Positions 1 through 64,000 of a stretch of 64,000 nt of DNA are shown here, one piece after another. The position numbers and the translations under genes are program-made. The notes below the pieces were generated by a model, which was given only the letters and a program-made list of their open reading frames with translations, was not told the origin of the DNA and did not search any database. The first letter of the stretch is position 1. Every line of letters starts with the position of its first letter. The DNA comes from Bolinopsis microptera (lineage: Eukaryota; Ctenophora; Tentaculata; Lobata; Bolinopsidae), in the NCBI RefSeq assembly GCF_026151205.1, contig NC_087072.1:25943799-26007798 (forward strand), written 5' to 3'.

Positions 1-1
1 A

Positions 2-1524
2 GATCCTTTGCTGGTCTCAAAAGAACGACTCACAACTGAGAGTCGTATGTTTCGTTACCTAATAGAAGAGCTGAAGTATAATGAGCTTGAAATGGATGAT
101 TTTACACCTGAAGCTGTGACCTTGTTTCTAACCTTACTAGAGGACAAACAGTTTGTAGATATTGAAGATCATATGTACAAAGAGATACATAAACTTTCCA
201 GAGTATTTGAAATCGATTGGTTAAATGAAAGCTGTATAAGTTGGTTGAGGAGGAGAATCAACTCGGCCACAAAAACTGCAGACAAGACATTCACATTGAA
301 TGAGAGCTGGTATATCTTTATAAAGTGGGAGGATAAAGATATGTTGAACGAGTTAAAGTCCTGTCTATTGGTCCAGGACAATTCAGCATTCATCTCCGAG
401 TATATGTCGGATGTTGACAGACTGGAGGAAGGCAAATAGATCTGATGTTGACATTGGGAGGAAGTAACACTGATCTGTTTCTTCAAACTATAATGCAGAA
501 TTTGACCGGGCAAAGAAAACTTCAAGACAAGATAAAGTATCTCCTTCAAAATATAAACCTCGCGTTCTGTAGTGAACGGAATGAAGAACTTTATCTTCAT
601 GTTTTTGAAGATGTATCAAATTTACCTGAAATAACAGTAGCTGATATGCAGTTTTCTTTAAAATTGATGTCGGATACTTCAAGATTGGTCACCAGGCGTA
701 GAGAGAGAACGAAAACGAAATCGTTGCTGGTTTATGATAACAAGAAATATTTGGATCAAACTAGTAGCTGTACAAAAAGTAATGAGAATATAAAGGGCAT
801 TTCTGAAGATCGCGTTACAACGATGTTCCTGGTGGTCGAGCAATTGCTTCGGGTTTTCTACAAAAACACACCAGATAAAGAAGAGGCAATGACATTTTTA
901 ACTTCACTTCAGAACCTCTGCAGCGAGAAAAGGCTCCAAAAAGTATCAGGCGAATACTAAGATACCATTATTGCTGCCTTAAAGTATTCCAATCTTGCAC
1001 AGTCTGATGATATTATCAATATGCTCAATGAGATTAAGAGTAATGATAAGCTCACCACAAGTCATCAGAACGTTATCATAAAAAGTGATAAGTACCTAAT
1101 TAAAGTAACAAAAGATAATATGGAGTACAAAGACCTGTTTACCTTTAAACACCCTGGTACAGGAACCTGCACAGAGACAGGTAAATGTGGTTTTATCTTG
1201 AGAGCAGCTAAACCAGACAGTAAATCTACATTTGAACTGTGTACAAACAGTGAGGATTATACAGACACTGGATTACACTTCCATGATATCATCTCTGCAC
1301 ATGAAATGTTCTGGTATCGTACTAGGTCAAGACACACAGCTGCTGGTAACAAAGTAACTGTGGTAGGTGGGGGGAAGTGGTGGCACTATTGGTTACCTGA
1401 CTATACATACTGGGATAATGTAGGGCAGTATATAGCTTATAATGTTACTGATTATATGGTTGCTAAACTAGATAATACTTATTGTTTATTGTTTAAAGTG
1501 TTCATTAGGTTTATTAAGTTGTAG
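2..1524 (+). pseudogene. Broken BTB/POZ-domain gene, 5' end outside window
   Basis: An intronless stretch reads as one protein only if two defects are ignored. From the window edge to about 425 the frame encodes the second half of a BTB/POZ fold (ELEMDDFTPEAVTLFL, then a helical part with KLSRVFEIDWL), a protein-interaction domain. Near 421-445 the reading moves to another frame (LTLGGSNTDLFLQTI), which runs to a TAA at 958-960. The same frame then continues without a break to 1524. The region after about 1130 (YKDLFTFKHPGTGTC, later GGGKWWHYWLPDYTYW) is compact and aromatic-rich but not recognised. One frameshift and one in-frame stop within 1.5 kb suggest a decaying copy, although assembly errors could give the same picture. 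No ATG start is visible; the gene begins upstream of the window. Confidence 0.6.
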
Positions 1525-1651
1525 TACACTGTACATTATGATTTTGAGTGAGTACAGGACAGGCATTTCACGTATGTTAACTGTTATTATATTATGATTA
1601 TGTACTTTGCCGGCTGAAATTTGGTAAGTATAAATAACCGTTGCGCTCATA

Positions 1652-1781
1652 GTTTCAACTCCATTTGCGAGCTGAAATTGGTCACGCCAGAGGGTCATTT
1701 TTAGGTCGATTTTCAGTGGTTTTTCTTCTATGTCCCCGTTGCCGGGGGGATTTCGTCAAGTTTAAAATATTATATAGATAA
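1652..1781. repeat. Dispersed repeat, copy 1
   Basis: This block shares long near-identical segments (for example GTTTCAACTCCATTTGCGAG and TTTCGTCAAGTTTAAAATAT) with 41803-41914, in the same orientation but with small internal gaps. It carries no open frame of note. It is an interspersed non-coding repeat of unknown class. The rest of 1525-2070 shows nothing recognisable. Confidence 0.65.
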
Positions 1782-2070
1782 ATTGTAGTGTATCAAATCC
1801 GTCATAGTTCATAATCTGTCGCGTGATTTGTCAACAAAAAAACAGCTATAAGGCGCCAGAGCTTCAGCGTTTATTTGGGGTGGGGGGATATTCACAATTC
1901 ACATTTCACATGCTTATAAACTCAGCGGGTATATTATATCATTATAAAATTGCCGGGGTTATGTGTGTTGTAACATGCAGTTCCAATATATTTACATACA
2001 CGCGGCAGGTGGAAACTCACGTGCGATTGATGTTATGTTTTAATATACACAAGAACTAATAATGCTGTAC

Positions 2071-2248
2071 AACCACAATATGTCACAACCACAATATGTC
2101 ACACTCACAATATAATATGTCACACTCACAATATGTCACAACCACAATATGTCACACTCACAATATGTCACAACCACAATATGTCACACTCACAATATGT
2201 CACAACCACAATATGTCACACTCACAATATGTCACAACCACAGTATGT
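2071..2248. repeat. Short tandem repeat, ~16/32-bp period
   Basis: Alternating blocks ACCACAATATGTCACA and CTCACAATATGTCACA give a 16-bp period with a 32-bp higher-order period. The units are nearly identical. No gene is associated. Confidence 0.9.
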
Positions 2249-2400
2249 AATCTGGTTGATTAGGTTTACAGCTTCAGAAATGCGCCGTGAAACTAGGAGA
2301 CACATTACTCACTGCATGACTACCCCCCCGACTAATGCAAGGAACATCACACACGGACATGCAGGAGGCGCTGAAGAGGGGGCTAGATGCTCTTGTAGCA

Positions 2401-3466
2401 GGGTGCTACCCTGCTACTGATGGTGCTACCCTACTACTGATGGTGCTACCCTGCTACTGATGGTGCTACCCTGCTACTGATGGTGCTACCCTGCTACTGA
2501 TGGTGCTACCCTGCTACTGATGGTGCTACCCTGCTACTGATGGTGCTACCCTGCTACTGATGGTGCTACCCTGCTACTGATGGTGCTACCCTGCTACTGA
2601 TGGTGCTACCCTGCTACTGATGGTGCTACCCTGCTACTGATGGTGCTACCCTGCTACTGATGGTGCTATCCTGCTACTGATGGTGCTACCCTGCTACTGA
2701 TGGTGCTACCCTGCTACTGATGGTGCTACCTTGCTACTGATGGTGCTACCCTGCTACTGATGGTGCTACCCTGCTACTGATGGTGCTACCCTGCTACTGA
2801 TGGTGCTACCCTGCTACTGATGGTGCTACCCTGCTACTGATGGTGCTACCCTGCTACTGATGGTGCTACCCTGCTACTGATGGTGCTACCCTGCTACTGA
2901 TGGTGCTACCCTGCTACTGATGGTGCTACCCTGCTACTGATGGTGCTATCCTGCTACTGATGGTGCTACCCTGCTACTGATGGTGCTACCCTGCTACTGA
3001 TGGTGCTACCCTGCTACTGATGGTGCTACCCTGCTACTGATGGTGCTACCCTGCTACTGATGGTGCTACCCTGCTACTGATGGTGCTACCCTGCTACTGA
3101 TGGTGCTACCCTGCTACTGATGGTGCTACCCTGCTACTGATGGTGCTATCCTGCTACTGATGGTGCTACCCTGCTACTGATGGTGCTACCCTGCTACTGA
3201 TGGTGCTACCCTGCTACTGATGGTGCTACCCTGCTACTGATGGTGCTATCCTGCTACTGATGGTGCTACCCTGCTACTGATGGTGCTACCCTGCTACTGA
3301 TGGTGCTACCCTGCTACTGATGGTGCTACCCTGCTACTGATGGTGCTACCCTGCTACTGATGGTGCTACCCTGCTACTGATGGTGCTATCCTGCTACTGA
3401 TGGTGCTACCCTGCTACTGATGGTGCTACCCTGCTACTGATGGTGCTACCCTGCTACTGATGGTGG
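2401..3466. repeat. 20-bp minisatellite, ~53 copies
   Basis: The unit TGGTGCTACCCTGCTACTGA is repeated about 53 times with almost no drift; the commonest variant is C to T at the ninth base. On the minus strand each unit ends in CATCAG. The array is entered on that strand from a TACTAAC branch-site-like motif at about 3470-3480 followed by CTACCACCATCAG, so it may descend from a 3' splice site downstream of the PWWP gene's exon 5. That link is inference. The flanks 2249-2400 and 3467-3590 hold no convincing exon. Confidence 0.95.
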
Positions 3467-3591
3467 TAGCAGTTAGTAACCTGAGTAAGGGACTCTGATC
3501 GCGTGTGTCTGTCTGTGTCGGCTACTTCGCACTGAACAAGTAAATACTACGCCTCATAATAACACCAACAACAATATTAAATAGCCAAGTT

Positions 3592-3645
3592 TCAAGTAGT
3601 TGAAAGATACAGGTGTACACTGAGAATGTGCGCAGTGCAGTTAGT
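3592..3645 (-). CDS. Candidate terminal exon of the PWWP gene (weak)
   Basis: On the minus strand TTCCTTGTGCAG is a good acceptor just beyond the 73-bp array. Read in phase 0, which the preceding donor leaves, it gives a 17-residue tail (TNCTAHILSVHLYLSTT) and TGA. The peptide resembles nothing known and lacks the basic tail expected of PWWP2 proteins. The true last exon may lie elsewhere, including the left flank of the 20-bp array or outside the window. Confidence 0.2.
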   Translation of the reverse strand, partial: TNCTAHILSVHLYLSTT

Positions 3646-3655
3646 CTGCACAAGG

Positions 3656-4243
3656 AACAGTCAATATACAATGTATATTATACATGAGCCGTTACAATAA
3701 CAAGATAATACTATAATACTACTAACGGTACAGTCAATATACAATGTATATTATACATGAGCCATTACAATAACAAGATAATACTATAATATAACTAACG
3801 GTACAGTCAATATACAATGTATATTATACATGAGCCGTTACAATAACAAGATAATACTATAATACTACTAACGGTACAGTCAATATACAATGTATATTAT
3901 ACATGAGCCATTACAATAACAAGATAATACTATAATACTACTAACGGTACAGTCAATATACAATGTATATTATACATGTTTAGTTACAATTACAAGATAA
4001 TGCTATAATACTACTAACGGTACAGTCAATATACAATGTATATTATACATGTTTAGTTACAATAACAAGATAATACTATAATATAACTAACGGTACAGTC
4101 AATATACAATGTATATTATACATGTTTAGTTACAATAACAAGATAATACTATAATACTACTAACGGTACAGTCAATATACAATGTATATTATACATGTTT
4201 AGTTACAATAACAAGATAATACTATAATACTACTAACGGTACT
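3656..4243. repeat. 73-bp minisatellite, 8 copies, repeats a 5' splice site
   Basis: Eight units at exact 73-bp spacing, with TCAATATACAATG starting at 3661, 3734, 3807, 3880, 3953, 4026, 4099 and 4172. On the minus strand every full unit contains GTACC followed by GTTAGTAGTATTATAG, the same sequence that ends exon 5 of the PWWP gene and starts its intron. The array therefore repeats the donor of the exon at 4238-4365. Units differ mainly at GAGCCGTTAC versus GTTTAGTTAC. Confidence 0.95.
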
Positions 4244-4365
4244 GGAGTTGGCAGGATTGAGAGATATCTTGTGTTCTTTACAGCCATCATAGAACCACTC
4301 CACGTTACATTTAGCTATCTGCATCACCTCTGACGTATTGTAGAACAGCACACATACTGTCAGAC
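4238..4365 (-). CDS. PWWP2-like gene, exon 5 (second half of PWWP domain)
   Basis: After the acceptor ATTCTCTAG it reads LTVCVLFYNTSEVMQIAK, then CNVEWFYDGCKEHKISLN, the expected second half of the PWWP barrel. The donor is GTACC|GTTAGT. The acceptor with the first 27 or so exon bases is repeated about 81 times upstream as the 64-bp array, and the donor is repeated eight times downstream as the 73-bp array, so the exon is bracketed by copies of its own edges. Confidence 0.65.
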
Positions 4366-7300
4366 CTAGAGAATATTGTAAACTGTATTATAGTAGCAGT
4401 GTTGTAGAACAGCACACATACTGTCAGACCTAGAGAATATTGTAAACTGTATTATAGTAGCAGTGTTGTAGAACAGCACACATACTGTCAGACCTAGAGA
4501 ATATTGTAAACTGTATTATAGTAGCAGTGTTGTAGAACAGCACACATACTGTCAGACCTAGAGAATATTGTAAACTGTATTATAGTAGCAGTGTTGTAGA
4601 ACAGCACACATACTGTCAGACCTAGAGAATATTGTAAACTGTATTATAGTAGCAGTGTTGTAGAACAGCACACATACTGTCAGACCTAGAGAATATTGTA
4701 AACTGTATTATAGTAGCAGTGTTGTAGAACAGCACACATACTGTCAGACCTAGAGAATATTGTAAACTGTATTATTGTAGCAGTGTTGTAGAACAGCACA
4801 CATACTGTCAGACCTAGAGAATATTGTAAACTGTATTATTGTAGCAGTGTTGTAGAACAGCACACATACTGTCAGACCTAGAGAATATTGTAAACTGTAT
4901 TATTGTAGCAGTGTTGTAGAACAGCACACATACTGTCAGACCTAGAGAATATTGTAAACTGTATTATTGTAGCAGTGTTGTAGAACAGCACACATACTGT
5001 CAGACCTAGAGAATATTGTAAACTGTATTATAGTAGCAGTGTTGTAGAACAGCACACATACTGTCAGACCTAGAGAATATTGTAAACTGTATTATTGTAG
5101 CAGTGTTGTAGAACAGCACACATACTGTCAGACCTAGAGAATATTGTAAACTGTATTATTGTAGCAGTGTTGTAGAACAGCACACATACTGTCAGACCTA
5201 GAGAATATTGTAAACTGTATTATTGTAGCAGTGTTGTAGAACAGCACACATACTGTCAGACCTAGAGAATATTGTAAACTGTATTATTGTAGCAGTGTTG
5301 TAGAACAGCACACATACTGTCAGACCTAGAGAATATTGTAAACTGTATTATAGTAGCAGTGTTGTAGAACAGCACATATACTGTCAGACCTAGAGAATAT
5401 TGTAAACTGTATTATAGTAGCAGTGTTGTAGAACAGCACACATACTGTCAGACCTAGAGAATATTGTAAACTGTACTATTGTAGCAGTGTTGTAGAACAG
5501 CACACATACTGTCAGACCTAGAGAATATTGTAAACTGTATTATTGTAGCAGTGTTGTAGAACAGCACACATACTGTCAGACCTAGAGAATATTGTAAACT
5601 GTATTATTGTAGCAGTGTTGTAGAACAGCACACATACTGTCAGACCTAGAGAATATTGTAAACTGTATTATTGTAGCAGTGTTGTAGAACAGCACACATA
5701 CTGTCAGACCTAGAGAATATTGTAAACTGTATTATAGTAGCAGTGTTGTAGAACAGTACACATACTGTCAGACCTAGAGAATATTGTAAACTGTATTATT
5801 GTAGCAGTGTTGTAGAACAGCACACATACTGTCAGACCTAGAGAATATTGTAAACTGTATTATTGTAGCAGTGTTGTAGAACAGCACACATACTGTCAGA
5901 CCTAGAGAATATTGTAAACTGTATTATTGTAGCAGTGTTGTAGAACAGCACACATACTGTCAGACCTAGAGAATATTGTAAACTGTATTATTGTAGCAGT
6001 GTTGTAGAACAGCACACATACTGTCAGACCTAGAGAATATTGTAAACTGTATTATTGTAGCAGTGTTGTAGAACAGCACACATACTGTCAGACCTAGAGA
6101 ATATTGTAAACTGTATTATTGTAGCAGTGTTGTAGAACAGCACACATACTGTCAGACCTAGAGAATATTGTAAACTGTATTATAGTAGCAGTGTTGTAGA
6201 ACAGTACACATACTGTCAGACCTAGAGAATATTGTAAACTGTATTATTGTAGCAGTGTTGTAGAACAGCACACATACTGTCAGACCTAGAGAATATTGTA
6301 AACTGTATTATTGTAGCAGTGTTGTAGAACAGCACACATACTGTCAGACCTAGAGAATATTGTAAACTGTATTATAGTAGCAGTGTTGTAGAACAGCACA
6401 CATACTGTCAGACCTAGAGAATATTGTAAACTGTATTATAGTAGCAGTGTTGTAGAACAGCACATATACTGTCAGACCTAGAGAATATTGTAAACTGTAT
6501 TATAGTAGCAGTGTTGTAGAACAGCACACATACTGTCAGACCTAGAGAATATTGTAAACTGTATTATTGTAGCAGTGTTGTAGAACAGCACACATACTGT
6601 CAGACCTAGAGAATATTGTAAACTGTATTATTGTAGCAGTGTTGTAGAACAGCACACATACTGTCAGACCTAGAGAATATTGTAAACTGTATTATAGTAG
6701 CAGTGTTGTAGAACAGTACACATACTGTCAGACCTAGAGAATATTGTAAACTGTATTATTGTAGCAGTGTTGTAGAACAGCACACATACTGTCAGACCTA
6801 GAGAATATTGTAAACTGTATTATAGTAGCAGTGTTGTAGAACAGCACACATACTGTCAGACCTAGAGAATATTGTAAACTGTATTATTGTAGCAGTGTTG
6901 TAGAACAGCACACATACTGTCAGACCTAGAGAATATTGTAAACTGTATTATAGTAGCAGTGTTGTAGAACAGCACACATACTGTCAGACCTAGAGAATAT
7001 TGTAAACTGTATTATTGTAGCAGTGTTGTAGAACAGCACATATACTGTCAGACCTAGAGAATATTGTAAACTGTATTATAGTAGCAGTGTTGTAGAACAG
7101 CACACATACTGTCAGACCTAGAGAATATTGTAAACTGTATTATAGTAGCAGTGTTGTAGAACAGCACACATACTGTCAGACCTAGAGAATATTGTAAACT
7201 GTATTATAGTAGCAGTGTTGTAGAACAGCACATATACTGTCAGACCTAGAGAATATTGTAAACTGTATTATTGTAGCAGTGTTGTAGAATAGCACACATA

Positions 7301-10300
7301 CTGTCAGACCTAGAGAATATTGTAAACTGTATTATAGTAGCAGTGTTGTAGAACAGCACACATACTGTCAGACCTAGAGAATATTGTAAACTGTATTATA
7401 GTAGCAGTGTTGTAGAACAGCACACATACTGTCAGACCTAGAGAATATTGTAAACTGTATTATAGTAGCAGTGTTGTAGAACAGCACACATACTGTCAGA
7501 CCTAGAGAATATTGTAAACTGTATTATTGTAGCAGTGTTGTAGAACAGCACACATACTGTCAGACCTAGAGAATATTGTAAACTGTATTATTGTAGCAGT
7601 GTTGTAGAACAGCACACATACTGTCAGACCTAGAAATATTGTAAACTGTATTATAGTAGCAGTGTTGTAGAACAGCACACATACTGTCAGACCTAGAGAA
7701 TATTGTAAACTGTATTATTGTAGCAGTGTTGTAGAACAGCACACATACTGTCAGACCTAGAGAATATTGTAAACTGTATTATTGTAGCAGTGTTGTAGAA
7801 CAGTACACATACTGTCAGACCTAGAGAATATTGTAAACTGTATTATTGTAGCAGTGTTGTAGAACAGCACACATACTGTCAGACCTAGAGAATATTGTAA
7901 ACTGTATTATAGTAGCAGTGTTGTAGAACAGCACACATACTGTCAGACCTAGAGAATATTGTAAACTGTATTATAGTAGCAGTGTTGTAGAACAGCACAC
8001 ATACTGTCAGACCTAGAGAATATTGTAAACTGTATTATAGTAGCAGTGTTGTAGAACAGCACACATACTGTCAGACCTAGAGAATATTGTAAACTGTATT
8101 ATAGTAGCAGTGTTGTAGAACAGCACACATACTGTCAGACCTAGAGAATATTGTAAACTGTATTATTGTAGCAGTGTTGTAGAACAGCACACATACTGTC
8201 AGACCTAGAGAATATTGTAAACTGTATTATAGTAGCAGTGTTGTAGAACAGCACACATACTGTCAGACCTAGAGAATATTGTAAACTGTATTATTGTAGC
8301 AGTGTTGTAGAACAGCACACATACTGTCAGACCTAGAGAATATTGTAAACTGTATTATTGTAGCAGTGTTGTAGAACAGCACACATACTGTCAGACCTAG
8401 AGAATATTGTAAACTGTATTATAGTAGCAGTGTTGTAGAACAGCACACATACTGTCAGACCTAGAGAATATTGTAAACTGTATTATTGTAGCAGTGTTGT
8501 AGAACAGCACACATACTGTCAGACCTAGAGAATATTGTAAACTGTATTATTGTAGCAGTGTTGTAGAACAGTACACATACTGTCAGACCTAGAGAATATT
8601 GTAAACTGTATTATAGTAGCAGTGTTGTAGAACAGCACACATACTGTCAGACCTAGAGAATATTGTAAACTGTATTATAGTAGCAGTGTTGTAGAACAGC
8701 ACACATACTGTCAGACCTAGAGAATATTGTAAACTGTATTATTGTAGCAGTGTTGTAGAACAGCACACATACTGTCAGACCTAGAGAATATTGTAAACTG
8801 TATTATTGTAGCAGTGTTGTAGAACAGCACACATACTGTCAGACCTAGAGAATATTGTAAACTGTATTATAGTAGCAGTGTTGTAGAACAGCACACATAC
8901 TGTCAGACCTAGAGAATATTGTAAACTGTATTATAGTAGCAGTGTTGTAGAACAGCACACATACTGTCAGACCTAGAGAATATTGTAAACTGTATTATAG
9001 TAGCAGTGTTGTAGAACAGCACACATACTGTCAGACCTAGAGAATATTGTAAACTGTATTATTGTAGCAGTGTTGTAGAACAGTACACATACTGTCAGAC
9101 CTAGAGAATATTGTAAACTGTATTATTGTAGCAGTGTTGTAGAACAGCACACATACTGTCAGACCTAGAGAATATTGTAAACTGTATTATTGTAGCAGTG
9201 TTGTAGAACAGCACACATACTGTCAGACCTAGAGAATATTGTAAACTGTATTATAGTAGCAGTGTTGTAGAACAGCACACATACTGTCAGACCTAGAGAA
9301 TATTGTAAACTGTACTATTGTAGCAGTGTTGTAGAACAGCACACATACTGTCAGACCTAGAGAATATTGTAAACTGTATTATTGTAGCAGTGTTGTAGAA
9401 CAGCACACATACTGTCAGACCTAGAGAATATTGTAAACTGTATTATAGTAGCAGTGTTGTAGAACAGCACACATACTGTCAGACCTAGAGAATATTGTAA
9501 ACTGTACTATTGTAGCAGTATTGTTAGTTTCACTAATCACACTATTCAAACTTTACCTGATGATATTTACTAGGCTTAACATTTAAAATGTTAACATAAT
9601 ATTGCTTTAATTGAATAGTAACACTACTATAAACACTATCATGTAACACTACTATAAACACTCCCTATGTAACAGTATAGCACTGTACCTGTTACAGAGA
9701 GTATTTTCCCAGGCCAGTACGGCCGCCCCTGACCAGGTGTATATTTGGCAATCACCACATCTCCGATCCCGAAAGGGTTATTGGTCTCCTGAAAATGAAA
9801 CATGATTATGTTTCTGCTGTTGGTAAAGGATTATGAACAATTAGCATATTTTACTTAAAAGCATAACTCTAGAGTTTAGAGTAGATGTAGTGTACCCCCA
9901 CCCCCACCCCCACCCCCACCCCCACCCCCACCCCCACCCCCACCCCCACCCCCACCCCCACCCCCACCCCGAGTAGATTACCGTGAACATTTCTTCAGAT
10001 GTATCCTTAAATTCAGTTTCGTTTGACTCAGTCCTTCTTCTTTTGGAGCCGTTATTGTGGAGCTTGAAACGAGCAGGTTTGCCCCGCTTAATTGGAGTTA
10101 TCTCCAGTTTAAATTCACGGGGACACCACATGGGCCACTCTAAATCAACGAAAGGGAGTTTTGCGGAGTTTTCAGCAAGTACCGAACTTAGCACTTTTTG
10201 GTCATCAATTGAGTGTGACCGCATCCTGAAATGTTGTGAAACCTCTTCTAACTTCCTCTGCACCGTGGCTGGGTCCTCAGACTGGGTGTTATGGCATACA

Positions 10301-12512
10301 TTCACCTCTTTTGGAGGTTTGTTTTGTGTGATGAACTTTTCACCAAATTTCAATTTAGGTTTCTTGATCTTGTTCGGCTCGATTTCACCAAATTTCAATT
10401 TAGGTTTCTTGATCTTGTTCGGCTCGAGCCCGTCCAGCCAATTTTCGGTGACAATTTTAGCTTTTTCAAGTTTCTGCTTTTTTGGGCTATTAGGATTGGA
10501 TCTTGGCTGAGATGGCTTGAAACCTTTTGTCTGAAGTTGCTTAGAGTTCTTTTCGGCGGATTCTTTAGGAGTAACTTCTTTGGTTTTTGTTGCTGCAGTA
10601 TCCACCGGTGCTGATGCGGCCTCCTGAAGAAAATTAGCTACTCCATCGATAGACTTCTTGTTGTGGTGGGAAGTGCTCTGAAAGGCGGTATTCTGACGAG
10701 ATGTTGGTGTAACTGCCGGTAAGGATTCAGAATGGTAAGAGAATGTAGCTTCAGTCACGGGGTCAGCAGAGGCACCTACTATAGAGCTCTTCATCGACTT
10801 GTAGTCAGAGTATTTTAGTTTCTGTAGTTTCGTTTTGGTACATTCATTGTCAGAATTCTCCGACTCACAGCCACTTTCGAACGACAATCCTGAAAAAATC
10901 AATTTATTTCAATGATGTTTCCAGTTTAAATTCCCTTGGGGGGGGGGGGGGGGGGAGGGTCCAACTACATTTTTGTACACTACTTTAGCGTACATTTGGC
11001 AAAAATCTGATGGCCATGTACATTAATGGTCATAAAAAATGTACAAAAAATCGGAAATCCCTGGAAACGGAACAGGAAAAAACATATTTTGTACATTTTT
11101 GTACATGCACATTTGGCAAAAATCTGGTGGCCAAACAGGAAAAAATATATTTTGTACATGTACATTTGGCAAAAATCTGATGGCCAAACAGGAAAAAACA
11201 TATTTTGTACATTTTTGTACATGTACATTTGGCAAAATGGCCATGTACAAAAATGTAGTTGGACCCCCCCTCCCTTTGAACATTTCTCAACACATACTCT
11301 AAGCACATTTGACAACACGAGACAAAAGAAATCAGTATATACAGTAGTATCAGTATAAATCAGTAGCAAAATAGATTTATAAACTATCTAGTCCTTGTTA
11401 GTGACGGGTGGTTACTTTAAATGTGTTAATTGACCTACTAACCTAGCTTAGCTTTTAACTTTTTGTGATATTGCGAAGGAAACTGCTCCGAAATATATCC
11501 ACACTGAGAAGCCGCACTATGCCTGCAAAGATTTAGCAAAAGTCAATTCTCTACTCAGAAGATAAAAGTTTTAACGAAATTTCTCTACACCAAATAAAGT
11601 TGGACTGAGGACTGAGGTGAGCTGTGTGTACAGCACTGCATTAGTATTACTGAGGAGTGCGCTGTGTCTACAGCACTGCATTTACCTGTGAGTATCTGCT
11701 ACTAGTATCCCACTATAAACACAGCCGTTAACCGTGTGAGATACCATCATCACCTTCTCGCTCTGCAGCTCCACATCGCATATAACCCTTTCCCCGCTAG
11801 AACCAGGTTTCTGTGGTGATTTGCTTGAGGAGGCTCCCTGCATAACTCGGGGCACGTTTATGTTGCACTGAGTACCAGTAGTTTTGTTGTTTTGAGGTGT
11901 TATCTTATTGTGAGGTGCCACCTTCACGTAGGAGGTTATGATATGCGCTTGTTCGGACAAGTCACTCCCTTCCGGGGCATCGTTAAAGAAGGGGTTTTTC
12001 TTCTTAATCTTGGGAGAGTAGAGTATCGGCGATAAATTCACTGATTTTGACTTAGGGGTCGTTGGTTTTCTAGATCCTCCTTGCTTGACTGGAGTCCTCC
12101 TCAGTATATTAGGAACAGACCGCGGAGGGGTGAGAGTTAAAGATTTAGGTGGCTGAGGTCGAGGGGAAGTGAACTGGAGCAGAGATGTCTGTATTTGAGG
12201 AGAAGGTGGTCCACCAGAAGGCAACGTGACACTGGAGATTGTTGGAGTTGGAGCAACGAACTTCTTATCAAGATACGGATATGAGAGTATCTGAGGAGGC
12301 TGTATAGGCTCCTGTTTAATGTCCAGTTGCGTGGTCGGGATAGCTGGAGGATCAGGAGTAGAAGCAGCAGGAGTAGAAGCAGCAGGAGTAGCACCAGACA
12401 CACGAGTACCACGACACTTCCTATCTACATTTGAAACCTTCTTCGCTTTGTTGATTCGACCGTAGGTTTGCTTGACAATAGTGAGCCGGGGAGAGGTGGT
12501 GTCGCAGCTCAT
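4238..12512 (-). CDS. PWWP-domain chromatin protein, PWWP2A/B-like (5 exons placed)
   Basis: The model joins exons 12512-11686, 11522-11443, 10889-9982, 9788-9689 and 4365-4238, about 681 residues so far; exon phases agree at every junction (2, 1, 0, 1, 0). The N-terminal exon ends in a motif (MMVSHTVNGCVYSGILV) resembling the conserved N-terminal box of vertebrate PWWP2A/B. The middle is long, basic and Ser/Lys-rich. Exons 4 and 5 encode a PWWP fold: GIGDVVIAKYTPGQ, the core RPYWPGKILSV, then VCVLFYNTSEVMQIA. PWWP domains bind methylated histone tails and DNA; PWWP2A/B are known as H2A.Z and NuRD partners in the nucleus. Function here is inferred from similarity. The 3' end is unresolved. 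Oddities are the junction-derived arrays around exon 5 and an exact 45-bp coding duplication in exon 3. Confidence 0.65.
4341..9518. repeat. 64-bp minisatellite, ~81 copies, repeats a 3' splice site
   Basis: Units recur at exactly 64 bp (TAGAACAGCACACATACTG at 4341, 4405, 4469 and so on). One unit near 7630 is 2 bp short. Variants are few: TATTATAG or TATTATTG, CACACAT or CACATAT, AGCAC or AGTAC, arranged in runs that suggest block duplication. On the minus strand each unit holds TTTACAATATTCTCTAG followed by GTCTGACAGTATGTGTGC, the acceptor and start of exon 5 of the PWWP gene. The array fills nearly all of intron 4. Confidence 0.97.
9689..9788 (-). CDS. PWWP2-like gene, exon 4 (first half of PWWP domain)
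   Basis: The exon lies between TTTTCAG and AACAG|GTACAG and encodes ETNNPFGIGDVVIAKYTPGQ followed by GRPYWPGKILSVT. The GDVV start and the PYWP core are the diagnostic first strands of a PWWP domain. It starts in phase 0 and ends in phase 1, matching its neighbours. The upstream intron is 193 bp and holds a CCCCCA microsatellite. Confidence 0.75.
9895..9970. repeat. CCCCCA microsatellite
   Basis: About 12-13 uninterrupted copies of CCCCCA in intron 3 of the PWWP gene, immediately downstream of the exon 3 donor on the minus strand. On the coding strand it is G-rich and could form G-quadruplexes in the transcript. Confidence 0.9.
9982..10889 (-). CDS. PWWP2-like gene, exon 3 (large basic exon)
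   Basis: The acceptor is TTTTTTCAG at 10890 and the donor ACG|GTAATC at 9982; 302 codons with no stop. The exon opens with an acidic stretch (ESGCESENSDNEC), continues Ser/Lys-rich and ends with EFKLEITPIKRGK before the PWWP exons. EPNKIKKPKLKFGE occurs twice in a row through a 45-bp tandem duplication at about 10338-10427 that is almost perfect at the DNA level and therefore recent. Confidence 0.75.
10938..11276. mobile_element. Foldback/MITE-like element in PWWP-gene intron 2
   Basis: The ends are inverted copies of each other: left GGAGGGTCCAACTACATTTT then TGTACA, right the reverse complement ending near 11271. Inside are three to four diverged copies of a block with TTTGGCAAAAATCTG, GGCCAAACAGGAAAAA and TGTACATTTTTGTACA. 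The whole can fold into a long hairpin and has no coding capacity. No clear target duplication is visible because the outer edges are homopolymeric G and C runs. Confidence 0.65.
11443..11522 (-). CDS. PWWP2-like gene, exon 2 (80 bp)
   Basis: This small exon is flanked by CTTTGCAG and CTAG|GTTAGT. It reads HSAASQCGYISEQFPSQYHK and then KLKAKLG, without stops. It is the only reading that reconciles the phase-2 donor of exon 1 with the phase-1 acceptor of exon 3, which is the main support for it. Confidence 0.6.
11686..12512 (-). CDS. PWWP2-like gene, exon 1
   Basis: ATG at 12512 is preceded in frame by TGA two codons upstream, so the start is well fixed. The exon is Pro/Ser/Thr-rich, with a short repeat PAASTPAASTP near residue 43 and basic patches (KSPQKPGSSG). 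It ends in a VICDVELQSEKVMMVS block. The donor is CACAG|GTAAAT. Just inside the intron, near 11610-11680, a roughly 60-bp segment around TACAGCACTGCATT is duplicated. Confidence 0.7.
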
Positions 12513-13731
12513 AAATCAACTAAAACATCGTCATTTCCTCCTCTTCATTGCTCCATCTCCGGTTGAATCATGACCTATGTGGAAAGTAGATCAAAGTCAA
12601 AGTCAACATTCCTCTGGCCACAGTAAGCTAATTATATAATTAAAATTAGGAATTTCTGACAGCGTAATGGTCACAAAGAAGGCACCTAAGGCCGCCAGAA
12701 AGGATTGAACAATGAAATGAAACGCGCGTGCGCGAAATCCGAAGACCTCTGCATAGGTAAATGTAATATGTTTGCTAGTTTAAAAGATGTTTTTTGTGTA
12801 TAGGAAGTGTTTAGACACAAATGCCAGATTATTTATTTGATGTGTGTAAATTTGTTTGAAGAAGTGAAGAGAACCAAAGATTGCATGTTATATCGTAAAA
12901 TTATCAAAGTTAATTGAACATAACACATCGAAAAGAGCAAAAAGTGACGTCTTAATTAGATTACATCAAAACTTGGAGAAAATGCAAGCCCTCGACTCTC
13001 TGCGAACTTCATGTGGTTGCATTATCTACGATTATCTGGCTACAAGTTTAAAGATAGAAAATCAATTCCTGCAAAAATAATTACCATATCCTGCTTAACT
13101 CAGCATTCAATCCCTATTATCATTATCAACTGAAATAAAGATGAGCGTGTGGTTAAAATTAGAATGTTATCATAACATTTGGAGTTTCAATGCATTCCTA
13201 ACATCTAAAAAACTAACAGCAAAATAAACGAGACCAATAAACAGTGCTCTAAGCGGAGAGATGGCCAGAAGCGCCTCCTCCCCCAGAAGCTAGATTCTAG
13301 AGCCACATCCTGGCTTACTAACTTACTAAAGTATTAACAAACATACAAAATTCGATCTTGCTACAAAAATCTAATACGAATTTCAATCCATCATATTATT
13401 ATCGTAATTATTACATTCCAAGATTAACATCGCATCAAGAATGATTGTACATTGTTTAAAAACGAGTAAAATAACACAAAACAATTTCCACATCGTTTAA
13501 AATCGTATTTTACCCTTTTATTTTCACCCAAAGATTAAAAACGTTTTAGTCCCAAAATAGGAGCCATCACTGATAGGTTTAGGCAAAGTGTGTAGTCTGA
13601 TATCTCCCGCATTCCAGACTTAGAAATACCGTCACATCTCTATGTATCACTGGGCAATTGCTATATTTACATCAACAAAACAATATCAAGAGTAATTCCA
13701 CTCATAAGAAAAAGATAGTGTACTGCTACAC
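12513..13731. other. Intergenic region; 3' flank of ARHGAP-like gene
   Basis: No exon was recognised. It separates the start of the PWWP gene from the stop of the ARHGAP-like gene, both on the minus strand. A minus-strand AATAAA at 13517-13522, about 210 bases past the ARHGAP stop, is a plausible poly(A) signal. A GC-richer stretch near 12720-12740 (AACGCGCGTGCGCG) lies upstream of the PWWP gene start and may belong to its promoter. Confidence 0.5.
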
Positions 13732-15525
13732 TCATTGCTCGAGGCTGGGACGGGGCGGTGGCGCTGGTTTGTGCACAGAGTCCGAGGGATTTTGACTATG
13801 TTTCTTAGCCGTATCACTATTTACTGAAGTATTTGACGCATTTCGCGAATGCGTTGGAGTTGGAGTAGCCACATTAGATCTGGAAAAGGTGGGAGAGGCG
13901 GTATTCTCAATATTAACAACATCATCAGATTTAAAGGGTCTAGAGGGTGGTAGTACAGGCTTACTAGGAGGACTAGGAGGTTGAGGTCTCTTAACCGGAG
14001 GTTTAGGAGGAGCGGGTGAGGCCGGAGTGGAGACAACCTCTTCAGAGTCAGAGTCTCCGAATGGATTTAGATCCTCCTCCACTTCTTTTCCCTGCCTCGT
14101 TTCTTTAATATTTTGCTCTAACGTAATGTTAGTCTCGTCAGGAGTAGGGGAATTAAAAGGGTTTGAGTCGTCTGCTTGAGCGGAGGGGACCGGTATGCTT
14201 ACATCCAGTTCCAGTGATTTACCCTCAATGTGTCGTTTTGGAGGGTCTGGCGTCTTCTCGGAGTCATCATCACTGTCGCCGAATGGGTTACATTCAGTTG
14301 AAGCTTGTACAGGTTTAGCGGGAGTAGAGGGCGACAAAACAGGAACAGAATCACTTTTATTGAGGTCCATCCTGGGGGGAGGAGCAGGGGCATTGTTAGG
14401 TCGTTTAGGGGTAGGTGCCTTGCCTTTCTTATGAGTCCTTACAGAGGGTCGAGAGGAGTTGATAGCACCAGAAATAGTCATAGAGCGAGGGAGAGACATG
14501 CGAGTAGAGTCAGCAGGTAGTGGGTCGGGGAATATTGTAACGTAGTTCTTTATCATTAACTCCACCAAGCTGGAGGAAGCATTCAACGCTGTGATACTGT
14601 CACTGTCGTCCTCGTTCTTAGTACGCAGCACATTAGGCCCCAGTACCAGACCCAGATTGCTGGCTCCCATCTTATTCTCTGGCTCCTTACCAGCCACTTG
14701 GCTCAGAAACCATATAAGATACTGTAAGTTGACCTGGAAAGAGTTGGGAAGCTTTTGCACGAGATCACGACATCTGGGAACTCTACTTGAAATATTGGGG
14801 TTTCCAATGCAGGCGATCCACTGTTCAAACATGGTAAAAGTGAGAAGCGGTTCAGGTAGTTCCCTGAGGTACAGCTTAATGGCCTGAGCCAGGGTAAACA
14901 CATCATTTTCCCAATCCTCCTCCTCCATACGGTTAGAATCAAACATGGCTTTAAGTTTGCGGAGTTGCGGCAATCCTCCTGCAAGCCGGAAAATACCCGG
15001 CTGCTCAATTCCAGACTTCAGCAGAGAGTTGCAGCATCTGTGTAAGACTGAGGCTATTTGCTTGCCAGTAGTTTCAAGGTGCTTATCCAAGTCGGACCCA
15101 AATACAGGAGTGTTGACTGATTTCTCGATGTTATCTTGAAGTCCTGGCAGTTTAGCATTTAATATCTTGCTGACATCGTTATACATTCTCTGTTGGCAAG
15201 TCAGCAGACACTGCAGAGGTTTTATGTGGTCCAGTTCTTTAGATGAGAAGCTCAAGAGAGCGGTTATGTAGGTGTCCTGTGCCATCTGGAACTGGTTTGT
15301 AGCGTTCTCAGCGTTGCTTAGCAACTGAGCATCCCCCTCTGTGCCCTTGTGAGACTTGCGCTTTGCGAGCGTGTTATTTGCACTGTCCATGTCTAGACGA
15401 GCATTGGAGAGTTTCTTCTTTAAAATCTCAATCTCTTTTATCTCTGATAGGATAGTTTGCATGGGGGTGATTACTTGCTCGTGTAGATCGTATTCAAATC
15501 TTACTGATTGCTTCGCCATTAGCAC
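13732..15525 (-). CDS. ARHGAP17/44-like, exon 3 (rest of BAR, RhoGAP, tail)
   Basis: The acceptor is ATATTTCAG at 15526; the exon runs 597 codons to TGA at 13732-13734. It carries the end of the BAR domain (FEYDLHEQVITPMQTILSE), the whole RhoGAP domain in one exon, and the Pro/Ser-rich tail ending PPPRPSLEQ. The motif NPFGDSD occurs twice (ECNPFGDSDDDSE and DLNPFGDSDSEE). Confidence 0.9.
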   Translation of the reverse strand: MLMAKQSVRFEYDLHEQVITPMQTILSEIKEIEILKKKLSNARLDMDSANNTLAKRKSHKGTEGDAQLLSNAENATNQFQMAQDTYITALLSFSSKELDHIKPLQCLLTCQQRMYNDVSKILNAKLPGLQDNIEKSVNTPVFGSDLDKHLETTGKQIASVLHRCCNSLLKSGIEQPGIFRLAGGLPQLRKLKAMFDSNRMEEEDWENDVFTLAQAIKLYLRELPEPLLTFTMFEQWIACIGNPNISSRVPRCRDLVQKLPNSFQVNLQYLIWFLSQVAGKEPENKMGASNLGLVLGPNVLRTKNEDDSDSITALNASSSLVELMIKNYVTIFPDPLPADSTRMSLPRSMTISGAINSSRPSVRTHKKGKAPTPKRPNNAPAPPPRMDLNKSDSVPVLSPSTPAKPVQASTECNPFGDSDDDSEKTPDPPKRHIEGKSLELDVSIPVPSAQADDSNPFNSPTPDETNITLEQNIKETRQGKEVEEDLNPFGDSDSEEVVSTPASPAPPKPPVKRPQPPSPPSKPVLPPSRPFKSDDVVNIENTASPTFSRSNVATPTPTHSRNASNTSVNSDTAKKHSQNPSDSVHKPAPPPRPSLEQ

Positions 15526-16288
15526 CTGAAATATGATTATACTATTACGATTTCTATTATCGGTAGTCAGTATCAGTTATCTTATTATACTGGCAACTTG
15601 TTTTAAAGGTCCTGATTAGCTGTATATTATGTATTGGTATATTATCACTATTAGTACGGCTACTTACTAAGTCTATCAAGATTCATGTGTGATGCATAAT
15701 CTGTGACCACTTAAATTTAATATATTTATAGGTATAAATGGCTGCTGTCACCCACATATCATCTATACTGATATTTAAGGGCCCTTACCAAAGTATCACC
15801 ACAAGATTTGAGGATGTCGAAGAGGAAGTGTTCCTCCTCCACGACCTTGCTGCCCTCAACCAGGGTGTTTCCTAGAGCCCAGGTAGTTTGCTTCCTCATC
15901 CGCTTCTCAGCATCCACATTCCCCGCTCCTGCTACGTTCTTGAAGTGTTGGTAGGAGGGCTGGTGGGAAGTGGTGTCAGGTGGTGTCAGGCAACAAGATT
16001 TAATTAATATCCATGACAATATCAAAAACTGACGCAATAATTTTAAAATTAAAATTACACTACTATAATACCTTCGCTACCCGGAAGGTATTATAACACA
16101 TAACAACAGCGTACAAACAAATTAAGAAGTTATATAATGTCTGATCTAAAGCACATAATACTGCAGTATCATTAACACTACAGTATCATTAACACTACAG
16201 TAACACTACAGTAACACTACAGTAACACTACAGTAACACTACAGTAACACTACAGTAACACTACAGTAACACTACAGTAACACTACAG

Positions 16289-16319
<31 letters not shown>

Positions 16320-19300
16320 GGAGCACTACCCGAAGGCATTACTCGGCACTAACGCCTTAAAATCTTTAATTACAATCAAATATAAATATATGCACACAAT
16401 GTATAAAGTATTAATAATGTATAAAATATGATTATGCTATTAGCAAATTTAAATAGTACTATTAAGAATTTTAAATAACTCTTATCTCTTGACATAAATT
16501 TAGAACAGCGACACAGGGTCTGAAGAATGCGCGGTGATATTTTTATCTTTTAAAAGTTGTAAATGACAGTGAAATTGCGCGGTGTCGATAGCATTGTAAA
16601 AAATGCTCGAAGATAGTCATATTTTGTTATGAGGTTAAAGTTTTGTTGCTCGTTATTATGATCAACGTATGTTGTACCAAATTATTTAAATTTCTAAAAG
16701 TACGAAATTTGAGTTGTCCCAGTCCTTGTCATCCGGTTTATGTGCTTGTGCAGTAAGCACATGCTTGTTGACTGTAGACTTGAATGAATTTAGGAATTTG
16801 TCTTGTAGGCAAGTGGTGACATATTTTATGTCCTTGTTAATAATGTTGACTGTTTGGTTATATAACTTAGGCCCAATGTAAGAAATGCTCTTGTCTGAAT
16901 TACATAAACGGTTAAATGGTACTGCAAAGAACTCAGGTTCTCTTCTAGGTGCGTTTAAGTTTGAAACAGTGAACATTCTTATAATATTTGGTGGTGCAGT
17001 GTTAGAATAAACTTTGTGCATTAAGCATAATATACATTTAGCTATCACGTTCGGTAAAGCTAATACTTCTAGTTTATTGAAAATTTCCTTTGTGTGTGAA
17101 GGTGTGCTATTCAGATCTTTGTCATAAAAATAGCGGTGGTATTGGTTATCTGCAGCGCGAATGCCCTTTTTCTGGGCCGAGAAGACTCTTTTAACGGAGT
17201 TTAGCGATCTTGTTCCCCAAACTGTGCAGCAGTAGTACAAGTGAGACTGAACAAAGCTGTTTTATATCAACTTGAGTGCTTTGTTAGGTACTGAGCCTTT
17301 GAGTTTGTAGAGAATACCCGCATTTCTAGATACTTTAGTGGCTAAATGTCTAATGTGGTGGGCCCAATTTAGCTTAGTATCAATGATCACGCCAAGAAAC
17401 TTTTCGTGATAACTTTGCTTTAGTCGCTCACCTCCCATGTAGATTTCTATATCCTTAGTTTTTTTATTTGTAAAGATCATATATTTAGTTTTGCTAGCAT
17501 ATAATTTAAGCCAGTTATTAGTAGCCCAATCAATTATCAAAGTCAGAATCTCATTCACCAATGCATTAAGTTGTTCAAATGTATCTGTACTTATTATTAG
17601 GTTTGCGTCGTCAGCGAAATAAATATGTTTAGCTAAATTACTAATCTGAGGAAGGTCGTTGATGTAGATTATGAACAGAATTGGTCCGAGAATGGAGCAC
17701 TGTGGTACTCCGTAGTTAAAGTTGAGGTGAGAGGACTTGCAGTTGTTGACGCTCACGTATTGCTCTCTATCGGTTAGATATGAGTGAAACCAAGATAAAG
17801 CCAACCCCCGAATTCCATAGTGCTCAAGTTTTCTCAGAAGAATACTGCTGTCAACCATGTCAAAGGCCTTGCTGTAGTCCAATAGAAGCAGTGCTGTGAC
17901 CTGCTTTTTTTTCTAGTGCCCTGTGAATATGGTTTTGGGCTTCTAGTAAAGCATGTTCGCAGCTGTGCCCAGCCCGAAATCCGTATTGAGAGTCAAATAG
18001 GATTTTCTCTGTCTTTAAGTGATCTAATAGTCGCGCTTGCATAATTTTTTCAAAGATTTTTGAGAAACATGAGAGTAGTGAGATAGGTCGATAGTTTGAA
18101 ACTTCAGCACGTGACCCACCTTTGTGAAGTGGAACTACTTTCGCGATTTTCAATTTATGCGGAAACTTCCCCTGATGTAGAGACGCAGAGACTAGGCAGC
18201 TAAGCACTGGTGCAAGTATATTGCTTACTTTTTTCAGGGGAAGTATACTCATATCAGAAGTCGACTTAATCTTCAAACCCTTAACTATTTCAATTATTTC
18301 TGATGCGGACGAATCTTCTAGATTCATGCTCCGCTGGCATTTGCTATCTTGAGTTTCTGTTACGATAGTCCTGCCCTCAGAGCATACGAGACCATTTTCT
18401 CTCTTAAGAGTCTCAGCTATATTGCAGAAATAGTCATTGAAGCTATTCGCAATTTGCTGAGAATCTGTTATCTCGCTCCCATTATAGTTAATTTTGTTTA
18501 TCTTAATTTTGCCTTTTTTCTTTCTGTTTAACAAGTTATTAACCATTTGCCATTGTTTTCTGCTGTCGCTAGAATATTTTGTAAAGTACGCGTTGTAATA
18601 TTTGTTTTTGGCCTTATCCACGTGTTTATTCACAAATTTCTTCATTTTCTTGTACCTAATATCATTTTCAGTGGTCGGGTTTGTGACAAAATCTTCATAA
18701 AATTTATTTTTGCGATCACATGCGCACCGTAACCATTCTTGGATCCACGGCTTTGTGTTTTTACGGCGGCCTGGTTTACTCTTTTTTGCCTTAATTGGGA
18801 AATTTCGGTCGTATAGTTCACTATATTTTTTATCGAAAGCCTCAAATTTTTCATCTACAGAATCATAGTTATTAACCAAGTTCCAGTCTACCGCAGAAAT
18901 GTCGTTCTCGAACTTTTGGATACTGTCATCGTTTATTACTCGAGAAGACATTTCTGTTGTATCTTCTTGAAGTTTACAACTGAGCCTATTCTGATCAACC
19001 ATGATTGTGACAAAAGTTGCCAAGTGGTCAGAGATTGACTCAGAAATTACTCCCGATTTTGTAACAGCGTGGCAATTATTGACGAAAATATGGTCAATGA
19101 TTGTCGCACTGTGATCTGTGACTCTAGTTGGTCTAGATATCACAGGAGCGAACCCATGCTCTGCTAGAGTGTCCACATACTTAGTGACAGAGTCTATTCT
19201 CCCGTAATCTAGTAGGTCTATGTTAGTATCACCGGCCAGTATGATATTTTTGTTTCGATGTCTTGCTAAGTTACGGAGGAAAATTTTTAATTGTTCAAGG

Positions 19301-20869
19301 AAACCATTCAAATCCCCACTTGGAGAGCGATATATATTACAGATTAACGCGTTTTTGTGCCCTTTCAAGGTAAGTTCTGCAACCAAGAATTCTCCTATCT
19401 TAGGATTATCGTGGCAACATAGAGCGCTCTTAACGTTTATGTCAGATAATTCACATAGTTTTTTGTTAACATATATAACTAATCCTCCACCACGATTTGA
19501 CGCTCTGGCGGGAGTCTGAACATACGGTGGATAGAAACCGTCTAGTTCGAGCTCCTCTCCCTGAAAAGGCAAACATTCCGTGTTACAATTTGTTTCATTG
19601 AAGCAGAGAACGTCGTATTTTGTGTATTGATCTATGTTCTCCCGAAATTCTTCAATGTTCCCATTAAGTGACCTAACGTTTAGCGAGAAAAGTTTTAATT
19701 CATACTCCTTCGTATTTTTTATTGCTTTCGCGGTATAGTATTTGCAGTTATTTAGAAGACTAGACGTTGTTTCCCATGGATTCAAATCAGCATCAGTATC
19801 ATCACGATCACCTATTTAATTTGATAGGTGGTCGCGATTAAAGGGGTTAAACCTAATAGTGTTACTGAGATTTATCATGTGAAGCTGTCTAATGGAGACA
19901 TCATATGCTGGGAAAATTTTTCTCAAGCATTCTTTGCAGCCTGTTGAGCCAGCAGAACATCTTGTGTGGGATAGGTTGTCACAGTAGCAACATTCGGTCA
20001 TTTGTCTTACATTCCCAATTTTTGTGCAAGTGTGACATTTTTCTCGTTTATTGGAGACTGGGATTTGTATAGGCCGTGATGGTAATAGAGGCATGACGGC
20101 GCCCACTGGAAGAATTTCTGAAATGCAGCTGTAGCAAGACCATTCTCCAGTAAGTTCAGTTATGTCGCTAGGTGTTAGGTGAGCACATTTTGGGTGATAT
20201 GTCATATAACAGATACTACAAGTGATACTTATCTTGTGTGAGACTAGGCGCTTTGTACAGGCCTTACAGCTATTTTTACTACTTCGGATAACTACCATTT
20301 TTTGGCTGTAACACTACAGTAACACTACAGTAACACTACAGTAACACTACAGTAACACTACAGTAACACTACAGTAACACTAGTACAGTAACACTACAGT
20401 AACACTACAGTAACACTACAGTAACACTACAGTAACACTACAGTAACACTACAGTAACACTACAGTAACACTACAGTAACACTACAGTAACACTACAGTA
20501 ACACTACAGTAACACTGCAGTAACACTACAGTAACACTACAGTAACACTACAGTAACACTACAGTAACACTACAGTAACACTACAGTAACACTACAGTAA
20601 CACTACAGTAACACTACAGTAACACTACAGTAACACTACAGTAACACTACAGTAACACTACAGTAACACTACACCCCACTATTTACCCCTCTCACCAGCG
20701 ACTCCTGAGCTCGCTTCAGCGCATCAGTGTAAACTATTTTAATCTTGCGAACATTTTCCTCCACCTCCACAAGTTCCGAGGAGAGGGCGGCGGTTTTATT
20801 GGTGGTCTTGTCCACTGTCTCTGTTACTTGCTGCTTTAACCTGTAGAAACCCTTTTGTAGGGCACTCAT
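13732..20869 (-). CDS. BAR-RhoGAP protein, ARHGAP17/ARHGAP44 (RICH/nadrin) family
   Basis: Three coding exons (20869-20696, 15959-15789, 15525-13732), all in phase 0, give 712 residues. An N-terminal BAR region (about 1-245, coiled-coil rich, starting MSALQKGFYRLKQQVTE) should bind curved membrane. A RhoGAP domain follows (about 265-460) with the arginine finger in GIFRLAGG and the motifs LKLYLRELPEPLL-like, KMGASNLGLVLGPN. This order and length match RICH1/2, which switch off Cdc42/Rac at cell junctions and endocytic sites. The tail is Pro-rich with SH3-type motifs and three NPF motifs (NPFGDSD twice, NPFNSP), predicted to bind EH-domain endocytic proteins. Intron 1 contains a minisatellite and a LINE. 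The family assignment is strong; the choice between ARHGAP17 and ARHGAP44 is not possible, as these are vertebrate paralogues. Confidence 0.88.
15789..15959 (-). CDS. ARHGAP17/44-like, exon 2 (BAR domain)
   Basis: The exon begins after CCCACCAG and ends at ACTTTG|GTAAGG. Its 57 codons (PSYQHFKNVAGAGNVDAEKR ... FDILKSCGDTL) match the second BAR helix of RICH proteins, including a CGD near the end. Confidence 0.8.
16171..16289. repeat. 11-bp minisatellite, left part
   Basis: Tandem ACTACAGTAAC units, with two longer variants containing TATCATT at the left end. It is the same array as 20308-20672, split by the LINE in between. It lies in intron 1 of the ARHGAP-like gene. Confidence 0.9.
16686..17240 (-). 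pseudogene. LINE ORF2, third part: RT thumb and C-terminus
   Basis: It is in the same frame as the RT core, downstream of the single premature TAA. The sequence includes YYCCTVWG, the thumb-region motif equivalent to Y-x3-VWG in related elements, and ends at a natural stop about 370 bases before the TCAA tail. Confidence 0.8.
17262..17882 (-). pseudogene. LINE ORF2, second part: RT catalytic core
   Basis: This continues the RT in the other frame: DYSKAFDMVD (first catalytic Asp), YGVPQCSILGPILF, and the YFADDAN active-site box, then FLGVIIDTKLNW. In YGVPQCSILG the usual PQGS glycine is Cys, and FADDTN is FADDAN; both are changes from the group consensus. The part ends at an in-frame TAA. Confidence 0.85.
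17860..19785 (-). pseudogene. LINE ORF2, first part: endonuclease and start of RT
   Basis: The apurinic-like endonuclease shows LKLFSLNVRSLNGNIEE, NETNCN, NIYRSPSGD, AGDTNIDLLDYG and SDHLATFV, the expected catalytic N, E, D and H blocks. The start of the reverse transcriptase follows (VVPLHKGGSRAEVSNYRPIS, then QYGFRAGHSCEHAL). The frame is lost at an A8 run at about 17905-17912, after which 12 out-of-frame codons lead to a stop. Confidence 0.85.
19816..20298 (-). CDS. LINE ORF1: PHD-finger protein
   Basis: 160 residues starting MVVIRSSKNSCKACTKRL. Spacing C-x2-C, C-x2-C, H-x2-C, then W-x-C-x2-C is a PHD finger (about residues 11-60). A second cysteine cluster (CHTCTKIGNVRQMTECCYC ... CKEC) follows at about 86-125. 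In CR1-type elements such ORF1 proteins are thought to act as nucleic-acid chaperones or targeting proteins. ORF2 begins 30 bases downstream of its stop. Confidence 0.75.
   Translation of the reverse strand: MVVIRSSKNSCKACTKRLVSHKISITCSICYMTYHPKCAHLTPSDITELTGEWSCYSCISEILPVGAVMPLLPSRPIQIPVSNKREKCHTCTKIGNVRQMTECCYCDNLSHTRCSAGSTGCKECLRKIFPAYDVSIRQLHMINLSNTIRFNPFNRDHLSN
20308..20672. repeat. 11-bp minisatellite, right part (~33 copies)
   Basis: Perfect ACTACAGTAAC units, with single variants such as ACTAGTACAGT near 20380 and ACTGCAGTAAC near 20515. The array continues from the left part across the LINE and ends about 24 bases from the exon 1 donor of the ARHGAP-like gene. Confidence 0.93.
20696..20869 (-). 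CDS. ARHGAP17/44-like, exon 1 (start codon, BAR domain)
   Basis: ATG at 20869 starts MSALQKGFYRLKQQVTETVD, equivalent to the amphipathic first helix of RICH1. Donor CTG|GTGAGA, phase 0, joins exon 2 well; an alternative GTAAAT lies 9 bases downstream. The 11-bp array begins about 24 bases into the intron. Upstream, at 20897-20910, CACGTCACGTGTC overlaps an E-box and a CRE-like site that may be promoter elements. Confidence 0.8.
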
Positions 20870-20964
20870 AGTGGCGGCTGGTGCACCCTGGCCAGGTCAC
20901 GTCACGTGTCAGTTATCTTGGCGTGTTATTACAGCTACAATTGGAGATATGGTCAGTTATCTTG

Positions 20965-21945
20965 TAAGTTAAGTGTAGCAGACCCCCCCTATATCACCTG
21001 CTAATGAAAGTGTAGCAGACCCGACCCCCCCCCCATATCACCTGCTAATGAAAGTGTAGCAGACCCCCCCCCCATATCACCTGCTAATGAAGTGTAGCAG
21101 ACCCCCCCCAATGCCCCCATATCACCTGCTAATGAAGTGTAGCAGACCCCCCCCCATATCACCTGTTAATGAAAGTGTATCAGACCCCCCCCCCATATCA
21201 CCTGCTAATGAAGTGTAGCAGACCCCCCCCCCCCAATGCCCCCATATCACCTGCTAATGAAGTGTAGCAGACCCCCCCCCCCATATCACCTGCTAATGAA
21301 GTGTAGCAGACCCCCCATATCACCTGCTAATGAAGTGTAGCAGACCTCCCGGCCCCCCCCATATCACCTGCTAATGAAGTGTAGCAGACCCCCCCATATC
21401 ACCTGCTAATGAAGTGTAGCAGACCCCCCCCCCCATATCACCTGCTTATGAAAGTGTAGCAGACCCCCCCCCATATCACCTGCTAATGAAGTGTATCAGA
21501 CCCCCCCATATCACCTGCTAATGAAGTGTAGCAGACCCCCCCCCATATCACCTGCTTATGAAAGTGTAGCAGACCCCCCCACCCCCCATATCACCTGTTA
21601 ATGAAGTGTAGCAGACCCTCCCCCCCATATCACCTGCTAATGAAATGTAGCAGACCCCCCCCCATATCACCTGCTAATGAAGTGTAGCAGACCCTCCCCC
21701 CATATCACCTGCTAATGAAGTGTAGCAGACCCCCCCCCCATATCACCTGCTAATGAATTGTAGCAGACCCCCCCCCATATCACCTGCTAATGAAGTGTAG
21801 CAGACCCCCCCCCCCATATCACCTGCTAATGAAGTGTAGCAGACCCCCCCCCATATCACCTGCTAATGAAGTGTAGCAGACCCCCCCCCCATATCACCTG
21901 CTAATGAAGTGTAGCAGACCCCCCATATCACCTGCTAATGAAAGT
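20965..21945. repeat. ~39-bp minisatellite with variable C-tracts, ~25 copies
   Basis: The unit is GTGTAGCAGAC, a run of 5-14 C, then ATATCACCTGCTAATGAA. The C-run length differs between neighbours. On the minus strand each unit has TTCATTAGCAG followed by GTGATATG, which resembles an acceptor. The array lies just upstream of the ARHGAP-like start codon, in its promoter or 5' UTR region. The adjoining 21946-22684 holds no recognised gene. Confidence 0.93.
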
Positions 21946-22704
21946 GCTAATTAGCGATGCATGAAATGAACGGTAATCTGAATGCTAGTAAATCATTGAG
22001 AATAGTTCTAACTACATACATCACTATTACAGATTACTACAAAGTTGCAGCCTTTATAGATGCAATGGTTGCAAGTAACGAAAGATAGTTTAACAAGAAT
22101 TGCGCCCGTTGTTTCGTTTTGGCGGACGCTAGATTTCCATTTCACATCTACTATAAATTTAAGTAAACTATAACATATAAGCTCCAATCAGCTCACTTCA
22201 ATCTTCATGATAATAATATTGATCAATATTATGCATAAAATACGGGAAACACTTGAAATTCAGTTCAATTGCCGTAGAACTTAACTTGTATCTGTAATTC
22301 AAGAAATTATCAGCAAAGGTAAACTATACTCGTGTACACATCAATACACTACGCGTGCCACGTACAAATTGGGCGTATTACCTAATAGTAATATTATACA
22401 TTACATGCATCATATTGATATACACAGTCCCGCCGCGCATTCATAGATCACAGGCTATCTATACATCACATCTCCGCAAGCAATCCTCGCGCGCGCCCAA
22501 CTTTTTCGTTGCATGGTAACGAACGGAAGGACACGTGCGACATATTCAAACCCACCTATCTCGTTCTCCAAAATCCACGTTTTTCTGCATAAACCTCCAT
22601 TCGTAACCTTCCACTATTGCCTTTTTTCAAAAGGGTGAAAAGGAAAAAATTAAGCAGCTACAAACACACAAGCAGGTTAAAAACAGCTCACAGCAGCTGC
22701 AGTA

Positions 22705-23700
22705 CTAGTAGCCTGCTGAGTGCTGTTGCAACTAGTAGCCTGCTGAGTGCTGTTGCAACTAGTAGCCTGCTGAGTGCTGTTGCAACTAGTAGCCTGCTGA
22801 GTGCTGTTGCAACTAGTAGCCTGCTGAGTGCTGTTGCAACTAGTAGCCTGCTGAGTGCTGTTGCAACTAGTAGCCTGCTGAGTGCTGTTGCAACTAGTAG
22901 CCTGCTGAGTGCTGTTGCAACTAGTAGCCTGCTGAGTGCTGTTGCAACTAGTAGCCTGCTGAGTGCTGTTGCAACTAGTAGCCTGCTGAGTGCTGTTGCA
23001 ACTAGTAGCCTGCTGAGTGCTGTTGCAACTAGTAGCCTGCTGAGTGCTGTTGCAACTAGTAGCCTGCTGAGTGCTGTTGCAACTAGTAGCCTGCTGAGTG
23101 CTGTTGCAACTAGTAGCCTGCTGAGTGCTGTTGCAACTAGTAGCCTGCTGAGTGCTGTTGCAACTAGTAGCCTGCTGAGTGCTGTTGCAACTAGTAGCCT
23201 GCTGAGTGCTGTTGCAACTAGTAGCCTGCTGAGTGCTGTTGCAACTAGTAGCCTGCTGAGTGCTGTTGCAACTAGTAGCCTGCTGAGTGCTGTTGCAACT
23301 AGTAGCCTGCTGAGTGCTGTTGCAACTAGTAGCCTGCTGAGTGCTGTTGCAACTAGTAGCCTGCTGAGTGCTGTTGCAACTAGTAGCCTGCTGAGTGCTG
23401 TTGCAACTAGTAGCCTGCTGAGTGCTGTTGCAACTAGTAGCCTGCTAAGTGCTGTTGCAACTAGTAGCCTGCTGAGTGCTGTTGCAACTAGTAGCCTGCT
23501 GAGTGCTGTTGCAACTAGTAGCCTGCTGAGTGCTGTTGCAACTAGTAGCCTGCTGAGTGCTGTTGCAACTAGTAGCCTGCTGAGTGCTGTTGCAACTAGT
23601 AGCCTGCTGAGTGCTGTTGCAACTAGTAGCCTGCTGAGTGCTGTTGCAACTAGTAGCCTGCTGAGTGCTGTTGCAACTAGTAGCCTGCTGAGTGCTGCTG
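22705..23700. repeat. 27-bp minisatellite, ~37 copies
   Basis: The unit is GCCTGCTGAGTGCTGTTGCA plus ACTAGTA, almost invariant (one G to A near 23446, one T to C near 23698). Because 27 is divisible by three, several frames stay open (for example ATSSLLSAV repeated), so long reading frames here are an arithmetic consequence. No start context or flanking exon supports translation. Confidence 0.95.
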
Positions 23701-23720
23701 CAACTGCCACTACGCAATAA

Positions 23721-25415
23721 CACGTTACCTGTGCATGTGTACAAATGACACGTGTGTACAAATGACATAATCTAATACACGGTAAGAAGCCTGTGAGGAT
23801 GTATAAAAGAAATACCAACACTACACTACACTACACTGACAATTATTGGAAGTATGAGAAATGGAACAAGTTAGCTACTACACACAGTACAAATTGTAAT
23901 CCCTGCAACTACTACTGCTTACTAGTAGTTTCTGCAATTAAACAGTGCACTGTTACCTGTACATTACCTGTACATGTGCAGTGCACTAATGTTGTAATCT
24001 GGGATACTTGCAAGGATTCCCTGTCGTGCATCTGCAGAATACAATGTACAATGTACAATGTACAGGTAATGTACAGGTAATGAAGAGTGCATAACAAGTA
24101 ATATAATGTACAATGAGAAGACCAATAGGAAGCAGGTAACACAGCGTCGTGAGGAGGAGTATATGTCAGGAAGGTGGACACTGTTACTGTTTGGGAAGCG
24201 TTGACAATCCGCACTTGGAATAAGGATTCATTAATGCTTGTCTCATTATATGAGATCAGTTATTTAGTGACTTCCTTATTTTGAAACTGCTTGTACGTGT
24301 GAAATTTCAACATTTAAACTTTTCTAAATTTCAAGAACTTACAATTATTTTAGACACGAATAATCTGGGTTTAGTTTTAATAAGAAGATAAATGTGTAAA
24401 TTGTGTGTGCTTGTGAGGACGAGAGACTGAAAGTAACGAGAAACAGCAACAGTTAAGATGAGGTGTGATGAAAACTGAAGTTATGTCCTTAAAACTAAAG
24501 TTCTGAAAGGGGTGGAGCTCAGAACCATCATGGGGGCGGGGGGCCGGGGATGTGGGCGGGGGCAATCTTTTAGGAGGTTAAAGATTGTCCAGTATTTTAA
24601 GGAAATTAAAATATCATGTAAAATGATGGTTTGCAAGTATAGGTAGTACATACAGACAAATCGGGCTGAAAAATGGATTTACCGACACAAGATGCTTTCT
24701 TAGTCCCATTAGATGCCCTTTACGGCTGACCAACCTTTCCAAACTTTTCCACGTGTCTTAACGACACTTTTTTACCACTTTTCTTGTTTTCACGTAAGTT
24801 AACAGGATAATTACCCAAATAGCTAATTATCAAACATTTAAAAACATTTTACTGGCTCAAAATTGATTCTTTGATTCAACCACGGAGAAGAGTAGTTTTT
24901 AGAAAAACTTCGAAATTTTTTAATTTACAAGGAAAATATTGAGCATCAATAAAATATAAACGGAGTAAAGAAAAGCTCTGCAGTAGGGACACACTGCTAC
25001 TAAAACAGCAGGATAATATGTACAACCTTTTACACCCGAATAAGGTATTAGTAATGAAGATTAAAGATGAGTAGTGAAAAGTGAAGGGATATCAACTATT
25101 TACACATCATGACACTGTGAAGTGTTCTACGTAACATTCCAGAGCATCTAGAAGAAATGAGCCTCAAGTCTAGTGATTATTGACCTACCTATGTGACCTA
25201 TGTTGAGTTTCGTCAAGACTTGACGGGGCCATCACATCTTCTGACCACATTGCATTGTACAATATATATACGTATTATACAATATAAGGATTATTTTGGT
25301 TTTGAGTTAGGTAATTTTGGAAGGTAACATGCTAATGACAGTGAAAGTTGCAGAATAAATGTGATATGCCACTAGAAATATGATACTGTGATTTCGATGA
25401 GCTAACTTTAAATAG
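23721..25415. other. No gene recognised
   Basis: AT-rich sequence with small local repeats such as ATGTACA near 24050 and a G-rich stretch near 24530-24560. I see no exon, RNA gene or transposon that can be supported. Confidence 0.5.
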
Positions 25416-25598
25416 TAGTGAGTACTGTTACTAGTACAGGAGGGGGGCCGGGGGGGGGACTATTAATACTGGGCAGTGTAGTGAGTACTGTTACTAGTAC
25501 AGGAGGGGGGCCGGGGGGGGACTATTAATACTGGGCAGTGTAGTGAGTACTGTTACTAGTACAGGATGGGGGGGGGGACTATTAATACTGGGCAGTGA
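25416..25598. repeat. ~62-bp tandem repeat, 3 copies
   Basis: Three copies starting TAGTGAGTACTGTTACTAGT at 25416, 25479 and 25541. They differ in length of the G-rich centre (GGGGGGCCGGGGGGGG and shorter). Confidence 0.9.
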
Positions 25599-27152
25599 AC
25601 GCTTAATTGATAATGATTCCAATGCTACTACATATAATTAATAATACATTATAATAGTTTTCTGATTGTCTGCCAGAAAATTAATACGAAGAAAAAAAAC
25701 CCACAAATGTGTGCATCACAATTATAGCTCATGATATCTTATAGCTTTGTTAATAGATTGTAATTTTGCAAAATTGCAATTTCCTTAAGTAACAGGTAAC
25801 AGGTGAAATTGGTCACTGATGTTCTCTCATGTCTCCAGGCCGGCCACTGTTTAACGTGCTATATTATATAGATCACACAGGTCTTGATTGCGCGTGTATG
25901 GATGAGCTGTGAATTGAACATTCACTATATAAGTGGAACGTGCGCGCGTCCTCACTTGAAAACACAATCGCGGGACCTGACAGAGTAAGAAAATCAGCAG
26001 GAAGATATTACCGTATATACCGTCACCTCCTCACACGTTGTTTAAAATACACAGGGTTAAAGCCCTCGCGTGAATATTCAATATAGTATGCGCATGCGAG
26101 CGCTATTTTGAGAAAATGAAACTCCAGTTGAGGACCCTTCTAAATCAAAATTATACACGAGTGCTGCGTGGAGAAGTATGTAATATATACATGTATACAT
26201 TACTTAAATGTATCATTAAAGTATCATTAAATGCTCATTAAATATTCATATTCACATTTTTTATCATACTACATCATATTTTTGTAGACAAAATATCTCG
26301 TCTTCTGATGGGAGCTAAGTGATAACTTAACATGACATTAAGTGGGTCATCATTTCAAATTCTTATTAAAATTAGAGAAGCAAAATTGTATATTTTACCA
26401 ATCACCCAGGTCATAAGACATCGCTTCAAAAAATCGTCAAAAAACGAGGTCAAAGATTTTCAAAATCGAATAAAAACTTTTCTAAGGCCTAACTTAAAAT
26501 TAAACAGAATCTCTTAAATGGTCCTTAGAACATATCCTGAAAGTTTCAGCGTGATTGCTCAAAAAATGTAGGAGAAGACAGATTTTTGGACTCGATTTTA
26601 AGGGTGCGCTCGCGCAACACAATTACACATAAGCGCTGACCTTTGACAGGCGATAATTTCCGCTAGGAACAATATTTTTCCATGGGATCAAAAGCAGCTG
26701 ATAGATATCACTCCCGATCCCCTCTATCAGAAACAACTGTAAAGTCAATTTCGAGGAATTTTGATGAAGACCCCTTAATGTTCATTCTTGTTTTGTATTC
26801 GACGGCATTATTTAACACATCAATAGCATAATGTAATGTCTGTGTAAGCATATATTATTCTAATGTAATGGAAAATGTACATATTATGGTAAATTAAAAC
26901 AGAGATCTCGAGATTTAGATAATTTAAGTGGTTGAGATCTCATTGAGATGAAGTGAGACATGCCTGCTGTGGGTACCAAGAGTGACTGCTAATATTGATC
27001 TAGTAAGGTTCCCAAAAGCTGGATGTAACCAGATAATAAAGAAGGAGAAACTCTCTCTATTTAAAAATGCAAAGTGACATGCACAGGGCACTAGGACGAG
27101 AAGACACTGTTTATGCTGCGGAGGATTACCGGGTTAGCTGAAAAGTTTAACC
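25599..27152. other. No gene recognised
   Basis: AT-rich DNA. At 25850-26010 and 26580-26770 the composition is more even and resembles old interspersed repeat, but no partner copy was seen in the window. Confidence 0.45.
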
Positions 27153-27325
27153 AATAAAGTGTTTCCCAGACTGCGCAGTGTCTACCTGCGGAAACAATAA
27201 AGTGTTTCCCAGACTGCGCAGTGTCTACCTGCGGAAACAATAAAGTGTTTCCCAGACTGCGCAGTGTCTACCTGCGGAAACAATAAAGTGTTTCCCAGAC
27301 TGCGCAGTGTCTACCTACTGAAACA
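27153..27325. repeat. 43-bp tandem repeat, 4 copies
   Basis: Copies start AATAAAGTGTTTCCCAGACT at 27153, 27196, 27239 and 27282. The first three are essentially identical and the last diverges at its end (CTACCTACTGAAAC). Confidence 0.93.
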
Positions 27326-27661
27326 CAACTCTCTACACAACATGTTATCATAAGGCAAAAAAGAAATCAGCAAAATATGTAAAATATATAAAACAGTATA
27401 AAAATATGATGTATATTGTATAAGATTATACTTTTCTACATTATACAATGCGTTGTTTACAAGCTTTCTACATACGTTATCAAGGCGTTAAGGAATTCTT
27501 CATCGCGTACATTTTGACATTTCCTAGAGAAAAATTAGGTGTTAAAACCAAAATATCGAATATCTCCCAGTTCGAAGTTTCGAGGTGTCCGGTTTCATAT
27601 TTTATACCCTGTGATACCCTATGGGTACCCTATCTAGTGCACATATCCTTCGTACGATGCA

Positions 27662-29430
27662 GGGTACACTGTACAGGGGGGGGGGCTCCCCGTACACTGT
27701 ACAGGGGGGGGGGGGGGCTCCCCGTACACTGTACAGGGGGGGGGCTCCCCGTACACTGTACAGGGGGGGGGGGGGCTCCCCGTACACTGTACATGGGGGC
27801 TCCCCGTACACTGTACATGGGGGGCTCCCCGTACACTGTACAGGGTGGCTCCCCGTACACTGTACAGGGGGGGCTCCCGTACACTGTAAATGGGGGGCTC
27901 CCCGTACACTGTACAGGGGGGCTCCCCGTACACTGTACATGGGGGGCTCCCCGTACACTGTAAATGGGGGGCTCCCCGTACACTGTACAGGGGGGCTCCC
28001 CGTACACTGTACATGGGGCTCCCCGTACACTGTACATGGGGCTCCCCGTACACTGTACAGGGGGGGCTCCGCGTACACTGTACAGGGGGGCTCCCCGTAC
28101 ACTGTACAGGGGGGCTCCCCGTACACTGTACAGGGGGGGCTCCCCGTACACTGTACAGGGGGGCTCCCCGTACATTGTACAGGGGGGCTCCGCGTACTCT
28201 GTACAGGGGGGCTCCCCGTACACTGTACAGGGGGGCTTCCCGTACACTGTACATGGGGCTTCCCGTACACTGTACATGGGGCTTCCCGTACACTGTACAT
28301 GGGGCTCCCCGTACACTGTACATGGGGCTCCCCGTACACTGTACAGGGGGGGCTCCGCGTACACTGTACAGGGGGGCTCCCCGTACACTGTACAGGGGGG
28401 GCTCCCCGTACACTGTACAGGGGGGCTCCCCGTACATTGTACAGGGGGGCTCCGCGTACTCTGTACAGGGGGGCTCCCCGTACACTGTACATGGGGGGCT
28501 CCCCGTACACTGTACAGGGGGGCTTCCCGTACACTGTACATGGGGCTTCCCGTACACTGTACATGGGGCTTCCCGTACACTGTACAGGGGGGCTCCCCGT
28601 ACACTGTACATGGGGCTTCCCGTACACTGTACAGGGGGGCTCCCCGTACACTGTACATGGGGCTTCCCGTACACTGTACAGGGGGGCTCCCCGTACACTG
28701 TACATGGGGCTTCCCGTACACTGTACAGGGGGCTCCCCGTACACTGTACAGGGGGGCTCCCCGTACACTGTACAGGGGGGCTCCCCGTACACTGTACATG
28801 GGGGGCTCCCCGTACACTGTACAGGGGGGGCTCCCCGTACACTGTACAGGGGGCTCACCGTACACTGTACAGGGGGGCTCCCCGTACACTGTACATGGCA
28901 TGGGGGGCTCCCCTTACACTGTACATGGGGGGCTCCCCGTACACTGTACAGGGGGCTCACCGTACACTGTAAAGGGGGGGCTCCCCGTACACTGTACAGG
29001 GGGCTCACCGTACACTGTACAGGGGGGGCTCCCCGTACACTGTACATGGCATGGGGGGCTCCCCGTACACAGTACATGGGGGGCTCCCCGTACACTGTAC
29101 AGGGGGCTCACCGTACACTGTACAGGGGGGGGCTCCCGTACACTGTACATGGCATGGGGGGCTCCCCTTACACTGTACATGGGGGGCTCCCCGTACACTG
29201 TACATGGGGGGCTCACCGTACACTGTACATGGCATGGGGGGCTCCCCGTACACTGTACATGGGGGGCTCCCCGTACACTGTACATGGGGCTCCCCGTACA
29301 CTGTACAGGGCCAGGGGGGCTCACCGTACACTGTACAGGGGGCTCACCGTACACTGTACAGGGGGGGGGGCCGGGGCTCCCCGTACACTGTACAGGGGGG
29401 GGGGGCTCCCCGTACACTGTACAGGGGGAA
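27662..29430. repeat. ~20-26-bp GC-rich minisatellite, ~75 copies
   Basis: Unit CCGTACACTGTACA followed by a G-tract of 4-14 and CTCC. Variation is in tract length and in AGGG, TGGGG or TGGCATGGGG spacers, which form higher-order blocks (for example the TTCCC-type run at 28230-28720). The GTACACTGTAC core is nearly palindromic. Open frames on both strands are by-products of the low-complexity unit. The flanks 27326-27661 and 29431-29790 contain no recognised gene. Confidence 0.95.
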
Positions 29431-29793
29431 GTCCCTACCTAATTATTTGAGCTTATACCAGTCACTTAGTGCCAGGTTTAGATAATATTCTCTAGGAATC
29501 CACCAAATCAAGTAAGAACAGTTCTCATTTTTTTAATGAACATTCGTTTTGAATCGGTTGAATGTTTGGCTATTTAAAGGTCTTGAATTAAAGGTGTAAC
29601 TACTCAGTTGGTAGAGATATCCAGCATGATGTTTTTCTTCATCATATCATGAGTATTTATATTGTGCAATGTGACTGCCTTTGCTAGTCATTTCAACATG
29701 CCACAAGAACCATTACACTATAATACAAGAAAATGGGGTGTGTGGCATTTTGGTAAAGAAGAGCAATTTGAGTATTTGATGTAGAATGTGCGT

Positions 29794-29833
29794 GGCTGCG
29801 GAGTGTTTAGTTTAGTATAGCCTCTAAAACAAC
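29794..29833. repeat. Isolated diverged copy of the SMARCD-intron 47-bp unit
   Basis: GGCTGCGGAGTGTTTAGTTT, AGTATAGCCTCTAAAACA matches the 47-bp unit of 31834-41283 with a few changes, yet lies 2 kb away, beyond the SMARCD 3' end. The rest of 29431-30726 shows no gene. Confidence 0.75.
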
Positions 29834-30726
29834 CACATTAGATTATGTATCCTTAAAAGTAGGTATCTGCAAAGTCTCAAACACGCAAATGTTATAAGCG
29901 CACATGTTTGGGTAGTGACTTTTTAACCCGGCCGCGGTCCCCTCTATTTAATAACTACGAAATTTGGTATAGGGTAATTTAATGACATACGATAGATTTC
30001 GTAATGTATCATATTAATCATTAATTCACCCTGATACCTATTTTACTTGATTCAATGATTATTCAAGTGGTTAAACATTGTTGACTTAGTGTATATTGTA
30101 CTATTAGTATTAGTATTGTATTTTAAATAATAATTAACATACTGCCGCGAAATTCGAAATAAATGATCATGATATGTATTGAAATAATGCAGTTCAATGT
30201 TGTAATATATTGCAATATATAGCAATTTAAAATATGTGCGGAATTTTGTTCATATCCAGACAGTTCAAGAGATAGATACTTTAAAGAATATTTTATGGTA
30301 AGCTCTGAAATCAAAACACATGAAAACCATGGCCTAAATTGTACGGTGGAGCTGGAGGGGGTTGGAAACAAATAAATTATACGATAGTTTGTAACTTAAC
30401 AAACAACAATCTAATCTTAGGTTTGTGAACTTACTACTATACCAACTATAAATATATTAGATCTACTTACTTTAAGAAAGTTATAATTCTAATTCTGGCT
30501 ACTCGTTCATATATTTGATTAAATAAAACACAATTATAATCTCGAAAAGAAGATCAAATTGGTTCTTGACCGGTCAAACAGTTATTACGGTAGGTAAAGT
30601 AAAAATTGTTTAAAAATGATTTCCAGGTGTTTCCCCATAAGTCCAGCTCAACAAGTTCAACAGCTCGCTCAATAATACGTCATCTTGTTAACAAATATAT
30701 TATAAAATATACAATTAATAATAAAG

Positions 30727-30906
30727 TCAGTTTGCAGTGGAAGTGCTAGTGCCGAGTTGGCGCACACCCAGGTCCCGCTCCAGCTCTGCGCGGCGCTGCT
30801 GTACTTTAGTGTAGAAGTAGCGACACACTCCCTCTTTTAACCAGTCCTTCTGATAGAACCCTGCTTTCCTTTCCTCCTCCGGGTCTCCATCTATATTCAG
30901 CATCAC
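30727..30906 (-). CDS. SMARCD: SMARCD exon 5 (C-terminus)
   Basis: Acceptor GTGTATCAG, then [20 protein letters not shown] and the conserved [19 protein letters not shown], ending at TGA. The last ten residues (GTSTSTAN tail) are lineage specific. Confidence 0.95.
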
Positions 30907-33900
30907 CTGATACACATTTAGTTATTATTAAACTACATAGTACGTACTGAGTAGTAGTAAGTTATTATTAAACTACATAGTACGTACTGAGTAGTAGTAA
31001 GTTATTATTAAACTACATAGTACGTACTGAGTAGTAGTAAGTTATTATTAAACTACATAGTACGTACTGAGTAGTAGTAAGTTATTATTAAACTACATAG
31101 TACGTACTGAGTAGTAGTAAGTTATTATTAAACTACATAGTACGTACTGAGTAGTAGTAAGTTATTATTAAACTACATAGTACGTACTGAGTAGTAGTAA
31201 GTTATTATTAAACTACATAGTACGTACTGAGTAGTAGTAAGTTATTATTAAACTACATAGTACGTACTGAGTAGTAGTAAGTTATTATTAAACTACATAG
31301 TACGTACTGAGTAGTAGTAAGTTATTATTAAACTACATAGTACGTACTGAGTAGTAGTAAGTTATTATTAAACTACATAGTACGTACGTTACTGAGTAGT
31401 AGTAAGTTATTATTAAACTACATAGTACGTACTGAGTAGTAGTAAGGAACAATCCGGTTATTATGGGCTCTTCCCCAGGTACTTTACTTATGAATAACTT
31501 AAATCTTGACGAACACATGGTTTCCGTCTAAATAATTAATTACTTATTCAATTGTAAATATAACTCTGTAACTATACCTATAACTCTGTAACTATGTTAT
31601 ATTATATAACTATAACTCTGTAACTTACCTTTAGGTCCCTACTCTGAGATATCAGCCACTTGTTGATAAAGCCATAAGGATCAGAAGCGAAGGACAGCAT
31701 GAACTCTCGTTTAGTTTTGAGCGCCTTTATACTGTCCACTGTCTCGTATATCTTCTGATCTAAACTCATAATCTCTTGTTGAGCTACTGTGGACACTAAG
31801 AAGTTGTTCATCTGCTGTTTGAGAGTGTCATCTACCTCCACACTGCGGAGTGTTTAGGTTAGTACAGCCTCTAAAACACTACCTCCACACTGCGGAGTGT
31901 TCAGGTTAGTACAGCCTCTAAAACACTACCTCCACACTGCGGAGTGTTTAGGTTAGTACAGCCTCTAAAACACTACCTCCACACTGCGGAGTGTTCAGGT
32001 TAGTACAGCCTCTAAAACACTACCTCCACACTGCGGAGTGTTCAGGTTAGTACAGCCTCTAAAACACTACCTCCACACTGCGGAGTGTTTAGGTTAGTAC
32101 AGCCTCTAAAACACTACCTCCACACTGCGGAGTGTTCAGGTTAGTACAGCCTCTAAAACACTACCTCCACACTGCGGAGTGTTTAGGTTAGTACAGCCTC
32201 TAAAACACTACCTCCACACTGCGGAGTGTTCAGGTTAGTACAGCCTCTAAAACACTACCTCCACACTGCGGAGTGTTCAGGTTAGTACAGCCTCTAAAAC
32301 ACTACCTCCACACTGCGGAGTGTTTAGGTTAGTACAGCCTCTAAAACACTACCTCCACACTGCGGAGTGTTCAAGTTAGTACAGCCTCTAAAACACTACC
32401 TCCACACTGCGGAGTGTTCAGGTTAGTACAGCCTCTAAAACACTACCTCCACACTGCGGAGTGTTCAGGTTAGTACAGCCTCTAAAACACTACCTCCACA
32501 CTGCGGAGTGTTCAGGTTAGTACAGCCTCTAAAACACTACCTCCACACTGCGGAGTGTTTAGGTTAGTACAGCCTCTAAAACACTACCTCCACACTGCGG
32601 AGTGTTTAGGTTAGTACAGCCTCTAAAACACTACCTCCACACTGCGGAGTGTTTAGGTTAGTACAGCCTCTAAAACACTACCTCCACACTGCGGAGTGTT
32701 TAGGTTAGTACAGCCTCTAAAACACTACCTCCACACTGCGGAGTGTTTAGGTTAGTACAGCCTCTAAAACACTACCTCCACACTGCGGAGTGTTTAGGTT
32801 AGTACAGCCTCTAAAACACTACCTCCACACTGCGGAGTGTTCAGGTTAGTACAGCCTCTAAAACACTACCTCCACACTGCGGAGTGTTCAGGTTAGTACA
32901 GCCTCTAAAACACTACCTCCACACTGCGGAGTGTTCAGGTTAGTACAGCCTCTAAAACACTACCTCCACACTGCGGAGTGTTTAGGTTAGTACAGCCTCT
33001 AAAACACTACCTCCACACTGCGGAGTGTTTAGGTTAGTACAGCCTCTAAAACACTACCTCCACACTGCGGAGTGTTTAGGTTAGTGCAGCCTCTAAAACA
33101 CTACCTCCACACTGCGGAGTGTTCAGGTTAGTACAGCCTCTAAAACACTACCTCCACACTGCGGAGTGTTTAGGTTAGTGCAGCCTCTAAAACACTACCT
33201 CCACACTGCGGAGTGTTCAGGTTAGTACAGCCTCTAAAACACTACCTCCACACTGCGGAGTGTTTAGGTTAGTACAGCCTCTAAAACACTACCTCCACAC
33301 TGCGGAGTGTTTAGGTTAGTACAGCCTCTAAAACACTACCTCCACACTGCGGAGTGTTCAGGTTAGTACAGCCTCTAAAACACTACCTCCACACTGCGGA
33401 GTGTTCAGGTTAGTACAGCCTCTAAAACACTACCTCCACACTGCGGAGTGTTCAGGTTAGTACAGCCTCTAAAACACTACCTCCACACTGCGGAGTGTTC
33501 AGGTTAGTACAGCCTCTAAAACACTACCTCCACACTGCGGAGTGTTCAGGTTAGTACAGCCTCTAAAACACTACCTCCACACTGCGGAGTGTTCAAGTTA
33601 GTACAGCCTCTAAAACACTACCTCCACACTGCGGAGTGTTCAGGTTAGTACAGCCTCTAAAACACTACCTCCACACTGCGGAGTGTTTAGGTTAGTACAG
33701 CCTCTAAAACACTACCTCCACACTGCGGAGTGTTCAGGTTAGTACAGCCTCTAAAACACTACCTCCACACTGCGGAGTGTTCAGGTTAGTACAGCCTCTA
33801 AAACACTACCTCCACACTGCGGAGTGTTCAGGTTAGTACAGCCTCTAAAACACTACCTCCACACTGCGGAGTGTTCAGGTTAGTACAGCCTCTAAAACAC

Positions 33901-36900
33901 TACCTCCACACTGCGGAGTGTTCAGGTTAGTACAGCCTCTAAAACACTACCTCCACACTGCGGAGTGTTCAGGTTAGTACAGCCTCTAAAACACTACCTC
34001 CACACTGCGGAGTGTTCAGGTTAGTACAGCCTCTAAAACACTACCTCCACACTGCGGAGTGTTCAGGTTAGTACAGCCTCTAAAACACTACCTCCACACT
34101 GCGGAGTGTTCAGGTTAGTACAGCCTCTAAAACACTACCTCCACACTGCGGAGTGTTCAGGTTAGTACAGCCTCTAAAACACTACCTCCACACTGCGGAG
34201 TGTTCAGGTTAGTACAGCCTCTAAAACACTACCTCCACACTGCGGAGTGTTCAGGTTAGTACAGCCTCTAAAACACTACCTCCACACTGCGGAGTGTTAG
34301 GTTAGTACAGCCTCTAAAACACTACCTCCACACTGCGGAGTGTTCAGGTTAGTACAGCCTCTAAAACACTACCTCCACACTGCGGAGTGTTCAGGTTAGT
34401 ACAGCCTCTAAAACACTACCTCCACACTGCGGAGTGTTCAGGTTAGTACAGCCTCTAAAACACTACCTCCACACTGCGGAGTGTTCAGGTTAGTACAGCC
34501 TCTAAAACACTACCTCCACACTGCGGAGTGTTCAGGTTAGTACAGCCTCTAAAACACTACCTCCACACTGCGGAGTGTTCAGGTTAGTACAGCCTCTAAA
34601 ACACTACCTCCACACTGCGGAGTGTTCAGGTTAGTACAGCCTCTAAAACACTACCTCCACACTGCGGAGTGTTCAGGTTAGTACAGCCTCTAAAACACTA
34701 CCTCCACACTGCGGAGTGTTCAGGTTAGTACAGCCTCTAAAACACTACCTCCACACTGCGGAGTGTTCAGGTTAGTACAGCCTCTAAAACACTACCTCCA
34801 CACTGCGGAGTGTTCAGGTTAGTACAGCCTCTAAAACACTACCTCCACACTGCGGAGTGTTCAGGTTAGTACAGCCTCTAAAACACTACCTCCACACTGC
34901 GGAGTGTTCAGGTTAGTACAGCCTCTAAAACACTACCTCCACACTGCGGAGTGTTTAGGTTAGTACAGCCTCTAAAACACTACCTCCACACTGCGGAGTG
35001 TTCAGGTTAGTACAGCCTCTAAAACACTACCTCCACACTGCGGAGTGTTTCAGGTTAGTACAGCCTCTAAAACACTACCTCCACACTGCGGAGTGTTCAG
35101 GTTAGTACAGCCTCTAAAACACTACCTCCACACTGCGGAGTGTTTAGGTTAGTACAGCCTCTAAAACACTACCTCCACACTGCGGAGTGTTTCAGGTTAG
35201 TACAGCCTCTAAAACACTACCTCCACACTGCGGAGTGTTCAGGTTAGTACAGCCTCTAAAACACTACCTCCACACTGCGGAGTGTTTCAGGTTAGTACAG
35301 CCTCTAAAACACTACCTCCACACTGCGGAGTGTTTAGGTTAGTACAGCCTCTAAAACACTACCTCCACACTGCGGAGTGTTCAGGTTAGTACAGCCTCTA
35401 AAACACTACCTCCACACTGCGGAGTGTTCAGGTTAGTACAGCCTCTAAAACACTACCTCCACACTGCGGAGTGTTCAGGTTAGTACAGCCTCTAAAACAC
35501 TACCTCCACACTGCGGAGTGTTTCAGGTTAGTACAGCCTCTAAAACACTACCTCCACACTGCGGAGTGTTCAGGTTAGTACAGCCTCTAAAACACTACCT
35601 CCACACTGCGGAGTGTTTCAGGTTAGTACAGCCTCTAAAACACTACCTCCACACTGCGGAGTGTTTCAGGTTAGTACAGCCTCTAAAACACTACCTCCAC
35701 ACTGCGGAGTGTTCAGGTTAGTACAGCCTCTAAAACACTACCTCCACACTGCGGAGTGTTCAGGTTAGTACAGCCTCTAAAACACTACCTCCACACTGCG
35801 GAGTGTTCAGGTTAGTACAGCCTCTAAAACACTACCTCCACACTGCGGAGTGTTCAGGTTAGTACAGCCTCTAAAACACTACCTCCACACTGCGGAGTGT
35901 TCAGGTTAGTACAGCCTCTAAAACACTACCTCCACACTGCGGAGTGTTCAGGTTAGTACAGCCTCTAAAACACTACCTCCACACTGCGGAGTGTTCAGGT
36001 TAGTACAGCCTCTAAAACACTACCTCCACACTGCGGAGTGTTTAGGTTAGTACAGCCTCTAAAACACTACCTCCACACTGCGGAGTGTTCAGGTTAGTAC
36101 AGCCTCTAAAACACTACCTCCACACTGCGGAGTGTTCAGGTTAGTACAGCCTCTAAAACACTACCTCCACACTGCGGAGTGTTCAGGTTAGTACAGCCTC
36201 TAAAACACTACCTCCACACTGCGGAGTGTTCAGGTTAGTACAGCCTCTAAAACACTACCTCCACACTGCGGAGTGTTCAGGTTAGTACAGCCTCTAAAAC
36301 ACTACCTCCACACTGCGGAGTGTTTAGGTTAGTACAGCCTCTAAAACACTACCTCCACACTGCGGAGTGTTTAGGTTAGTACAGCCTCTAAAACACTACC
36401 TCCACACTGCGGAGTGTTCAGGTTAGTACAGCCTCTAAAACACTACCTCCACACTGCGGAGTGTTCAGGTTAGTACAGCCTCTAAAACACTACCTCCACA
36501 CTGCGGAGTGTTCAGGTTAGTACAGCCTCTAAAACACTACCTCCACACTGCGGAGTGTTCAGGTTAGTACAGCCTCTAAAACACTACCTCCACACTGCGG
36601 AGTGTTCAGGTTAGTACAGCCTCTAAAACACTACCTCCACACTGCGGAGTGTTCAGGTTAGTACAGCCTCTAAAACACTACCTCCACACTGCGGAGTGTT
36701 CAGGTTAGTACAGCCTCTAAAACACTACCTCCACACTGCGGAGTGTTCAGGTTAGTACAGCCTCTAAAACACTACCTCCACACTGCGGAGTGTTCAGGTT
36801 AGTACAGCCTCTAAAACACTACCTCCACACTGCGGAGTGTTTAGGTTAGTACAGCCTCTAAAACACTACCTCCACACTGCGGAGTGTTCAGGTTAGTACA

Positions 36901-39900
36901 GCCTCTAAAACACTACCTCCACACTGCGGAGTGTTCAGGTTAGTACAGCCTCTAAAACACTACCTCCACACTGCGGAGTGTTTAGGTTAGTACAGCCTCT
37001 AAAACACTACCTCCACACTGCGGAGTGTTTAGGTTAGTACAGCCTCTAAAACACTACCTCCACACTGCGGAGTGTTTAGGTTAGTACAGCCTCTAAAACA
37101 CTACCTCCACACTGCGGAGTGTTTCAGGTTAGTACAGCCTCTAAAACACTACCTCCACACTGCGGAGTGTTTAGGTTAGTACAGCCTCTAAAACACTACC
37201 TCCACACTGCGGAGTGTTTAGGTTAGTACAGCCTCTAAAACACTACCTCCACACTGCGGAGTGTTCAGGTTAGTACAGCCTCTAAAACACTACCTCCACA
37301 CTGCGGAGTGTTCAGGTTAGTACAGCCTCTAAAACACTACCTCCACACTGCGGAGTGTTCAGGTTAGTACAGCCTCTAAAACACTACCTCCACACTGCGG
37401 AGTGTTCAGGTTAGTACAGCCTCTAAAACACTACCTCCACACTGCGGAGTGTTCAGGTTAGTACAGCCTCTAAAACACTACCTCCACACTGCGGAGTGTT
37501 TAGGTTAGTACAGCCTCTAAAACACTACCTCCACACTGCGGAGTGTTCAGGTTAGTACAGCCTCTAAAACACTACCTCCACACTGCGGAGTGTTTCAGGT
37601 TAGTACAGCCTCTAAAACACTACCTCCACACTGCGGAGTGTTCAGGTTAGTACAGCCTCTAAAACACTACCTCCACACTGCGGAGTGTTTAGGTTAGTAC
37701 AGCCTCTAAAACACTACCTCCACACTGCGGAGTGTTCAGGTTAGTACAGCCTCTAAAACACTACCTCCACACTGCGGAGTGTTTAGGTTAGTACAGCCTC
37801 TAAAACACTACCTCCACACTGCGGAGTGTTTAGGTTAGTACAGCCTCTAAAACACTACCTCCACACTGCGGAGTGTTTAGGTTAGTACAGCCTCTAAAAC
37901 ACTACCTCCACACTGCGGAGTGTTCAGGTTAGTACAGCCTCTAAAACACTACCTCCACACTGCGGAGTGTTTAGGTTAGTACAGCCTCTAAAACACTACC
38001 TCCACACTGCGGAGTGTTTAGGTTAGTACAGCCTCTAAAACACTACCTCCACACTGCGGAGTGTTTAGGTTAGTACAGCCTCTAAAACACTACCTCCACA
38101 CTGCGGAGTGTTTAGGTTAGTACAGCCTCTAAAACACTACCTCCACACTGCGGAGTGTTCAGGTTAGTACAGCCTCTAAAACACTACCTCCACACTGCGG
38201 AGTGTTCAGGTTAGTACAGCCTCTAAAGCACTACCTCCACACTGCGGAGTGTTCAGGTTAGTACAGCCTCTAAAGCACTACCTCCACACTGCGGAGTGTT
38301 CAGGTTAGTACAGCCTCTAAAGCACTACCTCCACACTGCGGAGTGTTCAGGTTAGTACAGCCTCTAAAACACTACCTCCACACTGCGGAGTGTTTAGGTT
38401 AGTACAGCCTCTAAAACACTACCTCCACACTGCGGAGTGTTTAGGTTAGTACAGCCTCTAAAACACTACCTCCACACTGCGGAGTGTTTAGGTTAGTACA
38501 GCCTCTAAAACACTACCTCCACACTGCGGAGTGTTTAGGTTAGTACAGCCTCTAAAACACTACCTCGACACTGCGGAGTGTTTAGGTTAGTACAGCCTCT
38601 AAAACACTACCTCCACACTGCGGAGTGTTTAGGTTAGTACAGCCTCTAAAACACTACCTCCACACTGCGGAGTGTTTAGGTTAGTACAGCCTCTAAAACG
38701 CTACCTCCACACTGCGGAGTGTTCAGGTTAGTACAGCCTCTAAAACGCTACCTCCACACTGCGGAGTGTTCAGGTTAGTACAGCCTCTAAAACACTACCT
38801 CGACACTGCGGAGTGTTCAGGTTAGTACAGCCTCTAAAACACTACCTCCACACTGCGGAGTGTTCAGGTTAGTACAGCCTCTAAAACACTACCTCCACAC
38901 TGCGGAGTGTTCAGGTTAGTACAGCCTCTAAAACACTACCTCCACACTGCGGAGTGTTCAGGTTAGTACAGCCTCTAAAACACTACCTCCACACTGCGGA
39001 GTGTTCAGGTTAGTACAGCCTCTAAAACACTACCTCCACACTGCGGAGTGTTCAGGTTAGTACAGCCTCTAAAACACTACCTCCACACTGCGGAGTGTTT
39101 AGGTTAGTACAGCCTCTAAAACACTACCTCCGCACTGCGGAGTGTTTAGGTTAGTACAGCCTCTAAAACACTACCTCCACACTGCGGAGTGTTCAGGTTA
39201 GTACAGCCTCTAAAACACTACCTCCACACTGCGGAGTGTTCAGGTTAGTACAGCCTCTTAAACACTACCTCCACACTGCGGAGTGTTCAGGTTAGTACAG
39301 CCTCTAAAACACTACCTCCACACTGCGGAGTGTTCAGGTTAGTACAGCCTCTAAAACACTACCTCCACACTGCGGAGTGTTCAGGTTAGTACAGCCTCTA
39401 AAACACTACCTCCACACTGCGGAGTGTTCAGGTTAGTACAGCCTCTAAAACACTACCTCCACACTGCGGAGTGTTTAGGTTAGTACAGCCTCTAAAACAC
39501 TACCTCCACACTGCGGAGTGTTTAGGTTAGTACAGCCTCTAAAACACTACCTCCACACTGCGGAGTGTTCAGGTTAGTACAGCCTCTAAAACACTACCTC
39601 CACACTGCGGAGTGTTCAGGTTAGTACAGCCTCTAAAACACTACCTCCACACTGCGGAGTGTTCAGGTTAGTACAGCCTCTAAAACACTACCACCACACT
39701 GCGGAGTGTTCAGGTTAGTACAGCCTCGAAAACACTACCTCCACACTGCGGAGTGTTTAGGTTAGTACAGCCTCTAAAACACTACCTCCACACTGCGGAG
39801 TGTTTAGGTTAGTACAGCCTCTAAAACACTACCTCCACACTGCGGAGTGTTCAGGTTAGTACAGCCTCTAAAACACTACCTCCGCACTGCGGAGTGTTCA

Positions 39901-42900
39901 GGTTAGTACAGCCTCTAAAACACTACCTCCGCACTGCGGAGTGTTCAGGTTAGTACAGCCTCTAAAACACTACCTCCACACTGCGGAGTGTTTAGGTTAG
40001 TACAGCCTCTAAAACACTACCTCCACACTGCGGAGTGTTCAGGTTAGTACAGCCTCTAAAACACTACCTCCACACTGCGGAGTGTTTAGGTTAGTACAGC
40101 CTCTAAAACACTACCTCCACACTGCGGAGTGTTTAGGTTAGTACAGCCTCTAAAACACTACCTCCACACTGCGGAGTGTTTAGGTTAGTACAGCCTCTAA
40201 AACACTACCTCCACACTGCGGAGTGTTTAGGTTAGTACAGCCTCTAAAACACTACCTCCACACTGCGGAGTGTTTAGGTTAGTACAGCCTCTAAAACACT
40301 ACCTCCACACTGCGGAGTGTTTAGGTTAGTACAGCCTCTAAAACACTACCTCCACACTGCGGAGTGTTTAGGTTAGTACAGCCTCTAAAACACTACCTCC
40401 ACACTGCGCAGTGTTTAGGTTAGTACAGCCTCTAAAACTCTACCTCCACACTGCGGAGTGTTTAGGTTAGTACAGCCTCTAAAACACTACCTCCACACTG
40501 CGGAGTGTTTAGGTTAGTACAGCCTCTAAAACACTACCTCCACACTGCGGAGTGTTTAGGTTAGTACAGCCTCTAAAACACTACCTCCACACTGCGGAGT
40601 GTTCAGGTTAGTACAGCCTCTAAAACACTACCTCCACACTGCGGAGTGTTCAGGTTAGTACAGCCTCTAAAACACTACCTCCACACTGCGGAGTGTTCAG
40701 GTTAGTACAGCCTCTAAAACACTACCTCCACACTGCGGAGTGTTCAGGTTAGTACAGCCTCTAAAACACTACCTCCACACTGCGGAGTGTTCAGGTTAGT
40801 ACAGCCTCTAAAACACTACCTCCACACTGCGGAGTGTTTAGGTTAGTACAGCCTCTAAAACACTACCTCCACACTGCGGAGTGTTTAGGTTAGTACAGCC
40901 TCTAAAACACTACCTCCACACTGCGGAGTGTTTAGGTTAGTACAGCCTCTAAAACACTACCTCCACACTGCGGAGTGTTTAGGTTAGTACAGCCTCTAAA
41001 ACACTACCTCCACACTGCGGAGTGTTTAGGTTAGTACAGCCTCTAAAACACTACCTCCACACTGCGGAGTGTTTAGGTTAGTTCAGCCTCTAAAACACTA
41101 CCTCCACACTGCGGAGTGTTTAGGTTAGTACAGCCTCTAAAACACTACCTCCACACTGCGGAGTGTTCAGGTTAGTACAGCCTCTAAAACACTACCTCCA
41201 CACTGCGGAGTGTTTAGGTTAGTACAGCCTCTAAAACACTACCTCTACACTGCGGAGTGTTTAGGTTAGTACAGCCTCTAAAATGCTGTACACAATCTTA
41301 AATAGTCCAAAAAGTATGAATTGAATTTTCATACATCTTGGAGACTAGAAACCCGCTGGTTGAAAACTTTGTTCGAAGAAATTTTAAAAATCTATTTAGT
41401 TTCAATTTCTCTTCGTCATCTAGCTCTGTACTGTAGAATGTTTTTATTTGACAACGTTATAAGTATTCGGGTTTTCTAAACGATACTTTTTACCGCATGA
41501 AAAAATATCAATCACAACCAAAGTTAGAAATAGTCATAGCTTGATCGTAAATATGAGCTAGTTAAGATGTATCATAGCGCGAAATCGCACGTTGTTAATC
41601 AGTGCCTGCTTGCGCACGTGCAATCTTTTGATGTTGCGCAACGGCGCAGTTAACCTTTGATGAAATTACGCCATTATTCTGTCGCTAATTGTTCCTCTCT
41701 TCAAAAGTTAATTATAAAAAATGTAAATCCTAGAAATCAAAATTCTAAGAATGCTGTCTCCTCTTCCTTTCCTTTTTCTACAACCCTGCTTAAAATCGCG
41801 AGGTTTCAACTCCATTTGCGAGCTGAAATTGGTCAGTTGAAGAAGGGTCGGTTTTTGGTCAATTTTCAGCGTTGCCGGGGAGATTTCGTCAAGTTTAAAA
41901 TATAATATAGATATGCTAAATGTTACAATTAGAAATAAATAATGACCTTATGTCCCAGTGGGTGACACTTTTTGTCTCCCCCGGATCCACTGCAACAATA
42001 TGCTCAATAACTATAGGGTCCGGAGGCTGCTGGAAAAGGGGGTTCAATTTGAAGGGAATGTCACTGAACTTCATGGTGGGACATTCGAATATACTCTGCA
42101 GATATTCGTCACACTTAATGGTGTCTCTGTGTATAGGGTCCTGTAGCTTGTTCGTCTGCAAAATAAAGGCGGTATCAAATATCTGGGATAAACTGCGATA
42201 ATCCCTCACTTTTATTGCAAGAACTATTATTAGTGTGTTACCACACTACCTCCACATTGCAAGAACTATTAAAATCAAATATCAAATATCGCAAATTTTG
42301 TGTTTTGTAAATCAATTAAAAATTTTCAGTAAGCTCCAATGTACAGATTATTACAGTTTAACACACTGTATTATAACGTTAAATGTGTATAGAGTCATAC
42401 TCTGTAGTCTGTACATCGTATAATGTACAGTAACCCCGATCGTTCAAGTTTCCCAAGTTTGTCAGCTTTATCGATAAATTGGGAAAGACTGATGACTGTG
42501 ATGAGCTACTATAAGGAAATATTCAGTAAATAGTATTTAAATAGTATTTAATACCTTGATATACTGCCAGAGAGCCGTCACAATAACAGGTCGCGTAGCC
42601 GTGTGGATACCCAACAATCTACCAAGTCTGGGATCTAGCTTGAAGTTCTGGGGCTGGTAGTCGAGCTGGAGGTTTATCGTGCATTTCACTGGCTTGTCCC
42701 CGGGACGCTTCACCTGAAAACCATCAGTTTCCTGTGTTTGTGGGTTCCTGTGCCACTCAACGAAGTTGCTATCGGGCCCGTACATCTCCTTATCTAGTTC
42801 AATGATAAGACTTTTGAAGAAACTACTGAATTTCTTCTTAGGAGCCCTAGGGTCAGATCTGACCTGCCCGTTCTCATCAAGAAGTCTCCCCTCTATTTTG

Positions 42901-43580
42901 AGCTCCCATGTAGTTTGGCACTCCTCTGAGTTAAGCTGATCTCCGGGGGATTTACTCTGGTTAGTGTAGCTAGTGTTTGTGATGAAGATACGCAGCTTCC
43001 TCTTCGTCTTCATTGGTTTCTTTAAAACCTCCTGTATGTCTAGACGCTTCCTCATAATGGTGGCATCTAGTTTCCGCTCGAATGATAACAGGTCCATGTA
43101 TGCTTGGGATTCAGGAACAAGCTCTCGTAACTGCTGGGATATTACCAGATCGGAGGCTTTCTTCTTCGGTTTTGGTTTGTGAGGAGGACGATGCACTGAA
43201 TGATGAGGCATAGGGCCCATTGAGGGGCCGGAGGGTTGGTTGGAGGGGCCGCTAGAACTCTTGACGTTGGGTCGGCGTCCAGGAGTTCTTCTAGACTGGT
43301 CCGAGTGGTAGGGACCTGGTCCACTCATTCTTTGTGGAGGAGTTCCAGGCTGAAACATTATGCTCGTCAAAATTAATTCAACTTTGGTTCTTAACACTAA
43401 AAGTGCTATATTTCGAGGCCATCTTAAGCTCTAATTATCCGTATCAACTTGAACACTCAGATTAATGAGCAATAGATAAAGCAGGTAAAGACTTACGGGC
43501 ATGCGTTGCGGAGATTGGTAGGCGGGGAATGGGTGGGCCATCTGGGGTGGCATTATATTGTTCGGCATAGGTACTGACAT
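30727..43580 (-). CDS. SMARCD: SMARCD (BAF60) subunit of SWI/SNF chromatin remodeller
   Basis: Five exons (43580-43497, 43349-42555, 42155-41947, 31845-31629, 30906-30727) give 494 residues; phases agree at each junction (0, 0, 2, 0). Length and order match vertebrate SMARCD1-3: a Pro/Gly/Met-rich start, a conserved middle ([18 protein letters not shown]), a SWIB/MDM2-like domain at about 270-345 ([34 protein letters not shown]), then the conserved helical end ([39 protein letters not shown]). BAF60 proteins link transcription factors to the nuclear SWI/SNF complex. There is one gene here, so no particular vertebrate paralogue is implied. Intron 3 is about 10.1 kb, of which about 9.4 kb is one minisatellite; intron 4 is mostly a 40-bp array. 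Confidence 0.95.
30921..31445. repeat. 40-bp minisatellite, ~13 copies, SMARCD intron 4
   Basis: Unit GTTATTATTAAACTACATAG plus TACGTACTGAGTAGTAGTAA. The copies are virtually identical except one 4-bp insertion (TACGTACGTTACTG) near 31388. It starts 15 bases from the exon 5 acceptor but does not include exon sequence. Confidence 0.96.
31629..31845 (-). CDS. SMARCD: SMARCD exon 4
   Basis: Acceptor CTCCGCAG, then [20 protein letters not shown] through SRDLK; donor AAAG|GTAAGT. The acceptor and first 11 exon bases are the repeated element of the upstream 47-bp array; only this most proximal copy continues into the exon. Confidence 0.93.
31834..41283. repeat. 47-bp minisatellite, ~200 copies, repeats the SMARCD exon 4 acceptor
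   Basis: Units recur every 47 bp; some are 48 bp with GTTTCAGG. On the minus strand each unit reads TACTAACCTGAACACTCC, GCAG, TGTGGAGGTAG, TGTTTTAGAGGCTG. That is a perfect TACTAAC branch-site consensus, an acceptor 15 bases on, and the first 11 bases of exon 4. The two main variants (TTCAGG and TTTAGG) are interspersed, and rare ones (GCACTACC at 38225-38330, CGCTACC near 38700-38750) cluster, which points to block duplication. The array makes up nearly all of intron 3. Confidence 0.98.
41284..41946. other. Unique part of SMARCD intron 3
   Basis: No coding sequence. It contains dispersed-repeat copy 2 at 41803-41914, partner of 1652-1781. Intron 2 (42156-42554) carries a short fragment at 42241-42260 (CACACTACCTCCACATTGC) resembling the 47-bp unit. 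Confidence 0.6.
41947..42155 (-). CDS. SMARCD: SMARCD exon 3 (end of SWIB)
   Basis: Acceptor TTATTTTGCAG, then [20 protein letters not shown], the SWIB second half. Donor ATAAG|GTCATT leaves phase 2, as needed by exon 4. A dispersed repeat (41803-41914) sits 33 bases into the following intron. Confidence 0.93.
42555..43349 (-). CDS. SMARCD: SMARCD exon 2 (core and start of SWIB)
   Basis: Acceptor ATGTTTCAG, donor ATCAAG|GTATTA; 265 codons. It contains the conserved block from [20 protein letters not shown] to the first half of SWIB ending ALWQYIK. Confidence 0.95.
43497..43580 (-). CDS. SMARCD: SMARCD exon 1
   Basis: ATG at 43580 begins [20 protein letters not shown]; donor CCC|GTAAGT. It joins exon 2 in phase 0 to continue the Pro/Gly/Met-rich N-terminus typical of the family. 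Confidence 0.85.
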
Positions 43581-43868
43581 ATCCTACTACTTTAGTTTAG
43601 TCAGGTGAAATACTGTATTATTTGGAGTATATTTAATTAATAGTAAAATAGATCAATAAACTAATTATAAATATAACTGATAAAATAAATTAACCGATAT
43701 TGATAAACCAAGTTCCAAAGGAAATCAATTTAGTTTGCTTCGTCTTGTCACGACTTTATAGCAGTTTCCCAGGAGCCCACTACTTCCATGGAAAATACGA
43801 GGCACAATAGGATGAGCTTAGTTTTACCAGGAGGGATTGTTGGAGGCAGGTTCCCCTAAAGTGCACTT

Positions 43869-44834
43869 AGCTTACTTAGCTTACTTAGCTTAACCTTACT
43901 ATTATCTCTAGCTTAACCTTACTATTAGCTAGCTTACCCTTACTATTAGCTAGCTTACCCTTACTATTAACTAGCTTACCCTTACTATTAACTAGCTTAA
44001 CCTTACTATTAACTAGCTTAACCTTACTATTAACTAGCTTATCCTTACTCTTAACTAGCTTAACCTTACTATTATCTAGCTTACCCTTACTATTATCTAG
44101 CTTATCCTTACTATTAACTCTAGCTTAACCTTACTATTAGCTAGCTTACCCTTACTATTAGCTAGCTTACCCTTACTATTAACTAGCTTACCCTTACTAT
44201 TAACTAGCTTAACCTTACTATTAACTAGCTTAACCTTACTATTAACTAGCTTATCCTTACTCTTAACTAGCTTAACCTTACTATTATCTAGCTTACCCTT
44301 ACTATTATCTAGCTTATCCTTACTATTAACTAGCTTAACCTTACTATTAACTAGCTTATCCTTACTATTAACTAGCTTATCCTTACTATTAACTAGCTTA
44401 TCCTTACTATTAACTAGCTTATCCTTACTATTAACTAGCTTATCCTTACTATTAACTAGCTTAACCTTACTATTAACTAGCTTATCCTTACTATTAACTA
44501 GCTTATCCTTACTATTAACTAGCTTAACCTTACTATTAACTAGCTTAACCTTACTATTATCTAGCTTAACCTTACTATTAACTAGCTTATCCTTACTCTT
44601 AACTAGCTTAACCTTACTATTATCTAGCTTACCCTTACTATTATCTAGCTTATCCTTACTATTAACTAGCTTAACCTTACTATTAACTAGCTTATCCTTA
44701 CTATTAACTAGCTTATCCTTACTATTAACTAGCTTAACCTTACTATTATCTAGCTTACCCTTACTATTAACTAGCTTAACCTTACTATTAACTAGCTTAA
44801 CCTTACTATTAACTAGCTTACCTAGCTTACCCTA
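43869..44834. repeat. 21-bp minisatellite, ~46 copies
   Basis: Unit CTTACTATTAACTAGCTTAAC, with AACC, ACCC and ATCC variants and a block of about 280 bp repeated as a whole (variant order at 43905-44130 recurs at 44120-44340). It lies between the SMARCD start and the 3' end of the peroxidase gene. Confidence 0.95.
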
Positions 44835-44965
44835 TTCTGTTTCCACCAAATATTCAGAGCATTCTGGATTTCAACTGACAGCAACGTAAACACAAACTTG
44901 TAGAGAGACAAAATAAAACAACTTGATAACCATGAGTAAACAATATCAAATAAGCAGGAGTAAGC

Positions 44966-45027
44966 AAGATCAAATCATCAAAAGATCGGTTCCCAAGATT
45001 TGGGTTTATCCTCACCTCATCATACGC
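44966..45027 (-). promoter_or_regulatory. Candidate SECIS element of the GPx 3' UTR (weak)
   Basis: On the minus strand, about 310 bases past the GPx stop, AUGA is followed after 12 bases by AAA, a small CCCAA/UUGGG helix and a later UGAU. Spacing of AUGA to the A-run fits a type 2 SECIS, and GAGGAU pairs with AUCUUU. The lower part of the stem pairs poorly, so this is only a candidate. It was looked for because the upstream gene has an in-frame UGA. Confidence 0.25.
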
Positions 45028-45334
45028 AGCGTCTCACTAACCCTGCACAGTGCATATCATGACAGACTGTAACTTAGGAAAAACTGCAAATATTCCTAAG
45101 TACAATCTATCAACACGTTATCTAATAGACAGTTCATTACTTAAGGTACAATAGAATAGTTGGCAACCACAACTTATTCAGTACAAAAATATACGTACGA
45201 TATAAACATTTAATGTAAAGCTATAAAAAGTTAATAAATTAAACCCATTTAAGAAGATAAAACATCTGACAAAGATCTTTAAACTGGTAAAATCAAGTTA
45301 ATTATATAAAAACGAGAAATATATGATATTTCGT

Positions 45335-45469
45335 TTACAATTCATCCTTTTCGTTGATAAGCTTTTGGATCTTTTGAGCCATGGACGAAGGTGAGGTTGA
45401 ATGAGGGTAGAAAGTGACGTCAACTCCGTTCTTTGCGACAAGATATTTCGTGAAATTCCATAAAGGTTT
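45335..45469 (-). CDS. GPx exon 4 (catalytic Trp/Asn, KDEL)
   Basis: 44 codons plus TAA: KPLWNFTKYLVAKNGVDVTF through NEKDEL. Acceptor TTATTTCAG. Exons 2, 3 and 4 are all exactly 135 bp. Confidence 0.9.
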   Translation of the reverse strand, partial: KPLWNFTKYLVAKNGVDVTFYPHSTSPSSMAQKIQKLINEKDEL

Positions 45470-45825
45470 CTGAAATAATATTATTGAACTCAGAAAAACA
45501 GTAATTTTAACTGAGGCCTAGATTTTCACGAGTTAAACGGGTTTTGGTTTAGATTAATTTTTAATATTTGTCAACTGGATTACTCTAGTAGCAGTGTGTA
45601 GTTGGGTCCCTACAAGAGCGAGAATTAAGGCCAATATAACGTCCTGTATTTACCTTTCCCGACATTTCTTTAAGAAAAGCGTAGACAGGGCTGACATTCT
45701 TACCCTTTACATCACACTTATCAAATATAGTGAACTTTGCAGCTTTTTGGGCGGCAAATGCTTGAATATCTTGAGGTGAGCCTGGTTCCTGGAATTATCA
45801 TTTAAAATATTAAAATAGTTAGAAA

Positions 45826-45860
<35 letters not shown>

Positions 45861-46406
45861 ATACTACTACTACTAATCACCACAATTATAATTTAACGAT
45901 AGACTGATTCCCCAATAAAGCATCTTGAAATTTTACCAAACTTTTAACGAATTTATCAATTATACATTATCCAACCACCTTCTAGTCATTATCAAAACAA
46001 ACCTGCCCTCCAAATTGGTTGCAAGGGAAAGCGAGGATGGCCAGATTATCGGGGAACACGTTTTGCAGTTCGTTCAGTTCCAAGTAGTCCCGGTTAGTGA
46101 ACCCTCATTTGGAGGCTACATTAACCACCAGGGCAACCTGAGCAATAAGGCCGGGTTACACTAGTTACACAACCTGAGCAATAACATGATATTATAAAAC
46201 AACACTCTTGGACTGTATTTCATATAAATCTAACCACAAATACTTGCTCATTGATAATATTTATAAAATGTGCTCACCTTTCCTTTGTACTGGCTAAACT
46301 GAACGGCCCTCCCAGAGAGTGTGGTTGCAGAGAGCGAGAAGAAGTTGGTTGCCATGGTACCCATAGAGCTACACAGCAAGAGTAATAAAAAGGAAGACAG
46401 CCACAT
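45335..46406 (-). CDS. ER-type selenocysteine glutathione peroxidase
   Basis: Four exons (46406-46278, 46137-46003, 45788-45654, 45469-45335), all phase 0, give 177 residues. The protein starts with a signal peptide (MWLSSFLLLLLCSSMGTMA). NVASK-UGA-GFTNRDYLELN follows, with TGA at 46105-46107 exactly where GPx enzymes have selenocysteine. The other tetrad residues are visible: Gln in LAFPCNQFGG, and Trp and Asn in KPLWNFTKYL. It ends EKDEL, a canonical ER-retrieval signal. The enzyme reduces hydroperoxides with thiols; signal peptide plus KDEL place it in the ER like vertebrate GPX7/8, which are Cys enzymes with variant KDEL tails. There is no frameshift or other stop, and all introns have GT-AG ends, so the UGA is best read as Sec. 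Confidence 0.9.
45654..45788 (-). CDS. GPx exon 3
   Basis: 45 codons, EPGSPQDIQAFAAQKAAKFT through MSGK. Acceptor ATTCCAG, donor GGAAAG|GTAAAT. The upstream intron contains an ACT microsatellite (45826-45876). Confidence 0.88.
45826..45876. repeat. ACT microsatellite
   Basis: About 16 ACT units with one AAT interruption, in intron 2 of the peroxidase gene. Confidence 0.9.
46003..46137 (-). CDS. GPx exon 2 (selenocysteine exon)
   Basis: Acceptor ATTGCTCAG; 45 codons with the UGA as the 11th (46105-46107); donor GGGCAG|GTTTGT. Surrounding residues VALVVNVASK and GFTNRD are the GPx signature on each side of the catalytic position. Confidence 0.9.
46278..46406 (-). CDS. GPx exon 1 (signal peptide)
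   Basis: ATG at 46406; hydrophobic core SSFLLLLLCSS; mature start near FFSLSATTLSG. Donor GGAAAG|GTGAGC. Confidence 0.88.
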
Positions 46407-47084
46407 TTACCCCACCCTACTCAATAGGATCACTATTATAGTACGCAAATAAAGATTGTTTCAACGAGTTGTGAAATTATTACAATGAAGAGTTATAAAC
46501 ATGCAACTTTTGTTAAAATACGAACTTTATTTCAAGATTATATAGCATCAAAAAACATAAAATACCATGTTATAAATTTATTAATAATTTAAAAACCCTC
46601 GTGCAACGAAGAAAAGAAACATTAAAAGTTGTTAGAACAATTGGCGACACCAGTATGAACCCAAGCTACACGTTTCTGAACTAATACTGCAACTGGAGGG
46701 GTTTATACTGACTTGCAGATGGAGATGTGTCAGAATTTCCAGGTATTTCCACGTATTTTTACCTCTTATCATTTTCTTATCTTAGTTATCTGATCTTGCA
46801 AAGTGTCCATCAAATTACGTTAGTTTGAGAAATTTAATACCTGCACTTTATCAGATTAACGAAACACTGATATTTGAGTATGGCAATCTGAACCTCTTAT
46901 AATTCTTTGATTTATAAGTAAGATAGGAAACACAATTATGAAAGACAAACTTGGATGAAAAATAAATAAACGTTAAACAAGGATCTGAACGGCAATTACA
47001 AACTTCTAAACGTATTTATACGTTTGTTATACTTTGGTTATACTTTGGTTATAACCAAAGTAAATAACCAAGTAAAGCTAATAC
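46407..47084. other. Intergenic, no gene recognised
   Basis: AT-rich spacer between the peroxidase start and the 3' end of the RS/RRM gene. It includes the GPx promoter and the RS/RRM 3' UTR. A 10-bp TACTTTGGTT repeat near 47030-47060 is the only structure seen. Confidence 0.45.
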
Positions 47085-47324
47085 TCATTTCTGACTGACA
47101 GTTGGTTGTAGGTTACGTAGATCTGATAGAGTTTTCTTACATCCTAAGTAATAGTTAGGTGTGGGGGAGTGTGCTCTTTGTGTTATGGAAAACTTGCACG
47201 AAATTTCACACGAATTTTTTATTAATTCACATTCACTTTGAAGAAAGTTTAGGGCACTTTTAGCATTTTCTTCTGAAGTGTAGTTCATGAAACCAAATCT
47301 TTTTGATATACCACTTTGCCTGTC
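47085..47324 (-). CDS. RS/RRM gene, exon 3 (RNP1, C-terminus)
   Basis: Acceptor TATTTTTTCAG, then DRQSGISKRFGFMNYTSEEN; 79 codons to TGA at 47085. RNP1 (KRFGFMNY) is clear. Confidence 0.78.
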   Translation of the reverse strand, partial: DRQSGISKRFGFMNYTSEENAKSALNFLQSECELIKNSCEISCKFSITQRAHSPTPNYYLGCKKTLSDLRNLQPTVSQK

Positions 47325-48663
47325 CTGAAAAAATAAACATTGGTGCAGAAATTGGACAGTTGACATTACTTATTATCATATTTTGATGTTAAACAATAAT
47401 TGATAATTTGATCTCGGGTAATAAGATTCCTTAGATCTCAAGACTGACATCAGAAAAGAGATCAGTTTAAACGGTACACAAGATCCCTACCATAATGATT
47501 GAGGCTGATGTTGGGCTAAGAGTGGAATCTTTAGCAGGAATCAAATTTGTAAGGTCAGCATCTCTAAACGTGAGTGGGAGTCCAAATACGACGATAGAGA
47601 GTGATGGTGGAGGATCTTTCTGAAGTTGGAGAGTTCATTAAATATTACAGATCATGAAAAAATGCAATTTGTATAGGCCACACAATTGAACTATTTAGCT
47701 CGACCTTTGGGTATGGTATCTGGCTTTCAAATGACGAATTAAAAAAAAGGTTGTTATATACTGCAATATTATACCAGTTTAACAACATACCCTGGATCCC
47801 ATGTGTCGTTTTCTGGCAGACAGAGGTGAATTTGTTCTCCGCCTTTTCGGATTAAAGGATGTCTTCAATTTCGGACTCTGTGATCTACTGCTACTACTAC
47901 TGCTCGACTTTGAACGGTGTCTCTTCCTCTTTCCTGAGTGTCTTGAAGATCGTTTAGAGTGAGATCGACTTCTTGATCTCCCAGACTTTTCTCTTGTACT
48001 TTTCTTTCTCCTCCTTTCGTATGACAAGGATTTCTTTCTCTGATTCTTCTCTGGAGCATTTTTCTGTTCCTTTCCGGAGAGAGGAATGTAATTTTGTTGA
48101 ACTTCTGTCTCTACTTTACTAGAACTTGTATCGTCTTCTTTCAAAATTACATCAGTGGCCTTTTCATCAGAACTCTTGTCTTTAGAAATTGTATGTCTGT
48201 TAAGTGGTGACTTGCTTCGATTTTCTCGGGATTTTGATCTAGACCTTTTTGATTTCCTAGATTTTGATCTATACCTTTTAGATCTTGACTTTGATCTCTT
48301 AGATCTTGACTTTGATCTCTTTGAGTGAGATCTTCTAGTTCTCGATCTCCTAGTATGAGATCTTGAGCCTTTAGAGCGAGAGCGAGATCTTTTGTAGTGA
48401 GGTTGTGATCGTTTTGAGTGAGATCTTTTAGAACTGGTAGATTGAACATTATCTATACATTCTGTTGAAGGAGCTTTATCTATACATTCTGTTACTATAG
48501 AGCCTTCTTTGAGGTCTTTAGCAGTGTCTGTATTAAATGATTGAATATCATTAGGACTTGATTTGATTACCTCCACAGAAGTATCTTGTATTTTAACTAC
48601 ATTTTCATCTTCACAAATTTCATCTACCTCCATAAATTCATCAAAATCTATGTTCTCATCCAT
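47085..48663 (-). CDS. RS-rich protein with C-terminal RRM (splicing-factor-like)
   Basis: Three phase-0 exons (48663-47791, 47619-47491, 47324-47085) give 413 residues. The start is acidic (MDENIDFDEFMEVDEICEDE). A long Arg/Ser region follows (about 75-160 and 215-285, e.g. SRSRSKGSRSHTRRSRTRRS), then an RRM split over exons 2 and 3 with RNP2 (IVVFGLP) and RNP1 (KRFGFMNY). RS domains mediate protein contacts in the spliceosome and RRMs bind RNA, so a nuclear splicing role is likely. An RS region ahead of the RRM is the reverse of classic SR proteins and no specific orthologue was recognised. The RRM lacks a typical last strand, so it may be divergent. Confidence 0.8.
47491..47619 (-). CDS. 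RS/RRM gene, exon 2 (RNP2)
   Basis: Acceptor AACTTCAG, donor ATTATG|GTAGGG; 43 codons with SLSIVVFGLPLTFRDADLTN, the first strand and helix of the RRM. Confidence 0.75.
47791..48663 (-). CDS. RS/RRM gene, exon 1 (acidic start, RS domain)
   Basis: ATG at 48663; 291 codons; donor TCCAGG|GTATGT. Nearly all RS repeats are here, including KRSKSRSKRSKSRSKR from an internal 24-bp duplication near 48280-48320. Confidence 0.85.
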
Positions 48664-49077
48664 CTCTGAAAAAAACGTCCAAAGTAAATTTTGATAAAGA
48701 AAATTTGAATATTCGCAAATTACAGTACACCCTTATGTAACTAATACAACAAAATGGATAATCAATATGAAACTAAAGTATCTAGTGTCATCCCTCCCAC
48801 CAAAGTATGGCAGTATCTAGATACCTTAAGAACGACAAATTTAGTCTACCATAAATTTAGTCAAACTTTTGACTAAAATTGTTGTAAACCAAATTTCATG
48901 TGACTAAATTTTTCGGCGACTAATTTTGAAGTAGACCAACATTTTAGTAAAGCATATTTTATGAAGTTCTAAACAAGGGATAGTTAAAAACAACTCCCAA
49001 GTCTAATCTTTCCCTAAAACAAAAACAAAAAATCTAAAACTTCGTTGTAATTTCCGCCAATATCTCTTGTTATAAGC

Positions 49078-49470
49078 TTAATTACGGAGATAATGCAGGT
49101 CAAAGATATTATTCGAATAAAGATTTCTTTTACATAAATCATGTACAATCAGCGAGAATAGATTGCTTTGGGGTCTTCCTCTTCTCCCTGGTAAGTCCAG
49201 TGTATTGATGGCAAAAATGAGGGAAGAAAACGCTGGTCCGTCAATAGGACCCCGCAAAACATGTCCTAACATTCTCCACCGACTACGGGCCACTTTTTCT
49301 GACAATGGTTCAGCATTGCAGCGTTTATAATGCAAGTTTTTGTTGGAGATGACCCCTGGGTACTTTATATTCAAAATAGTGCGAAGATGTCTGCGGTGAA
49401 CAACATCTAGTTTGTCATTAGTAGAGCATATATATGAATTACATTTTATTGAGCTTACATTCTTTGTCAT
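49078..49470 (-). mobile_element. LINE fragment, RT C-terminal region
   Basis: An open frame on the minus strand reads VVHRRHLRTILNIKYPGVIS, then RSRWRMLGHVLRGP and GRRGRPQSN. This pattern is typical of the region after the RT palm in non-LTR retrotransposons of invertebrates. No RT core is adjacent, so it is a fragment. The following 49471-50465 has no gene; near 49840-49925 (GAAGATGGCGTTGACGCCGA) it looks like part of another interspersed repeat. Confidence 0.6.
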
Positions 49471-50465
49471 ATGTTTATGATAAACAGTTACAAATATCGC
49501 TAACTGTACACATAACAGGTCCCTACTACTATACTGCGAATAAGAAATTGTATGCTTTGATATATGTAACTAATTTATGTAACATGATGGCTCGCCGTTG
49601 GAATGTTCCCAGATCGAGAATATTCGTCCTTACCAAAATACCTGCGTATTATATGGTGTCGTGGTTCTGTAATATCATACACATTCTTGAGTTTCAATGT
49701 GTTTTTTCAATGTAATATATAAATTATAATACCATTTGATGTAACCTGTATTCAGTGTGTGTAATTTTAATTTAGCATTTTAACTAGTATAGAAGCATTT
49801 TAAATAATTATATACTAACATTTGTACCAATTTTAGCCTGAAGATGGCGTTGACGCCGAAAATTTGCCTTCAATCCTAACTTCCTTGTTTCACTTGTCCT
49901 TGTCTCTTCCAACCGGATATTATCCAACTATCAGTATTTCAATCATGAGACTAATAAACAGCGAACTACTCCGTTATTTGATAAAATTTGCTGGGTGATT
50001 ATGTGACACTGTGACACGACACCTTTATTGGGCAGCCTGAATGATTCCCATAATGTTTAATCAATGAAACAATAAGTTTTCAATGAAACAATAAGTTTTA
50101 TTTTACATTCCTTTAATCATAAATGAAATAAGAGTTTAAACCACGAATTAGTTAACTAGAAGTAAACTTGAGGAAATATTCTTTGGTTATTGTATATAAT
50201 TATTTAAAAAACTTTATTTGGTTGTTAGTATTTTTATTATGGCAAGTGGTTGAATTTAGGGGAATTTAGTGAGACAAGGTCAGTTTCTCTATTGTCTTAG
50301 AAAAATGTCTACTTTACAGTAGGCAATGCTGAGTGGCAGGAATGAGGGACCAAAACGCTTGGGGCTAACAAAGGCCCATTTACAAACCACTTCAGGCATG
50401 GCAATGAAGTCATTTATGCTTAATTCGTCTGAAACTGACCCTACTGCACTTCTAACATCCTATAA

Positions 50466-51056
50466 CCGACCAACATTTTCGGTCGAACCCTAAAATTACT
50501 AATACCAAATTTAAACCCCACATATGCGTGTATAGTTTCAAAAATCTTCTCTCTGCTCTCGGACTTTGTTCTTTTGAATGGAACTGTTTGTATACTTTAA
50601 CAAATAGTTATTGTAACTTAGAGATAAACTGCTATATTATTATATTTTTGTTTTGATTGAAATAAATTTTCGTGCACATACAGAATGAATGGTTAATAAT
50701 TTAATATATATGTAGACCAAGCTCTGTGCACGGGATGCTTCCTGGAAGAATCCAGTTCTTTTAGCGGGGCACCCTACCTAAAGCCAAATTGAGATATAAT
50801 AATCATATTCCTAGAGAAATAATCAGAAATCGAATACCAATCAAATAATATGATATATATGAGTAGTAACCATATTTACTATGCAAAATGCCCCAACCAC
50901 ATAGTGTAAAATTATATAGAATTCAAATTCCATATCATCATTAAACCTCAATACCTAGTCAATATAATAGCCCACCTAACTTAACGTCTCTCACTGACAC
51001 AATCGCCCGGTAATCAATTTTAAATTAAAATTTATTAACGATCTGACTACAGGCTA
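50466..51056. repeat. Interspersed repeat, copy A (partner 55299-55576)
   Basis: Two blocks, CCGACCAACATTTTCGGTCG to about 50650 and CCTAACTTAACGTCTCTCAC to 51056, match 55299-55480 and 55497-55576 in the same order. Copy A has about 330 extra bases between them, beginning with the LINE tail fragment at 50655. The two copies flank about 4.2 kb that includes the LINE at 52082-55057. Confidence 0.75.
50655..50721 (-). mobile_element. LINE 3'-end fragment with CAAT tail
   Basis: Nearly identical to 60587-60662. On the minus strand it ends in GAAAATTTATTTCAATC, a short 3' UTR end of a CR1/L2-like element. It was strongly 5'-truncated on insertion. Confidence 0.65.
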
Positions 51057-51741
51057 GTCTTTTGGGGATGCTTTTTGAATTTATTTGAAATTTAAAAAAA
51101 AATAAAGTTGTAGTTAATAATTTATTAATTTTGGTGGTACATTTTGAACATTTAAAATATTATTTGAAACATTACAGTAACGTTATTCAAATCTCAAACA
51201 GAAACAGTATATTACAAAGTTTTGTGTTTTGCTCATATGATCGTGGATGTATAGTGATTGATTGCATAATTTTGAATTTGATTTTTGCTAAAAGTCGCCT
51301 GAAAAAGGCACTTCTAAAGCTGCAACATGCTTATAATGATTCGGCATGGACCACAAGCGATTATGACATAATGCAGCTGTCATTTGAAAACAATCCCCTT
51401 CATCAAATTTAATCCAGTGATCTCGGCCCACAGGCTCCTCCTATTAAACAATTTTGATTTTGGTAAATGTGTGCTGACTCCACCACTTATGTATTTAACC
51501 TAATATTTAGTGTATTACAGGTAGAAATTGACTTAGGTAGGTATTTTTCTCTTAGGTAGATATTAAGAATTTGGATAATTTCTTAATTGTATGACTATTT
51601 CCATTACTGAGACGTTTTTAATATTTAATTTAGGAGGGTTTTTGGAATTTTTTTAGGACTGGTTCACAGAGTGAACAGATTCTAGATTTATATATTTTTA
51701 AACTGATATTTAATAAATGATTAAAAGAACAAATTTTAAAG

Positions 51742-51990
51742 TTGCCATTAGATCCAAAAATACACCCATTATGCTCACTTAAAAACAACTCTAAATCAGT
51801 AGGCTGTCACTCTATTAATGCACCACACCGCTACCTCCACTGCACTAATAGTTATACAATAAATTCTACAATCCTAATTTTGTTTCGTGATGGAGACCGG
51901 TGCTCATACAAAACATTTACTAGGTTGCCGTTTGGTGTGAGCAATAGCGAACAGCACGCACACTCCTTTGCCCCGTCAACCTATATCTAA
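51742..51990 (+). mobile_element. Possible Ty3-type LTR-retrotransposon RT remnant
   Basis: A short open stretch contains DGDRCSYKTFTRLPFGVSNS, close to the F-x-RLPFG motif of Ty3/gypsy reverse transcriptases. Nothing else of such an element is visible, so this is a tentative scrap. The rest of 51057-52080 shows no gene. Confidence 0.35.
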
Positions 51991-52081
51991 TCTATTTAAA
52001 GAGTGACAACCATACTGCACATTGAATTAGGATTCCGTTAAATATCAAATTGATTTATTGTAAACTTGTTTAATCTGTAAT

Positions 52082-55057
52082 AAATGGCATAAAGATTATT
52101 GAACAATGTCCAAAGAATAATGTCCACCTAATTGGCGATTTTAACATTGATTTACATGATGAAAACACCAAACTTGTCCAGGACTTCGAAAACTTGATAT
52201 TAGGCCTTGGTCTGTCACCTCTAATCTCCACCTACACGCACCACAAACCAGGATGTAAGCAATCATGCATTGATAACATACTCACTACCAACATAGAAAA
52301 TTCTGTTTACTCTGGATCAATAAGTACTTGCATCAGCCATCATCACGCTGTATTCCACATATTCAAATCACCCCTAGTCAGTAATGAGGCCCACGAGCAA
52401 AAGTACACCCAATACTACGATTATTGTGGAACTAATGTTGATCATTTTGTTAAAGCACTCGATAACGATTTGTTAAATATGCCACCAGAGAATTTCACCG
52501 ACTTTGTCTCAGTATTTAATCAACAACTAGACAACGCATGTAAACTAGAGCAACCTAAGTGTTCTAAACGAACCGCTAGGAATAATCCGTGGATTACGTC
52601 AGGCCTAATTAACTCTGTAAATAGAAAACATGAGCTTTATGAACTTAAGATAAAGGCAGGAAAAAAGGCATGTCTTAACACTTCAACACCCAACCAATCA
52701 GACTGTCTTTGTTATCACTGTACAAATAAAGTAATGCGTCATCAGGAATTTAAAGCACACCGGAAGTTATTAAACCACCTCATTAACAGTGGCGTAACGT
52801 TACTTTGTGCCGCCCCCCTGCTGATTGAAATTTGCCGCCCCTTTCCCGCCCCTAAAATTTTGTGTCCCTAAAAAAAAAAAAAAAAAGGTCGGGTACTTTT
52901 TTTGCCACCCCCTACACCTTTTTGCCGCCCCCTGAAGCAACAATGGTACCCCAAATATTTTTTTCACGTCGACCGAACGCTAAATTCGACAGGGTAGTAC
53001 ACCTATAAGGCGCTTTTTCCGTGAAATCAGACCTACAATCCAGGAAAATGCCGCCCCCCTAAGGTACCGCCCCCCTGCTAGCAGGGTTAGCAGGGGCAGT
53101 TGTTACGCCACTGCTCATTAATTGTGCAAAACATAAGTATCACGGGGGAAAGATTGCTGAATGTATTGGTGACAGCAAGAAAACTTGGCAGATAATTAAC
53201 GAATTACGTGGTAAGAAGAGACGTCAGACGAAACCTAACTTTATTATTGATAATGAGCGTGTAACCAATCGTCGTGTAATTGCAAATGAGTTCAACAAGT
53301 ACTTTGCTTCCATTGCATCTAATCTTAATGAAGTGTATTCTCATGACTATTTAAGAATAAATGATTTACCAACATTTACCGACTACCTCCCGAAATCCAT
53401 CACATCCAGTATTTATCTTAAAGACTGTGACAGTGCTGAAATGATAGAGACCATAAACGAATTAAAAAATGGTAAATCAAGCGACATACCTATTCATGTA
53501 ATTAAGAAGTCGTGTCAAGTAATTGCACCGTATTTAGTGAAGTATTTCAATAGATGCATGCAAGAAGGCCTATTTCCTGAAGAACTAAAGACAGGGAGAA
53601 TTAGTCCGATTTACAAAAAGGAAGATGAACAGCTTTTAGGAAATTATAGACCCGTATCGACACTACCTGTTTTTGGGAAAATACTAGAAAAACTGATATA
53701 TGCTAGGTTGTATAGTTTCTTAACCTCTAAGGGAATAATTCATGAAAACCAATTTGGTTTCAGAAAAGGGCATTCCACTAGTCATGCACTTAATTATTCT
53801 GTAGAACATATTGAATCGTTAACTAGCAAAAAGCAGCACGTACTAGGTGTCTTCGTAGATCTTTCTAAAGCCTTTGATACCCTAGACCACTCTAAGCTAA
53901 TAACAAAATTAAATAACTATGGTATCCGAGGAAATGCTCTAAATCTTATCTCTAGTTATTTATCTAATAGAAAACAATTTGTGGACGTTCTTGATGTAAA
54001 ATCTGATGAATTACCTGTAGAATTTGGAGTCCCCCAAGGGAGTGTGCTCGGACCTCTACTGTTCATACTGTACATAAATGATATTTGTAATATAACAAGT
54101 CTAGGTAAATTTGTTCTATTTGCTGACGACACTAATATATTTGTTGCAGCCGACTCAAAGGATAAGGTATATGACATGGCTAACAAAATACTGCAGGCTG
54201 TTAATAATTACATGATAGTAAACCTACTACAAATTAATGTAAAAAAGTGCTGTTACATGTACTTCTCTCCAAATAAACGTAACAATAATGAATTAGACGC
54301 CGATATAGATAGCTATTACCTATCCATGAATAACAAGGTAATCAAGCGTGTTAGTCAAACTAAATTCCTTGGAGTTATTATTGATGACAAATTAAGTTGG
54401 AAACCACACATACAATCTCTTAACAAAAAACTAAGCAGTGCTTGTGGACGTATCTACCGTATTAAGAAATGCTTACCAGAATCACTATATAAACAAATTT
54501 ACCATTCTCTCTTTGAATCACATCTCGGTTTTGCTATTTCTGTGTGGGGAGGTATTCCTAATATCCAGTTAAAACCACTATTTATTACTCAGAAGAAATG
54601 TATAAGAATTCTATTCAGAGACCATAAAAGGTATGTAGACAAATTCAAAACATGTGCTAGAGTTAGACCGTTCGGCTCCCAACGTTTGGGTTGCGATTTT
54701 TATGTTAAGGAGTCTACCAAACCTCTATTTGCAAAACATAAATTACTAGCTGTAGAGAACCTATATAGACTACGTTGCCTAATGGAATTTTTTAAGATAA
54801 TTAAGACAAGAGTACCAATTTCAATGTTCTCTTTGTTCACCATATCTCATAGGAAAGACAATATGTTAATCACACCTTCTCCAACTAAACAATTCATCTA
54901 TAAATCAGCGTGGCTGTGGAATGAGTTTTGTAAAATTGGCTCATTTAATTTTAATTCCTCTTGTTCTTCTGTTAAGAATAAATTACAAAAGTCATTGATG
55001 AATGCCCAAAACAGGTATGGTGCTGAATGGAATGACAAAAATTTCACTGAATTCTAA
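52082..55057 (+). mobile_element. CR1/L2-like LINE, 5'-truncated, carrying a MITE
   Basis: The copy starts within the endonuclease (NVHLIGDFNIDLHDENTK, then STYTHHKPGCKQSCIDNI) and runs to the natural end of ORF2 at 55057. RT motifs are clear: GNYRPVSTLPVFGKILEK, NQFGFRKGHSTSHAL, DLSKAFDTLDHSKL, FGVPQGSVLGPLLF, FADDTNIF and FLGVIIDDKLSW. The only break in the frame is a 327-bp inverted-repeat element at 52787-53113; removing it and one target copy restores the frame exactly. The LINE was therefore intact over this part when the MITE landed, and it is young. Confidence 0.9.
52787..53113. mobile_element. MITE, TIR CAGTGGCGTAAC, 8-bp target duplication
   Basis: Ends CAGTGGCGTAAC and GTTACGCCACTG are inverted copies. 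It is flanked by perfect 8-bp direct repeats CTCATTAA (52779-52786 and 53114-53121). The interior is rich in GCCGCCCC-type tracts and has no transposase. An 8-bp duplication suggests hAT, P or Merlin type mobilisation. It interrupts LINE ORF2. Confidence 0.92.
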
Positions 55058-55298
55058 GTTAAACACAATATAATCCAGGTATCGGCAGGCGCTGCCGCCA
55101 AACGACATTATCATGCATATACTTCTTTATTTTCAGCAGCTAGTATGTTAGCGCGCATAACAAGGCGCGCTAGCATTTTGGCGCCATTCTAGGTTTCACT
55201 GATTTCACAATACACAATACACAATATGTCCAATTTGATTCTAATTGTTGCTCCTAATCTGATAATTCTAATGACAGTGACTGCTCCCTATTAACCAA

Positions 55299-55576
55299 CC
55301 GACCAACATTATCGGTCGAACCCTAAAATTACTAATACCAAATTTAAACCCCACATATGCGTGTATAGTCTCCAAATCTTCTCTCTGCTCTCGGACTTTG
55401 TTCTTTTGAATAGAACTGTTTGTATACTTTAACAAATAGTGATTTTAACTTTGAGATAAACTGCTAGATTATTATATTTTTGTACCAATGTTCACCTAAC
55501 TTAACGTCTCTCACTGACACCATCACCCGGCAACCAATTTTAAAGTATAATTTATTAACGATCTGACTACAGACTG
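55299..55576. repeat. Interspersed repeat, copy B (partner 50466-51056)
   Basis: See the two shared blocks of copy A. Differences are scattered substitutions (for example GTGTATAGTCTCCAAATC versus GTATAGTTTCAAAAATC). It is directly followed by the duplicated block at 55577. Confidence 0.75.
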
Positions 55577-56370
55577 GCGGTCAACGTTCCCCGTTTAGTA
55601 GCTCAACGGAGGGGGTAATCAGGGCACGTGTTAATGAAAAATGTACGTGTCCTTCCACAATCCCCTCTGTTGGGTCACACGTTATTGGGGACTGAGATCG
55701 CTATCGTGTAACTAGAAGCAGTATATGCAAAGTAACTTAGGTGATAGGTGATAGGCAATATGAAATTACACATCTTACTTTAACTTTATCCCGTCACCCA
55801 TGGACTTATCAATTAACGGCTGGTGGTGGTGTCATTGTTTGTCGTACTCAAAACGTTTCGCAGTTGCGAATGCCGGCCCATTGAGGAAAATCTTTTTACT
55901 TTGTATTTTAACCATTATAAAGTGTGATTAGTCGGATATAGTACTGAGTTCAAACAGTCCCCGAAACGAAAAAGCAAACATTTGATTTTTGTTTCGGCGA
56001 CTGAATCGTTGATGGGCCGGCAAATATTTGTTGTCGAGTAGTGTTGAATACTCATATTAACATGATTATTGATTTAATTTAGGAATTGTATCTAAATATC
56101 CTTGACCAAGTTTAATTGTTAATGAGAATGCACCCCAGCACTGGGCGCGCGCGGCGGCTTTGATGTTAGCGGCTACAAGCTTGAAGCTAGGTAGCTGCAG
56201 AAAAAATGCCGCGCGCGTTCAGCGTGGGGCTTTTCGTTTTTGATTTTACAAATGACAAAGCAACTTTTAATGGTTATTAATGGAATTATCGGATATTTAT
56301 AATTCAATATGTATTGATTCTTCTGTGGAAAATAAAAATTGTATTTTACTTAAATTGTATTTTACTTAAA
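55577..56370. repeat. Long diverged duplication, copy 1 (partner 58250-59535)
   Basis: Shares in order GTCAACGTTCCCCGT, GCACGTGTTAAT, CAAAACGTTTCGC, GTTGCGAATGCCGGCCCA, CGAAACGAAAAAGCAAACAT, TTGTTGTCGAGTAGTGTTGA, GCGCGCGCGGCGGCTTTGAT and ATTCTTCTGTGGAAAAT with 58250-59535. Copy 1 is shorter because copy 2 holds two MITEs and about 300 extra GC-rich bases. No coding region is visible. It may be an old non-autonomous element or a UTR-like portion of one. Confidence 0.8.
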
Positions 56371-57137
56371 ATTGAAATTTTTGTTTAACTGAAATTTTTG
56401 TTTAACTGATTGATGGTGATTGTGAGTGAGAAGATGTTTGGAGTGCCAGCCAGTAACTCTGTCAAATGAACAGCCCATTGAAGAGCGAATGAGTGCAAGC
56501 GCAGGAACAGCAGAGAGGGTGGCACAAAACGGCACACACGGAAAGGACGAAACAAAAAAGAAAAAACGCTGTGCGCGGTAAGCTTGCCTATGTCTGAGAG
56601 CTGGTGTTACCTGGCAAGAGGCCTCAAAGGAGGTGCCGTGGTGGAGTGTGAAGGGAAAGTTCGAGAGCACGGCAGCTCTAACTGATGATGATGATTGAAG
56701 AAGGAGGTCGAGCGGGAAGCTCAAAAAAAGCTAAACAGGAAGGATCCAGCTGAGGTCTGACTCATGTCAGGAAGTGATGAAAAACTCACAGACAAAATCA
56801 TCGGTGGCTGTCTACCCCGTAAGTAGGCAGTGTCCAAGATTTCAGGCATCAGGATACACTGGAGCAGTGCAGAGCTGATTACATCCAGGGTCCTCACGGA
56901 TACCCTGTCTTGGAGGTCGAGCCAATGCCCTGCGTTCGGTAATTGTGTCTACTGATATAGCCTTCATACTTTCCCTACTAACAGTCACTGTAACCCTATC
57001 ACTCGGAAGGCCCCACGGCTCCTACATGGACGCACGGCCGGGAGCCCATGTAGGGATAAAAGCTGGAAAAGAAAAAAAGGCGGAAAGAAAAAGGGGAAAA
57101 AAGAAAGAAGGAAGAAAGGAAGGACTGAAAGAGGAAG
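56371..57137. other. Non-coding, repeat-like region
   Basis: Includes GA-rich low-complexity sequence (57062-57135) abutting the 3' end of the LINE fragment at 57138, and a GATGATGATGATTGAAGAAG stretch near 56684. No exon was recognised. Confidence 0.4.
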
Positions 57138-58199
57138 CTAGTTATCGACATTTAGACTTTCTTTGAAGTTGAGGGTTAGTCTGTAGATTTTATTAATGGT
57201 GCTGGTCGAGAGTTTGATCAAACTTACGTCCTCGTCGCTGAGTTTGTCCATGCAATCGGGTTGCGAGATGAACGTGGAGGCAAGATTGAAGCTACCATTT
57301 CCGTCAATGCTGACTAGATTTCCACTGAGGCTTTGAAATCTGTCCCTTGGAACTTTCCCTAGGGGGCAGGAATGGAGCATATGATTCTCATCTTCGATGA
57401 TTAGCTGGTTGGTGTTCAGCTCGCAATAGTTACAGGTCCTTTCATCAAGTGGAGTTTTGTCGTACCTCCCCCTTTCAATTCTAAGGTGATGAGAACTGGA
57501 CCGAATCTGTGTGGTTGCCCTTCTGTCCTGGAAAGACCTAGCGTGGTTTAGATATGGCTCCCATCCAAATTCTTTTTTGACTTCACTGTAGAATGATAGC
57601 TTTCTAGAATCTTTCACAAGAGAACCCCAGGAATCACGGAATAGTTTTCGCAGGTTCTCTGTCATCAATTCAGGGCTGCAGGAGTCCACGAGGAAGGTTG
57701 CGTTGAGCAACGATGATGAATTCCTGTCAGGAAGGTCGATGTTGTTGAATGACTTGATAACTGATTCGATGCCTACAAACCATGACAATTTGAGGTTAAT
57801 CTGCTCAGTCATTGCAGCTTTGACCAGTTGTGTTGAGGGAAGGCTCATAACTCTTTTGAAGTATTTAGTACTCAGTTTCAACATCTCAATTATAATTGGG
57901 TATGAGCCAGTTTCTCCCCAGGCTGTAGCATTGACTGCCCTTCTGTTAATACCAAGAAGGTATTTGAGGTGACGTAGGTGCACTTGCTCCAGTTGCTGTT
58001 TTGCGATGTGGGAGACTGCATGATCAAGGTTGTGAAACTTGCTGAAGCAAGAGAGGACCTTACTGACGGTGGGTAGAACTGGGGCCCAAACTTGACAACC
58101 GTATAGTAGAATAGGCTTGACAAGGGTGTCAAATAGTTTGATAAGATATTTATACTTTTCCATATTATACAATATAGTGATTTGATACTTTGTCGACAT
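57138..58199 (-). mobile_element. Non-LTR retrotransposon fragment, RT C-terminal half
   Basis: A 353-residue open frame on the minus strand, starting just past the RT palm: LFDTLVKPILLYGCQVWAPV, HLRHLKYLLGINR, ATAWGETGSYPI, then a Cys/His cluster (CNYCELNTNQLIIEDENHML ... C) of the zf-RVT type. It ends at TAG. The order matches a LINE clade distinct from the CR1/L2-like copies in this window. The fragment is 5'-truncated at about 58199 but still fully open. Confidence 0.75.
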
Positions 58200-58551
58200 G
58201 TGTGATAATGTTATGTCATATTTTTACTTTACTACTTTACTTTACTTAGTCAACGTTCCCCGTAGCTCAACGGAGGGGGTAATCAGGGCACGTGTTAATA
58301 AAAAATGTACGTGTCCTTCCACAATCGCTTCTGTTGGGTCACACGTTTATTGGAGACTGAGATGAGAGATCGCTAGCGTGTAACTAGACGCAGTATATGT
58401 AAAGAAACATAAATGATAGGTGATAGGCAATATGAAATTACAAATCTTATTTTATCCCATGGACTTATCAATTAAGGGCTGGTGGTAGTGTCATCGTTTG
58501 TCGTACTCAAAACGTTTCGCGGTTGCGAATGCCGGCCCACCGAGGAAAATT

Positions 58552-58626
58552 TTACTGGGCGGCGGTCAGCCTGTCATTCCGCCAAATCTTTATTTATGAA
58601 CATAATAGCCTGGGGTCCCCAGGTAA
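58552..58626 (+). mobile_element. Small MITE, TTACTGGG family, copy 1 (75 bp)
   Basis: Starts TTACTGGGCGGCGGTCAGCC and ends GGGGTCCCCAGGTAA. Flanks GGAAAATT and GGAAAATC are a 7/8 target duplication. The matching site in the duplicated block at 55882-55890 lacks the element. Confidence 0.85.
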
Positions 58627-58978
58627 GGAAAATCTTTTTACATTGGTTTTTAACAATTTTGCATTATAAAGTATGATTAGCCGGATATAACATGTAATAT
58701 TGAGTTCAAACAGTTCCCGAAACGAAAAAGCAAACATTTGATTTTTGTTTCGGCGACTGAATCGTCGATGGGCCGACAAATATTTGTTGTCGAGTAGTGT
58801 TGAATACTCATATCTACATGATTATTGATTCAATTTAAGAATTGTATATAAATATCTTTGACCAAGTTTAATTTTCAATGAGAATGCACCCAGCACTTGG
58901 CGCGCGCGGCGGCTTTGATGTTAGCGGCTACAGGTTAGGCAGTTGTAGCGCGATGCGTTACTGTGCCGCGCCGCGCAC

Positions 58979-59052
58979 TTACTGGGCTGCGCTCAGCCTG
59001 TCATTCCGCCAAATCTTGTTAATGAACATAATAGCCTGGGGTCCTCAGGTAA
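58979..59052 (+). mobile_element. Small MITE, TTACTGGG family, copy 2 (74 bp)
   Basis: TTACTGGGCTGCGCTCAGCC to GGGGTCCTCAGGTAA, flanked by perfect 9-bp direct repeats GCCGCGCAC (58970-58978 and 59053-59061). Confidence 0.88.
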
Positions 59053-59538
59053 GCCGCGCACTCAATGAGGCATCTCACGTTCACATAGCCATGTGTCTAC
59101 GCGTACTGCGTGACGCGCTTGTTTCACTACTGCAAGCGAGAGGGCTCTGGTTAGAGCAACTTCTCGCGCACTAGATCGGCGTTGTATCACGTGTAGACCC
59201 CATTGTCTCTTCACTATATAATAGTGTGTATCTGTAAAGTTTCTATGATACAGGGGGAGCCGCGCACTCGTGCGCGGCGGGTTATACAACGTATGACAAC
59301 ATCGGCGAGATGCGCTACTGTGCCGCGCTGAGCTGCGATGAATTGACATCGTCAATTAAGTTAGGCAGCTGCCGATAAGACGCCACGTGCGTTCAGCGTA
59401 CGGCTTTTCGTTTTTGATTTTACAAAATAACTCTTAATGATTATTAATGAAATTATTGGATATTTATAATTTAATATGTATTGATTCTTCTGTGGAAAAT
59501 AAAAATTGTATTTTACTTAAATTGTATTTTACCTATAC

Positions 59539-59623
59539 TTACCTGAGGACCCCAGGCTATTATGTTCATTAACATTTAATAATAAAGATTTGGCGGAATG
59601 ACAGGCTGAGCGCGGCCCAGTAA
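59539..59623 (-). mobile_element. Small MITE, TTACTGGG family, copy 3 (85 bp, inverted)
   Basis: The same element in reverse orientation (TTACCTGAGGACCCCAGGC to GGCCCAGTAA), about ten bases longer in the middle. It is flanked by perfect 8-bp repeats ACCTATAC (59531-59538 and 59624-59631). The following 59632-60216 shows no gene. Confidence 0.88.
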
Positions 59624-60586
59624 ACCTATACAAAAAATCTCTTCTAAAATAGGTATAAAGATGCATAACTCAAAACACACAAACAAATCGTTTATAATCC
59701 ATATATAAATTTATATGATGAATTAATTTCTATAGAAGTTTCAAATTTCTATAAAACTGATAAACCTATATATTATATTCATTTCGCACCCAAAGAAAAA
59801 TGTGATCACAGAGGTAGTTTCGATATTATGTTCTTGACAAGGTATGGGGCTGCTGCAAGTTATATTTTGCTAAGATATTACAGCTTTTGTAAGCTTAAGT
59901 AATGTAAGCAAGGTCAATTTTAAAGTTTTTGAATTTTGTCGAACACTGTTTAAGGTTAAGTTCCAGTCATTTGGTTTTCCTTCTTTTTGAGTGTGTGCGA
60001 TGGTTATTTTTATGGTCGTAGCGCGATGCACTACTGGGTCGCGCGCGCATCAAATAATGCTTCTCGCAACCACGTATGCAGATCGGCGAGATGCGAAGGA
60101 TTGACATCGTGAATAAATTTTTATGGATGATTTGAGGTGATTGGGCTTACAGGTGAATGTAGTTAGCATGAGATTTTGTCGTACTGTGTTCCAGATTGTC
60201 CCTGCTCTGTATATATCTAGCTGTCTGATGGTTTAGGTGTGAGAATGAGAATCTCTTTGCCAAGTCTGCCAGATGTTTCAAAGAGGGAATAAAGTGATAT
60301 AGGGGTTCTATATTTCAAGACCTTGAAGATGTCATTAATACAGTGGTAGAAGTACAGATTATGCACATTCATGATTTTGTTACTGTTGAAGAGGGGTTTA
60401 GTATGTTCTTTTCTGTAGAATTCGTTGCCTACGTAGGGTCTGCATCGCGCACTAGTTTTGAATTTATCCAAGTATGCTTCTTTATCACCAAACATTATAT
60501 GCGGGCACACATTTTCTATGCTTTGAACCGAGGTTCGAGCTTTTTGTTAGATGCTCCTCCCCAGACAGTTATACCATATGCGAGAT

Positions 60587-60662
60587 TGATTGATTGAAAT
60601 AAATTTTCGTGCACATACAGAATGAATGGTTAATAATTTAATATATATGTAGACCAAGGTCT
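60587..60662 (-). mobile_element. 5'-truncated LINE tail inserted in another LINE
   Basis: Near-identical to 50655-50721, ending on the minus strand in TTTATTTCAATCAATCA. Flanking GAGAT at 60582-60586 and 60663-60667 is a short target duplication. About 75 bp in all. Confidence 0.75.
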
Positions 60663-60947
60663 GAGATAGCTTTCAAACAGATCTAGATTGTGATACAGAT
60701 CTTTATGGAGTGATGTGGGAATGTTATCTTTAATTCTATTTAGCATGCCACAGCAGCTGGCTAGTTTTTTTGCTAATTTACCTCTATGTGCATTCCAGTT
60801 TAAGTCTTCATCGATTGTTACGCCTAAGAATTTAGTTTCATGTACTCTCTCCAAAGGTATGCCATTGATATTGATTTCTTGATCAGAGGGTGTATCTTCA
60901 TCTTTGTTGGATCGAGAGTTTGAGAATTCAAGGTAATGGGGTGGTTT

Positions 60948-61239
60948 CAGTGGCGTAACGAAGGGCCCCGACGACCCCGCTGTGCGGGCGGGCACAATCT
61001 TAGGGGGCACCAAATTGTCGTTTGAATGTGGGACAATTTCGAAAAATTTAACTATGGTACGAGGAAAACTGCGCGTTTTGCTCTAGAAACACACATTTTT
61101 AGAGATTTTACCGGCGTAACCTCTAAAATCAACTAATATGTTCAATTTTAGGGAGGGGCGCCAAAAGGGGAGGGGCACCAACAGGGGGGCCCTTTTTCAG
61201 CGGGGGCGCCAACGCCCAACAGGCAACGTTACGCCACTG
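60948..61239. mobile_element. MITE, TIR CAGTGGCGTAACG, 8-bp target duplication
   Basis: Ends CAGTGGCGTAACG and CGTTACGCCACTG; flanks GGTGGTTT at 60940-60947 and 61240-61247 are a perfect 8-bp duplication. The interior (GGGGCGCC and GGGGCACC tracts) differs from that of the 52787 element, so the two share ends but little of the body. Confidence 0.92.
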
Positions 61240-61613
61240 GGTGGTTTATCATGTGATAATCTGAGAAGGTACAAATCTCATTTTTTGAGGACAAACGTAA
61301 TTCGAATGGCCAAAAACAATCCAATAAAATTTGGCTTGATCCGACTATTAAAACTATCAAATAAATGCGAAAATGAACCTTCATTTGAAAAAAATGAACA
61401 CAAATATTTTTCGATTTGACAAATTCCTCGAACCAGTGGTGGTAGTAAGACATACCAGAAAGAATTATTTCAATTGGGCACTCAGTGACTGAGCTATTCA
61501 AGAAAACAACAATTTCAAGAAAACAACAATTTTATTTAGTATCAATTAAAGCAGACAAAAATATATTTCATATATATATATAACTAGCACGAACTTTAGA
61601 TCAGATATCTTAG

Positions 61614-61797
61614 GGGACTTGGAGTAGCAAGAGATTGACTAAAAGGTATATAACTTTTACAAAGATACGTCGAGAAGAATCCAGGGTGATACAGGATCGG
61701 AGAGTGCAGACCAAAAGTTTACGCACCCACCTTTGCCTCCTGAGTTCTTGGTTGGGTAGAAATTTATGCAAACTTGGTCGTTTATACTCCAAGTCCC
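61614..61797. mobile_element. MITE-like element, TIR GGGACTTGGAGTA
   Basis: Perfect 13-bp inverted ends (61614-61626 and 61785-61797) enclose about 158 bp without a meaningful open frame. Flanks TATCTTAG and TTTCTTAA agree at 6 of 8 positions, a possible eroded duplication. Surrounding 61291-62077 has no gene. Confidence 0.7.
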
Positions 61798-62077
61798 TTT
61801 CTTAAAAGAAGTAGTATTAACTATGTCTAGAGTTAGCTTCGTTCAATAATAACAATATCAATATAATCAATATCAATACCAGATAAACCTACCGAATAAA
61901 TTATTAAATATCATTTAATTCATTCCGATAAAAAATTTTATAAATTTAGATATTTAACTTATCTAAAAACATTACAACAAATGTTTAAAAAGCGCCCAAA
62001 ATCGATTTGAAAGATTTTCTGTCTATAGTACAATCATGATAGTAATAGTAAGTGTGTGCCGCTGCAATTAGATTTGA

Positions 62078-63440
62078 TTACTGCAATTTAAAATTGTTTG
62101 GAGTCCAAGTATCTTTTAAGTCAGCTGCCTGTGCTTGTATTAATAGTGCTTTGGTTCTCAGTTTTATCAAGCTAATGGACGTTTCTAAGCAATTGCTTGA
62201 AGTTAAAATTTTTTTATGAACAGCGTTCCAAAGCTTGGCTGCATTAAACAAAAAGGTATTTGATTTATTTAGGAGAATAACCATTAGACTCGTTGCACGG
62301 TTTGAAATGTTGATAGCCTCATAAAGGGAGTATGGGCAGTGGTACTTGATAATCTTAGAGAATTCTAAAATACAGTGATATTTGTACAAGTTTTGAGCTG
62401 TAAGAATTTTTAATCTATTAAAAATGGGTTTTGTATGCTCCTTTTCAAAGTGTTTATGGTCTAGTTTTTGCATACCGTATGGTCTAGTACGTGCACATGT
62501 TGATTGTTTATCTAAATATGAGTCAAGGTCGCCAAAAAGGATCCTTATACAGTGCTTCTGTGTGATGAAAAGACTATCATTGGACCGTTCTTTGAGGACA
62601 ACACCCCAAACACTTATACCATAACTGAGATGTGATTCAAAAAGAGCATTATATATTTTCAAATATAGTTCAGAAGGTATCGAGTGCCGAATTCTGCAGA
62701 TTGCACCAGTCATAGATCGCAGTTTTTTACGGATGTAGTGCATGTGGGCAATCCAGTTTAGCTTACTATCTATAACAACACCTAAGAATTTGGTATCCTT
62801 GACTTTAGTAATAACCTTACCATTGATGAATATTGATCTAGATTCATCTAGCAGGATAGCAAATGGTCTGGTCCGTGCACAGGTGTCATCATATTCAGAG
62901 GCAGGTTTAAAATGTATGTAGCAGCATTTGGACATGTTGATATGAAGTAGATTACATTTCATGTAAATCGAGACATGTTTAAGTACTAAGTTGGCTTTTT
63001 TGTATGTTGCTTCTCTAGATGGTCCTGATATGAAGATATTAGTGTCATCAGCATAAAGTACAAATTTCACCTCACTGTCTGAAAAGCAGTTAACTATATC
63101 GTTCATATACAATAGGAAGAGTAACGGCCCCAGAATTGACCCTTGTGGTACTCCAAATTTCACGTCCATTGTTTCTGATGGTACATCGTTATACATAACA
63201 TACTGCTTTCTGTTAGTCAAATAGCTTTTTAGTAAGGTAAGTGCTGTGCCCCTAATACCGTAGGAATTTAATTTGCATAAAAGAATATCGTGATCAAGGG
63301 TGTCGAAGGCTTTGCTCAAGTCAATGAATATCCCTAGGACATGTTTATTGCTTGCCAGAGACTTAGTAACGGAGTCTACAGATTTGTGTAGAGCATGGGT
63401 GGTAGAATGGCCTTTTCTAAATCCAAACTGTGAGTCTGTT
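62078..63440 (-). mobile_element. CR1/L2-like LINE, 5'-truncated, open RT
   Basis: The copy starts within the RT (LTDSQFGFRKGHSTTHALHK) at about 63440 and stays open to the ORF2 stop at 62078. Motifs: DLSKAFDTLDHDILL, FGVPQGSILGPLLF, YADDTNIF, FLGVVIDSKLNW, YGISVWG, CIRILFGDLDSYLDK. It is related to but distinct from the copy at 52082-55057, with an insert of about 15 residues (TCARTRPFAILL) after the YADD region. No lesion is seen in the RT part, so the copy is young. Confidence 0.9.
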
Positions 63441-63445
63441 AGTAC

Positions 63446-63493
63446 TCACAGTATTAAGGCCAACGTTTGCACACTGACTTTTGGCCCACCCTG
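63446..63493. mobile_element. Possible mariner-like terminal fragment
   Basis: Read on the minus strand from 63493 it begins TACAGGGTGGGCCAAAAGTC, like a Tc1/mariner terminal repeat next to TA. No second end or transposase was found. It abuts the truncated 5' end of the LINE. Confidence 0.3.
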
Positions 63494-63683
63494 TATTATA
63501 TCTATATTGTATATATACGCTATTAATTACTTTGGCATGTTCTGTAAATATTTGGTGAACATGAATATTGAATTATTTGCAATAAAACACAAAATATTTT
63601 ACAAGGTTTGAATAAAATTACTGCAATCAATATACAGTGTTCCCCACGGATTTTTTAACTGTTTGCCATCATTTTTCCACCAG

Positions 63684-63813
63684 AGTGATGTTGACTTTTG
63701 AAACTACTCTATCAATCAAGTACATTCTGCGCGGTTTTATTCTTGGTCAAGTTTTGGCTCTTTGCAATACAGGAACTGGCGTGACGAGTCAACTTCTCAC
63801 TGACAAGCTTAAG
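63684..63813 (+). CDS. Internal exon of an SLC35F-like transporter gene
   Basis: Between TTTTTCCACCAG and CTTAAG|GTACTG a 130-base open exon reads TLSIKYILRGFILGQVLALC, then NTGTGVTSQLLTDKLK. The pattern LGQ-x-L-x-L-C-x-T-x-x-TSQ-x-L is that of the first transmembrane helix of SLC35F1/F2-type proteins, members of the drug/metabolite transporter fold. It starts in phase 2 and ends in phase 0. Other exons must lie outside the window, downstream and possibly upstream; nothing after 63813 was recognised. Confidence 0.55.
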
Positions 63814-64000
63814 GTACTGAATATAGAGATTTCAATTTCTTGTTTTAGTTTATAAAAACTCTGCAGCCCCCCTCCGTGAGCCACTTTAAAAATTACATTA
63901 TCTTCCACCGTTAGCATTTTCAAACACCATCCCCCTTTAGCTAGCTTGGCATATTGTGTGATTGAAAAACCCCTAAGAAGTTCCTTTTCAACTTTTTTGT

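Follow-up and report, generated by a model that had tools for sequence, protein, structure and literature searches.

Mirages, i.e. minisatellite-like tandem duplications of exon-intron boundaries, have been described in amphioxus in the globins BflGb6 and BflGb9 and in Adh3, TnC and PGBD5; they occur at 5' or 3' boundaries, and splice signals are found in many of the units whilst splicing is normal (PMC3087553, PMC3902484). The array considered here, in intron 3 of a SMARCD gene of the ctenophore Bolinopsis microptera, is like the mirages of those accounts in that its tandem unit spans an exon-intron boundary. The scale is different: SMARCD has 201 units of 47 bp that are ~98% alike, compared with three units and six units, each 150-160 bp long, in the two BflGb6 haplotypes as described; the units of the amphioxus Adh3 mirage are given as 10-72 bp, against the 47 bp of SMARCD. 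The SMARCD array also differs from the amphioxus examples, as published, in belonging to another phylum, in having TACTAAC in nearly every unit and in being accompanied by several further cases in the one genome.

The human ABCA7 intron-18 VNTR reaches ~10 kb and has a 25-bp unit with a splice-donor dinucleotide; inclusion of one unit leads to a frameshift, and longer arrays raise the skipping of exon 19 (PMC5954066). As portrayed in that source, it is like the SMARCD array in being intronic with a splice signal in its unit, but it acts on the donor side with a functional effect shown, whereas the SMARCD array is on the acceptor side and is known from sequence. The IFI6 (6-16) minisatellite, in work from 1995 by Turri, reportedly carries multiple splice donor sites. 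Like the SMARCD array, it would be a minisatellite source of many splice sites; these are said to be donors and to be used in the transcript, unlike the SMARCD acceptor array. New splice-site pairs also arise in intron gain by tandem genomic duplication (PMC3443670), and tandem duplication involving the dual-specific sites in UBC creates new pairs in the same manner (PMC10809524). In contrast to both processes as described, it is an existing intron that grows in SMARCD.

Ctenophores use spliced-leader trans-splicing, and in the ctenophore Hormiphora minisatellites make up 13% of the genome, as measured with the same program that we used (PMC8527503). The B. microptera genome is put at ~254 Mbp (1n), with 13 chromosome scaffolds, and Iso-Seq is stated to have been applied to Bolinopsis (PMC10232365). 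In the open-licence literature, to which our search was confined, we found no earlier report of junction arrays in ctenophores, so this absence carries little weight. The SMARCD array has the structural features of a mirage, a class that is itself already described; what is new is the scale, the presence of TACTAAC in nearly every unit, and the occurrence in a ctenophore, whose genome has further cases.

The SMARCD array and its unit

Within the window (the whole stretch of 64,000 nt that was analysed), five predicted exons of a SMARCD/BAP60 gene on the minus strand together encode 493 aa in one open frame. The product has a SWIB domain and its top PDB match is a SMARCD-family chain (7vdv_Y, E 2.3e-169), in agreement with an initial annotation of this DNA, which had named the gene as SMARCD. 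The features of the locus, with the basis of each in brackets, are:

43497..43580, minus strand, SMARCD exon 1, coding part (predicted; outside the coverage of protein entry P0002, described below)
42555..43349, minus strand, SMARCD exon 2 (exon join prediction)
41947..42155, minus strand, SMARCD exon 3 (exon join and P0002)
41284..41946, minus strand, single-copy 5' portion of intron 3, 663 nt, its first bases being the donor GTCATT (exon join)
31832..41283, minus strand, array of 201 copies of 47 bp in intron 3 (TRF and unit parsing)
31858..31864, minus strand, TACTAAC of the exon-proximal copy, a branch-site-like motif whose first base lies 22 nt before exon 4 (putative branch function, from the motif)
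31843..31845, minus strand, CAG acceptor of the exon-proximal copy (in-frame exon join; P0002 identical across the join)
31629..31842, minus strand, SMARCD exon 4, 214 nt, followed by the donor GTAAGT (exon join and P0002)
30920..31446, minus strand, second SMARCD array, 13 copies of 40 bp in intron 4 (TRF)
30727..30906, minus strand, SMARCD exon 5, coding part (exon join and P0002)

Intron 3 is 10,104 bp long, of which the array takes 9.45 kb. TRF returned a period of 47, 201.0 copies and 98% matches, and parsing of the coding strand likewise gave 201 units, eight of them 48 bp and one 46 bp; the initial annotation had placed about 200 copies in this intron at 31834-41283, 2 bp from the limit found here. 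Written on the coding strand, the unit is TTTTAGAGGCTG-TACTAAC-CTRAACACTCCGCAG/TGTGGAGGTAG-TG, where the slash marks the acceptor boundary; that is, it comprises the end of intron 3 (TACTAAC ... CAG), the 11 nt with which exon 4 begins (TGTGGAGGTAG) and TG. Identity between exon and unit stops after these 11 nt, the next base being A in exon 4 and T in the unit. It is the junction itself that is amplified, as had been proposed. Exon 4 begins at 31842, which puts the acceptor CAG at 31843-31845, so that the position formerly assigned to the acceptor (31846) was 4 bp off.

These data confirmed that the 201-unit splice-junction array is real; chance can be excluded as its origin because an array of 201 copies ends exactly at the boundary of a coding exon. 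CAG is intact in every unit (201/201). TACTAAC, which had been thought perfect in each, is exact in only 198/201, with the other three differing at the first base, and in one unit CTGCGCAG replaces CTCCGCAG. A common G/A variant is alike in 71% of adjacent unit pairs, a level that none of 2,000 permutations reached; such clustering among neighbouring units is in keeping with local slippage or unequal exchange. The array copy number might instead be an assembly artefact, since tandem arrays are prone to bad assembly and a lancelet mirage is reported as mis-assembled in a draft (PMC3087553), but the copy variants are structured along the array, similar arrays are present at other exons, and contig C1 spans 26.2 Mb, which suggests long reads. 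We regard an artefact as very unlikely.

The unit of the second array, in intron 4, contains TAATAAC and ...CTACTCAG, an acceptor-like stretch, and the array halts 13 bp short of exon 5.

Outside the array, a search of the 264.65-Mb genome, in which counts are lower bounds, returned no dispersed copies of the unit beyond one partial copy 2 kb away:

29796..29831, minus strand, partial copy of the unit, 36 bp long, on the 3' side of SMARCD, ending exactly at CAG (94% identity over 36 bp)

The precise end of this copy at CAG would suit a mobile element or introner that carried an acceptor along and gave rise to the unit. However, a dispersed family was not found in the genome, and SMARCD coding sequence makes up the exon part of the unit; such an origin is almost certainly wrong. 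Intron 2 holds a 14-nt piece with the unit's own GTAG-TG join (42243-42256), and this adjoins a direct repeat of 15 bp, at 42256-42270 and 42214-42228; a genome search with this stretch of intron 2 matched itself only. The 36-bp copy and the 14-nt piece may be repair-templated copies.

Splice choice at SMARCD

The protein database entry P0002 (367 aa; source contig of 2,022 bp) is 100% identical to the predicted SMARCD from residue 127 to the end, and spans the joins between exons 2-3, 3-4 and 4-5. Because 2 kb cannot contain a 10-kb intron, the contig is most simply a spliced transcript. P0002 shows, through this one contig, the apparent use of the exon-proximal acceptor in at least one mRNA. 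The join is consistent with regular splicing at SMARCD in this one contig, whose source animal may or may not have carried the array.

Upstream of the real acceptor we counted 200 acceptor-like copies, much as the initial annotation had estimated (~200). It had also anticipated an early stop from each, and whichever of the 200 is joined to exon 3, a stop is indeed predicted, after 6 codons in 198 cases and after 10 in two. This predicted outcome at 200/200 acceptors, the acceptor signals that are intact in nearly all copies and the ability of ABCA7 VNTR length to shift splicing in humans, as reported (PMC5954066), would each favour a regulated poison-acceptor array, in which upstream acceptors divert some transcripts to decay and thereby tune SMARCD output. 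Against this, the 47-bp units have 21 substitutions outside the common G/A site, with 3 in TACTAAC and 0 in CAG where a hand calculation gives 3.2 and 1.4 as expected by chance; the intactness of the signals is therefore no sign of selection, and we consider regulation of this kind distinctly unlikely. As for selection on the array copies in general, the number of substitutions is too small for a test.

The unit can also be divided into a 7-nt exon and a possible intron of 40 nt (GTAGTG ... CAG), with GAGGTAGTG present in 196/201 units, and stepwise or nested splicing could then remove the array in steps. However, GTAGTG matches the donor consensus poorly, and the join in P0002 is without a TGTGGAG insert. 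Published mirages are moreover described as spliced normally (PMC3087553, PMC3902484), and stepwise removal seems to us highly improbable.

Alternatively, RNA structure might hide the upstream copies and leave the real acceptor open. The units are able to pair with each other, and relative to plain shuffles, with which z ranged overall from -1.2 to -5.9, we obtained z of -3.1 for three units and -5.9 for ten. Arrays made from shuffled units fold equally well, however, with 39-52 of 150 reaching the observed energy, and the z-scores therefore reflect repetition. The accessibility of the real CAG is not above that of the copies. Sequestration of the upstream copies in RNA found no support from either shuffled-unit folding or CAG accessibility, and we give it very little credence.

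Junction arrays at other exons

Further cases were found in the genome: donor-junction arrays at three other exons, acceptor-junction arrays at six, and one acceptor duplication with two copies; both 5' and 3' boundaries are thus affected. The donor-side mirror image of SMARCD is an exon of a TGF-beta receptor I-like gene (L032, one of 20 samples), which ends GAACCACCTG/GTAAGT and is followed by an intron with 29 further copies of the junction, 25 of them with exact ACCTGGTAAGT. The same gene has the acceptor junction in two copies (45 nt, 72-bp spacing, 96% identical). Its protein is 99% identical to a database contig and 87% to Mnemiopsis leidyi and, among the matches listed, 35-47% to named non-ctenophore animals; Mnemiopsis is thus the nearest named relative, and the genome that of a ctenophore. 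An ADAM-type gene has eight donor copies including the real one, and its disintegrin domain is continuous across the exon join. This gene and one more exon with a donor array came from the search with AGGTAAGT.

Donor arrays were sought as three closely spaced AGGTAAGT and acceptor arrays as three closely spaced TTTCAGGT; these patterns catch part of the splice sites and one period range, and arrays were taken among the first places listed. The donor pattern occurred at 1,258 places (reversed control, 11; single 8-mers, 9 and 7 clusters in 272 kb) and the acceptor pattern at 257 places (control, 22; single 8-mers, 22 and 4 clusters in 272 kb). TACTAAC three times occurred at 5,798 places compared with 630 for the reversed control, and those among the places listed were mostly from few repeat families. 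Because places are not arrays and large arrays dominate, we draw conclusions from the inspected arrays only. The donor list held seven arrays; six were inspected, of which two lead out of an exon, two are one repeated element and two show no exon. The acceptor list held 18, and the 15 inspected comprise six that lead into an exon, one that is ambiguous (L059) and eight that show no exon. The exons reached by the six acceptor arrays are:

Ubiquitin-conjugating enzyme (Pfam E 1.3e-14)
Glutathione-disulfide reductase (E 1e-16)
Phospholipid-translocating ATPase (E 1.8e-11)
GMP synthase (E 5e-4, weak)
Two open frames, one with no family match and the other L062

The start shared by unit and exon is 13-26 nt in the five of the six acceptor arrays that were compared, against 11 nt in SMARCD.

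Minisatellites are abundant: they account for 8.0% of bases in 20 samples of 10 kb, taken at even intervals along C1, and for 35% of the window. Samples and window together hold 37 arrays of at least 100 bp, and at least two of these are junction arrays.

Proposed origin and significance

We think it likely that the SMARCD array is a splice-junction minisatellite, i.e. a mirage, that arose by a junction-spanning duplication with slippage or unequal exchange, and in which the last acceptor is selected by exon definition. A single tandem duplication across the junction would have left one copy on the exon body and made the other intronic. The extra intronic copy would be nearly harmless, or neutral, whilst the exon-proximal copy is the one used, and the array could afterwards have grown by slippage or unequal exchange. 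Exon definition would pick the last acceptor because it alone precedes a real coding exon, of 214 nt, with the good donor GTAAGT; the first copy lies nearest the donor of exon 3 and would be favoured on that count, and exon definition would therefore have to outweigh proximity. Splicing to earlier copies would lead to a stop and presumably to decay. Other genes in the B. microptera genome have probably undergone the same process, at donors as well as at acceptors. Weighing against the mirage explanation are the single transcript contig that bears on splice choice and the fact that most of the sampled arrays have no demonstrated link to a junction; among the inspected arrays, 8 of 15 with TTTCAGGT and 4 of 6 with AGGTAAGT likewise did not reveal an exon.

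A bolder proposal is that the 201 acceptors, placed behind a weak cis donor, draw in trans-splicing or decay-coupled splicing as a sink or entry point whose effect depends on array length. The length would then set how much of a BAF-complex subunit is made, or in which form, and mirages may feed intron growth across the genomes of ctenophores as a standing source; we judge this distinctly unlikely.

SMARCD offers a natural experiment on how an acceptor is chosen: its 201 cassettes of branch site and acceptor are nearly identical and differ mainly in whether a real exon lies behind them, and junction counts along the array would reveal how far exon context beats donor proximity. The arrays at unrelated exons extend mirages from lancelets to ctenophores, and suggest that, where genomes are rich in repeats, introns may grow time and again through junction duplication.

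Acceptor- and donor-junction arrays elsewhere in the genome

Tandem copies of an intron-exon boundary (acceptor-junction arrays) or of an exon-intron boundary (donor-junction arrays) were found at the following places in the searched genome, G000, where C1 and C5 are contigs and L-numbers denote stretches taken for inspection.

L051: acceptor-junction array preceding a ubiquitin-conjugating enzyme exon
L053: acceptor-junction array preceding an unnamed open frame
L054: acceptor-junction array preceding a GMP synthase exon (weak match)
L057: acceptor-junction array preceding a phospholipid ATPase exon
L062: acceptor-junction array preceding a second unnamed open frame
L063: acceptor-junction array preceding a glutathione reductase exon
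G000:C1:14124772-14125043 (-): donor-junction array behind an ADAM/disintegrin exon
G000:C1 ~4181600-4183450 (-): donor-junction array behind an exon without family match

The phospholipid-ATPase unit forms two arrays ~6.5 kb apart (G000:C5:22867053-22867515 and 22874032-22875254 (-)), and only the former adjoins the phospholipid-ATPase exon. One 32-bp unit bearing AGGTAAGT lies between similar flanks at G000:C1:36576-37703 and 761375-762150 (-). No convincing exon was seen on inspection of these two places; the arrays are probably a dispersed repeated element.

Other features of the window

Within SMARCD intron 2 (window 42214-42270 (-)) there is a 14-nt match to the SMARCD array unit, inside a stretch flanked by a 15-bp direct repeat. 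The window also contains:

4338-9524: further very large tandem array with 81 copies of a 64-bp unit (98% matches)
17265-19815 (-): long open frame
53063-55054 (+): long open frame
62081-63445 (-): long open frame

The open frames presumably resemble parts of LINE-type retroelements.

The TGF-beta receptor I-like gene

Both kinds of junction are repeated in this gene (G000:C1, ~13.01 Mb), the donor array lying in L032, one of 20 evenly spaced 10-kb samples of C1.

L032:7903-9141: donor-junction array, 29 intronic copies
L040:2623-2739: two-copy acceptor-junction duplication
L040:281-1154: array reaching up to an acceptor

Units of the last array carry CTCACAA or CCCACAA, whereas the real acceptor reads CTCACAG; ending in CAA rather than CAG, the array copies thus lack the acceptor AG.

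The database protein P0121 matches the gene product (99%). Two of its residues, shortly before the end of the array exon, disagree with the genome, which at both matches the donor-array unit. The exon end may have been homogenised by the array, or P0121 may come from another species.
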